Shown here piece after piece: positions 1 to 64,000 of a stretch of DNA of 64,000 nucleotides. The DNA is taken from assembly GCF_020360975.1 (NCBI RefSeq), contig NW_025408670.1, positions 6,200,001 through 6,264,000 of the forward strand. Direction: 5' to 3'. Below the pieces are notes generated by a model. That model did no database searches. It was not told the origin of the DNA and saw only the letters and a list, made by a program, of their open reading frames with translations. Positions within the stretch are counted from its first letter, which is position 1; every line of letters begins with the position of its first letter. The stretch comes from Hirsutella rhossiliensis (Eukaryota; Ascomycota; Sordariomycetes; Hypocreales; Ophiocordycipitaceae). A program made the translations under genes and the position numbers.

Positions 1-651
1 CCAAGATTGTCCCGAGACAGCCTGGTCCGGCCCCTCCACGGCTGAAACAACGCTATTTGTCCGCTCGACGACGTAGAGTCGCTGTCTTCCGCAGCCGTCG
101 CAGGCACTGTTTGTGCCCTCGTCGGTCAGGAGGCGCAGCTGGCGCTTGCACGAGGAGACGGAGCGTCCGAGGCTGGTGGCGACCTGCTCGAGCTTGCGGC
201 CGTCACGGAGCTCGATGCAGAGGCGGATCTGGACGCAGGCGGACCAGCGTGAGCCTCCCTGCAGAGACAAGGGGATTTCCTCAAAGGGCAGCTTGGGGAT
301 GCGGTCGACCATTCGCAGATGCAGCACCTCTTGACGGCACTGGTCTCTGGACTTGCCGAGGTGCTTGGCGACGAGCTCCAGCTCAAGCCCCTGGGAGAGC
401 ACGTAGAAGAGGGTCTGCAGATTGTCGAGGGTCCACTCGCCGCCGCATTGGCAGGGTCTTTGCTCGGGCCTGCTGGCCCCCGGCTGCGGAGTGATGCAGT
501 TGTAGAGCAAGAAGGTTATGCTGGGCAGCCACATGCGCCGCAACTCTGGCTGGGGTCGGCCGTCGGTGAGCCTGGGGGCAAAGGACCGGCTTCGACTGGG
601 GTCCACGGCCGCGGCCGGGTCGTGATGGGGAAGAGACGGCCAGGGCGCCAT
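1..651 (-). CDS. Myb/SANT-like DNA-binding domain protein (C-terminus beyond window)
   Basis: The reading frame opens at an ATG whose first base is 651 and stays open to the window edge (217 codons), so the C-terminus is missing. After a proline-rich N-terminus comes a segment GEWTLDNLQTLFYVLSQG, followed by VAKHLGKS, with the tryptophan-to-helix spacing of a SANT/Myb-like helix-turn-helix. A second unit follows, with GSRWSACVQIRLCIEL and then VATSLGRS. Two such units suggest a DNA- or chromatin-binding role in the nucleus. A CDGCG pair lies near the edge and may begin a small zinc-binding segment. No intron is needed in the visible part. The fold assignment is from pattern only; the target and pathway are unknown. 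ATG 651 is the most upstream in-frame start with a plausible N-terminus. Confidence 0.6.
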   Translation of the reverse strand, partial: MAPWPSLPHHDPAAAVDPSRSRSFAPRLTDGRPQPELRRMWLPSITFLLYNCITPQPGASRPEQRPCQCGGEWTLDNLQTLFYVLSQGLELELVAKHLGKSRDQCRQEVLHLRMVDRIPKLPFEEIPLSLQGGSRWSACVQIRLCIELRDGRKLEQVATSLGRSVSSCKRQLRLLTDEGTNSACDGCGRQRLYVVERTNSVVSAVEGPDQAVSGQSW

Positions 652-2822
652 GTCCCTGGGCTCTGGCTGTTTGTCTGATATCGTCAGCCCGGAGGAGGCG
701 ACAGCTGTGTGTGTGTAGTGTGTACAATGGAAGAGACGAGTTTGTACGTCACGGCGGATATGGGCAATCGAGTCGTCCCGCTTCGGCGTGGGACGAGAAG
801 CAAGGCAAGACTGGCCTCACCGGCGACCTGTTGCGGCGCAGCTCCCACGTGATGCGGAAGAACTACGGAGCGCTGCTGTGTAACCATCATGGGCGCGGAG
901 ATTGTCGATACACGCTTGTGTTTGGATGTGATGGGATGGATGGATGGATGGCTGGGATGGATGGCTGGATGTTGTTGGTACTGGGAGCGTCTGCTTACCA
1001 TTGACCTGCCATCCAAACGCCCGAGGTTCCTCAGTGGGTTGGCGCGGGCCGCTTCGGCTCCATCCGCACGGTCGGTCCGGGGAGGGCCCGAGGCCACGAG
1101 GTCTTTAGACAGAGCTTAGGGTGGAACTCGGCTGGACCAGTCATGGACTCATGGTTTAATAGCAGCGGTAGCCCTCGAGCTGAAACATGCCGCTTGCCCA
1201 TTTTCACTACTGGTGCGGGTCCTCGCTTCTCCGGCGTCCGGAGCACTTTTGCATAAGCCATAATAATGCATATCATATGTCTTCGAGTCTTGGCCCTTGG
1301 GCTTTCTCGTCACTCGTCAGTCTTTCTCGTCTACCTTCCTCCCTTGCTGTCCAACAAGCCCAGACGATTGCCAGTCGGCGGTACAGTCTGCGTCGAAATG
1401 CAGCTGCTCGTGACCGCGAACATGTGCCTGACCGGCCAAATCCCAACCACATACTCATAAGGCTTGATTGCATTTGGTGGTGGTTCCCGGAGAAAGATTG
1501 CCGGCCCATGGCTTCGCACCCCACAGATCCACGGCAGAGTATCGTGACGAGCGATTGTGCTGAGCATCGTCATGGATGAATAATACGTGGTTACGGTATT
1601 GGATAAGTTACAGCAAGTTCGCGCCCACCAGTCACGAGGCTGACAAAGCAGAGGCCAGGATCGCCCCCGTAGGCGACGGGCAGGAAGAACAAACTATTAT
1701 TAATACTATCTTCTAATTAGGCCAGTGGTTGTCTTTGCCACTGTGCATGCAGGGGTGCTGACTTTTGCACGTGACCTTTACCTGTCCGTAGTCAAACTCT
1801 TCGACGACTTCGAACATCCGCTGAGTCTGACAGCCATCGGCCGGCAGCTCGTGCTCGCAAGCCCCATGGTGTCATCGAGATGAGGGACAGGAGAATATAC
1901 AAGAGGATGAGTTGCCAAGAGCATGGAACCGCTGGACAGGCGACGACACGGCATCCCTGCCGAGCATCGACAACGGCAACAGTCCACACAAATCTCCGTC
2001 GTGTGCTTGGATCTGGAACTTCAGCCTCAGACCGATGCCATGCATTGTCCCCCCGAAGCTTATCTGCTTCCCTTGCACCCCGTGCTCTAGCGTCCCGCTA
2101 CCACAGGCTCTTGTGACTCGGGGGGGTGGGCCTGAGTGTCTCTGAAAGCTATTTTCGGCTGGTGCTTACATCAAGGCCTTGGATCTTTCATGTCTTGCAG
2201 TGTCTTGGAGCTGCATGTGTCGCCACCCGCCAAAGGAGCCTGCCCCTTGAATTCCTACTTCGTCGTTGAGTGGAACGAGAGCCTTTCTTCAACTCGAGGG
2301 AACCGGCCCATTTGTCTCTTGAAAGCCCATCGCGACGGCTCCGAAAGGGGCTCTTCAAGTGACTGGGCCTATGTTATGGGTGGCTTGATCGGCCAACGTG
2401 CACGTCCCAAAGCATGCGAGATGTCGTCGAGTCTGAGTTCAAGCACATACGTAACAGCTCACGATATATCACAGGCACTCAAAAGTACAAGCTGATTGAG
2501 GACAGATCGCCCTAGACAGCACGTTATTTCTTGCCAGCGTCACGCGTTTACTGACGAAGCGACAGCCTTGTCAATTGACCACACATAAGAACATTGGGTC
2601 CAATAACCAAACAACCAGCCAAGGGCCCCAGCCAAGGGCCCCAGCCCCGTGACAGTACTGTAGTATTATACATTATACAGCGCACTGCACCAGGTCGAGG
2701 CCTAATGCACACCTCGGGTGCATAAACTGCCATGACGTATCCCTATTGTAGCGCCTACAGATAAGGGTCCATCACCCATCAACCGCCATGTCTGGCGGCA
2801 TCCCCACTAACCGTTGCCTACC
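652..2822. other. intergenic, no gene seen
   Basis: This is the divergent upstream region of the Myb-like gene and the downstream flank of the HET gene. It holds only short frames without coding character. A GGAT-rich simple repeat lies at about 930-975, and a short direct repeat of CCAAGGGCCCCAG at about 2618-2645. Confidence 0.6.
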
Positions 2823-5713
2823 CTATATGATACACCATTTGTTGTTCTTGGAAAACAGCACCTTGCCAAAGACCACCTGCTCCTGACGCGGCTGTTCTCG
2901 ATCCCTCCCATTCAACCCCACTCTCTTGGAGTTGCTTCTCAACAGGGCGGCGTACCTGTCGTCTTCTCCATCCGCATCACTGTCGAGAAGGGACTCGTCG
3001 TCCGAGTCCGTGTCCTCACATACCTTGGCGCCGTCTTGACCGCCGTGACCAACTGCATCCTCTCCCTCCTCGGGCTCCGCGCCCTTGTACATCTGCTCCG
3101 AGTCCGAGTCCGAGTTCGTATCCGCCCAGTCACTGTTGTCGCCGTTCTGATCATCCTCCTCGGCATCATCCTCCGCACCGTGGTAGTCGACTTCTTCCTC
3201 GTCGGAGCCATCGTCCCGGTCTTCCTCGTCTTCCTCTTCCTCTTCATCGTCTTCATCATTCTCGCCACCTCCAAAGCACGTGCCGTTCGCATTGTTCCGC
3301 TCTTCCTCCGCCTCATCATCCTCCTGCCAACCACCCCCCGTCTCACTTTCGTCACTACCGTCTTCGTCACACCTCTCCTCTCCCCAATCCATGACTTCGA
3401 CCTTGGCTAGACACAGATGGCGAAGCTGCCTGACTCCGTCGCTGCTCACTCCTCTCAAGTCGCCAAAGACAGCCGCGAGCGGCCCGTCACGCTCGTCACC
3501 GGGGGCAGCTATCATCACAAGGGCCTGTCGGTTTCCCTCATCGCCGAGCTTGTCGAGCTGAGCCGTGTCTTCCGGCCTCGCAATCAACGATACGCGATAC
3601 TGAAACCACTTTTGCGCCTTCTCTCGCACGTAGAACCGGCCAGCCCGGATCAAGGAGGGGTCGAGAGAGTGCAGCATAATCCCAGGATATCCCACAAGGA
3701 GCCCTAGAGCATTGTCTGGACACGGGGACCCTTGGCTATATACGATGGATGCCCGCTCCTGCCACGGTTCGTACGACAAGTTGGGGCTCCAGCTCGACAC
3801 CGTCCCGGACTGACCTAGGAATGACTGCGGTGCCCAGCGGAACCCATCCGTGGATAGACGGGGCAGTTCGTTAAATATGAGACACTTATTGAACTTGCCG
3901 ATCATGCAGAGCATCCGCTGCATTCGCTTCTCGCATACCCGCCTTATTTCGGCCAGTCTTTCTTCCTCCGGCATTTGCGTAAGCGATATAGAGGAATACC
4001 TACTCTTAATTCCCAAGAGCGGCCCGGGATCTAGGCGCAACAGGGTGGCCAGGCAGACCGTCTCGTCATCGAGGTTGGTTGTCAGCCGGTTCTTGGCAAC
4101 CGGCATCAGCGCCTCGAATAGTCCATCGACGCCAGGGACATCGGCCTCGCTTCCAAAGATGAGACCAATGGACAACAGCGTGAGCAGGCCGTGGCTGACA
4201 CGGTGCCAGAAGCCGGGGCTAGGCCGGCTCTTGTCCCGCTGGCGAATCTCCTCCTCCTCCAGCTCGGGCAGGGCCAAGGCCCCATCACTAAATTGGAAGA
4301 AGAGCTGCTGCGCCATAATGCCCTCCTGTAGCGTCCAGAGGCGGCCCTGCCAGTTAGACACGACAAGCCGGGCCGCACGGTCGCAGATGCTACTTGACAC
4401 GGCGAGCTGCTCGACGCGGTTGTCAAGCACGAGAACCCGGTCTGCCGCCTCGTAGATTGCCCGCATCTGCTTGATGGCCTTGCTACGTAGGTCCTTATGC
4501 TCCTCCGCCACCGGCACGCACAACGTGTCCATCCAGAACCCAACCGGCTGTCTGCGGGGGTTCCGGGGGCTGTGGCGCTTCCAAGGCCCGAACATGGTCC
4601 ACGGGGACTGGTCGTCTCTTCGCGGGACCGAGTAGAGCTCCGTTACTTTGGCTTGGATGTGTTGCAGCTGGCATCGAGGAAGCGCGTTGCGGTCCGGGTT
4701 TCCTTTGCCGTCGGACCATCTAAGGTCTTGTGGTTAGTGGCAGTAAGTGGCTGGTTACGCTCGAGGTCGACTTACACGTGCGAGATAGCGACAAAGGGCA
4801 TATTCTCCCGGTATTGAACTACCTGCAAACCCTCGTGGTCCGACCATCTGGCCAGCGGAATCCCCCCTTTCCGGATGATTTTGACACTAGAGGACGGCAT
4901 GTCCCACGACTCGCACGCGCAGGGCTCCGACGCGTGGGCGACTTGGTATTGGGCGCTATCGGCAATCCTACCGCGACAGACGGTCGTCTCGCACTCTTTA
5001 TGGTTCTCGAAGGCGCGAGGAAAGGGTATCGAGCCGACAAAGACGAGAAAGTCGACTTCTACCCCTTTAAGCATCTTAGTGATCAAGGCCTTACACCAAT
5101 GCGAGCGCTCCATCCTCGCCTGCAGGACCCAGTCCACGCCCCAGCTCTGCATCATTCGGTCGCCAACTGGAGCGTATAGGTCGTCCGAGACGCGCCGGAT
5201 GGTATACCCTAGCGCCCCGATGGATAGTGCGATGTTCGGCCAGGAAGCTGTCACGGGGCCGTCTGGATGCTGCTCGGCGAGAAAATGTCGAAACGCCTGC
5301 AAAGGGCCGCGGAGCGTGTTTCGCATTATGTCTAGGACCTCTCTGATGGCGCCTAGAATCTGCCACCGGCGCCTAGTCCCTTTATGAGAGCCTGAGGCAT
5401 CCCGCCACTTATCCAGATACGTATTTAGGCCCGTAGAGGTCACGATACCCTCTTTGCGGTTTATAAACTCCCCCGCGTTGATAGGCAGGCCGACTATCTG
5501 GAACACTTTGCTTAGGCACCCGAAGTAGAGCCAGGTCTGGAAAAATGCCTGGTAGTTCTCCGGGGGCAGTCGCGTAAAGGTCCATGTGCGCAGGTCCGTC
5601 TCCATTCCTTGTCGTCGAGGATACCTCGAGAACTCGCCATCATCAACAAAGTCGGTGCCTACATAGGGCACCTTGGGCGGTTGGGCGCCTTGAGGGAAGG
5701 GTAGGTGGTCCAT
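2823..5713 (-). CDS. HET-domain (heterokaryon incompatibility) protein with acidic C-terminal tail
   Basis: Two exons: 5713-4776 and 4719-2823. The 56-bp intron (GTAAGT...TTAG) splits the codon inside the diagnostic HET motif, giving FVAISHVWSDG at about residues 307-317. Further HET-family landmarks follow: PVGFWMDTLCVPV (about 372-384), KQMRAIYEAADRVLVLD (about 396-412) and GRLWTLQEG (about 438-446). HET proteins act in the cytoplasm to trigger growth arrest or cell death when unlike fungi fuse, or in related nonself responses. The last 180 or so residues are extremely rich in Asp/Glu with some Ser, then end in a short basic segment. The frame is open back to an ATG at 5833, but the 40 extra residues read like leader; MDHLPFPQG at 5713 is preferred, giving about 944 aa. 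The partner and recognition specificity cannot be told. Confidence 0.87.
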
Positions 5714-6593
5714 ATTCAGTCCTCTGGGAGGAAACAGGAATAAGAGGCGGGTGTACGTGGTCAGGGAACTGGTAAAGCAGACAACGTCTCCCGAGACACT
5801 GCCTCGGCAGTTGGCAGCACACAGTTTCTTCAACTACTACTAGCTCTGCCCGGGTCAAGGTTGCATGACAAATGCTCTGAACCCTCACTCGGTTCCGGAG
5901 TGTTTCCTTCTTTGTCTGGCTCTGCATGAGACCAATCTAGCTAGCGCTCTTATACATAAGCTATCCTATCCAATTCAACAAGCCAATCAACATGGCACCG
6001 ATGGCCTACAGCCTCACCCACCCAGCACCGCCAAATCATATCCCGGGGCGGACCGCTAGGCAACAGGCGAGACGCGTGGACGCTGACTTTTCGGCCAAGC
6101 CAACTCGAGTTGTTCTCCAGTCGTCCATCGAGCTGTGGCCGTTAGCCTCGACTGCATGCAGAACCAACCCCTTGATGCTCCCTGCCTGGACGCGGATTCG
6201 TGTGCTGGTGGCCGCGTGATGCCCGGCAAGGTCAAGGCTGCATTGGCTTCACCCACAGTTGGGCGACACGTCCGTAAAGTCACATTCACTGGTGAGACAT
6301 CCCAAGAGAGATGGCGAGGCGGCCTTACCACACCCTGACCGGGGGCTTTCTCAGCTATCAAGTCTTGCACCGTGGTTGTGTTGACGGCCGGCCCATCGCA
6401 TACGAAGCAATCCGCTAGCACCACGTCAATGACATGATTATCTAGCGACTAGGTGATTTGATGGCAAGAGGAGGGCGAGAAGAAACGATAAATCTCCCGG
6501 CTTCCCCGCAATGCCACCTTGTAAACCAGGACCAAGCCAGTCAACACAATCGGAAAGCAAGGCCATCTTCATTTATCTTTATCCAAATCAACA
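5714..6593. other. intergenic between divergent genes, nothing specific seen
   Basis: Shared upstream region of the HET gene (minus) and the small gene at 6594 (plus). No open frame with coding character is visible. A CA-rich leader runs straight into the 6594 start. Confidence 0.5.
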
Positions 6594-7007
6594 ATGGGCA
6601 CCCTCGAGTGGACCGCGTATTCGAAGCTCAAGAGCATTTACAATGGTGGCGACAGCAAGGTTACGGCTGCTCTGCAGAAAGCCGGCAGCAGCGTCCCCCG
6701 GCGCGAGGCCATCTATCGTCAGCGGCATCAAGAATGCAAGGCGTGAGTTCACAACCCCGTTCCTCACTGCGGTGCATAAGCAGGTGCTTACCCGCCTAAA
6801 AAAAGGATAACCGAGTTCTGCCAGACCCAGGTCCTCAACGCATCTGGCAAGGACATGCAGGCGTGGCAGAAGGAGACAAACCTTTGGCTGGGCCGCCAGA
6901 GCAAGCTCGAGCGCGAGTGGAACGGGCTTGTGAACAAGCTGGATGATTTGCCTCTTCCCGACAGAGAGAAGAAGAACGGAAAATACGTCGACATCCACTA
7001 TTACTGA
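6594..7007 (+). CDS. small two-exon protein of unknown function
   Basis: Exon 1 is 6594-6742 and exon 2 is 6806-7007. The 63-bp intron has donor GTGAGT and acceptor AAAG. The start sits in CAACAATGG, a good fungal initiation context. The product is 116 aa, basic and mostly helical-looking. It opens MGTLEWTAYSKLKSIYNGG and has a charged, probably coiled middle (KDMQAWQKETNLWLG then SKLEREWNGLVNKLDD) and ends KYVDIHYY. There is no signal peptide or membrane segment. I do not recognise the family. It stands alone between the HET gene and the gene-poor island. The splice restores one continuous frame, which is the main reason for calling it. Confidence 0.6.
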
Positions 7008-10000
7008 TCATGTTCATATCTGGCCCTTGGGCAGAGGGGGACGACGAGCAAGGGGCCAAGACGTAGCGGTTGATAGTGCCTATTTCCCAGGTCTTGCAAA
7101 TCTATTCGTCAGCATGGCCGTTTATCCGTGAAGTCGAGCGTCTAGGCCGGTCCATCGCCAGCCCCTCTTTCTGCATGCACCTCGTACGCGGTTGTTAATG
7201 CCTCATTGTCGCTCGACGGGCGTCGATGGTGAGTGAGGCTGAGCGGGGAGCTGGGAGCGCGAAGCGCGAGACAGAAGTGCACATTGACACGGGCTAGGCG
7301 CTCCAGGGAGTCCAGGCCAGGTATGTTATATATGATATATCAATATTTATATCCATGGACGGGCTTTGATGGCGCAGGCGGATAACCGGCATGCTTGCTA
7401 TGTGAGCCTGCTCTATTCCAGCAACCGCGCGAGTCGCGGCATGTGCGGGCCGGGCAGGGTCCTTGTGCCACGGCCTGGGCCCGACGTGATGGACCCGGCC
7501 GCGCCGGTTCCGGAGCTCCGCCTTCCGGCACCGACCCCGCCAGAGCGGAGCAACTTGCCCCGACACATTCCGAGAGAGCTCCGAGTTCCCGCCCTGCTGG
7601 CTGGCCTACGAATACCACTCTACCGAACCAGTCTACGGTTAGCCAAGGCGTAGCGCCAATACTAAAATTTATGTGCTTACATCCCTTGCGCCATGTACCA
7701 GACTCTTCACTCGCTTGACGTACGAAGGCTATTCATAATAAGTATGTATATAAATATGGTACATCAAGCGTCCTAATGACATAGCTTATTATACCGTAAT
7801 CCATAAAGGCGTATCTCCCTCAATACTTTTTGTAGTCTGGAACAAGCTGTTGCCCCCACCGAGAATGGTGGTACGGATAAGCAATGGTGAACGGGGATTT
7901 AACATTATGAATTTGGAACATAAATGGTAGGGCATTTGGGCGTAGCAAATTGAGTATTGCATATGGTCTACGCATTCTGCCTTAAGCATGCATCAAATCG
8001 TTTATCCGAGGGCGCTATACTATACCAACGTGTTCTATAATGGTTTAAGGCGGGATAATCGGTTCCGTCATACTTGGCCAGCTGTTGTATGCAAGCCTGA
8101 TTGGTATATTTTTGCCTTTTATTGGGCCATTGTATTGAATTTAAACCGGCATACCGAACGTTGCCCGTAATTCAATTCGTTAGCCATGCCAAGTTCATCC
8201 GTATTTTGACGGGTCCTTCCACTGGTGTTTTGCCTCCCGGCGGCCATAAAGCTTGTGTCGCCACCTGGACTATTTCTGCAAGGTCTAAAATAACCCCTTG
8301 CTTCCAGTTCTCCTGGCTCGGTGATAACCCAAAATCGAATCCTGATCGCCAGAGAAAATCAAGTTGCGACAGCACAGCTCCCACGGGATTTTCGGCTTCT
8401 GGCACCTAGTCATAGATTATGGCGAAGTACTCTTGGTCTCGTTTTATTTCATGTCGAACCTTGTCAATGAGCATCGCGCGAGGCTCCATGCATCGTCGAA
8501 GTTGGAGACTTCAAGCAGAGGGGGAACAATTGCCCGCTCTGCTTTGGTTCCATCCACAGGTTCGGCTGGTCGATGAGAGGGTTATTATCTGACTGAAGAA
8601 GAATTAACCACCCATTACGGCGAGATTGGGGAAATCCTCACTCAGCTTAACCAAGGGTATTGGATAGCCAGAGTCGAGGATTCGGGGTGAAGGAAGTGGA
8701 CGAGGCTAATGGTGGGAGGGGTGGGGGGGGTGCTGAGCCCAACGAGGGCTCGAAAATGATCAACGAGGTAACCTCTTCTAGTTTCTACAACTATGTTAGA
8801 AACCGCGGCGGTCGATGGATCAAGGTGATGGTGAAAGGGGAGCAGGACGAAGATGTTGTGCAAGTGGGGGTCTGCTCGTCATTTGTCGAGCGTGGCCACG
8901 ACGGCGGTGAGCTGCACGTTGCCTGGCGCTTAGGGCATTCGGCTTGTTGATTTTCTGTTTTTTGTTCTCTTTTCAAGTGAACCTCTTGAGGCAGTGTGCA
9001 TAACGAGTCGTGTATTTGTCCTGTCGGCGTCGGAGAGAAGCAAACAGGGCCATGGTGGAGGACTAACATAGCAAGAGACGGGCAACAGCGTGCCTTGGAC
9101 CGCTTAAGAGGTCAACAGCGACCATCTTGGAGATGTCAAGAATGGGCTCTCTTAAACATACTTGCAAGATCTGCAACGGCTGGTTGTGCCTGCCGCCTTA
9201 CTTCGTGGATCCATGGCACTATCCCTGCCATCTATACCTCCGAGCCCACTAATGCCCTCACTATCCAGACCACCAAAAGCGACAGCACCTCTTGCCCGAA
9301 TCGGTGGGCATAGCAGCGCTTTTTGGACCTAATCTGTATTTCGTCTTCGTTGCAGACAGGAGTGACCATCAAGAAGGAGGGCAGTGGGCAAGTAATGAGA
9401 CATCCCGCCCACGTGGTGAGTTTGGACCAACTGCCCTTCGATCCCCCGAACTTGTCGTAAAAGATTGCTCTATCCAGATATGACCAACATGAATTTCTGG
9501 AAGGAGGGGAGGCGTACTTGCAATTCTGCAGTCCGAGAAACACGCTCAGCACTACCATCAGCAGGCACCCCAAACAAGTCCTTGTGATATACCACCGAGT
9601 TGGCCAATCTCGCTGACGCTTGTGAGAAGATCCGACACGAGGCTTTAGTAGTCATTGATGCGAGAATCAAGACATTGGTGAATCACACATTGGTCATCGT
9701 GATTAGGAGCCGGACACGCAAAATAACACGCGTGCTTGAGTTAAATTCCGAAGCTCTGGGTGCAACTCTTCGATCCCGTAGATTATCCCTGCCTCGTCCT
9801 CGCATGCACGGGAAATCTCCAACACTTTTGCACAACGTACAGGGTGCATCTTCCGTGATATTTTAATCCCTGTCTAGGCCGTCTTTAGCTCCATCAGGCG
9901 CCTTCATCAAGTGCCTCTTCCCAACGTGGAATCATTTCTTGGAGCTTGTGCTGCGTTCCAGTGGACAGGGTTTGATCCAGGCCCAAGGTCGAATTCATTA

Positions 10001-13000
10001 TCTGGACAACGTTGAGAGTTATATCGGTAGGGCCTCTCAAATGTTAGAGAATGGGAATGGCCTCTTTATATCGAGAGATAATGGGCTCCGTCTGGTTCAT
10101 ATTAAGGCTGATCCTTGGCTGACTGGCCCTCGTTGACTTTGCACCTTCTCGTAGCGTTCCCCGATGGTCCATTGAATGGGCCGGATGCGGTTGCGTGCCA
10201 CGTCCCAATTTGACTCCATTGGCTATCAGAAGGTTGCTTCTCTTTGCGTAACTTATTGTTGAGTAGCCTCGCCGAAAAGTTGCCGCCTCCTCCTCAATTG
10301 TTATCCCTTTCCGGCATCTTAAAGTTATGACTCGGTGACAGTCGTCTGCCTGGAACCCAAGTACCAACTCGATGAATTTGAGACCCTCGTCCTGTTATAC
10401 TCGGAGGGCCCTTCGAGAGAAAATAAATCAGGGATAATGTTACAGCAATGTGAGTGCGATGTACAACTTTGTGCTAGACCTGATATTCGCGGGCAGTTCC
10501 CCAGAACGTAGTTGAAGTTGAGACCAAGGCGTAGTCCGATTGTGATTCTGCTATTAGTTGGGGTTCAGCCATTGGCAACATGACCCCCGATGCATATGGG
10601 CGGAGCTTCTACGTGTAACTACGACAACTCTGGGCAAACCACGGATAGATCGTCTTCCAACCTCAAAACTCACGCAGGTGGAAGAGGAAAGGCGACTCGG
10701 TCACGGAGGCACTCCCGATTTAGGTGGAAAAAGGTTCAAAGTACTCCAGAGCAGAGAGTCAGATGAAGGACGCAAATGTACCCGGCTCTCTTAAAGGATG
10801 ATATAGACTGTTTTACTCAATTTTTGAGCTAAGCCTGCTTGATGGATGCAGAGAGGGTCTCGGAGAAGTGCGCAGGACATTCATTCTGCCTGAGAGCTTG
10901 CTCAAGAGAGTCCATACGTACGTGTCCACCTGTCCGTATAGTCGGCTCTAGGTGCCCTTATGTGAATACCAGGGAGGTGTACTGTAGTAGCGGGTACGCG
11001 TAATGCGGAGAAATAAACTATGTAGCAACACGCCATACCAGAGCAAATGACCATGTACACACACACGGTTATTTTTGTGGACATAACCTGGCTTGGCAGA
11101 AAGTCGATACATCACGCATGACGGACTGACGGGCGGCGAAAAGGGGCCATATGCCCGGAAACGGGCGCCTGATAGTGAGTCAGGGACCGACGCAGTGCTG
11201 GCCGGTGTTGCTGGACATAGCACGGACAGACCTGCGCTAACCAGTGACGATGACAGAGCTGTTCATTATGCCTTGCGTTTGCTTGAAGCGCCTGGGACCC
11301 CCGAACCAACGCTGGCGCTGGCGGGAACGCTTTTGCGAGGACTGGGAGTCTCGCCGCGCGGAACCCTAAGTTGAAATTCAGGCACCACATGCCCCTTTTT
11401 TCCGAGTGCCAGAGGGGCATGATGCCAGGAAAAGGCAGCGTCTTCCCTCTTTAGCACTGGGGCCGGGATGCCTGACTCAGTTCGCGGTTTCCGGCTCTGG
11501 CATTCGATCTCCACTTGCCCCCATGGAGCCGGTTCCGTGTCGTTACGTACGAATACGCTCAACGACCCAGCCCACCGGGCCAGCAAGCACTGAGCACTGT
11601 CCGCCCCCATAATCATGTTTGAATTGTGTCACCGCTCGGGTGCGCGAAGCATAATACCGCTTCTTCGCGAGGGGTCCCTGCAGAGCTGCAATCAGTATAT
11701 TTCAGGACATGTTGTCGAAATGGTGGATCAATTCCATCACTTCTGGATAGCCGAAAGGACGACTGGGGCGTGTGCCCCTGACGCCTGGGTCAACCCAGAC
11801 AACGAAGTGAGGTATTTACACATATGCTGTTGCCCATCTGGGTGCCTGGCGGAATAAATGGTGCTCTTTATCCGTGGGTGTGGCTCGCGTTGCGGTGGAT
11901 TGTGCCATGTGGTTGCACTTGTACCGGGGCCACTTGATATGACCAATTCAGCAGCAACTCGGCAGTCCAGGGAGAAGTTCTCTCGGCAGCTGCTCGAGGC
12001 GCTCGTCCAATGTCTGTATCCAAAATGAGAGTGAGTCCCATATCATTAGACTTTGATGGCGCCAGGAACATTCTCAAAATGTCTTCCAGCCCAGCTATCT
12101 GGTTATTGACGTTGCATTCCATCCGATTTGGTCTTCAGGGCTTTTATTGGAAGATGTTACCAACCGTATGAACAGAAGCAGACAAGCTTAAGCCGGCTTC
12201 GACTTGGTTAGGATGCCGGCTATAGTCTGTAGAGGGTCTGCCCACATACAGACTCCGGAGGCCGACGTTGCACAAACAAAGGCCCGGATCCTGCAATCTG
12301 CAGGGGGCTCCGTTCTTGGATATCGGGCCTTGAAAGCCAACCGGCGGTGAAATCTGGCCCGGCCCTCATGGAGGCATTGTCTGCAAAGCACAAACTTTTC
12401 GAGTGCATTTCTGACAACGGTGGGTGGTGTGTTGCACGCATCAGACTCGACCGATCATGCAGTCGAAACCTGGCTTGGTGACCTGGCTTGTGAGACATTG
12501 TAGGTACTCCCTGCACGTCTGTCTATTAAGAGAATTCAAGGGCACAGGTTGGCTTGCAGAACCAATTGCCCGAGCTGGCCGTGATGTGGAGATGAAACTT
12601 TTTCTCCCGGGCGTAATGAAATGCCTGTCGGTGCAAATTTCTCCCGCACTGAAGAGCATGCGGATTCCATGACTGGCTTCGATGGATAGGTAGCTTGGAA
12701 GCAGTCGATGAGGGTTTTTCTGGAGCGCACTCGGTGGCTTCTCAACCTCACCGGCTGCAAGATTCAATATTTCGCACCAACCTCGCCCTTGATGAGACAG
12801 CAGAGAAAGATTGTTGAGCCCATACGCTCTGTTCACCATTTTCCAGAAGCCGGAGCCGAACTGTCATATGAACAGAAAAGGGGGGGGGTCGAGAGAAAAC
12901 ATGGCTAAGCGAGGCCAAGGCCAACAAAGGGTGGACGATGCCCGGTGTAAAATTGTATTCAGCATTGACGGCGGCCTTGAACCGAGCGGACATACATATG

Positions 13001-15612
13001 CATAACCCATGTATGTACCAATGAAGGAAAATTGATGCCTCGAGTATACATATGCCGCGGTTTGGGGTCGGGGGGGGGGGGCAATTAGTGATTGATAAGG
13101 ACAGCAGCCACAACAAGGACGGCTTGCCTGCAGCGGCAAGCCCGGTAAGGGGGTCTCCGTTGGACGGCAGCCGCTGTTCACAATGGTCTCGGCGAAGTGA
13201 CTTGATGCCGAAGTGCGTTCAAAGCACCCTTACAGCGAGGTGGGCATCCCGGGCCCCTGGAACAAACATGCACCCGACGGGACAAGACACTCGTGGGGCA
13301 CAATGAGTCCGACATAATGCCCCGGAAGCGACTCACACTCACGTCAGAGTCGCTGCTTATGCTCACTGACGCCTGAAAATTTGAAAAAGCGAAATACTCA
13401 GCTGCAAATGGAGATGGCCGCTGGTATTGGTCCATGCGCCGAGCAAGGCTGCCGGGGCTTCACAACTACGGCCCAGCATTGCCTCACCAACCACTGTGCA
13501 CTCTCTTTACATGTACTGCCGCCGTTTCCTTGCTCGTACCGTTACAGGTGTGCATGGGTCTTCGGCTGCTCTCCCACCTCCGGCGTCGTGTGATTCCTCT
13601 GCCTCAGACCCCGTAAATGCTTAAATATAGTCCGGGCTTGGGTGGGCGACAGCCACCACCAGATTTCTGAGACATGGGCTCATCCCCTACACGGCAAGCT
13701 CCGGGTCTCAACGGTGCGTTATGTGAGAAGTGTCTCATCTCGTTGCAGGTTAAGACTGGGCCTGATGCACGTCGACCAACAGGCAGCCAGAGAGCCCCAC
13801 GGAAGATCCTCCAACGAGCTGTTTATAGACATCAAAGACAAGAAGGCTTTTGAATCGTAGATGAAGAAACACGTGGATCCACAAAGAGCCCTTCCTTCCC
13901 CCCTGCTCTGTGCTCATCAGCAGAGCCTGCCGGGTATACGCCAACGTGACACCGACAGTGGCAGCGACTCGGCAAAGGACCGAGGGCGTTTCTCTGGCCA
14001 CGCCGCTTTCTCGACGAAGGATATCATTGCCGGTGAGCCGCTCATCCCTGCTCCGGGGCTCTGGCCCTCGCAGTCCAGCCAAGTCACGCGTCCTTTGGCC
14101 GCAGCCGCGAAACGTCGCACCGAGGCACTGTCATGCGCTGCCCTGCCCCGGCCCTTGCAGAACGCCCAACAACGGCACCACGCGCCTCTCAGACTTCCTT
14201 GTAGGATTGGCCCAAGTTATACGATGCAGCCCTCACTGACGCGGGAGCTGCAGGTACCAAGTACCGTCTCCTCCAAACCCAGCCCCTGAGGAGCTCCAAG
14301 GAGAATGCCGTAGATCGAGAGACTTATTCTCCAGAAGCGTCGTATTTTCCATTGGAAGCCGTCGTCGTAGACTGTTGAGCCAGGTTCCAAGTGGCTGTGA
14401 GATTCCATCAAAAAGTAGGTTCGCGTTTCATCGGCAACATCAGCTTCCCCTTATCCACCCACGCTCGATTCTTTTCCGGTCATCCATTGACTCGGTGGCG
14501 CCCTCCGTGCCCCTTTCTGGAATGAAAGGCAAGCTTCCTACCCCGCCTGGATACCCCCTGCCTCAACACCAAGCCTTGCAGAGGCTGCCCGGCAGATGCC
14601 TTCAGCAGGGCACAAGATTCTGTGGCGCCCCGGCTTCCCAGCCGTCCCCAACTTGGTAGATACATACTGTGCATGGCACGGTACAGGACGTACGCGGCCA
14701 TCTTGCAGTATCGTCTGGGGTAGTCCCCAAGTCCAAGAGTGGCGTCCCGGACACTGTAGGTGCTACAAAAGACCCTGAGGGTGGTGTCTCCCCCGCTCCA
14801 AACAAGGCATAATGAGATTGTGTTCTGATGCAAATATAGAACCGAGGACGGGTTAAAGACGCAACTATTTGCAGTGCGATGTTGTCGTATGCATGTACCC
14901 GTACGTATGTAAGAAATATGCGGACATTCAAAGGACTGCTCTCGCATCGCCAGCCGTTGTCAAGCCATGGGTATAGCCCAGGTATCCTGCAGCTTTCGGT
15001 GCCTCCTAGATACTCTAAAGAATATGAACCATTCCGAGTCTACAACGGAACGATCGGTGGGCAAGGGTGGCGATGCAGGCGATGCAAGGGACCCCGAGAC
15101 CTGTCATCTTTATGCCCTTGTTGCCCATCCACAACTGACTAACGTGAATAACAGAGCCTGCGTCAGGCCGCTAGTGTGCAATGCGCAATAAAAGTCGAAT
15201 AGGGTACGGCCCAACCAAGTTTCGAAAAGTCTGCGTCCAAGGAATCGCGCGAGGGAGTCCAAGCCTGTTGGCGTCACTCTCACCGTGCTCGACTCCCGCA
15301 GCGTGCCACGACGTTGCCAACGGCTTGGGGGTGAACTAGAGGCCTTCTAAGCTTGCTTTTGCTCGCTTCCTTCATCACTCGATCGCTCTCCGTCGCCTTG
15401 TAGAGTATACCCTGGCACTCCCCTGTTGCCCACTCGTCGGCACGGCCGTATCCCCGCATAGCCTAAATACTCCTGATTCCAGAGCATAAACGTTCAATCT
15501 TCGCCCTTTTGTCAGATTCGTTTCCTCGTTTATTGACTGGCCGTGAAACGCTTTCTCCCGCACAACCTCGCGCGTTTCCCAACAGCTTTGCTTCTTGGAC
15601 CTGACAGAAAGA
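7008..15612. other. long gene-poor stretch, no supportable gene
   Basis: About 8.6 kb with no open frame that has recognisable domains. Parts are AT-richer (see 7640-8640). Between about 8900 and 10800 several short frames look faintly coding-like but are interrupted by stops, so old decayed genes or transposon pieces are possible. A run of 12 or more G lies at about 13070-13081. Confidence 0.5.
7640..8640. other. AT-rich block, probably decayed repeat or gene relic
   Basis: Base composition is visibly more A+T and TpA rich than the flanks. On the minus strand a frame from 8405 down reads as plausible protein and then continues past in-frame stops and a frameshift to about 7790. This fits an old degenerate copy of something, perhaps mutated by RIP. 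I could not assign it to a transposon or gene family. Confidence 0.3.
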
Positions 15613-15867
15613 ATGGCGAGAAAGTCCCTCTTGTCTCTAAACGTCGGCTTGAGCACCTCCACCGGGTAAACACTCTTCACCTTGACTGTCTTGTTCTTCT
15701 CCCGTGCCACGGACTAAACTAGGGACAGTTGCCATATTTTTGCGCAGCCGTCCGAGGCAGAGAAAGAAAAGCACGCCAAGGAAAGCATCGAGCGCTGGTT
15801 GAGCGACATTGACGCGGTGGTACTTCTCCACGCTTTGGTCCGTGTGGTAGAGGAACGTCAGTGTTGA
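15613..15867 (+). CDS. RWL small-protein family member 1 (predicted, two exons)
   Basis: Exon 1 is 15613-15665 (17 codons plus 2 nt); exon 2 is 15729-15867. The 63-bp intron starts GTAAAC and ends GGACAG, with a branch-like GACTAAAC about 10 nt before the acceptor. The product is 63 aa, opening MARKSLLSLNVGLSTST; exon 2 carries KESIERWLSDIDAVVLL and ends VRVVEERQC. Exon-1 length, phase-2 intron and the distance from splice to RWL match the genes at 22733, 28664 and 37182. A competing acceptor at 15747 (GCGCAG) would shift the frame and give only 35 aa; the GGACAG choice is favoured because it yields the family motif. A pyrimidine-rich leader precedes the ATG. There is no signal peptide and the function is unknown. 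Weakest of the four because of the acceptor ambiguity. Confidence 0.4.
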
Positions 15868-18800
15868 GCAGGCCGCGTAGTAGCTATAGTTGCCTTTTCC
15901 TGCAAAAGATACCACAACCGGGAATGTCACTTCAGCCGTGACCGACTTGATATCCGCACCGGATAGAATCGAGGTATTGGAGCAAAACCATGTGAAGATT
16001 CGTCGGTGCTGTGGAACCAATGTTGCGATAGACAGTCGGTCCGTCGCGGTTAAAATTTCTACGATTTACGAAGGAAATATAAGATCTGGCACTTCTTGTT
16101 CTCGTCCGATACACGGCTCCCGCCGGAGGTGCTCACTCTCTCCTCCCGCTGTATGACGCGGCCAGGCTTGTTAGGTGTGACGTAGTGCCGATCAGCTTCC
16201 AAGCTATGTCAGTTCCTAGCCGTACGGACGTTCTCGACTCGTCTCGAGGCCGCCACTGATGCAATACTATCGGGCGACTTCGGCAACATGCAAGCGCGCA
16301 GACTGGTCGTGGGGCGGTTTTCGAAGACACCGAGACTCCGAAATGGAGCAGACTGCGTGGATAAAAGCAAAAAAGATCCATTTGGGGCCAATACTCTCAT
16401 CCATTCTGCACAATCGTTGTGGCGCTGCGAGACAATGCAGTCCAAGCCGGGGAGGACGGAGGCTTGCATGTCCCCCCCTTCCACAATCCCAATGGCTTGC
16501 TCATTTAACATCGCTGGGGCATCGACGTAGCAAATGGCCACTACTCAAATGCTTTGAATTGCCAAAGGCTCACAAATTCACATGCCTTCTGGTTCCAGCT
16601 AATTAAGAGGAAGCTTGCGGTCGCGTCAAGAGCGAACTAATTCTTATTTTTGCCTCCTCTAAGGACGGGGCCAAGTCACGCGCACGAACTTGGGGCCACG
16701 GCGGATGCTAGTTTCAATGCCGCCTCGCCGGGGCAATCTATTGAGCCTGGATGCTGGTAGGGAGCCCTGGCTATGTACATGATCCCTCTGCCGCGTGACC
16801 ATTCGGGCCGGGGTGTCCCTCGGAGCTCATTCCAATAGGGCGCCGCTCTGGCCAGGAGTCTGGTCTGACATCTATTCCGCAGCGTAGCGATGCTAAACTT
16901 TCGTCCACGGGGCATCTCCTTGCATCCCGTGTGAAGCCAACTCGCGCCGTTGCATCAAGGGACTCCAGCTGGAGGCGTGCGAGCCGTTCTGCTTCGGCAT
17001 GGGATGGACAGCAACATGGACAATTCGTGCTTGGCACAAATGTCTCGCATCTAGAACTTTGGCGCCCTGCTGAATCACGCAGCCGCGGGCGCACAAGCTA
17101 TTCACTGCATGCGCAGACGCAGAGACATGTATGTTTGGCAAGCGGCTCCAGTACAGGAGACCGGAGGTAGGGAGGGGGGGTGCCTTTGGAGCGCCCCCTT
17201 TCCTCGTGACAGGGAGGGCGAGAAGGAAAGAGTATGATGGCCGGACGAGCTTTTATGGCCAGTACAGGTGACCGCCTATACCAGCGTACAATCTCAGCGA
17301 CGCGCCCCCATCCGGCCATCATTTTCCCTCTACAACCCGACCCAAGCATCCACGACATGGTTGGCTCAAGGAAGTCTCTGTTTTCCTCAAGCTTGAATGT
17401 GCATATCTTTGTGAATTTTCGACACGAATATGCGCCGAGGAAAAGCTAACGTTGGAGGTCCAACTTTCCACATCCGCCGAGGCCCGTATACTTTGACGCG
17501 GCCGCTTGCCTAGAAGCAAGTCCTGCATACTCCCTTTTTGTGTCCACAAGAGATACTGCGTGCTACTGGGCAGCTACGGGCTCCCAACACTACAACATAA
17601 TCCCCCGGGATGCAAATATGCCCGCTCAAAGTGTTGCATCGGAGTCGTGCTACGTGGGCCTTGTGGCTATCCGCATAGTGGATTGACGACATGACTCCGT
17701 CAACTTACACCCCCCCCCCCCCATTTTTGCCCTCAATACTACCTCTTCAGGTATTTACTCTTTCTTTATTAGGTCCGGTGATGGCATTGGACGAGAAGCT
17801 CTCGTCGAAGCACCGAGGAGGATCACGACGTCTGGTCAAAGCGTCCCCCCTGCACGGGGTGGAGCTGGCTCCGAGGTTTAGACACCAAGCATGTGTGCTG
17901 CCAGCAGCGGCACGTACCTGGCCTCTTACACCGGATAACTTGCCGATCAAGCTGTCACCTGAAGTGAAAAACCTCTTGCCCCTGGCATCTTGATGATGCA
18001 GTGTTGATCTCTTTGCCAGGGATCCTCTTGGCTGGCAGGCCTCCAGAGTTCAGGGGTTCCCCTGGTTTCGCAAACTTTGGCAGCTCTGCAACTCGAAACA
18101 CGCGTCCATGCAGGCTGGTTGCTGCATGTGCTTCCACTGGGGCTTTCACCCACCCAGCATGGATAATAAGCGTCCTTTGCGTGGCGGCCTGTCGTACGGC
18201 ATTCCGCCAGCGGTTTCTGCAGGCCACACAAGCCAGCACACAGACAGCCAAGCCTGACACAGGCAGAAGATGAGGCTGCATGATTGACAGGATCAATTTA
18301 GCAAAGAAATGGAGAGGGGGAAAGAAGCAAAACGAACGCGCGTGAGTAGGCTCTTGCCGCTGTCTAACCTTGTCGAGCTGGGACGCAGCAGGAACAAGAG
18401 CAATGATAGACATGTAAAATTAACGCCTTCATCCTTGCTTCCGATAGGCAGGGTGTGAGTCCTTTCTTTCCGAGACATGAAGTTACTGCTACGCCGTAGT
18501 CGAGTTGATTTAGCTCATCCGACGGATTGACGGAATTGAACATGAATGAGGCGGATGCGTTCATCTCCGCGGAGGGCAAACATGCCGCAGCCAGTCTACT
18601 GCAGTGCTCAACTTGGCTCGCCTTGATAGTAACATCTTTGCGGCCTTTCCGTGTACATGTACATGCACTCAGCGAACGGCATGTAATTACGGGGGTGCTT
18701 ACTGCGGGCTTCTTTGTTGAGCTCGACCTGTAAACAATGACCAGCCTGACTGGGCAGTGCAGGGCAGACATCTAGTGGCTGATCGCAGGAAGCGGTATGC

Positions 18801-21800
18801 CCTCCCGGTTCCCTGATGCTTCGTCGACGTGAGAAAGATCGAACGACAGAGCCTCTGGCGCCATGCCATCCGATTGGAGGGCTCAATCTCGTCATATATA
18901 GATAGGCCAGGTTGTGCGCGCAAGCGAGAGGGGGGAGCCAAGTGACCGGGCCGTGCTTGTGTGGCTTCTGGCCATCGGCCCGGCGCATACCTACAACGAT
19001 CACTGGACGGTGCCACGACGCATGTCACCAAGTCCAATCCCGAGGTTCAAGAGATGCGCGAGGCTTGGCGGCCAGTCCAGTGGACCCTCCGGGGAGGTCG
19101 GAACGAGATGCGGTCGTGAGGGGAATCGAGAGAGGCGAACAAAGCCGGCGGGGGGGGAAAGAAAGAAAAACATAGACGCGCCCACGAGGTCATCCGAAAG
19201 CTCGGAGCCATCCCCGAGCGTGCCTGACTGGCTGCACGGCGGCTAGTCGGATCACAGCAAAGTTGCATATTCGGGGAAGCCGTCTGCGCGGGCGCAAGAT
19301 TCGGTTCCGCGAAGAGGAAAATTAAAAAGAAAGAAGGGCGAGAAAAAGGAATGAGGATAAACACAAAGGCAGGTGCATCAAGCCTGAGATGGCATTTTCC
19401 GCATATTTGCGAATATCTCGAGCCGGTCAATCAGTTCGTGTGACGCCGGGAGACCCCCCCCCCCCGGTCGTGGCCGGAGACCCGCGTCGAAGCCAGCCCG
19501 TGCATTTGGACGTATTGGAGCAAAGACCGGTGACCGAAGCCCATCAGGGCTGAAGAAACTGGCCGACGGCAGAGTGGTGCAGACTGGAGCCAGGCTGACA
19601 GCTGCCGCTCCATATTAGCTCTGAGGTCCGAATTAGAGTGCCGGCGGCCATGCGGCGGTCCGGCCCGAGACGAGCGGGACCGTTTGTTTCCGTCTCTAAA
19701 AATAGGCCAATTGGAAAAACGAAACAAAAAGAGGAGCTCGAACCTGGCGGGTGGACAGCTTGCTCTTTGCCAAGACCGCGAATGGCTTCATTTTTGTGAT
19801 GGCTTACCGCCTGACGGCTTCTCGGGCGTGCAAGGGTGGGTGGTGCACGCAGCGCGTGACCTCCCCGGCAAGCCATCTCCAGATTCCGACTCTGACCTTG
19901 CTGTGCCTTGCAGTGACCAGCGGAGGAATAAGGAGAAAGTAGAGCTGCCTGGCCGGCTCAGTCGCTCCCGGATTGCCAGATCAAATTGCCCCTTTCTTTA
20001 GGGCTACTGCCCTGCAGCTATGGTGCTGACGGTGGGCTGCATGGCAAGGGGCCCCTAGCCAGGCTTCCAATGCCGATCCGGGGACCGCTATTTCTTTGCC
20101 TCTGCCCGAGGTAGGCCAAGGATGAAGACCTCGAGCGATGACGAGACTGGTGGCGTGCAAATGAACGCGACACTGGGCCTCTGATTGGAGCAGCGGAAGC
20201 TAGTTGCAGATTGCGGACGTGATTCCGGGCGAGGCCAGAACCGCGATTTGCCTGAACCTGCAATCTCAGGCTCGCCGAGAGCCAGCTTAACGAATGAAAT
20301 CGCTCCCGCTTCGTGCTAAGAATGCTCGTGCTTCGCGTACAGGAGCGGGCCGACAAATCACGTCAGTATAACCCTTGCTTAGCCACCGTCTCGGAGAGAG
20401 GGGCGTTTGTCTTCACCAACCCCTTGGTGGTGTTGAGGGTGGACGAGTGAAGGAAGAATGGGGCAAATACGACGAGAACGAAAAGGCGAACAAAAACGAC
20501 GTGTGCCGCCAAGGTACATAGGATCGGAGGCTCCATATCGACACTCGGTGACGTGGCCCCGGGCCACGAGTCCCATGGAGTGTGAATTTCCTTTTCTTTA
20601 TTTCCTTTTTTGCCTTGGCTAGCTCCGTGGCAGGGCGTGTCGCACAGAACAAAGAGAGACTCTCACCGGGGGGATAAAAACGGACAACAGGGTGCTCGTT
20701 TTTGGCTTCCTGCTGTGATCCCATGCTCCTCCCCTCGCAGAAGATGGACACGGGCCCAAGAGACCGGGGCGGAAGAGGAAAAATAAGGGGGGGGGGTAGG
20801 TTGCCGTCGGACTGGAATGCCGCTTCGCCGAGGGATGCCGCTGCGGTGGCCCGACGCAACGAGGGTCGCGCCGCCTGACCATGCACGCACTCGCAGTTGG
20901 TGACGTTATGTCTCCGGCCGAGGGAGCTCCGTGGTCAGGGCAAAGTTGCCTCGCGGGCAATGTGCAGAAAAGAAGGGGGGGAAGTGAGGACTGGTGGCGG
21001 GCTCGACAAAAATGACCGGGCCGGGCGTCGCGTCTCTCTGGCACTCCGCAGTCTGCATCCGACTCTATCCGGCAGGCCAAGCCGGCGGGCAACCAAGTTC
21101 CAGACCAAGCACCGGTGATGACGGTTGTCCACGCAATCGGATTGGCGCACCCGTTATGTCTCACGGTGAAACGGCACCAAAGAACGCAAGTCCCCTCCCT
21201 CTATGTGCACCTGTCATTGAGAATCATCCCACACCACCCTTTCTCAGCCAGCCGGCCGGGGCTTCGTACCTGGAGCGCCCTGAAGCCGCTCTTTGAAGGA
21301 GTTGAGATCCGTGACGCGCTCACGTCGGTTTCGAGCCTCTGCGTCTTGCGTAAATTCCACGCCCGGCCTGGGGATCGATGTACTCAATGGCGGCTCTGGT
21401 CCTATTCACAAGTAGGACTATGCAGCTCGGCCCCAGAATTCGCCCGGCTGATGGACCATGGTCTCTGCTGAGCAAAACGTTCCCGGCCAAGCCAAAAGAA
21501 ATTCAAAATCTAAAAAGGCCGCGGCCACGATCCAAGCCTGCATCGTCAGGGACGATCGAGAGGCCTGCGACTTTCCACCTCGGAAAGATGCTGCACCCTT
21601 AAAAGGCTTAAGTCCGGCTCGACACTTGCATGTAGCGTGTGCTGTTATAGACCGGGGGGGGAGTCGTCCCGCATAAGCTTGCCCTAGGTGATTCAGTCGT
21701 GCCCCCACCCTCCCTCCTCCTCTGCAGGTTGGCGTGTAATTATATACATGTGCGTGGGTGGGCGTGTGCTGGTCGTGTGCGGGCCCTACATCAAGACCGG

Positions 21801-22732
21801 ACTCGAGAGGCCTACTTTGTGTGGAAAACCACATCGTGGTGAACATGGACCAACAGGCTGACCAGGTGTGGGCGCGTGCATGTAGCGTGCCGGTTGAAGT
21901 TGAGGCCTTTCCGTGTGCTTCGTACCGTTACTGCCTCGCAAGATCTGCGCAGAGTCGAATCCATACCACCCCTCCCCTCATTTTGAGCCCCGGCTTGGAT
22001 GCTTGGATGCCTGTCCACCCACAGCGATGCCGGTATGCATTGCACACCGCATGGGATTCTGGAATCTGCATTGCAAGTGCTTGCAAAATTGCTGCCACTC
22101 TTTTCGAAGCCGAGCGCCCCCCCCTTTTCCTCTTCCTTCACCCCCTCCCAGGGCAGCATCACTTACACCGCGCTGTCTTGCCCACCTTCTTCACAACTGC
22201 CCGGCTCAGGCAGGAAGTGGTACAGCCGTCGCCTTGTCTTAGAACTGCGGCGGTGTGTCAGACAGAACATGCAAAGTTGCAGCTCTGCAGCACGCTTTCT
22301 TCATGTGCCTGGCTGACCTAGTACTACTCTTTATCGTCAACCCGGAGATCTTGTCTCCACCACTTGGCCGGCCATGGACGTGTGTGTCCCTTGCTTTGGC
22401 TTAGCAACTCACCGGGTATCCAGTCTAGCTTGCTTGGCTCAGCATTGCATGTATCCGTCACCTGACGAGTACAGTATTCTTCACCCTGTCCCCAACATCG
22501 TCTCCTCGACCTCGTCCATAATACTCGCGCGCGCCCCCCTTTCTCTTTCACCTTTGATCGGCGCTAGACTTGGCCACCACTTGTCTCTTCTTCGACCTCT
22601 TGCAACCTCTTCCTCGCCCTCTCTCGCAACCTCTTCCAAGCCGTCCGTACATGAACATCAACTCTGTCCCGCGCCCGATCGCTGTGACCTATTTTCCGCT
22701 TCTCTCCTCCTTCCAATTTTTGCTCGCCCGAC
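15868..22732. other. gene-poor stretch, no supportable gene
   Basis: About 6.9 kb with only short unrelated frames on both strands. Homopolymer runs occur at about 17710-17722 (C) and 19456-19466 (C). Some 150-200 codon frames at 20.4-22.3 kb are proline/arginine-rich, lack any domain signature and are read as chance frames. Confidence 0.5.
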
Positions 22733-23026
22733 ATGAGCCGTTCAAATGACTCCGTCGACGCCAACTGGGGCTCCGTCGCTGAGCACGAGGACATGTAAGC
22801 CAACCCAGTCCCCTCCGTCATCCTGCTTCCATGCACATGTCTCTCACCCCTTGACAGCACCAGCCCCCCCCCGGCGCCCCAGGTCACTGGAGAGGAAAGG
22901 GCGCTGCACAGAAGCGAAAGCCTCGGCCGATGGTTAAGCTCCGAAGAATCTCGAATCATCATCCTTGGCGCGCAGCCTCGCGCAGCTGAAGACCGATCCC
23001 AGCCATTCACGTCGACGCACAAATAG
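22733..23026 (+). CDS. RWL small-protein family member 2 (predicted, two exons)
   Basis: Exon 1 is 22733-22794 (20 codons plus 2 nt); exon 2 is 22858-23026. The 63-bp intron has a GTAAGC donor and TTGACAG acceptor. The product is 76 aa. Exon 1 contains SNDSVDANWGS; exon 2 contains HRSESLGRWLSSEES followed by the aliphatic run RIIILGAQPR and a polar tail ending in STHK. The SNDSVxxNxGS block is shared with the gene at 28664, and the phase-2 intron position and RWL motif with all four members. The 200 bp before the ATG are rich in CT with repeated CCTCTT, a usual fungal leader. No signal peptide, membrane span or known domain. A longer minus-strand frame (22564-23169) covers the same DNA but shows no domain. 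Confidence 0.55.
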
Positions 23027-25504
23027 CATTCGCGTTCCTGTCTTCGATGCCGGGACGCAACTGTTGGGGGTTTCTTGGGGCATGGTGGACAGCTGGTGTC
23101 CGAAACGAATGTGAAGATGATTAATGCATGGCAGGGGCGCTCAGGGTCGACTTGGGCGGGCGGGGACATGGATAGACATGGACCAGATTAAACGTCCGAG
23201 CTGCCACGCGTTGTCCAACACAATCAATGTCTTGGGTAACAGGATCTGGAATAGATGATGGGTTACAATCCGATGAATAAATGTGTAAAAGGTGGAAGAG
23301 AATGTGCATCGCAAGATGCCTCAGCGTGCCACGGCCCCATCATTTCATTCCTTTTCATTCTTTGATTGCCATGGCCGTGGCATCTGTACAGGGCACCGTC
23401 CGGAGTCACGTATCGCCAAATGTAGAGCCAAGATCCCTCAGTCATCTCGTATCCGGCTTGTTGTACGAAGCACAGTACAAGTATCAAAGGTTAGCGGGCA
23501 CTGGACACTGGATGCTCGGCAGGGGTCAGGCAGGGATGGACCGGCTTGTCAAGCCTCTTGGTCTTCGCCACACAGATCCATAAGACGAAAGTACGAAAAA
23601 GGAATCATAAAGGATGGCGTAACATACAGCGGTCTGCACACAAGCCTGCGAGATGCCTCAACGGAGGGCTGACGAGGAGTGGCTCCCGGGCTTGCCAGCG
23701 GATATGGGCTCCCACGGTAGGGTATCAGTTTGAGACAATATGGCGCGCCACAGCGAGAACGTAACACAATCGCGATGCTGCTCAGAACCTCTTTGCCTGC
23801 TGACGGCCGTGATCCTCGAGGCTGCCCGGGGCCGGTGTCTACGGCGGGGGTGTGAGTGAGATGAACGACGGGGGCGCCCAGATGCTTATGGATAGTGGGT
23901 GTAAGTCAAGGTTGAAGGAAGCCCAATGTTCACTCTGCGACATCAGGTGTCTACCAGGCACTTGTTGAGCACAGTGCATAATATGAGACGCATGTCTGAC
24001 CTTGCTCCGGCAAAGATGCTTGCTGGGGTCTGGGGTTTCCCCCGCCCACCCCCCCTGTGTAGATTTTTCTGCATTCAAGGGCCAGGGACTTTCAGCCCTG
24101 CTTCTCCACGCTGCCGGCCAACGCCAGGGAGCCGAGCGCTAGCCCATCAAGGGACTCGTGCTCTGTTCTAGCCGGTCAAACACGTGTCTACCGTGGATCA
24201 TTGCGTGATGCGCAGATGTAGCCAAGAGAAGAACGTGTTGGTCGCTCTTGTGCGTGTGTGGTGTGAGCCAAACAGAGGCGGCCTGCCTGGTCTTTGGTCG
24301 AAAGGCCCAGATCTACGACAAGGGTCTGTCCGGGGGGCTGTTCATCCCGTCAAATGGCAACCAACCAACCATTTCCCAAAGGGTTTACCTCTGCCCATCC
24401 CCCTCCCCCTCTTACATACACTACAAAGTGTACAAAGTGTACACCTTATGCTGCGATGCGCGCAGGAGCCGGCAAGGCAACTATCTGTTTTTCTTTACCC
24501 AAGGTAGCTCCTCGGAAAGGGCATATCCGAGTCTTAACAGTCCGGACACATGTACCCCGGGCTTGATAGGTCCACCCCCACCAACTGCATCCGCTCCCTA
24601 ATAGACAGCCATTATTCTGGATGAATATTCGGGGGTTTCTCCAAGTTCTACAACAGATGGTTCCTACACCCGCCTTTCCGGATTGGGCCAGACCATGAGC
24701 GGGGGCTTCATTTTTCAATGCTCCCACCCCCCTTGCTCTGGAATCAGCTGCGATCCCGCCCCCTTCCAAAAGAACAACGCCCATCCGACGAGTACAGTAG
24801 GTACGAGACAGCAGCATGCGTCGATGATGTGAGACTTGTTTTCCTTTTCGACGGACAGACGGACAGGGATCAATGGCCAAGTTCAAGTCGCCTTGAAAGA
24901 GCAAATGGCAACGTACCTAGTGGTTGAAGAGAACCTGCAAATGAGACAAGTGTCTTCAAATGAGGCAACGCAAACAACAGGTACTCTGCGAGTGCCGGCG
25001 TTGTGGCTATGCAAAGCCCACAAGGGACAAAGGGCATAGATTATTTTGCCTTTGATTCTCACCCGTTGGCGACCCAAGGCAACGACGATGGAGTCACAAT
25101 GGTTGAGTAGAGGCGCGGATGTGGGCGCAACAGCTAGCCAAATCGTCATCGGTTTGCCTTCCGCCGCCACGGAACAGGGGCAAATAAGAGGGGGGGGGGT
25201 GCGGGACGTGAAAGAATAAGGATGTCTACGTGGCACCCGAGTACGAGCTTTCGAAGCAGAGTCAGAGCAAATGGGGCCATGAGAGTGCCGCGCGACGGTG
25301 AGACGGACCGTAAGGCGTCTGCTTTCAAGTTAGGACAGGGAATTGTATGCAGCTCCTCTCTCTCTTGATCCGCGGAAGCTGGCTCAGTGGTGGTTGGGTC
25401 CAGTGCATGCAGGCACGTCGGGTACCTTTCGCTTGCACACCTGCCCGCCATGCTTGCAGGGAAAGGAAACTCACCAAAGGATCTTGACCCTGCCCTGCTG
25501 AGCT

Positions 25505-26004
25505 CTCTGCCCAAGTCTGCTGATCCTATAACGCAGTGGCGCCTCTCATAGCTTTGGGCACAACGCTCCGGGCGGGCACCCCCGAGACTACGTAAGGTGC
25601 CTGTACGTATGTAGGCCAAGCGATCTCGAGGATAGAAGAGGCGTTAGAGTCACCCAGTCTGTACTACTATAGATGGGCAAGCCAGGTCAAGATGCACCCG
25701 CCGCCCACCCCCGGCGGTGGGGGGTTGCCCGTCTAAGCGGGGGTGACAAGGCACCCTCTGCCTAAGCCTGCTGATCCTATCATCCTATAACGCAATGGCG
25801 CCTCTCATAGCTTTAGGCATAATGCTCTGGCCGGGCACCTCCGGGACTACGTAAGGTGCCTGTACTTATGTAGGCTAAGGGATCTCGGGGATAAAAGAGG
25901 CGTTGAAGTCACCAAGTCTGTACTACTGTAGATGGGCAAGCCAGGTCAAGATGCACCTGCCGCCCACCCCGGGGTTGCCCGTTCAAGCCGAGGTGACGAG
26001 GCAC
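25505..26004. repeat. adjacent tandem duplication, two units of about 250 bp
   Basis: Unit 1 is 25505-25754 and unit 2 is 25756-26004, directly abutting and roughly 85-90% identical by eye. Both carry ACTACGTAAGGTGCCTGTAC and GATGGGCAAGCCAGGTCAAG in the same order. Unit 2 has an extra 8 bp near its start (a second ATCCTATC) and lacks about 9 bp of a GC-rich run near its end. Many differences are transitions. No coding sequence is seen in either. Confidence 0.9.
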
Positions 26005-26019
26005 GGCTCACGGTCCAAC

Positions 26020-26090
26020 TACCTAGGTAGGTATCCGTAGATAGGTAGGTAGACAGGTAGGTAGACAGGTAGGTAGATAGGTAGGTATCG
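26020..26090. repeat. TAGG/GGTA simple-sequence array
   Basis: Repeated GGTAGGTA-type units broken by GACA and GATA. The array starts at a TACCTAGGTA palindrome (26020-26029) just after the tandem duplication. The motif resembles a short telomere-like or transposon-derived satellite, but the unit is 4 bp, not TTAGGG. Confidence 0.85.
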
Positions 26091-28499
26091 CCCCCGGCTG
26101 GCGCGAACGCCCTGGGGAGTGCCCCGCAAATTGTACAGTACCTAGGTACTGTACCTATCTTAGAAAGTGAAGACAACGGGCCCGGGCACGAACCTTAAGG
26201 GCTCGTGCCGCGGCTCAGGCTGACGAAGCTAGAATAGCCCAATCAGGGGCGCCTACAGCAGTCTCGTCTCCAAAGTACAGGTACCTTGGAAACAAGCCAG
26301 GTGCCGGCTTCCTTCGTACCTAGCTACCTACAGAGCAGGTAGCAGTGACTTTCCAAGAGACTGCTTGAGAGACACTTTTGCCCGAGGTCTTTGTACCAGG
26401 ATACCGTAGATATGTAGACTGCTCAACGATGTTCAGTACAAAGCACCTGTTGAGTGGCTCGCCCCAACCGATGAGATACGTGACCTATCAGCTATTACTG
26501 AGTACTACCTACTTGGTCAACTCGGTGGCGCCAATCAACGTACTTTTACTAGGTAGGTAAGTTGGTAGGTAGGTAGGCTGTCAACAAGGTCCCGTTGTGG
26601 GGCAGCGACTTTCCGCCCCGGTGACGACAGCTGACAGCAGTAGGTCCTAGAGTCGGAAACCGGAGGCACCAGAGAGGCGACAGAGTCTCGGGGATGGTCA
26701 TGAGGGTTTTGCGAAGAACAAGCTGCATACCGAGGCAGCAAATACTACAACAACAGTACGTCCTCTTCAGGCCCGGCTTTCTGCGCGCGAAGTTGCTTCT
26801 CCCAGTTGTGACCGCCTGGCTGAGCGTATATTGCACGGTCGCTCTGTCCCTGGGACTCTGAAAGCTAAGAACAGGGACTCGGATCCTCGTCTTTGCCGGG
26901 ACCGAGCAGCCACCACCGTATCTCTCGGTCGGGCAGAAGCCGTGACGCGGCAATGGGGAAAGCTTGGCGTCGATGCAATGCTACCGTCCCAGGCGAGAGT
27001 CGATGGGGCTTGCCTTTGGCCTGGGGAGCGGCCGAGCGTGACCATTTCGGTGTGCGAGCGCGCATACAACATCAGTCCCTGTCGCCAGTCCCTGTCGACG
27101 GTCCCTGTCGACGGTCCCTGTCCAGTCGAGCTTGGAGCAACCGCCCCTCCACGTCATCCGGCACCGACCCCGGCGTGGCCGAGATGCGAGCAAGAGACGG
27201 ACACTTTTACTCGCTCAGCCTCCTGCCCCTGCAGATCCCGCCCAATTGCTGGGCTTGAAGCTGTGGGTGGGTGAGACGGCATGTAGTTCCACTGTGGTTG
27301 AACTCGGCCGTGCTTGGCACAGTATGGATGGGGACGACACTGCCATGGCTGATGAAAAAGGACATGCATGTACTTGCCTCGTACCTGAGCAACTGAGGCT
27401 ATGGATAGTATACGGAGTAGAGGGTCATGCTAATGGGGACTTGGGGCGGGCGGGGACCTGATCTCGCGGTCCCAGACTACTAGCAAGTTAAGTCTCTTTT
27501 CTTCATCAGCCGACACGTGGACCGGATAAAGTAAGGACGTTGGTGCCATACCGTGCACAGAGTCAATCAGCACGGTGGTGTGCTCCTGTCAATGCATACA
27601 ATACATACCTTAATAACCAGGAGCAACTCCCAAGGCTGAGCTGAGCGCGGCGCGGTTCCGGCCCGGGACCAAGCTTCCCATGCTGTGAGTTCCCTCATTG
27701 CCCTTCCAGCCGGCTCTCGAGTTGCCGCTGACACCCAGAGATGCACCCCCCATGCGCTCCATCGCCTGGCTAGGAGTCCTAGGACCGATGCTGCGCGCAG
27801 TGCTCATGGCATCCCATTCCCACAGAGAGGGCAACTGTCCTTGACTACCAAATCCCGACACTCGGTCGATCCAAAGCCAGTCTCTCCAAAGCCAGTCGAT
27901 CCCCCGCCAGTCGATCCCCCTCCCAACCCAGGGCGAAACCACTCTCCGACCGATGCAAGCTTGCCTCGTCTACATGCACACACGTCCAATGGGAACAGGT
28001 TCTTGCATACCACCCTTGCCCCCGGCTCATGAACCCATGCCTTCCCAATCTTGTCCGTCCACTGGTCCACTGGTCCACTGCTGCCGCGGGGCGGGGGCGG
28101 GGTGAGGGGGGGAGGACGGGCTTGCCGCCAAGCTGGCTTGCTCAAAGGTCCAAACTCTGGCGTCCCTGCCAAAGGCTTGAGCCGCATCTGTCAGACTCCG
28201 CCAGTACTGACCTCCCCACCCTTGAACTCCGTGTTGCTCGCCTCGGCCTACTCTCCATCACGGCGCCCCTTCAACCAATGGGACAAGAACCGAGCCGAGC
28301 TCTCAGAGCCCTGCCAGCTCATGCTTCCGTCCCCCACCCCCATGCAGCCGGATATCGTTGGGCACGCCATGCTCGGCGTTCGAGCGCCTCTGTGGGCTTA
28401 CCGGTCATTCCGTCATGCCCGCTCCGAGCCCTGTCGATCGTCTTCAAGTCAACCATCGCTTGGCCCTGCCTCGGTTCCAACCCACGCCCTCTTCGACTC

Positions 28500-28507
28500 T
28501 ATATAAG
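28500..28507 (+). promoter_or_regulatory. TATA box of RWL family member 3
   Basis: TATATAAG lies 157 bp before the ATG at 28664, followed by a pyrimidine/A-rich leader. Position and sequence fit a core promoter. Confidence 0.5.
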
Positions 28508-28663
28508 CCATCACTCCGACCACTCTCCTGAGCCCTCGCCTGCTCCAGGTCCTTGACAACATTCACATGACAAACCATAGCCTCCTGCTTCATACAGTCC
28601 CGTCTTCAACGCACCCGAGCTATCTATCCAAATCTAACTTCTCTCAAACCGTCCGTCTTCGTC

Positions 28664-28930
28664 ATGGCACCCACCTCGAACGATTCCGTCGCCGTCAACG
28701 TCGGCAGCTACACCAGGTTTGTCATCTCCAGTCCCTTTCTCGTCTCTCCTTGCTGACCACCCTCCCTGTCTCCTAGCTCCTCCGGCATGCCCTCGTCGTC
28801 CAAGGGTGGCTCCCAAGTGTCCACCAGCGACATCCAGCGATGGTTAGACTCGGCCGGCCCGTCCGTCGTGAGGCTAAGCCTCGTTCGCCCGAACCCACCG
28901 TCACAGCCGAATCCGCCTGCGGAGACCTGA
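28664..28930 (+). CDS. RWL small-protein family member 3 (predicted, two exons)
   Basis: Exon 1 is 28664-28716 (17 codons plus 2 nt); exon 2 is 28777-28930. The 60-bp intron begins GTTTGT, has TGCTGACC as a good branch site and ends TCCTAG. The product is 68 aa. Exon 1 carries SNDSVAVNVGSY; exon 2 is Ser-rich, then STSDIQRWLDSAGPSVVRL, then a proline-rich tail ending in PPAET. It shares SNDSVxxNxGS with the gene at 22733 and the RWL block plus aliphatic run with the gene at 15613 (VVRLSLVR against VVLLHALVR). A clear TATA box and CT-rich leader support transcription. Cytosolic or nuclear by default, as no targeting signal is visible. Function unknown. This is the best-supported member. Confidence 0.6.
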
Positions 28931-31900
28931 TACGTTGCCCTGAGCACCATCTTCCTGAAGCTTAAGCAGGAGGGGTGATTCGACAAGGCACGTCCACACC
29001 CGGCGGCGTGCTGGCCATTCTTTGCCGCATAGTGCCGTGGTTGGAAATGCTGTTTCACGTTATCGGATTTGCGTTGAATACATATACCTGCGATGGAAGC
29101 AAGATTGATCGAACCGAGGCTTGGATACCTCTGCGTCGTTTCCCCCGAGGCCCATTTGTCTGCCTTGGGGGACTGGATTCCTCATGTGGAGAGACGTTCA
29201 CTGTTTTTGTATGCACCGCCAGCTTCGTTGCTTGCCTTTCTTCCCTTTACTCGGCAAGCATCCTTTTGCCACCGAATGCATGCTTCCGTCCCCCATGTTG
29301 AGGAGGAATCATCAAGTCTATAGTAACGTCTTCATCCGCTCCTCTATTAGTCAGCAGCAAGTGCGTTATGTCGATGGTCACGGACTCACGGCCCTCACCA
29401 TACAAGGCCACTCGTGCAATACGACAAGTATTGCATTATTCCCTTTGGTATGCCACAAACTCTCACGCAGATGCTTCGTCTCTTGTGTGGATGGCGTAGC
29501 TTTCAAGTCCCTAAAGCACGTTCGCGTCGGGGTTCCAGATGTCATGGCTCGAGATGTTCGGTCAACATAACCACACTTGACTTCTCGTCCTCGTCGTCCT
29601 CGAGGTCGTCGTTTTTCTCCCGTGCACTCAACCAGCATGATCAGAAGCTTTCAACAAGGGCACTGTACGCTCCGTGCTCCCGGCTGGTGCGTGCCTATGA
29701 GCCATTTTTCTAGCGGGACACTTACATGGCAATGATGTTCAAGGCAAGTTGTTGCGGCTCGTTGATGGCGTCGTGCTCAACATATTGGATGGGATGTCGA
29801 GGCTGTGGGCGTACCCAACCACGACGTACACGGGCCAGCCGGCAATTTATTGCGTCCGCGTCCTAGCATATCCGCACAACCATTCAGTATACTGCCCCTC
29901 GCAGCTCTCTTCAAATGGAAACACCCAACTGCCCCAGTCGCTGACAGTCCTGCGAAGCAGAGTCAGCCAATGCGTGCCAGCTCTCGCCACAAAAGCGCCG
30001 GCTTATGGAACTTGTCTAGTAGCGCATCAGTTTACACAACGCAGCAGTAAGTAAAGCCACGCTGCCTAACTTTATTGGCCGCTGCGTGAGAAAGCTGCCA
30101 GGATCATAAGAGTTTCTATCTACTATATACAATATATGTATCGCTACTTGATAGATAACCAGCTCCCTATAGCAAGTGCTCATAGATTAGAGCATATTAC
30201 AACCCTATAATACATAGCTGGTGACATTCCGTTTCAATGGTAGTATAATGAGAATACAGAATGAGTATTAGGAAGATACACCAGCATTTCGAACATTTAC
30301 TGATAGAGGCGAGGCAGTTACTATGTATCAGTTTAGCCTTGTCTATTCTACTCAAACTACGGATATTGAAAACGTACTAATACTAGTTAATAGGATAGTT
30401 TTTCCGCCTATAATAGGTTATATATTTCAGTATATAAGAGTATAGGTCTTACTCCTAGTAGAACCGAATAGCGCCAAAGGCGTTTAATGTAAGAATGCTC
30501 TATCCTCCAAGTAAGTAGACTCGTCTAAAGAAGCTGTGCGATGAGTCAAGTACGCTGTCGCTCAAGCTAGACAACGATTGCTTTATATTATAGCTTGAAC
30601 CGATTCGGTATCTCGCAAGTCCGCTCTAGATTTCCTACCAGAACACAGGCAAGGATGAGACGACGGGCACTGACGAAGCTTGGCAACTAGTTTCTTGGGA
30701 GACGTCTAGGTCGTCCACTCTTGGGAGAACAGAGCTGGATTATGCTTTTGTATGAACACTGCATCGGCTGCTTGGCCACCGCATCTCGGAAGGGTCCTCG
30801 TGTCGTGGTGACATTACATATGTACAACACCCGCATTGCCGTGTTCCGAGACAGGGCCCCTGAGCCGGCATATCCGATGTGAAAGTCGGCATATTTCGAG
30901 ATCTACTCGGCAACTAACGGGACCGACGCCGGCACCCGAGGCAAGCCCCGGCTTATTCCCAGTTATGTAAGTCATGGCCATGCATGGCGTGATGGTCTCT
31001 CCAAATTGGCGTCCCCGTACCTCTGCCCCGTTATGTTACACATCACCTGAGCATCTCATCTATGCGGTTCGTGATTGGCAGGCCCTTGGGTGGCGCAGGG
31101 GATGGCGACGCGGAGATGAGGCCGAAACTTTAGCACGCGTCAACCTGGCGAGGGATTCCGAGCATCCCAGTACTTGATGTAGCGGCACGACGGGGGGGGT
31201 GAACCATATACAGTCGCGTCCTGGTACTCCAGATCGGAACAGGGACAGGGGTTGTGGAGATGTTGCGGCACTCGGATGATGGCCGATTCGCATGCTGCTG
31301 ATAAGAGTTTGCCACCGCTCGTGTCGTCGGGCTGTTTCTCGGCCTCCGAGGGACAGTCAGCAGGCGCTTAAGTATGGCGGCTCGCAAGGGACGCTGGGTA
31401 CCATTTCGTATTCGTTGATTCAGGTGATCTGTATTATGGGCCAGTCAGGAACAGCGACCATGGTGAGTAGTCGAGATCTGATAATGGCGTCGTCTTTTAT
31501 ACCGAGTACAGGGTAGGCCGTCGCGTGCATGGTAGACCACCAAGGCTGCATACGCTCAGTGGCCTTACCCAGTTCTGTGAAGCAGATTACACACATGTGA
31601 CGAGTAAAATTATAGGCTCGTGCCTGATCTGTTTCATCTTGCATGGCGAGATGAGACGCAGCGGAAGATGGGGAAGATGGGTTGCGTTTCTCGAGTGCAT
31701 GCAGGTGTCTCGCGCCGAGACGATGCATCCAATGGCACCCACGAGGCTGCACCCTACCATCCAACTACCTGATGTGGGCTACGGGCGCCGATCCACATGT
31801 GCCTGGAACCATTGCCGAAGCGCTCTAGAAGGCGGAAGTAGGGTTTCTTCCATGTGCTGAGCGTTGCAGACTGTAATGTGTTTTTGCTTGTCTAGCGCGT

Positions 31901-32899
31901 GCCGTCGCGGAAACGTGGGGCAAGCCGTTGGCTCGGGCGGGGACCAACACTGTCTGTCCTGTTGGCCGCGCGGGGTGTGCAAGAACCCGCAACGCGTGAA
32001 GAGGTGGATGGTCCAAAGTCGTTGAAAGCGTCTCGGGGGGGCTTGTATGGTACGTACAGAGTAACTGGTTACCAGTTGGCACCTGTCAGGCTGGTCCAAT
32101 AATTACCGCTACACCAAGCAAAATAGGGGCACCTCCATTAGGGCGGAGGGGCATAATTGGCGCGTATTAATCAGGCATCTTGTCCTGACAGTAATTACTG
32201 TAATTACCTCTCACCCCAGTCGGCCTCTTGTCGATCATGTGCTTTTGGCCTGGCATTTGTGGAGATTTCAGCTGCGGGCTGGGAAAGACGAAGAGAAGCA
32301 ACGCCAAGGTGGAAAACAAGAGAGGCAAATGGCACATACATGACTTGCGGAAGCACCGAAAGAGGCAACGACAGAAGAAGGAAGAAGACGTGATTGATCA
32401 TCGACGACAGCGAATCCAATCATGCGGGGAACGGCCAAGCCAAGCTTCGCCGCCCGTCGATGGTGCTACCCGATGGCGTGCTTACCATTGGTTGCCGCAA
32501 TTGCTAATGAGAGCAGAAAACTCCATAAATGGTCCATCTCCCCATAGTGCGAAGTGGGTTCCCCGTCGAGCACGCAATCCGCCACCCAATTTATTTATTA
32601 ATCCGCGGAGCCTCCTCGCGCTTCGGCGCTGCCTCTGATCACTCCTCTCCATGGCGCTGCAATACCCTCGTTGCCCGCGACCGTGCCTGATTTGGCGCCG
32701 ACAAGACAGACAACCGACCAGGCCGTCGTCAGCCGCTCGACTCGCCCCCTCTTGCGCGCTTTTCCATCTAACCGAGGCAGCCATCTGATTCCCCATCTCG
32801 ACTCGACTCGACCCGGCTCGTTCATCCATACACGCACGGCGTACACACACGCACATCTACGTAGCCCATCTATCTGTCTGCGATACATAATTCCTCACA
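28931..32899. other. gene-poor stretch leading to the permease promoter
   Basis: No supportable gene. It contains the AT-rich block 30060-30620. From about 32650 the sequence becomes the CT-rich promoter and leader of the permease, with TATTTATTAAT at about 32590. Confidence 0.5.
30060..30620. other. AT-rich, TpA-dense block, likely RIP-degraded repeat
   Basis: About 560 bp much richer in A+T than the flanks and dense in TATA/TAATA words, with many stops in all frames. This composition is typical of repeat-induced point mutation of an old transposon in Pezizomycotina. No terminal repeats or residual domain could be recognised, so the source element is unknown. Confidence 0.45.
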
Positions 32900-34870
32900 A
32901 TGGCGCAAGCCCCCTTGTCGGCCGGCGACAACGACTCGTCGACGGCCCCCAAGCACGATGTCGAGGCCAAGACCCGAGAGCCGTCGCACGACGACGCAGA
33001 GGGCCTCGTCTTCGCCCAGTCCGACTTCCTCAAGCGCTCCCTCTCCGCGCGCCAGGTCCAGATGATCGCCATCGGCGGCACCATCGGCACCGGCCTCTTC
33101 CTCGGCACCGGCAAGTCGCTCGCCACCGGCGGCCCGGCCTCGATCCTCATCTGCTACGCCATCATCGGCGCCATCGTCTTCATCACCATGCTGTGCCTGG
33201 GCGAGATGTCGGCCTTTGTCCCCGTCGCCGGCAGCTTCTGCACCTTTGCCGGGTAAGCTGCTCCTGGGACACGTGTCTTGCTGTCTTGCGAGAGGCGCGC
33301 TGGCTGACCATGGCTTTCCTTGGTTGGGGACAGCCGCTTCGTCGACGACGCATTCGGCTTCGCCCTCACCTGGAACTACTGGTTCAACGACGCCGTCTCC
33401 ACCGCCTCCGACTTGGTCGCCCTGCAGCTCATCCTGCAGTACTGGACCGACCACTTTCCCGGCTGGGCCCTGAGCCTCATCTTTCTCTTCATCCTCATCG
33501 CCATCAACGTCATTTCCGTCGGCGCATACGGCGAGCTGGAATACTGGCTGAGCCTGCTCAAAGTCATTACCATTGTGGTGAGTGGGCCGACGAGAAACAC
33601 GGTCCGACGCCGTCGCTGACCGGTTTCCTCGCCAGGCCTTCATCATCGTCGGTATCGCCGTCAATGCTGGCGCCAACTTGGAGGGCCGCTACATTGGCGG
33701 AGAGAACTGGCGCCTTCCCGGGGCCCCATTCGTTGGCGGCGTCGGGGGCTTCGCCTCGGTCTTCGTGACGGCCTCTTTTGCGTGTAAGTCGGCCGCTCCC
33801 TCGACCCTCCCGGTCGGTACGTGGCCTGACTGTGCGTGCACCAGACGGCGGCACCGAATCCATTGCCATCACGGCCGGCGAAACCAAAAACCCCACAAAG
33901 AACATGCCCCGCGTCGTCAAGAACGTCTTCTGGCGGATCCTCCTCTTCTAGTACGTGCCGACGAGCAAACACGTCGAGCCCGAAAACCACTGACCGCCTG
34001 CGCCTCAGCATCCTCTCCATCCTCCTCATCGGCCTCAATGTCCCCTACACCTACCCGGGCCTCAACTCCAAGTCGACGCGCACCTCGCCCTTTACCATTG
34101 TCTTTCAGATGACGGGCGCCCGCGCCGCCGGGAGCGTCATCAACGCCGTCATCCTCACCAGCGTCCTGTCGGCCGGCAACCATGCCCTGTTCGCCGCGGC
34201 TCGGCTCTTGTACACGCTCGCCATGGAGGGCCACGCCCCGCGGGTTTTCGCAAAGCTCAACAAGAAACAGGTCCCTTGGGTCGCCGTGCTTGCCTCGAGC
34301 GCCATTGCCGGGCTTTGCTTTGCCTCGAGCTTCATTGGAGCCGGCCAGCTGTGGAACTGGTTGCAAAAGTAAGTTGCCCCCCGGGTTCTCGAGGGGGTGG
34401 CGAGGTGTCGGATCCTGCCTCCCCTCTTCCAACGCCCACACGTGTCTGACTGGGGGCTTAGCATCGTCGGCGTCTCCAACCAGCTCAGCTGGATCTCCAT
34501 CGGCATCGCCTCCATCCGCTTCCGCTCCGGCCTCGAACGCCAGGGCAAGACGCACCTGCTCCCCTTCCGTAACTGGACCTATCCGTGGGGCCCCTGGATG
34601 GCCGTCGTCCTCAACTGCTGCCTGGTGCTTATACAAGGGTGGAGCTGCTTCAGCCCCAAGTTCGACCCCGTTAGCTTCGTGAGTTTCTACATTGAGCTAC
34701 CCATCATGCTCATCATGTATCTTGGGTGGAAGCTTTTCAAACGGACCAAGCTAGTCGGGTTGGACGAGATGGACCTGGAAACGGACGTTCACACTGCCGA
34801 CGAGCACGCGGTAGAGAAGAAGAAAGGGTGGCAGGCAAAGGCCAGGAGAGCCGTCTCTTGGATATTCTAA
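32900..34870 (+). CDS. amino-acid permease, YAT family (APC superfamily)
   Basis: Six exons: 32900-33252, 33334-33577, 33636-33783, 33845-33950, 34009-34368, 34462-34870. All five introns are GT-AG (58-93 bp), and joining them gives one 539-aa frame. After a soluble N-terminus comes SLSARQVQMIAIGGTIGTG (about 47-65), the YAT first transmembrane signature. Next are GLGEMS-like CLGEMSAFVPVAGSF, FAYGGTESIAITAGET (about 247-262, split by an intron), VPYTYPGL and VILTSVLSAGNHALFAAAR. About twelve membrane spans are expected. The family imports amino acids with protons across the plasma membrane; this sequence is closer to the lysine/arginine and general permeases than to the dicarboxylic type, but the substrate cannot be fixed. 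The acidic/basic C-tail (EKKKGWQAKARR) is a usual endocytosis-control region. Upstream DNA is CT-rich. Confidence 0.93.
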
Positions 34871-36952
34871 TGCTTGGCCGAGTTACCATTCACGAGCCCC
34901 ATGACTCCGTAGCGTCTTGATAGCCAGCTTTCATTCCAATCATGTACATACAAGTCGCCAGCTGAAGCATCCAAGTCGACAAGTCGCACCAGAGCCGCAA
35001 TCGATCAAGTGTTCCACTCGTGTCTGTCCGAGCGGTATTCCGCCAATCTGATGTGTATGCACGTATTGACACGTGTTGGTATATGTGCGCGTGTTTGCCT
35101 GGGATAATTTTCGGGCTTCAGAGCTGGCCGGTGGATGACCGAGCGCCTTGTTGGAAATAGAAGCCGCCGATCCCTCGTGGCCGCCTTTCTGCAACAGTCG
35201 CAAGGAATAGAGTGACGGTGTAGTCGGTGACGTCACTTGCCGGTGCCAAAGCCTCAGCGATTCTAGAGCAGGCTGTGCCGTTGCTTATTACATTCTCCAC
35301 TCGTAGAGGCGATAGGCTTATGCCCGAATAGCCAAGCCCTACGTATCCCTGCTATGGCGCGGTACTTAGTTGCCGTACAGCATATGCAGCCTGCTTGCGT
35401 TTGTCACCCCGTGCTAACTCTGTGATATCCCCTCCCCCGCGCTTAAACTGGCCATCCCCTTCAGCCGCTGGCATGTTTCCGGTCCCCTCGTCGGTGCGGG
35501 GACAAAAGAAATTCAAGCACCATGAATGTATCGCTTATGATCCATTTGAGCATGCTGCTTAATGTTTTCTCCGTTAAAAGTTTTTTAAAGCCCCCCTTAT
35601 AAGAGGGACTTGGTTATTGTGAAAACGGCTTGAAACGGGACATCTTTCAACACCACGTAGAGTATCCGTTCAAGAATGCATCTACGCAATGTCCGAGTTA
35701 TCTCTCCCGATGCCCTTTAATGCCTCTTGACACCTTTTCGGTGGGCTGTGTGATAATGGCTGTCTCGGCGTCGGTAGACGAAATCATGGCGTCCTAAGTG
35801 CGAAGACTGTGACCATCATCACGGAATATCTCCGAGTTGGATTTCCTTCTGCTAAGTTGCGGCACATCGATAGAGAAAGCCTGGAGATCCCCCCCTGCTA
35901 TCAGCCGCAGGCGAAGAGAGAAGAACACGCAACACGCTCCTCGTCCTCGCCCACAGCTGAACCCGTAATGCCTGGCTTCTCAACATCAAGGCTTCATACG
36001 ACATGACGAGCCTAGAGGTGTTTTCGGTGCGTGGCGACATATTTCGTGGATGGTAGAGCGCAGAGGCCATGTATCTTTTTAGAGCCCTGCCCCCATAGCG
36101 CGTGGGAGGGACTCCGCATGGCGCAGAGGGAGCAGGGGTGGGGCGTGGGGTGAGGCGTGGGGTGAGGTGTGGGGTGAGATGAGCAGATGCTCTATTATCA
36201 TCAACACGCCCCTACCGCACCTATTGGTAAGAATCCCGTGTTTTCCTGCATCGCCATGCTCGGTCACGATGCCCGTGGAAGTCCGTCTCCCGTATTCCCG
36301 CATGCACGCTTCTGCGTTAAAGCTGATTCTTCATCACCGCTGTCGCGCAATCGACGGCTGCGTCCTCCGACAGCGTCGGTGACCCGTCAGGTGGCTTGAC
36401 AGCAAGCTTGGGGGGTCTAATTCGCTACCGCCAAGGCAAAACGCCCCACCCAAAGGTTGAATCCCTTCATCACTGCATGGGCTGCATGGCCGTTTGCCAA
36501 TTGTCTGACTGCAACCGCGGCCGGTTAAGCAAGTCAAGGTGGACACGCGGCCGGCGCCGGTAGCAAATGCGCGCAACTACTGCACGCACAATTCGAGGGT
36601 CTAATTCGCTACAGCTGCAGCTCTAAAAAACGCCCTATAAAGCTGCGATATCGGATTGTCGGCCGGCAGGGCAAAGATGTCACTCTCCTCCCAAAAGGGG
36701 GGGTGAGGGGAGGGTGAGCTTCTCGCCGCACCTCCGGGATGTGCGTACCGTGATGGTTTGCATGGGTTGTGCTTATTACCTGGTTACCGCGCCGATCAGG
36801 CAGGCAGGGATGGGGAAGAAGTAAGCCCGTAGCCAATACTCAGCTATTATCACGCTAGTGCTGTGCTGTATGCAGAAGGCAGAGAGATTCGAGGCCTTGC
36901 TGTGCTGACGAGACAAGGCAAGGGTGAGAAAGCAGTCGAGCATTGCGATGAG
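34871..36952. other. intergenic, no gene seen
   Basis: No coding signal. Contains the 12-bp minisatellite at 36143-36178, and a repeated GGGTCTAATTCGCTAC at about 36414-36429 and 36598-36613, probably a small decayed duplication. Confidence 0.5.
36143..36178. repeat. 12-bp minisatellite, three units
   Basis: Three consecutive units of GCGTGGGGTGAG; the third has one C-to-T change. Confidence 0.9.
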
Positions 36953-36960
36953 TATATAAA
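36953..36960 (+). promoter_or_regulatory. TATA box of RWL family member 4
   Basis: TATATAAA about 222 bp before the ATG at 37182, followed by a CT-rich leader ending in ACCGTCCCGTCTTTCGCAGTC. A similar ACCGTCCGTCTTCGTC precedes the ATG of the member at 28664. Confidence 0.5.
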
Positions 36961-37181
36961 AAAGTCTTTCCTCCTAGACCTCGACCTGTTCCAACAGCTA
37001 GGATCCAAGTCGATGCATTCGACCGCTCGTGGTTGACTGCATTCTCAAGTATCACAACTCACCCCCACGGCCAAAGCCTCCCGGTTTGTCTGCCGCCGTC
37101 TTCGGAGCACGCGCTCCCAGAGACCGAGTCATTTTCGGGAGACACCATTTCCAGTCTCTTACCGTCCCGTCTTTCGCAGTC

Positions 37182-37563
37182 ATGGGGACTTCTGGGTCGT
37201 CCACGGCCGCCTGTCGAGGCTCCGTTTCCACGTACAGGCCCACAACTTGACACTGCCATCTGCTTCCCTGTGCATGTCCTTGAGTGAGTGCTGATATGTA
37301 TTGCCATTCATAGTGCTGGAAACGATCAATCCGGCACCAACGAGTCGTGGGCCCTCGCGGCAGCTCGTGTGCAGCGCTGGCTCAACGACCCGGACCAGCC
37401 CGTCAGCGCAAAGATGCAGAGGCCGGACCTCAACCCCGCACCGGCCGCAAATCTCGCAAGGCCGTCGGGACCAGGACCAGTCCTAAACAGGTCGGCAAAC
37501 GGGTCGTCGGCTCCAGCAAGTGATGGCTTTGCCGGCATCGGGACCCATTTTGGCTCGCAGTGA
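37182..37563 (+). CDS. RWL small-protein family member 4 (predicted, two exons)
   Basis: Exon 1 is 37182-37231 (16 codons plus 2 nt); exon 2 is 37314-37563. The 82-bp intron uses a non-ideal GTACAG donor, a CTGAT branch and CATAG acceptor. The product is 99 aa, opening MGTSGSSTAACRGSVS. Exon 2 has AAARVQRWLNDPDQP, then a Pro/Ala-rich tail with MQRPDLNPAPAANLARP and ends THFGSQ. The phase-2 intron, the 20 residues from splice to RWL, the TATA box and the leader match the member at 28664. The strong-looking GTGAGT at 37283 would leave only a 31-nt intron and was not used. The exon-1 to exon-2 link is therefore less certain than the exon-2 frame itself. Function unknown. Confidence 0.5.
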
Positions 37564-39278
37564 TACGGCTTCAACAGCTGCATGTCGAATGGCGGATTGG
37601 GACAAGCAGCTGAAGCCAAGCGCTTACATTTCCAGCACAATGTAGGCGGCTATTGCGAACGATTCTTTTCTGCAATGAGATGAGATTGCACCATGCGATG
37701 CGACGGAGGTTCAATGCATAAGGCTCCACAGCGGCCCGCTCCGCATCTCGGCCCCGCTAGGAAGCCGGGCTCCCTTTTCGGTACACGGCTAATTACGAAC
37801 AATTCTTCAACGGCGATCGCAACGTCTCCCCACAAATAACGACGATCGACTGGCCCGACGGCTGTGCCTGCCAATGCCTTGCCCTTTGTTGTGCACAAGC
37901 AAAAGCAAGCCATCTATTTGGCGAAAAGGTTTTTGGGTAAGTGTCCAAAGTATCAAGGACGGTACACGAAAAAGCTCGAAAAAAATGAGGAAAATATACA
38001 AGTCGCAAGGCCCTTTTTTTGGCAGATCTGGATCGGGGTTTGGAAGGACAAGACTGGTCGACCAAGAGAGTGACTGGGAACACGGCACACACCCCGGCCT
38101 ATATGTCACAAGCTTTAAACTGACGATAGGTATGGCCTACTCTGGTATGTCTTGAACCTCGATCCACGATAGACAGCGGCGACTGACAGGCACGACGACC
38201 CAGTGACGGAGCAGGGCCCCGGGAGCGCTTCCTCTACGAGCCACCACGTGGCCATACAAAGCACAGGCGACGAGGAAATGGAAGCGACGTGTTCGTGGTT
38301 TGCCTCGCCAAGGTACAAAGTACCCATGGAAATAAGACGGGGGTTCCCTGCTGGCGCATATGTCAGGAAGTGATGGCATCCTCCATGACTATCTGCCCAG
38401 GGCAGCTGCGCCGCGTGTCGCCTTTTTGATGGGGCATTGCATATGCTTGGAGGACTGTCAAGGTCGTGGTCCAATAAAAGGCGGTCCGGAAATGACTGTC
38501 GGTGGTAGGACAAAAGGCGGAATTCTCGGTGCCACACGGAAAATGGAGGACAGGCGGTGTTTCGTCGGCATTTTGTCGGAAAATTTATAGACTCGGCTAT
38601 AGGCCAAGAGCGGGCCATCAATGGCCAGTCAGTCAGGTCATGAGGGTATCGTGCCGCACAGTGCATGCACAGTGCATCCAATGATTTTGAGTGGCCGCTC
38701 GCTCCTCCGTGCATCGATTGCGCGGCTGCCCTGCAGTCGGCGTTGTCCTGCTACCTGCACAGTACTCCGTGCAGAAGTCCGCTGACCTCTGGCGTCTTTG
38801 ATCTTTATCGTGGGCCAAGGAGAATGGTTGGCGAAGTAGTACGAATTACATGGGATGTCAATTAACTTGTCTTGGCATCCTCCCTCTGCTGCACAGTGTG
38901 CGCGGAGATGTGGGCCGGCACAGTGCGCCCGAAGCTACCCTCCCGCAGGACCTCGAAGATGCACGATGCACCCTTTTGCCTCTTGCCCACTCCCGTCTTG
39001 CAGGCCGCGGCGAGCCTTGCTGCCCAAGAGTGGCATGAGAAGGGAGCGTTGGCTCTAATCTTCTTGTGTTTAGGGCCGAGTGGTGGTGTGTTTGGTCTAG
39101 TCGATACTAGACTCGCGCGCCTCCGCTTTTCCTCGACTATTTCTTGCTCCCCTTCCTCTCCCCTCTCTCCTCCTCCCACTGCCGCTTGGCTCCCCCCCCT
39201 CCCAAAAGACCGACGAAGACCGACGAAGACTGCCTGGCCTCGTCGTACCTCCTCAAGCCATCGTCCCCTGCCCGTTGG
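37564..39278. other. intergenic, promoter region of the GATA-type gene at its right end
   Basis: No gene seen. From about 39120 the sequence is a strongly pyrimidine-rich leader (TTCCTCTCCCCTCTCTCC) running to the start at 39279. Confidence 0.5.
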
Positions 39279-40015
39279 ATGTCCATCGCCAGCCGCAGTC
39301 CGCACCACGCCCTCCAGCACACAGGCGGCCCCCCTCAACGAGGATCCGTCGCCTCCGCCACTCCATGGTGCAGCAGCAGCAGCCCCGACGACCATGAGCC
39401 CTCCATGTCCGGGTCTAAGCCGGCCACGCGCCTGCTCCCGGGCGATGGCCTTGGCTTCCACATGGTGCGTCTGCCGCTCCTGGATCAGCGTCGTCATTCA
39501 GGCTGACACGCACTGCCATGTTCCAGATGCGCTCCGAGGCTGATCAAGTGGGCTTCCCCCTCTTCATCTCCCACTCCCCCCTGACCCACGGCAGCCCTCC
39601 GCATCCCGTCCAACCCCGTGCCGATGCTACAAGAGTCTCCAAGAAGAGCAAACAGCCGCCCCGGGCCAAGGCTGACGGTGACATCCTTCATCCTCCCAAG
39701 CACAACCATTCCCAGCAACCGCGTGAGCAAGAACAGCACCGACACGATGCCCATCACTCTCGCCACCGCAAGTCCGGCGTCCAGCGCAAGCAGGTCTGTG
39801 CTCTCTCGCCTACTCCCAACATCCCGCGAGGCCACACCCTTGCCCGCTGACAGCCGCCGCAGCGCACCCGCAACTCGCGCATGAAGTGCCACGCCTGCGG
39901 CACTGGCGAGACGCCCGAATGGCGCTGCGGTCCCGACGGTCTCGGCACGCTGTGCAATGTATGTGGCCTAGTTTTTGCCAAGCAGCAGCGGCGTCGATCA
40001 GGAGCTTGGCATTAG
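39279..40015 (+). CDS. small GATA-type zinc-finger protein
   Basis: Three exons: 39279-39464, 39527-39793, 39863-40015, all joined in phase 0 by GT-AG introns of 62 and 69 bp; product 201 aa. Exons 1-2 are low-complexity, with Ser/Pro and His/Gln/Lys-rich stretches. Exon 3 encodes a single C-x2-C-x18-C-x2-C finger at about residues 160-185 (CHACGTGETPEWRCGPDG then TLCNVCGLVFAK), the 18-residue-loop class found in WC-1/WC-2 and several fungal GATA proteins, followed by a short basic QQRRRSG and stop. This predicts GATA-motif DNA binding in the nucleus. Unusual points are the finger at the extreme C-terminus, Cys in place of the usual Arg after EWR, and GTATGT, a perfect fungal donor, inside the finger codons. 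An alternative acceptor at 39853 would add three residues. It is convergent with 5-oxoprolinase. Confidence 0.75.
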
Positions 40016-40327
40016 GGAAGGCGTAAGAGCTGGGCGAAGTCGTGAGTCCCGAGAGAGGATGAACGTGTGGCAGCCAGGACCAAAGTCGCATGTGTCCATC
40101 TGGAGACTGGCACCCTCTCTGCAACAGCATCACCAACACGAGGTTCCGATCCCAGACGCCGGCATGTCCATGACACATGGGAACAAGGCGATTTGGAGCG
40201 CCGCTTCGAATCCGTACCGGCAGATCGGGTCTCCTCGTGTCCTTCCTGGGAAAGCGGCGCGAGGCAGACATGAACTGTCATCCTGCTGCGTAGCAGCTCG
40301 AGCACGGCTCCGGTTCATACTTCAAAA

Positions 40328-43300
40328 TCATTCATCCTCCCCCTCGTCATCCTCCCCCCAGCCACCGCCTCCTGGCGTCTGAATAACGACGCTATCCCCG
40401 GGGCCAAGCTTGGTCGTCGCCTTGGCGCCCAGGTTGATGATTTTCTTCTCGCCCGTCATCTCGTCCGTCACATGGATAGCATTCAGCCCCGCGTGTCCAT
40501 CGCCCCCTCCGTCCATGCCGAACGGACGGCGAGACCTCCGCTCGCTAAGAATCGAGCACTGGACCGGCACACGAAACTCAATCTCGCGAATGGTTCCATC
40601 GCCTCCTCGGTTCTTGCCGCGCCCGCCCGAGCCCTTGCGCAGCTCGAAGCGCCGCAGGATACAGGGATAGCGCTTCTCAAAGACCTCGGGGTCCGTGATG
40701 CGAGTGTTGGTCATGTGCGTGTGGACGCCGCTCTGGCCTGCCCACGTCGGCCCGGCGCCGGAGCCGCCCGCGATGGTCTCGTAATAGCCGAAGCCGTCCT
40801 TGTGCTCGCCCGTCACGGCGTCCTTGCCGCCGGTGCCAAAGGTGAGATTGTTGCAGCAACCTTGGCTGGCTGCGCAGGCGCGGAAAGCCCGAAGCACCAC
40901 GTCGGTGACTCGCTGCGACGTGAGGACGTTGCCGCCAACGACAGCGAGGCCGGCGGCGGGGTTCAGGATGGTGCCCGAGGGGACGACGATTTTGACGGGC
41001 GTCAGACACCCCTGGTTCAGCGGGATCGACGACGAGACGAGACTACGCAGGCAGTAGATGATGGCCGAGTGTGTGATGGCTATCGGGGCGTTGGTGTTGC
41101 CCAGGACCTGGGGGCCTGTCCCGGTAAAGTCAAAGGTGGCAGAGCCGTCGGGCGAGATGGTGACGGCGAGGCGGATGGGCGTTCCGTCATCCATGTAGTC
41201 GGTGGCCGTCAGCGGCTCCGGCCCATGCTTGGCGAGGGTGGCCCGCATGAGGGCGCGGACGGCGTCCTCGGCCGTGTGCTGGATGGCGTACATGTATCGG
41301 TGCACGCAGCCAAGGCCAAACTCGGCGATGAGGGCCTTGATGAGCAGGATGCCCTTGGCGTTGGCCGCTATCTGGGCCTTGAGGTCCGAGAGGTTGTCCT
41401 GCAGCCTCCGCGTGCCCGAGCAGCCTTGGTGCCGAGCCGGCTCCTCGAGCAAGAGCCTCCGCACCTCGTCCTCGTCGAAGCGGCCGGCGCTCACGAGCTT
41501 GGTCGACTCAATCGCGGCGCCTTCTTGCCACAGCGCCGACGAGGTGGGCGGCATGGATCCCGGCAGAATGCCGCCAATGTCGGCGTGGTGGCCGCGCGAG
41601 GCCACGTAAAACGCCAGTGCATCTCCGTCGAAGACCGGGGTGATGACGGTGATGTCCGGCAGGTGGGTGCCGCCGCACGACGGGTGGTTTGACACGAGCA
41701 CGTCGCCGTCCTGAAGCCGGCCCTCCCACAGCTTGTGCTGGTGCTGGACGGCGAACTGCATGGAGCCCAGATGCACCGGCACGTGGGGCGCGTTGGCGAC
41801 GAGGCCGCCGTCGGGGCTGAAGATGGCGCACGAGAAGTCGAGACGCTCCTTGATGTTGGTCGAAACGGCCGTCTTCTTCAGCGTGCGGCCCATCTGCTCC
41901 GCCACAGACATGAAGCGATGGCCGAATACGGTCAGTTGGATCGGGCTGAACTCGTCACCCGTGGCGTCCGGCAAAGACTCCATCGGGCGAGGAGCGGCGT
42001 CGACGACGACGTAGCTGTCGAGGATCGTGGCCGTCGTGCCCGGCCAGACGAGGATTGTCTGGGTGTTGTCGATGATGAGGGCCGGCCCGGCCAGGTGCGC
42101 TCCCGCAGGCAGACCCTGCAGCTCGTAAACAGGGGTCTCGAGGTAGCCGCAGGCGTCAAAATATACGGGGCTTATTCCGCTGGGAGCCGGGGGCGAGGAA
42201 TGGCGCATCAGCTTCTTCATCTGGGCAAAGGGAGTGCTGGCCCGTCTGGCCCCTGTGGCGCCGACGGCCCTGATACGAATGTCATCGACGACAATACCCT
42301 TGTCCGGGAAGTGGAAGCCAAAGCCGCGGCGGTGGGCCTCCTCAAACTCGCGCTTGAAGTCCCAGTCGTCGTCGCCCTTGCGGATCATGAGGGAGCTGCT
42401 GGAGCCAACGTAACGCATGCTCAGGTAGGCGCTGTGGGAGATGCGTCCCGGCGGAAAGCCTTGCTTGATGAGCTCGAGGGTGGCCTGCTCGGCGAGCTGC
42501 TCGAGCTGGAGGCGGAGGGCGGCCTTGGTTTCGTCACGGTACATGATGGCCGCGGGCCGCTGAACCTCGTGGACGACGTCGGCCAGCGAGATGCCGTAGG
42601 CCGACAGGACGGACGAATACTTGTGGATGATGATGCGTGAGATGCCGAGAACCCCGGCGACGGAGCAAGCGTGCTGCCCGCCGGCGCCGCCGAAGCAGGC
42701 GAGATGGTGGTCGCCGGCCTCGTGTCCGCGTGCCTCGGTGAGGGCGCGGATGGGTCCAGCCATGCCCTCGTCGGCGACTTTGAGAAAGCCGAGGGCGACT
42801 TCTTGGGGCGAGAAGGGCGACAGGCCGGAGCGCTTTCTGTCCCGGTTAATGTCGGCCGTCAACTCGGCGAACTTGGCGTCGACAATGTCCCGGCTCAGCG
42901 GCTCATTCTCCTCGGGGCCAAAGACCTTGGGGAAGTAGTCTGGGAGCAGGCGGCCGAGGAGAAGGTTGGCATCGGTTATGGTGAGGGGCCCTCCCTTGCG
43001 GTAGCAGGCGGGCCCCGGATGGGCCGAGGCCGAGTCGGGCCCAACGTGGAAAAGGCCGTTTTTCCAGCCCAGGATGGAGCCTCCTCCGGCAGCGACGGTG
43101 TGGATGTCGAGCTGGGGCGACTGGATGGCGATGCCGGCCGTGGTCGTCTCGAAGACGTGGTCATAGGCGCCGGCGTACCGCGACACGTCGGTCGAAGTCC
43201 CTCCCATGTCGAAGCCGATGATGGGGCGGCGTTCGTCCTCGTCGAAAGAGGTCTGGGCGTAGCCGACGACGCCGCCGGCGGGCCCGGACAGGATGGCCTT

Positions 43301-44185
43301 GAGGCCGGTGAAGTTGCGGTAGTCGGCAAGGCCACCGTCGGACTGCATGAACTCGATGCGTGTGGCGGCGGAGCCGAAGCCGCCCTTGAAGTTTGCGGAA
43401 ATGGAGTCGATGTAACGTCGGATGACGGGGGTCAGGTAGGCGTCGGCGACGGCGGACATGCCGCGGGGGACGACGTTGATCATGGGCTGGACCTGCGACG
43501 AGAGGGTGACGGAGAAGCCCACGCGCCGGGCCAGTTGGCCGACTAGGAGCTCGTGGTCCGGGAAGGCGTATGAGTGGATGAAGACGACGGCAACGGAGCG
43601 AAAGCCCAGCGCCCAGAGCTCGGCCAGCCGGACCTCGATTTCGGCAGGGTCGGGCCGCCGCAGGACACGCATCGTCTCTCCCGTCAGGGCGGTGACGAGG
43701 TCGGCGTCGTCCGGACCGGGGACCGTCTTGGCGGCGGCGGGGTCCTCGGTGTAGTCTTCCATGGTGACACGCTCGTCGATCTCGACGACGCGGGCAAAGA
43801 GAGCCTCGGGCCTCGAGACGGAGAGATCAAAGATGTCGGGGCGGGACTGGTTTCCAATGGCCAGGAGGTGGCGGAAGCCGCGGGTGGTGATGAGGGCGAC
43901 GGGGTCTCCCTTGCGCTCGAGCAGGGCGTTTGTGGCGACCGTGGTACCCATGCGAATGGACTCGAAGTGGAAGAGGTCGAGGGGCTGGCCCCGGGGCAGG
44001 GACTCGCCGGTGACCAGCTCGAGAACGCGGCGGATGCCCTCGGTGGGTGCATCCTGGTAGTTTGCCGGGTCGACGGAGAGGAGCTTGAGGACGATGTCGT
44101 CGTCACGGCCGGGGACAGCGGCGTGCACGTCGGTGAAGGTCCCACCTCTGTCGATGGAGACGCGGATGCGGAGCGGCTCGGCCAT
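40328..44185 (-). CDS. OXP1: 5-oxoprolinase (ATP-hydrolysing), HyuA-HyuB fusion
   Basis: One intronless frame of 1285 aa, the usual length for eukaryotic 5-oxoprolinase. The ATG at 44185 gives [20 protein letters not shown], the family N-terminus; the frame stays open upstream to 44494 only through CA-repeat leader. The N-terminal half is the HyuA part: DRGGTFTD (12-19), [52 protein letters not shown]. The C-terminal half is Hyu[38 protein letters not shown], and [20 protein letters not shown] near the end. The enzyme opens 5-oxo-L-proline to L-glutamate with ATP in the cytosol, closing the gamma-glutamyl (glutathione) cycle. Large GC-biased antisense frames over the same DNA are shadows. A GT/CA repeat lies about 200-245 bp upstream of the start. 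Confidence 0.96.
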
Positions 44186-44908
44186 GATGGCTTGGCTTGC
44201 CGGACGGCAGGGAGGGGGCTTTCGATTTGCGTTGCTCTCTCTCTCTCCCTCTCTATGTACGCACACAAGAGGGGGATGGCGAGAGAGATTGGGCAGATGT
44301 ACGAAGAGGCGCGGGGGGAAGCTGTTCAAAGTAAAATAATGGGAAAGCGTGAGGTTGGGGTCACACGGTATGACGGGATCTTGTGTGTGTTGCGTGTGTG
44401 TGTGTGTGTGTGGGTGTGTATGTGTGTGTGCCGCCCAGTTGGGTCCGGAGAATGCCACGGGGTATGGAGAAGGTTTATACGGACATGGACGCACGCATGG
44501 GGAACGAACGGGGAGGAACGCTGGGCGACAGGAAAAGGAGTCCCGTCAACCCAGTTCCCTGTCTTATTCTCGTGGCCAAGTGCGCGCGGGCCAAGATGGG
44601 CAAGGACCCGGGCGGCTTCGGGGGCGCAAGCACCGGAGTGGGTCCGCGGCCGGCCCGGCGTGCTGGAAGCGTCGTGGGGGTCTAGCAGTACGTACGGAGT
44701 ACTATTATATACTAAGCGAGAGCGTTGCGCACAGTACGTGGATACCCTCGCAGGTACTGTACCTGTACTGAAGATAGTGGGGCTCTGCTGCCATGACGCG
44801 GCCCGTGATTGGACGAGGCCACGTGCAGGCGACACCGGGGTTGCTCGGTCAAAGAGATGATGAACAGCGAGCAGCCGGAACAGACTGAACAGGACAAAAA
44901 AAAAGAAG
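44186..44908. other. upstream region of 5-oxoprolinase and tRNA-Cys terminator
   Basis: The region carries a CT/GA-rich leader (44235-44262), the (GT)n run, and a run of ten A at 44895-44904. Read on the minus strand this is the T-run terminator directly 3' of the tRNA-Cys gene. Confidence 0.6.
44382..44430. repeat. (GT)n/(CA)n microsatellite upstream of 5-oxoprolinase
   Basis: About 49 bp of mostly GT dinucleotides with a few interruptions, about 200-245 bp upstream of the 5-oxoprolinase start codon, probably in its promoter or leader. Confidence 0.95.
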
Positions 44909-45005
44909 TGCCCCAGGCCAGAGTTGAACTGGCGACCTTTCCAAGGCACTTGCCGTTTTTCCGCAACTTTGCAGTTGAACTGCTCTTCCGTTGAGCTACC
45001 GGGGC
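44909..45005 (-). tRNA. tRNA-Cys (GCA) with intron
   Basis: A 97-nt gene. Acceptor arms GCCCCGG and CTGGGGC pair fully (one G.U), with discriminator A. The D-arm is GCTC-AACGGAA-GAGC. The T-arm is GCCAG-TTCAACT-CTGGC, matching the GTTCAANTC B-box consensus. The anticodon region reads CTGCAA, so the anticodon is GCA (Cys), followed by an intron of about 23 nt after position 37. The remaining anticodon stem is TTCAA with TTGGA. The D-arm to anticodon-arm junction has one nucleotide more than usual, giving a possible G.A-extended stem. A T-run terminator follows (44895-44904 on the plus strand). CCA is not encoded, as expected in eukaryotes. Confidence 0.88.
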
Positions 45006-45771
45006 TTGGGTGTCTGCTGAAGGTATTCGCCGCTCCATCGCATTAAGTACGTACCTGCTCACCCGGGCCCTGCATATGTATGTACCCGGTACGTGCCACC
45101 GCGCCCGCCCGCCAGCACTTGCCGGACCGAACCCTGGTTCATCATTTCGTACAGTACCTAGGTAGCTTGGGAGGTAGGTACTTGGCTAACAGACTAGGTA
45201 CCTTGGATAGGTACTCTACTAAATGCCTTGCTCTCATGCGCACTGTCCAAACTGTGCGCGGCCGTGGATCCGTCGGAGTCGATTCCCGACCCTGACCGCA
45301 ACTGTGGTCCGGCTCGGCAGCCTCGTCTCATCCCGACGCTGTTTCTGCGCCGCCGCCGCCGCCACTCCTCTCCTCTTCAGCTATCGTGCTCTGGGTGCCG
45401 CCTCGGCTCACAATCCCCACTCCCACGCGCCCCACGCCAAACGCACACGACATTGCATACATAACGCACAAGAAACTCACTCACTCATTCAGTCACTCAC
45501 CCACTCACTCACTCACGCATGCACACGTACATGCAAGACTCGCTCAGGCACTCACTCCTCCTCACGCTTGCGTCTCATTCGCGCGCCGCGCAGTTGGCCC
45601 CGTCGCTCTCCATCGCCGACGACGCCCGCTGACGGCTGAGACCAGGGAGGGGGGAAGGGGGGGGAGGATCGTTGCATCTCGGCTTCGTTCTCCGCCATCT
45701 GCTCGGCTTGCCCACTGTCCGTGACGCGTTTCTTTTTCCCTCTCTGTAGGTCCGTGACAGCATAGGCGGGC
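45006..45771. other. upstream region of the first Zn2Cys6 regulator
   Basis: No gene. Contains a TACCTAGGTA palindrome (45155-45164), further GGTA words to about 45215, a CTCA-rich simple repeat (45475-45520) and a CT-rich leader. Confidence 0.5.
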
Positions 45772-48445
45772 ATGGCTGCTCGCGCCGCCGCCGCCCCGGT
45801 CACGGCCCCGGCCACGGACCACATGTCCTCCCGGCCCGTCGCGTGAGTCCCGAAACCAACCGCCCTTCCCCCGCTCTCTTGCTCCCCGTCCGTAGCTTCC
45901 GGCTCCGGCTCTCCGCCCGGTGACACACGTTGCTTGTCCCCGCGTCTCTCTGCATGCATGTGCTAACCCGGGGGCCGGCCTCGCATAGCTGCCTCCACTG
46001 CCGTCAGCGGCGCTCGTACTGCTCCAAGGAGAAGCCGAGCTGCTCGCGGTGCCGCGATGGCGGGCTGGCGTGCGTGTACGAGGGGGCGAGGAAGATTCTC
46101 GTCAACGAGTCGTGAGTCCCTTGGGCCGCGTGTATGTTTGTCTGCTCAGCACCGACGCTTTTGTTTGTCAGTTATCTGAGGCAGCTCGAGGCCAAGGCCA
46201 AGGCTTTCGACGGTGGGCCTCTTCTCTTATCCTCCTTGTTCTCTACTCCTCCTCCTCCTCCTCCTCCTCCTTCTTGTCTCTCTCTCCCTTGACGGCCCGC
46301 GAGCTTGACGGCTGACCTGTTTCCATCCGGCAGCCGCGCAGTCGAGTGAGGCCAGTGGCGATGGCGGCCGAGACCAGGGCGCCGCGCTCGACGGAGACGA
46401 GGACTTCGGCGACGAGCAGCCCTTGCTCGAGCCCTTTACCCAGCTCAGCCTCGACCGGCCCTTGACCAGTAAGTCCCCGTCTCCCTCCACGCCCCCCCTC
46501 CTGCCCGCCGCCGTTCTGAGCAGGGCCGGGAGCCAGGCTTCCAGGGCCCCGCGTCGTCGGACAACTTCCTGCGCAACGCGCGCAAGCTGTCGGGCCGCTA
46601 CGGCGCCGCCGCCGCCGCCGACAACGACGACGCCGGCCTCGACGACGCCAACCTGTACGAGCCCGACGCGCTGCCCTCGCGCCGGCACACGGTCCTCCGG
46701 CTGAGCTCACGGCTGCCGCCCGTCGACATGGCACGCCGGCTGTTTGCGGCGCAGTACATGTACATCGGCACCATCTTTGCCTTTACCGACCCGGCCGACT
46801 CGTTTGAGCGCCTCCTGGCCGCCGCCTATCACGCCGGCGCCCCGGACCTGCGCGACCGCGACGGCTGCCTCGCCTACGCGAAGCTGCTGCTGGTCCTGGC
46901 CTTTGGCCAGCTGTACTCGGTCAACCAGTGGGTCGGCTTCCGCGGGCCCCCCGGCTTCGACTACTTCACCGACGCGCTGAGCCTGCTGCCCGAGTCGCAC
47001 GAGGCCGGCTCGATCCTGGGCGTCGAGACGCTGGCGCTGGCGGGCTACTTCATGCAGAACATGAACCGGCGCGACGCCGCCTTCCAGTACGTCGGCAGGG
47101 CGCTGCGCATGGCCATCTCGCTCGGCCTGCACCAGGAGGTCAGCCCGGGGGCCGCCACCGCCGCCGGGGCCGGGGCCGACGAGGCGGCGGCGCGCGAGCA
47201 CCGGCGCCGCGTGTGGTGGTCCGTCTACAGCCTCGACCGCATCCTGTGCGCCAAGTCGGGCAACCCCCTGACCATCCAGGACGACGACATCGGCGTCGAC
47301 CAGCCGGCGCCGCTGGCCGGGGCCGACGACGCCGCGTCGTGCCCGGCCGTGATGCTGCGGCACTACACGCAGCTGTCGCGCATCCTGGGCCGCATCCACA
47401 CCACCATCTACCGCCGCGCGGCGCCGCGCTCGGGCCGCAGCCTGATGGCCTCGGTGCAGAGCATCGTCCTGGCCCTGTCGCGCTGGCACCGCGAGCTGCC
47501 GGACCGGCTGCGCTTCGAGCCCGCGCGCCTGCGCTTCAGCCGCGAGAGCGTCGGCGCCCTCGCCCACTACTTCTTCTGCATCAACATGACGGTGCGCCCG
47601 CTGTTCTTCCACATCGTCCAGCGCCGCCTGCGCGCCGTCCGCGCCGCCGGGCCCGGCGCGCGCCAGCGGGACTGGAGGGAGGGCCTGTCGCACACGACGG
47701 CCAGGGTCATTGACATGTGCGTCGGCGCGGCGCAGGACACGGTCAACATGATGGTGATTGCCTCGCAGCGGGACATGGTTGGTGGGTCTTGTTGCTTCTT
47801 GTCCTCTTCCCTTCCCATGGGTGAGGAGTCGTGTGAGGCCTCGCTGATGCAAGGCCAGCGACGTACGGCTACATGGACGGCGAGCACATCTTCTCGGCCA
47901 CCATTGTGCTCGTCATGGTCTGCGCGGCATTCCCAACCACGCCGGCCAACAGCTTGGCCATGAACGCCGGCCTCAGCCTGCTGCGCAGCATGGGCGAGCG
48001 CGGAAACAGCCACATGGGCGCACGGCACGAGCTGCTCGTCCACCTGCACGCCAGCCTTGCCGACCATGACGACCAGCATCACCGCCATGACGGCAACAAG
48101 ACGCCTACCAGCACCAACGACAACAACGACAACACGACTCAGGGCGCCCACCACCAACACAGGGCGTCTTCGCTTCCCTTTCCGCAGACCGCCATGCCGC
48201 CTCAGCACCAGGGGCAGATCATAGGCTCCGTCATCAACCCCCCGGGCCCCGACGGGGTAAGCGAGGCGCTGGCGACCTTCCCGGCCGTCGACAGCAGCGC
48301 CCTCGACGAGCCCTTTTACGACGAGAGCGCCACCACGGGCATGGACTTTGGCCTCTGGGAGGAGGGCTTCGCTTGCCCGACCATGGACTTGGACGGCGCC
48401 GGCAGCGTCCACCTGTCCGACTTTATCCACAGCCACGACGTCTGA
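45772..48445 (+). CDS. Zn2Cys6 fungal transcription factor (fungal-specific TF domain)
   Basis: Six exons: 45772-45842, 45989-46111, 46172-46212, 46334-46468, 46537-47781, 47859-48445. Joined they form one 733-aa frame. The binuclear cluster starts just after intron 1: CLHCRQRRSYC then SKEKPSCSRCRDGGLAC (Cys 25, 28, 35, 42, 45, 52). A short linker with YLRQLEAKAKAFD follows, probably the dimerising helix. The large fifth exon holds the fungal-specific TF middle homology region: PPVDMARRLFAAQYMYIGTI, FERLLAAAYHAGAP, and GRALRMAISLGLHQE followed by RRRVWWSVYSLDRIL. The C-terminal tail is low-complexity and acidic, a likely activation region. It is a nuclear regulator; its nearest gene is the MFS transporter 900 bp downstream on the same strand, a plausible target. 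The exon-5 acceptor (46536) was chosen by frame. Confidence 0.9.
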
Positions 48446-49344
48446 AGGTAGAATTATATACATCACCGCTCTCTCGGGTAAGAGAACAGCGGGACTGCCC
48501 GTAGCAGCAAGTAGGTAGAGGCACCGATAAGAAGGCGAGTAAAGGGGGGGGGGGGTTGACTGTCCCGTACAGCGAGTGTCCGACTTACATACACCGGCAC
48601 AGCCGCCAGCGGCTAAACATATCCGCCTCGGCCTCCCTCCGCCATGTAAGCTTTTTCCATCCCCAAGACACGTCCACGGTGCCGCCGCGGCCCCCCAGGA
48701 CGGAAATGGCCTCCGTCGCTTGCACGGCTGCTGCTCCACACGACGTGGGAAAAACTCGGACTCTGTCCCACCACGTTGCGCCCCTACCGGGGCTACGATA
48801 CGTCCAAACGGGCAAATGGGAAAGTTAATTTTCCCATCTCGCTCCCCCTTGTTGCGGAAAAAAAAAATTAAACACATAATTTAGTGTACGCACATATACC
48901 CGACCAGAGGGGAGGGAGTGCGAGCCAGAGCCAGACAGCCCGCGGACGAGAGCCGGCAAGGCAGATGCAGAGTTGCAGTAAGAGGGGGAGGAGGAAGAAG
49001 GAGAAGTTTAAACACGAACCCTTGCATTCTTGGGGCATCGTACGATGGGCAGGGCAGGCGCGAATACTATATGTACATATATCCGTCGACTCTGGCCAGG
49101 ACAAGAGGGATATATATATTATACATACAGATATATACTCGCCCGGGCTGGCTCTCCGGGCTTTGTTGAGCCATCCCTGCTTGCTCGTCTGTCTGCCTGC
49201 CTCGTCTTGTGTCTTTCGGCGCCGCTCCCCGACCACCGCCGAAGCCGAGATCCCGCCGCCCGCCCGGCCTACCGATACTCTGCCTGTCTCCTGTCCACCT
49301 CCCACTCTGTCGGTGGGAAACGAGGCCGAGGAAGGCTGTAAGCC
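48446..49344. other. intergenic between regulator and MFS transporter
   Basis: No gene seen. A GGGGGGGGGGG run lies near 48544-48555; the MFS promoter and CT-rich leader occupy about 49150-49330. Confidence 0.5.
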
Positions 49345-50904
49345 ATGGCCGCCTTAGACGGTCCCGAGACGGCCCACGCAACCGCCGGTCAGGACGGCGA
49401 CGAGAAGCAGCCCACAGCCACCACCGCCGCCGCCGCCGCCGCCGTGTCCCGGAAAGCCTCGGGCTCGTCCTCCGGTCCGGATCAACCGCGCGGGCTCCAG
49501 GCCCTCCCCCCGGCGGCCGGCGGCGATGAAAACACGGCCCTGGACCCGCGGGAAGAGCGGCGGCTGCTGCTCAAGCTCGACGCCTTCTTCGTGCCCATCA
49601 TGATGCTGCTGTACCTCAGCTGCTTCCTCGACCGCGCCAACATCGGCAACGTGCGCGTCGCCGGCATGCCCGAGGCCATCGGCGCGACGCCGCACCAGTT
49701 CTCCATCGCCGTGTCCATCTTCTACGCCACCTACGTCGCCTTCGAGCCGCCCTGGACCGTCATGATGCGCCGCCTGACGCCGCGCCTGCTCATCACGGGC
49801 CTCTGCGTCGTCTGGTCCGTCGCCACGGCGCTGACCGCCTGCGTCGGCTCCGTCGCCGGCCTGTACGCCGTGCGCCTCGTCCTCGGCGCCACCGAGGCCG
49901 GCCTGTTCCCGGCCCTCAACCTGTACCTGACCATGGTCTACAAGCGCGACGAGCAGGCCACGCGCGTCTCCTACCTCTTCGTCTGCGCCGCCGTCGCCGG
50001 CGCCTTTGGCGGCCTGCTCGCCTACTCCATCCTCAAGATGGACGGCGTCGCCGGCCTGCCGGGCTGGCGCTGGGTCTTCCTGCTCGAGGGCCTCGTCAGC
50101 CTCCTCGTCGCCCCCGTCGTCTGGTTCGGCCTGCCCAACGACCCGTGCGAGGCCTACTTCCTCGACGCCCGCGAGCGCGCCATGATGCGCGTGCGCACCG
50201 CCCAGCGCGCCCGCTACATGGGCGCCGACGCCTTCGCCTGGCACGAGGTGGCCGTCGCCCTGCGCGACCCCAAGCTCTACCTCAGCGCCGCCATCCAGTT
50301 CTGCCAGGACGTGCTGCTCTACGGCTTCAGCACCTTCCTGCCCTCCATCATCGTCAGCATGGGCTACTCGCCCATCCAGGCCCAGTACCTGAGCATCCCC
50401 GTCTACCTCTTCGGCGGCCTCGCCTTCCTCTGCCTCGCCTTTCTCTCGGACCGCACGCGCCTCCGCGGGCCCTTTGTCTTCCTCGCCAACGTCCCCGGCA
50501 TCGTCGGCTACCTCCTCATCATCTGCTCAACCTCCAGCCCCGTCAAGTTCTTCGCCACCTTCCTCTGCGCCGTCGCCGTCTTCACCGGGCCCGGCCTCAA
50601 CCTCACCCTGCTCAACGTCAACGTCGCGCCCCATTACCGCCGCGCCACCGCCATCGGCGTCCAGTTGAGCATCGCCAACTCGGCCGGCATCCTCGCCGGC
50701 CAAGTCTACCTCAAGCCCCCGTACCTCCTCGGCAACTCCGTCTCCGTCGCCGCCCTCGGCTTGTCGCAGATCTTCATCGTCCTCAACTGGCTCTACCTGC
50801 GCCGCTGCAACCGCCAAAAGGCCCGCATTGCCCGTGGCCACGTCAGGGACCAGCGAAAGGTTCGCACCGGTGATCGGGAACTGGATTTCAAATACCATCT
50901 GTAG
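49345..50904 (+). CDS. MFS transporter, anion:cation symporter (allantoate/nicotinate/pantothenate-type) family
   Basis: One intronless frame of 519 aa. After a Ser/Ala/Gly-rich cytosolic N-terminus comes LDPREERRLLLKLDAFFVPI then LYLSCFLDRANIGNVRVAG, the ACS-family entry signature (TM1 with DRANIGN). Further landmarks are GATEAGLFPALNLYLTMVYK, the TM5 region AGAFGGLLAYSIL, GLPGWRWVFLLEGL before TM6, and LPNDPCEA in the central loop. Twelve membrane spans are expected, in the plasma membrane, moving an organic anion with protons. Known members carry allantoate, pantothenate, nicotinate, tartrate or other carboxylates; the substrate here is open. It sits between two Zn2Cys6 regulators and near a broken aromatic hydroxylase gene, which suggests an aromatic or carboxylate nutrient. 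The 3' flank holds the 37-bp repeats. Confidence 0.93.
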   Translation: MAALDGPETAHATAGQDGDEKQPTATTAAAAAAVSRKASGSSSGPDQPRGLQALPPAAGGDENTALDPREERRLLLKLDAFFVPIMMLLYLSCFLDRANIGNVRVAGMPEAIGATPHQFSIAVSIFYATYVAFEPPWTVMMRRLTPRLLITGLCVVWSVATALTACVGSVAGLYAVRLVLGATEAGLFPALNLYLTMVYKRDEQATRVSYLFVCAAVAGAFGGLLAYSILKMDGVAGLPGWRWVFLLEGLVSLLVAPVVWFGLPNDPCEAYFLDARERAMMRVRTAQRARYMGADAFAWHEVAVALRDPKLYLSAAIQFCQDVLLYGFSTFLPSIIVSMGYSPIQAQYLSIPVYLFGGLAFLCLAFLSDRTRLRGPFVFLANVPGIVGYLLIICSTSSPVKFFATFLCAVAVFTGPGLNLTLLNVNVAPHYRRATAIGVQLSIANSAGILAGQVYLKPPYLLGNSVSVAALGLSQIFIVLNWLYLRRCNRQKARIARGHVRDQRKVRTGDRELDFKYHL

Positions 50905-51467
50905 TCGATGCTATCAACAATAATGATGCTCTTCCCTTGCCGTGTCAAGCCCCCTGCATGATAACATGAACAGCAAAATAACGAATGCGTCTCGCTTGGT
51001 GTCCCAAGGACGAGTTCTTGCGCGGTGCCCGTGCCCCTTGCTCGGCAAGCTGAACGCCGTTGCCTTCTAATAAAGTGCCCGGCAAACTGAACGCCGTTGC
51101 CTTCTAATAAAGTGCTCGGCAAAATGAACGCCGTTGCCTTCTAATAAAGTGCTCGGCAAGTTGAACGCCGGTTCCTTCTAATAAAGTCTGGCATCCGTAT
51201 CCATGGCTCTTTTCCTCTTTTCCCCCCTCCCCTTGCTTAGTTAGTAGTTGCCTGTCCCTCGTATGCCCAATCCTGTCCTCCAAACGATTCGTTCATGGTA
51301 CCGTCGTAGTACGTTGTCGTAGATGCTCGTTTCCAACATTACTTGTCACAGCTCTTGCTCGCCTTAAAGCTGCGCAGGACTTGCCAAAGCCGTTAGCTTC
51401 TCGCCCGCAAACATCCGCCTCATGGTCAAATGGTGGTGCAGTGACCAGAGCCTCCGCACGAGATGGC
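50905..51467. other. convergent intergenic region with 37-bp repeats
   Basis: 3' flanks of the MFS gene (plus) and the second regulator (minus). Apart from the repeat array, nothing coding is seen. Confidence 0.7.
51040..51187. repeat. four tandem 37-bp units, each with AATAAA
   Basis: Units at 51040-51076, 51077-51113, 51114-51150 and 51151-51187, each close to GCTCGGCAAGCTGAACGCCG followed by TTGCCTTCTAATAAAGT. The first three differ by one to three bases; the last has GCCGGTTCC for GCCGTTGCC. Every unit contains a polyadenylation-like AATAAA on the plus strand, 135-280 bp after the MFS stop codon. Confidence 0.97.
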
Positions 51468-53918
51468 CTAGGGCTGCGGGGCGATAAAATACAAGTTGAG
51501 GCTCTCGTAGTTCCACAATGAAGCCAGGTCCCCCAGCTCCTGCTGGGTTATGTTGCCAAACTCGACTGGTTGGTACACATCCTCCATGGGTGGCGTCATG
51601 TTGAGATAGGGTGTTGAGTGACCATACCCGTGCGCGCTCATGTGGTCGACGGGAGACGTCGACAGAGCCACGGACCCGTCGACGCTCATGCCGCCAGGTG
51701 GCGACGCCGTCGGGCAGACGACCGCTCCGCCATAGTACTTGCGGTCGACGGGCGACATCGAGTGGGGGCTGGGTGTGTGAGACACGAGGATGCCGCTCTG
51801 GGACGGCATGCTGTTGTACGAGACGTATGACTCGACGGAGCCTGCGTCGCTGGCTACGGCCAACTCGACTTGGCGCCCGCACGGCGGCGTCGTGGCCAGC
51901 CCCCCCACCCTGGGTGTCTTCCTCTGACGCCCCTTGCCCGAGGGGAAATGGGGCGGCGCCGTCGCAGCGGGCCTCGTCACTCGCTGGGAGACGCGGAGGA
52001 GGATGTCGTACGATGTCTTGGCCGTTTTCGTGGCGTTGTTGAGGCGCTTCAGCATCGCGACCGCTCCGTCAATGGCGCCGAGGATGTCGTCGCGCCGAGG
52101 GGTGCTACCGTCCTCGTCGTGCATGAGGGCCGAGCAGAGGACAGCGGCGGTGTCGAAGATGCAAAACAGCACAAAGTGAAACTTGGCGTCCCTCGGGTAC
52201 ACGTGGTCGAAGAAGCCGTAGAGGGCGCTCATGAGCCTCAGGCAATAGTTGATGCCGTCGCTGCGGATCCTCAGTTCGTCCGGGGGTGAGCTCGCCGTCA
52301 TCGGCTTCGCCAGGTACGCGCGAATGGGGTCGAGCAGCATCGAAAAGGACATGGTGTGGAGGTAGTGCCGGTGCAGGACGATCCACGGCCGCTGCAAGTC
52401 GGCACTGTGGTCGGGGTTGTTGAGAGCGTAGCTTGGGGGGAAGCTGCTCATCCACGTTTCAATGATGGCCTGGTAATCCCTGACGTCGGAGGGGCTGGCG
52501 ACGTGTTTGGGAAGCCCGAAGCGACGAGACAGTTGGGTGATGAGTTCCGACTGCAGCTTCATGTGCATCAGAGGCGACGGCGAGTAGCCCTCAAGCTTGA
52601 GGCTGGGCAGGCCGACTTGGCAGTCAGAACGATCGATGATCATTGGGCGGGACAGCAGGGCCGAGATTTGCCTTGGGAGAGAGGTCAGAAGCTGCCGGGT
52701 GAGTTGGCGCTCGGGGGACAACGTACCAATCCCAAGTGTCGAGGATGCACCAGATTCTCCTGCGCATCTCGCGCTCAAACTCGGACATGGGCCCAGAGAC
52801 GGGCTCTTGATGGATGCCTGGTGACGGTCAGCGCCGAGACGGAGCGAGAGGGGGGCTGGGGGAGGGCACTGACCCAGCTCCTGCGCCTCTCTGATGGCGG
52901 TGCTGAGGACGTGCCAGCACTCGACGAAGCGGGCCTCGGACTTGTACCAGTAGCAGGAGTGCAGCAGGGACTGGACGTTCAAGATGTGGTTGTTGCCGAC
53001 GGGGATGACGCTGTGCAACTCGCGGGCGGCATTGTGGTACTTTTCCGTGAGCGTCTGTGTCGTCTCGCCCATGTCGTGCTCGAGCTTGCGCTGCAGCTCG
53101 ACGTCGGTGTACTGGGCAGAGCAGGCGCAGACCATGAGAAGGAGACAAGTCCACTGAAGGCCGAGGGGCTTGTTGGCCGACCTCGCAGCCCACCAATTGC
53201 GGTAGTCTTCCAGGAAAGAAGTAGGGTAGATGATGTAGTAGTGGTAATTGACATTGTCCAAGAAGTTTTGAACGAGAGAGTCTGGACGTGTCAGTCGGCT
53301 TGACAAAGATTGGCCGGTGAGAGGGGGAGGAGGGGGGAAGGCGGGCTCTCACCTGTGTAGGGTCGAGGAGGCAGAACTTGGAGGGTTCGGTGGAGCTGAG
53401 GGCACGAGTCCGAGTCCATTTCGAACTGCCTTTGCTGCCTGGCAGTCGTGCTGACCCTCCGCTGGAGAAGGCTGGTGTCAGACAAGCAGAGGTGGCGACA
53501 TCATGTGCGAGGCCTTACCTCGGTGGCGAGGCCAGAAAAGAGGTGAGCGGGGGTGTAGCCGAGGGCCTCGAAGCCGCTCTCGCCGTCATCCCAGGGGTTA
53601 GTATCGCTCGAGTCGGTCAAGTCATCATGGCTCAATTGGCGTTTGCGGCCCGTGTCCTGGCCGGCGCCCTTGTCGGGAGTGGGCTGGTTGTTGGTGAAGC
53701 GGCACTTGTCGGCGACCTTGCGCTTCTGGCAGTGGTTGCAAGGCCAAACGCGGTTGCACTGGAGGTTTGAGGTGAGCGAGGCGTTGGCTGGAGAAGACGA
53801 CCATGGCGAGGATGCAAAGACGATGTTGGAGAGAGAGGCTGGCTACCTTTTGCTTGCGGCGCTGGCACTCGGTGCAGGCGGAGCGGCTGTGTGCATTGTC
53901 CTCGGGGCTGCCGCCCAT
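51468..53918 (-). CDS. Zn2Cys6 fungal transcription factor (second regulator)
   Basis: Six exons: 53918-53847, 53758-53519, 53461-53353, 53281-52874, 52817-52727, 52671-51468. The five GT-AG introns are 55-88 bp and joining gives a 707-aa frame. The zinc cluster is split by intron 1: SACTECQRRKQK then CNRVWPCNHCQKRKVADKC (Cys 15, 18, 25, 31, 34, 43). The fungal-specific TF domain follows, with LVQNFLDNVNYHYYIIYP, WTCLLLMVCACSAQYTD, and the hallmark REMRRRIWCILDTWDWQISA across the last intron, then RPMIIDRSDCQVGLP. The C-terminal 200 residues are Ser/Pro/Gly-rich and disordered-looking. It is a nuclear regulator of unknown targets. A LINE copy now lies 206 bp upstream of its start, in the same orientation. 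It is convergent with the MFS gene. Confidence 0.9.
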
Positions 53919-54123
53919 GGCTTCGACTCAGACGGTGGTGATGATGTCCTTTGGTCTGACGCTGACGGGCGCGCACGAGGGCGAGGCGCAAATCATGGAG
54001 CAACGAGGCTCGGTGAAGGAGAGGAGGCCGGCGGGGGTTGATGGATGGATGGGGAGAGAGGCTTTGAGAGAGCGGTGGACATTGGGGGGGGGGGGTCAAG
54101 AAGGGACGGCGCGTCAAGTCACC

Positions 54124-54137
54124 GACGACGGAATATT
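54124..54137. repeat. target-site duplication, left copy
   Basis: GACGACGGAATATT, an exact 14-bp match to 56722-56735 at the other end of the LINE. The bases immediately outside and inside differ between the two copies, so the duplication length is well defined. Confidence 0.85.
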
Positions 54138-54155
54138 ATTATTATTATTATTATT
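54138..54155 (-). repeat. (ATT)n, the simple-repeat 3' tail of the LINE
   Basis: Six ATT units on the plus strand (AAT on the element strand) directly next to the target-site duplication, where a LINE tail is expected. Confidence 0.85.
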
Positions 54156-54168
54156 GTATTTTCCGTCC

Positions 54169-54186
54169 AGCGACCTTTAGGTCGCT
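54169..54186 (-). other. perfect inverted repeat in LINE 3' untranslated end
   Basis: AGCGACCT-TT-AGGTCGCT, an uninterrupted 8-bp inverted repeat just before the tail. In LINEs with specific 3'-end recognition such a hairpin is bound by the element's own reverse transcriptase; that role here is inferred from position. Confidence 0.6.
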
Positions 54187-56721
54187 CAGGTCCCCGAGAC
54201 GGGGCACAGGACGTGCTGAGCTGCTGGAAGTCTACTATCGCGGAGTAGGCCCACAATACGCGAAACGAAACGAGTACCAATCCGCGTCTTCTGCCCTTCC
54301 ACAGAACGTAAACAATCCACCATTCAGCATTTCATCGGCTCAAAGGCGCTTCTTTGCTCAGCCTGCTGCCCGTCAGCGGGACGTTCAGGCGCGACAGCCA
54401 TGTCTTTCGTTTTGGCCTCACAGGGCCGGTTCCGGAGAGCACCCTCCGCCCGGCCGAGTCGGGTAAGAGAAAATGGGTGTGTGTGCAAACAAAGGGAAGG
54501 AAGGAGGAAAGCGGTTGCTGCCGCCTAGTGGCGAGGGCAGATCGTTCCAAAGAACGAGCTTGCCTTCGCCACCTTGACGAACTGGTCGAAGTCTCTGCCT
54601 ATTGCTCGGTTGACCGCCGCGCTCGGTGAGGTGCCAACCTCATCCGATGTCGCGGCGCGATCTTCCGGCAATAGAAGAGATGCTTTGGTTCTTTTCGTCG
54701 ACCACATGAGCACGTCAGTCGCGCATCGTCGTGGTTCAACCTTTCGTGGTAATCAGCGAAGTCCCCGTGGTGGGTTCTTGCTGCGAGCAGATGGTGGAGC
54801 AGAGGTCGTGGAATGGTAAGTTCTGGCGGGCAGCCAGTCGTGGCATCGAGGTCGAGGACCCTGTACTGTTGGGGTGCAGAAACTTCCCACCAGGCTTTGA
54901 ATGCGTCTTTTGGTCGCTGCCTAGCGACCTTGCGCAGATATGCCAGCGTCGGGAGAGCGTCTGCAGGCTCGGGTTGAGAGGTTCCTGCCTTTGCTAAGGC
55001 GTCTGCCTGCTCGTTACCTGGGATGTTGGTGTGGCCGGGGATCCAGCGGATCTCAGTGGCACCATGTTCTGCGGCCAAGGCCTGGAATTCCAGGAACTCC
55101 TTCTGGGAGGAATCTGACGGCATGCCTTGAAGACACGTCGCGACCGCGAGGTTATCGAGGCATACGACAATCTGGTCTGCAGCCGGGAGGCTCAACGCAG
55201 CACGCAGACCCTCTGGGAGCCTCTCGCCTCGGCATCAAAGACCTCAGCAAGCCCAAGACGGCCGTTACCGCTGAGGACGGTGAGTCCATCCTGATGTACC
55301 GCATAGCCGTACCCGCGGCTCCTCCGGGAGAGGGATCCGTCCGAGTAGACGATTGCTGTCCGTGGAGCAACTGATTGGAGCCACTCGCCGAAGTTTGCCG
55401 CCGATTCTTCTTTCGGCGCAGTTTGCAAGGTCCACGCTGGTCGCTGGCGAACCTACGTGCGAGAAGGTCTGGCCTGGCGCACCTTGGGAGCAGCTCGTCA
55501 GTGCGACGCAGTCTGGTCCGGAAAGGTTGTCGTGGACGCTGGTATTTTAACTTAATGGCCCTGTTGATGACAGGGGCCCGGATCGGCTTCGTTCGCACCG
55601 CAAGCGGGTGCGCTTCGTCGAGGACTTGAGACGGGCTGCGAAGCGCGTTCGACACGCCTGGAGCAGGTGCGAAACTGGCGGTATGCCCGCCTCCGGTGCC
55701 TGGCGCTGAGCGGCGTCGTCTTCCAGACCGGGAGGATGGCTCGCATGGCCGTGTTGAGCGACTTGTCCATCCGCCGGATGAGGTGCCGTATTCTTGATGG
55801 CCCTTCCTTTGCCGGCTTATTCCATCGCGGGCAGGTCATGCCCGGGTACCACGCCTCTGCCCCAAAGAACAATTGCGGCTCGATGCAGGCGCGGACGGCT
55901 CTCGGACCGCACCTGGTAGGGGCCGCGGTTGGTATTGTCAAACCCTTGAGATGGTAGGCCACTGCTTGCGCTTTGGCAGTCCACTTCTCGACGTGCGTCT
56001 TGAACGTCAGGGTGCTGTCAAGCCAGATGCCGAGCCACCGCATGGCTGAGCCTGGCCGCTTTTCTACCTCGCCATGGAAGACTGGAGGTGCATTCCTCGG
56101 TGTAGTTCGGGAGAAGTGCATGACTTCAGTCTTCTTGGGGTCGAAGGTTATCGCGTTCGCGGTGCCCCATGTCATGAGTTCGTGAACATGTTTCGACGCT
56201 CTGTGGGCAGTCTCCTCCAGGGAGTCTCCGACGCAAAGGACGGCAGTGTCGTCTGCATAGCCGAAGCGCCCCTTGGGGTTGCTCAGGCGGTAGATTGGCT
56301 CTGTGTATAGTAGGAAAAGTATGGGAGAAGCTGGCGATCCTTGCGGCAGTCCGCACTGCAAGGGTGACGAGGTGTCATGACATCCTGGTAGCGGACACGT
56401 GCTGCTCGGTCATGCATAAAGGCCAGCCCAACGAGCGACATTCCGAGGCCATCCTTGCTGCCGAAGGCGAAGAATGAGCCTGCTACGAAGGACAGTGTCG
56501 AAGGCGCCTTCGACGTCCATTGTCACGAGTGTGGCGACCTGCTTGCGCGAGAAAGCCTCCTCGATGTCGTGTACCAATGCGGCGACAAGGTCAACAGCGG
56601 ACCTTTTCGGCAATGCGCCAGCTTGTTGTGGGTGCAAGACACCATAGTGGACGGATGCCCACGCCAAACGGCGCGCAATAAGCCGTTCGAGGCCTTTGCC
56701 CAGACAGGAGAGGAGAGAGAT

Positions 56722-56735
56722 GACGACGGAATATT
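56722..56735. repeat. target-site duplication, right copy
   Basis: Second exact copy of GACGACGGAATATT, at the truncated 5' end of the LINE. Confidence 0.85.
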
Positions 56736-58749
56736 GCACAGCGAGGTACTTGTATGTAGGGTACGGGCACAGTGCACTTTGAGCACTGTAGGGCTGTTGC
56801 ATGGATAGCACGAGCACAGCCCTTGGCTCCCTGCACTGTAGGGCTGTTCTTGTTTTCTTCTTGCTTTGCACAGCCGCATACAGTACAATGGCAAGTTTCG
56901 AAAGCTCTGAACGACTTTGCGGTGCGTACGCAGTCGGGCCAGCGACACGGACGAGAGAGCCCTGGCACGGAACCGGGCTCCCGGGGCCAATGAAATGCAT
57001 GCTGCATTTGCCAGGGAAGGGTGCCAAGGGTGCAAGGGTGGTGCCAAGGTTGCAAGGCTAAGGGTACCGTCAGCCGAGAACCAGAGCGCCGATTGTCCAT
57101 CCTAGTCCTGCCAGCTGTCAATCGTCCCCGGTCATGCAGGCAACACAGTGCGCCGTCACTGTGTCATCGTACACCTACGTATCACACATGCGCAAGATCA
57201 TCTCTTTGTGCGCATCTACAGTACAGAGACCAGTGGTGGTGGTTTGTTTTAGCGCCTCTTCGTCTTGCCGGGTCGATCCATGTCTTCTCTTCTAGCTCCC
57301 CGCGGGTAGCCAATGGGCGGTTGATGCCGCCCTCCGGGCCTGTCAACCGCATACGGGCCGGCGGTTGGCTCCGCTCGCCCCGCAGGTAAGTACAGTACCT
57401 GCTTGTCTCGCGCGACAACGTGTGATGCCTTGTATCGATGACCCGTCCCGAGGCAATCCCGCCCCGCCCCGGGCAACCGTTTAGGCGGTAGGCGGGGGGG
57501 GGAAGAGGGATAAATACGTACCTACTGTACACGGGACATCGCGCATGCTCTGTTTTAGTAGAGCGTTTGTCTCTCCATACTGCTGCCGTCTGAACCCCAG
57601 GCAAAAGAAGAAAGAATCCGCGACAGCAAAAAAGCCCTGTCTGTCATATATGACAAATAGCCTCTTGCACGTACTGCACTGCACAGTACGGTACGGTGCG
57701 CACGCACGCATGTGTGTATGTGCGTGTGTGTGCGTGCGTGTGTGTGCGTGCGAGTGTGTGTGTGTGCATACTTGGTACGTACATGCGGCCCACGATTCTG
57801 CACGGCCGTTGGATCGAGCCATTTGCCGTCTCCGATTTGCGGGGAAGGATATTAAACTACATCCCTCTCCTCTCTCTCTGCCTTGCTTGGCCTCTTTACT
57901 CATCCAAGATAGCTTGCTTTTCTCCGTCGACAGAATCCGATCAGTCACAATCCCTCCACGCCGTCGACCGTTTTTTCCTGCCCCCCTCCCCTGTCTCTGC
58001 TCCACCTCCATGGCCTTGCATGTTTTCTCTCAATTCCAACAACGCCAACACCGGGTGCCTGTGCTCTGCACCGAGTATACGGATACCGACTGTAGGGATG
58101 TAGACCGAGTGCTCGTATGTCTCCTGAACGCACATACACTGATACACTCAAATGTTGCCCGCCCGCCTCCCGAGCTGGGTGGTAAGCCGTCGATCCTGTC
58201 GTGTTACACGCCCAGCTACCCGGTGTCGCAGCGTGCCACGACGCAACCGACATGCAGTTACTAGTCTCTTCGCCCAGTACAAACAAGAAACGCCTTGATG
58301 AGGGTGGAGCAAGGTCCAGCAAATAGCCGCCCCATGTCACAACGGCGCCGCGCCTGTCACGTCGTCGGTCCCGCTGGACAGGGCCTTGAAACGGCCTTGA
58401 CAGCAGACAGTACGGACATGTACTGTATGCGAGGAAATGCACAGCCTCTTGCTTTTTTTCTTCCTTTGCCTATTTCTTTCCCTCGCAGACCAGATAGCCT
58501 GTAGTTACCTCATCACTGCTTAACTCGACCGACGTGGCCCTGAGACACACACAACAGCACACTGTACTCCGTACGGATACTCCGCACACATACACAACAG
58601 CAAATCTTGCAAAGCATCCTGCAAGCACCCAAGCGCTCGAGCCATGATGAGAAAAAGAAAAAAAGAAAGAAAACGACCAACAAGTTGGGCCAGCCAGCCA
58701 ACCATCCCAGCCCCCTTCCCCCCTCCCCCTTTCTTTCCCCCCCTCTCCT
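56736..58749. other. intergenic, no supportable gene
   Basis: Two copies of GCACTGTAGGGCTGTT lie about 51 bp apart near 56785 and 56836. A GT-rich microsatellite is at 57711-57767. An 84-codon frame at 58010-58264 has a good CT-rich leader but no domain or splice support. Confidence 0.5.
57711..57767. repeat. imperfect (GT)n microsatellite
   Basis: About 57 bp of GT dinucleotides with regularly spaced GC interruptions (TGTGCGTGCGTG type). Confidence 0.9.
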
Positions 58750-61439
58750 CATGAGCACCTCTTCCTCCGTAACACGGCGTCGAACCATCTCCCCCGTCGT
58801 CGAGCGAGATCACCAGGCCAACGTATCCGTCCGGACGAACCACCACCGCGGCACACACCCCCGTCGGCATCCACGCCGTAGCCCTCGCACGCCCTGCCGT
58901 GGTCCTCGTGGTAGCTGGGCCCGTCGATAAACGTTTTGTCATAGTACCACCCCAGCTTCGCGTCCCACGGGTGGTACAGCTCGTGCAGGTCCGTCAGCAG
59001 CTCAATCTCCTCGCGCCTCGCTGCGTACACTAGCAGCACCTCAATGAGCCCGGCTTCCGCCCCCTGCGCGGTTTTCACCCTCTGGCCCCAGCCGGCACCG
59101 GCCCCGGGACTCAACACCATGCGCGGGTGCCGGAGCAGCAACTCCGTCGTCAGCCACCCCCCGAGCCCGTTGACGAGCTGACCATGGCGCGAAACGTCGC
59201 CGACGCGGAACCGCCCGTCTGACGGCATGAGGTGGTGGAGCTCCCACGGCCGCGGGTCCGCCTGGTTCAGCACCTTGTGCGAGGCAAAGCGAGTGCCGGG
59301 CTTGCAGTTGGCCGCCGGCCCTGGGTCGCACTGCTTGTCATCGGCTGTCGAGACGAGCACATGGTTGGCTTATAGCGTATGCCCACCCCGGTCGTGAACT
59401 AAGCCCCGTGCAGAGGGGTCTGCATCCCGTTCTGCCGTCGTCAGCCCCGCCGGTTCTGCATTTCTTTTTCATTCCTATCCTCGGTTGCTTTTGTGGCCCT
59501 CGCCTGGGCTGTGGCCGGCATCGTACTGTAGAGAAGGAGAGAACAGCGGAGAAAAAGACGGCAAGAAAAAGACGGCAGACGTAGGTGGGCAAGTATGTAC
59601 GTTATGCACCTGCAGACTCGACCCAGTGTCGACAAGACAACTTACTGTACCATCTGGCTCATCCGGAACGCCTCCTAAGCCCCCTTCATCGTCCATGCCG
59701 CCCCGTACACATGCTGGCAAACTGCTGGTCAAAGGCAACGAGCTGCTCGGCAACCTGCCGCCGCTCGAGCTCGTACGTAGACAGCACGCCGCGCCGCGCC
59801 ACCTTGTTGCACACAAGACCCAGCTTCCAGCCGAGGCTGTATGTGTCCTGCGTGGACGTGTTCATCCCCAGGCCGGCCTTGGGCGGGTGCGTGTACACCG
59901 CATAGGATGGCCGGGTCGGGTCAGCGGAGCCCCTATCTTTGGAAAGCAGTTGAGAGAGACAAGAAACGGTGACGGGCCGCCTGCGAGGAATATGCGGTCA
60001 AGCTTTGCTGAAACGCTTCCCGCAACGTTAGCCGATCCGGTAAGCCGTCCACCTACATGATGCATATGCAAGCGACGGTCGTCAGCATGTTGTCTCCCGA
60101 GCGAAGCAGCATGGGCATGTAGAGTACCAGTAAGTGCAGTGATAGCTGATCGTGTACTGTACGGGCTCGGGATCTTCTGCGTAGCCTCGAGGATGGCCTC
60201 CAGGGTGACCTGTCTCGGTCCACACGCCCGCAGGATAGGGTGGCCCCGAGCTGCATATACTGCTTCACGAGCCAGTTTCTCACGGGGACTGGCCGTGATG
60301 GTCCCCGACCCGGCTGTGCGCACCATGCAGCGGTTTCTGATGTCGGCTGCGCGGTCCCGGGTCAACAGTTCTGCCTCTGTCGTCATACGATGCAGGTCTC
60401 ACCTACGGAAGTCCGTAATTGGCACAACGTCGAGCACGCCCCTGGCCGCCACTCAAGAGATTCCGACTGTCAGCAGGCAGGGCGTCCAATACGAAATCTC
60501 CCGTCTCACGGGGACGTGGCTCGACTGACTTACAGATGGCATCGGTCGTCTCTCCCACCATCTCGAATTCATCGCCAAGCGTATTCCGGACTCACGAGTG
60601 CGCGCCGTCGCAGCCGACCAGGAACCTGGCCCGGACCTGCTCGTCTTTCTCCTCCAGCCGCTGTTCCGTCCCCAGAGCGCTTCGCTCCAGGATATTGCCC
60701 GTGTCGTCGGCGAGGGTGCTCCTGTGCAGCCCATCCCCGACGTTGCTCAGCCGCTGCGCGGGCGTGGCCTCCTCGGTTAGGTGACGCAGTGTCACCTCTA
60801 TGGGGTATGCGTCTTCGTCGTAGGCAAGGCCTTCGTCCATGGCGAGAGCCGTCAGCATCGTCTGGCGCTCGATGCGGACTTGCGGGTCCGCTGGTCATGG
60901 CTTCAAGGCGCGGATGGCGTCGAGCAGAGACGTTTTCCATTCGGCCCTGGCGGACGACGCATTGAGTGAATCGCGAGAGCCCCGATGTCGAGTTCGGCAT
61001 GCGCACGTCGCGCCGGATCTTGCCGTTCTCGTTGGGGTTCCAGAAACTGACCTCTCGCGAGTCTCTGCGTCAGAACTCATCGTAGCACCGTGACCAGTAG
61101 CACCCTTCTCCCCAACTTCCTCCCCCGAGGGCTGGTGCATACCAATCATGTGGTTGGCCTCCTCCCACTCGCATTCGCCGATGCCGAAGCCGTCCAGTAT
61201 CTCCAACGTCCGCACTTGGAAGCTCCCCCATCAGCCACAGCAGGACACGGCGGCACACGCAGCAGACCTTGCCCGTCGGCCTGGCCAGAAGAGACCTTGT
61301 CCGTCCGCTTGTCCACGTCGCGCGTTTTGATGCCCAGCCGTGCCATCCACAACGCCAGCATCAGGCCCGCCGACCCGGCTCCGACAATGTCGACATGGGA
61401 TTTGTGCGACGCCGAGGTCGCCGTCATATTCGAAGTCAT
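58750..61439 (-). pseudogene. decayed FAD-dependent aromatic hydroxylase (phenol 2-monooxygenase-like)
   Basis: The ATG at 61439 leads into HVDIVGAGSAGLMLALWMAR, the FAD-binding GxGxxG, then GQADG and, after a splice of about 53 bp, VRTLEILDGFGIG. Further landmarks in order are SFWNPNENGKIRRDVRMPN, FTQCVVRQGRMENV, FLVGCDGAHS, THPPKAGLGMNTSTQDTYSL then GWKLGLVCNKVAR, and the thioredoxin-like C-terminus with NCKPGTRFASHKVLNQAD, RPWELHHLMPSDGRF and SYHEDHGRACEGYGVDADGG. Such enzymes hydroxylate phenols using NADPH and O2. The gene is broken: a frameshift near 60925-60932, an in-frame TGA at 60895-60897, and TGA at 60592-60594 where the family has Trp after GAHS. More frame changes fall near 60275 and 58840. 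It lies next to an MFS transporter and two regulators. Confidence 0.82.
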
Positions 61440-61764
61440 CTTTCAACCACAAGCTGTTCCAGGAGGGGGAGCAAAATCACTTGTGAGCCATCTTGGCGGG
61501 ACTGGGGATGCCCTTGTATTTATGTATGTCGTGTTCCCCAGATCCTCCAGAGCTATTGCTCTGCCAGTCATCGCCGGCCAAATCAAGGGATACAACGAGC
61601 CACTTTGAGTTATCACAGGCATGCTTACCTGCCTCTAGGAGGAATCTCCTGCGGTCTCATACAACTGCAGCAACTATCTGCGGTCGTGTAACCTCACATG
61701 ACGCAGCTCCCGCAACCAATTGGCTGTCGAAACATGCAATAGCGGAGGCGGCACAGAGCGCCAC
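61440..61764. other. intergenic between the broken hydroxylase and GRC3
   Basis: About 325 bp, 5' of the pseudogene and 3' of GRC3. Nothing coding is seen. Confidence 0.6.
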
Positions 61765-64000
61765 TTAGACACCACCAGCATTTCGGCCAAGGTCTCGCCG
61801 CACCCTCCACACCTTTGAACCGACTGGACGTTTCTGGTTGCCCCTGAGAACCTCCACCCACGGCATGGCCGTGTCGTCTCCCCCGTCCAAGGCATGGGCC
61901 GGTTCGTCGACCGAGCTCTTGTCGGTGTCTTCGTCCGTCACCTCGACTTCTCCCTCGGGCTCGTCGCCCTGGCCGGACTGCTCATACAGGTGCTCTGTGT
62001 ACGACCAAAAAGGCGTGTCGAACTTGCCGTGTACCAGGACGATGCTGCTTCCCCGGGCTCTTGCCTCGCTAATCTTCTCAGGAGGCGTCGGCGTGAGTAT
62101 CTGGAGCGACTTGTTGGCTGTGTCGATACCACGCACTAAGGCGAGACCGATTGTGCGCGAGTGTCGTGGATCAAGGGTTAGGTCGTCGGGGTTGGGGATA
62201 AAAGGTATGCCTTCGGGCGTCCTAGAGATGGATGGTTGAGGCGTGGCGCCACCGTCACAGTCGAGGGAGCCAGATGTAGCCTCTTGGAAACCTTGTCGAA
62301 ACGCCTGGCGCTCCTCAATCTCGACAATGGCAAGCACCATGCCGTTGATTGCCTCGCCCATCAGGTCCGGCGGTAGCTGGGAGTCGTATCGCAGTACGCC
62401 GAGAAACCCGCAGGATGGGCCCACGTAACGCACCACCAAGGGACGTACATACGTAAGGGCGTGAGGGACCCAACTCAGTCGCCTCTTGTCCTCGGAGCCA
62501 TGCCTTGTCGAAGAGTGAAAGTAGGACATGGTCTGCATCTCTCGAAAATGCGCAGCAGTACGCGACTTTAAATCGGACGGTTGTGACGGCAATGAGGTAA
62601 ACGTGTTCTTGGTAGCGTTGCGCAAGGCCTCAACCGTCTCTGCGGGCCCCTCTTCTGACATGTAGATAACTTCGCCAGGGCGTACCTTGACGATTATCTC
62701 GACGAGAAGCTCCAAGCCCAAGCTGAGAATCCATCCAGGGGTGTTGATTACCAGGGGGCAGTTGCGGAGTTTGCGGTGGTAGTAGCCATAAAGATCTAGA
62801 GCACACTCCAAGTGGAGGTCGGTCGTCGAGGCTGGGTTGACCGAGGCCAGCGCGTGGCACCTCACCACCTGGGCGGCTTCGTCGTCGAGACTCGGGTGCG
62901 TAAACGGCACGCCCAGGTTGGGCTGGGTGACATGGACGAGCGACACCGTGCCTGGTGGAGCATATTCTGGCTGTCCCGGGTCGAGATCCAGGACGGCCAC
63001 GCCCGTTGTAATCGGCCGGAATGAGCCGTCCGGGCCTGCGTTTGTGGTGGTCAACAGTCGGTTTGTAAGGAGCTTGGAAAATGTCGACTTTCCGGCCGAC
63101 TTGGGGCCGCAAATTATAATGGACAAGGGCTCCCGCCCAGAGACGGACTCTACCAGGGATGCCAGCTTCTTGTTCCACTTCGGAGGACAGACGAGTTCTC
63201 GCACAATAGACACCCTGGGGACGTCTCCCGAGTCCCCGAGCTATCGAGTGTCAGCAAGGGAGTACGGGAGCCCGATAGAGGGAAACACCAACCAGTTGAA
63301 AGGTTGACGGACCTTTTGCCCGTTTTTTATCCGCGTCAGCCGTTGCGGCTTGGTTCCACAGCCTTTGGAATAAGGGTGACAGGCTGCCTAGCTTTCTCAG
63401 GTTGTCGGCCTCGGGATCATTGTGCAGCTCAACGTGAGTGTTTTCTGCAGTTCTCAAGACGGGAACCGCGTGACAATGGGGCGCATAAACCCAGTATATC
63501 TTGTCCGAGGGCAGAAGCGAGGCGCCGGCGACTGTCACCTCTCCTGTGGACACGCGGATTCCGAAACTCCCAACAAGAAGAAAGCGCTGAACGAGTGAGC
63601 GGGAGGAAAAGCATGGTGGAGAGAAGTTCCAGCATCCTACCTCGACATCTTCAAGCCTAAGCTTGAGTACGCCTTGGCCGTTGACATGGTGATTGTGCTT
63701 GGACAGGGAGAAGGAGGAATAAGTGACGGGTCGAGAAGTCGACCTGGATGTGGCCGTCTCAGGATCCGTGCTGGGCCAAACAGGTCAGGCGCGAGCATGG
63801 ACGAGGTGAAGATGGGCGCGGAGACCAACCTCGATCCTTGGTCACGGCCTTGCTGGCCTGCTGGAACCCTCGAGCCAGCCCTCTTGGCCGACTTGACGGG
63901 CTCACGCTTCTGCTGTAGCGGACTAAACGGGTTGGACGAGCCCTGGGGAGAGGCTGATTCCGCCGGGGCGGAAGAGTCGGCCGACGCAGACGCCGTGAGT
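61765..64000 (-). CDS. GRC3: polynucleotide 5'-hydroxyl-kinase GRC3 (N-terminus beyond window)
   Basis: Four exons visible: 64000-63830 (runs off the window), 63770-63641, 63586-63293, 63240-61765, with introns of 52-59 bp; about 689 aa in view. The first exon is disordered and basic. Then come RFLLVGSFGIRVSTGEVTVA, the beta-rich N-terminal domain of the Grc3/Clp1 family, and FQLLGDSGDVPR joined across the last intron. The kinase core has the P-loop GPKSAGKST, VAVLDLDPGQPEYAPPG (Walker B-like) and NCPLVINTPGWILSLGLEL. GRC3 phosphorylates the 5'-OH end left after Las1 cleaves ITS2 in pre-rRNA, and acts with Las1 in the nucleolus; it also helps RNA polymerase I termination in yeast. The C-terminal domain ends KVWRVRRDLGRN. 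An acidic loop (EGEVEVTDEDTDKSS) is an insertion. Confidence 0.93.

Follow-up and report, generated by a model that had tools for sequence, protein, structure and literature searches.

Do four small loci in one stretch of the Hirsutella rhossiliensis genome belong to a single gene family, and what kind of protein would such a family encode? The stretch, called the window here, is 64 kb long and corresponds to positions 6200001–6264000 of contig C4 in a genome of 81.8 Mb in 40 contigs. An initial annotation had described four two-exon genes sharing an Arg-Trp-Leu (RWL) motif and had suggested that they form a dispersed, fast-evolving family, perhaps of effector- or regulator-like peptides. We conclude that at least part of this RWL gene family is real, because two of the genes have recognisable counterparts in Ophiocordyceps sinensis.

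Gene models and genomic surroundings

The models of the four genes, in window coordinates, are as follows.

Gene 1, exon 1: 15613–15665, plus strand; phase-2 donor GTAAAC
Gene 1, exon 2 to stop: 15729–15867, plus strand; acceptor 15728, RWL codons 15793–15801
Gene 2, exon 1: 22733–22794, plus strand; O. sinensis counterpart G6O67_004929
Gene 2, exon 2 to stop: 22858–23026, plus strand; RWL codons 22928–22936
Gene 3, exon 1: 28664–28716, plus strand; equals HRG_05045
Gene 3, exon 2 to stop: 28777–28930, plus strand; RWL codons 28838–28846
Gene 4, exon 1: 37182–37231, plus strand; donor GTACAG, partial relic on contig C12
Gene 4, exon 2 to stop: 37314–37563, plus strand; RWL codons 37375–37383, family membership weak

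Reading of the loci placed the ATGs, phase-2 donors and RWL codons at all four where they had been proposed, and a listing of frame-keeping splices upheld the earlier models of genes 2, 3 and 4. Gene 1 called for a correction: spliced from its phase-2 donor at 15666 to 15747, it loses the RWL frame, which is kept when 15722 or 15728 serves as the acceptor, both giving the same frame. In genes 1–4, respectively, exon 1 measures 53, 62, 53 and 50 nt (17, 20, 17 and 16 codons, each plus two nt) and the intron 57 or 63, 63, 60 and 82 nt. The four genes, all on the same strand and spread over no more than 22 kb, share a plan consisting of this short exon 1, a phase-2 intron, RWL beginning 21–24 residues past the split codon and an aliphatic residue at −2 (I, L, I and V). 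Because the plan defined the gene set, a match to it is not independent evidence of membership. A further motif, VVxL-x2-4-LVR, is indeed present in two genes (VVLL-HA-LVR and VVRL-S-LVR), with a gap of one or two residues rather than two to four.

The codon score was highest in the true frame of the six for each of the four genes, the lead over the other frames in gene 1 being just 0.01–0.04 per codon. Mean scores were slightly negative for genes 1 and 4 and about zero for gene 2, as measured against a background (6001–31000 of the window) that is itself gene-poor and therefore biased toward calling that stretch non-coding. The description of the surrounding DNA as gene-poor is fair by codon score for about 7–32 kb, where, gene 3 aside, two ORF segments barely pass the threshold (14.9 and 14.6 against 14), but it overlooks an intact permease gene within the span. 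The features recognised around the RWL loci are:

32900–34870, plus strand: amino-acid permease, six exons, intact, with codon signal; not of the RWL family
2823–4595, minus strand: HET-domain ORF (Pfam E 3.8e-05; 24.5 bits, cut-off 22.5)
40328–44494: oxoprolinase ORF (Pfam)
55552–56361, minus strand: reverse-transcriptase fragment ORF (E 6e-11), perhaps part of a retroelement

The permease gene separates genes 3 and 4. Its product matches an annotated H. rhossiliensis protein at 100% identity, this protein falls in a two-member cluster, and no O. sinensis protein was named among the best 120 of the 6461 matches. The Pfam scan covered 20 of the 187 ORFs of at least 100 aa and also matched two fungal transcription-factor ORFs, an MFS transporter, a phenol-hydroxylase-type domain and a CLP1-type kinase. 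Within the window a bacterial-code scan detected no tRNA, and no match to Rfam reached the gathering score. A tandem repeat of four 37-base units with 92% matches occupies 51039–51187 of the window. Outside it, C4:6110001–6140000 has a GC content of 0.41–0.46 in three stretches, compared with 0.49–0.63 in 21 others, and is possibly an AT-rich repeat block.

Chance matches, O. sinensis counterparts and links among genes 1–3

How often the gene plan arises by chance was estimated by enumerating two-exon models on both strands, with donor GTANN or GTNNG, acceptor YAG, introns of 48–110 nt and products of 45–140 aa; the plan was counted where exon 1 spanned 45–66 nt and a phase-2 intron was followed 15–36 residues later by RWL with an aliphatic residue at −2. 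The window yielded four such loci, the same as in the initial annotation, and no fifth on either strand. Dinucleotide shuffles of the window (n = 400) held a mean of 0.08 such loci and at most two, 372 of them having none, so the pattern shared by the four genes is real. Dropping the aliphatic condition raised the shuffle average to 0.38 loci (maximum 3). The 240 kb of real flanking DNA contain two plan loci, both in the left 200 kb and none in the right 40 kb, or four when the aliphatic condition is dropped. Chance matches thus exist at about 0.5 per 64 kb, a rate at which the probability of at least two in 64 kb is about 0.1 (Poisson estimate), and genes 1 and 4, for which no counterparts were found, are therefore not proven by the plan alone.

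Evidence of another kind came from a profile built on the four proteins and compared with 5.8 billion protein sequences, with matches up to E 10 reported; gene 4 entered both rounds of this search and the Pfam search as 100 residues (an extra Thr at the splice) and the scripted analyses as 99. Three proteins matched: HRG_05045 of H. rhossiliensis (E 5.8e-21), which is identical to the gene 3 protein, and, from O. sinensis, two hypothetical proteins, G6O67_004929 at E 2.6e-12 and G6O67_004930 at E 0.43. A second round with six sequences returned these same three at 6.9e-16, 5.7e-25 and 9.7e-15, values obtained with a profile that already contained them, and added nothing new. The protein profile searches thus found no annotated relatives outside the two species, and gene 3 is the sole one of the four with a listed H. 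rhossiliensis protein, none being found for genes 1, 2 and 4. For genes 1 and 4 these searches, which reach only annotated proteins that share short exact words, gave no counterpart.

In pairwise alignments, gene 2 is 59% identical to G6O67_004929 over 75 columns that span gene 2 in full, and gene 3 is 59% identical to G6O67_004930 over 44 columns extending through RWL. We therefore regard G6O67_004929 as the counterpart of gene 2 and G6O67_004930 as that of gene 3, and on sequence likeness their homology is secure. The O. sinensis tags carry consecutive numbers, which ascend from the gene 2 counterpart to the gene 3 counterpart, in line with the succession of the two genes in the window. G6O67_004930, considered here as a protein, diverges from gene 3 past RWLDIA, possibly reflecting a different annotated splice. 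An identity of 59% between the two species also fits the earlier description of the genes as fast-evolving. The gene 2-type and gene 3-type proteins resemble each other as well: HRG_05045 and G6O67_004929 align at 27% over 63 columns, from SNxSVxVNxGS through RWL, with E 1e-7 in a single comparison.

Membership was then judged with held-out profiles scanned over 304 kb (the window plus the 240 kb flank; 4323 candidate two-exon models). A four-sequence profile, which combined genes 2 and 3 with their O. sinensis counterparts, placed gene 1 third with 17.2 bits and gene 4 fourth with 14.0, the best other locus scoring 12.0. Across 60 shuffled versions of these 304 kb, 17.2 was never reached and 14.0 just once, by a locus that was not phase 2. 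Masking of RWL took genes 1 and 4 down to ranks 73 and 965, respectively. With exon 1 alone gene 4 ranked fifth (4.7 bits) and gene 1 43rd, and with exon 2 after masking of RWL gene 4 ranked 491st and gene 1 367th. Much of the score of genes 1 and 4 is thus due to RWL, the very motif by which they had been chosen.

Profiles from a single gene and its counterpart linked the first three genes to one another. After gene 2 itself, the profile of gene 2 and G6O67_004929 found gene 1 (20.3 bits), gene 3 (13.7) and then a locus at 8.7; after gene 3 itself, the profile of gene 3 and G6O67_004930 found gene 1 (13.1), gene 2 (12.4) and again a locus at 8.7. The gene 2 profile scores gene 1 through a model with a different donor, exon 2 carrying the score. 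With RWL masked, gene 3 (9.1 bits) still came first after the own members under the gene 2 profile, as did gene 2 (10.6) under the gene 3 profile, while gene 1 lost most of its signal and fell to ranks 5 and 11. The best scores in 30 shuffles of the 304 kb were 15.3 for the gene 2 profile (median 8.3) and 17.2 for the gene 3 profile (median 8.7). None of the 30 reached 20.3, the score of gene 1 under the gene 2 profile; three reached 13.7 and one reached 13.1 or 12.4. The masked link scores of 9–11 lie near shuffle medians of 8.1 and 8.7. On this comparison, the links other than that between genes 1 and 2 are suggestive and not decisive alone. Taken together, genes 1–3 are probably one family. 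The four-protein family first proposed therefore stands for these three, through the O. sinensis relatives of genes 2 and 3 and the held-out links, but not clearly for gene 4, which sinks into the noise once RWL is masked.

Gene 4 and copies elsewhere in the genome

Could the family comprise genes 1–3 alone, with gene 4 fitting the plan by chance or being small but unrelated? The profile comparisons found no likeness of gene 4 to the others beyond RWL. In addition to its masked rank of 965 above, it stood at ranks 22 and 153 under sub-profiles before masking and at 248 and 960 after it. Once gene 1 was added to the profile, gene 4 scored 11.3 bits, the best locus beyond the members and gene 3 frame variants, and it dropped to rank 345 when RWL was masked. 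Its fifth place with exon 1 alone is at a score often reached by shuffles, and the two plan loci in the flank show how readily the plan can recur. Against separating it from the others, gene 4 is a near neighbour of genes 1–3 that shares their strand, the phase of their introns and the placing of RWL. Its unmasked held-out score was the fourth in 304 kb, a level at which the single shuffled locus lacked a phase-2 intron. We consider a chance or unrelated gene 4 somewhat unlikely, and its membership of the family plausible.

A broken relic of gene 4 on contig C12 (around 329182–329367) was recovered by the genome searches. The relic is 80% identical to gene 4 over 81 bases that run from exon 1 into the beginning of the intron and 73% identical to part of its tail over 89 columns; exon 1 has an in-frame stop and the RWL part is missing. 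Whole-genome protein and DNA searches, which are insensitive at this divergence, turned up no convincing additional copy for any of genes 1–3. These searches scored first-look candidates only, one exon at a time, and gene 2 was missed when gene 3 served as query, so diverged paralogues outside the 304 kb could escape them. Within the 304 kb, the profile scan found no further family locus above chance. A two-exon candidate at C4:6076331 (minus strand) carrying NWGS and SALSRWLN scored 11.3 bits, which is within chance, and weak matches of G6O67_004929 on C3 (E 0.52 and 4.8) and C2 (E 3.4) had no RWL in their central 120 residues in three frames and were set aside. These results neither establish nor contradict the dispersal that had been supposed: four lie within 22 kb, and the relic is the one outside copy that the searches, insensitive as they are, brought up.

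Products and possible role

The four predicted proteins have 63–99 residues and negative mean hydropathy. As judged from hydropathy, a hydrophobic, signal-peptide-like start is absent from all of them, the highest 12-residue mean within the first ~40 residues being 0.97 in gene 1 and at most 0.44 in the other three. Gene 1 has two cysteines, gene 4 has one, and genes 2 and 3 have none. A model of the gene 3 protein based on three sequences predicts one helix at residues 34–44 of 68, spanning DIQRWLD, and at its low confidence (pLDDT 65, pTM 0.25; 79 for block 31–40 and 56–71 for the other blocks) no structure besides it. No Pfam family reached the cut-off for any of the four proteins, PDZ_6 for gene 3 falling far short (E 0.24, 11.6 bits against 27). 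One of six members matched an NCBIfam bacterial type III effector model at E 0.02, which we read as chance. Comparison of gene 3 with the PDB by sequence gave nine unusable NF-kappa-B p65 chains (E 0.74–0.99), and comparison by fold, with the low-confidence model as query, gave no match at E 10. Within the open-licence literature, as far as it was available, we found no description of an RWL family.

The reading we favour, tentatively, is that genes 1–3, and possibly gene 4, arose by local duplication and encode one family of small intracellular Ophiocordycipitaceae proteins with a putative partner-binding helix and regulator or adaptor role. It is based on the shared plan, the O. sinensis counterparts, the profile links among genes 1–3, the lack of a signal-peptide-like start and the helix predicted for gene 3. 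The RWL helix would dock on a partner protein with its Trp and Leu on the contact face, most likely by coupled folding and binding, and the protein would thereby work as a small regulator or adaptor. The tails of the copies may have diverged to suit different partners or growth stages. The regulator-like role suggested by the initial annotation is thus one that we infer. Rather unlikely, in our estimate, is that the loci represent an undescribed helix-bearing microprotein family in which at least two neighbouring genes have been kept in two genera of fungi that parasitise nematodes and insects and the short RWL helix, as the main fixed part, docks on a common partner.

Other readings of the loci take them out of coding DNA or out of the cell. 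Spliced transcripts that are non-coding or little translated, with incidental small ORFs, would account for the weak codon signal of genes 1 and 4 and for the fact that the profile searches list an H. rhossiliensis protein for only one of the four genes; we judge this improbable given the protein-level likeness to another genus, which extends over all of gene 2 and over gene 3 through RWL. Secreted effectors acting on a host appear more improbable still. Such a role would suit small, fast-diverging proteins known here from two related parasites only and encoded in a gene-poor region of a fungus that parasitises nematodes. It is opposed by the hydropathy of the N-termini, which lends the label effector-like no support for any of the four proteins, by the paucity of cysteines, and by the presence of counterparts in O. 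sinensis, a caterpillar parasite.

The N-terminal SNxSVxVNxGS would have yet another meaning if it were one of the short amyloid-type motifs that signal in partnership with fungal NLR proteins, and if RWL were the effector part. The stretch loosely resembles the V-N-x-G-S/N cores of such motifs, and there is a HET-domain ORF in the window. An intron follows soon after the motif, however, the four proteins drew no Pfam family at the cut-off, and none of the 20 ORFs scanned matched an NLR domain, so that we consider this reading highly improbable. We return to the proposed locally duplicated intracellular family, which is worth following for its fixed plan and predicted helix. It supplies a compact motif and gene plan that can be sought in other Ophiocordycipitaceae, and if the helix binds one partner it would offer a direct experimental handle. 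It also illustrates that gene-poor stretches of such genomes can hide conserved small spliced genes missed by annotation, three of the four being unlisted here.

As a kind, the RWL genes are a lineage-restricted small-gene family. Lineage-restricted (orphan) families of small fungal genes are short, have no known domain, occur in related genera only and are poorly annotated, and the RWL family resembles them in each of these respects. It differs from them in that intron phase and RWL position are fixed across neighbouring copies.
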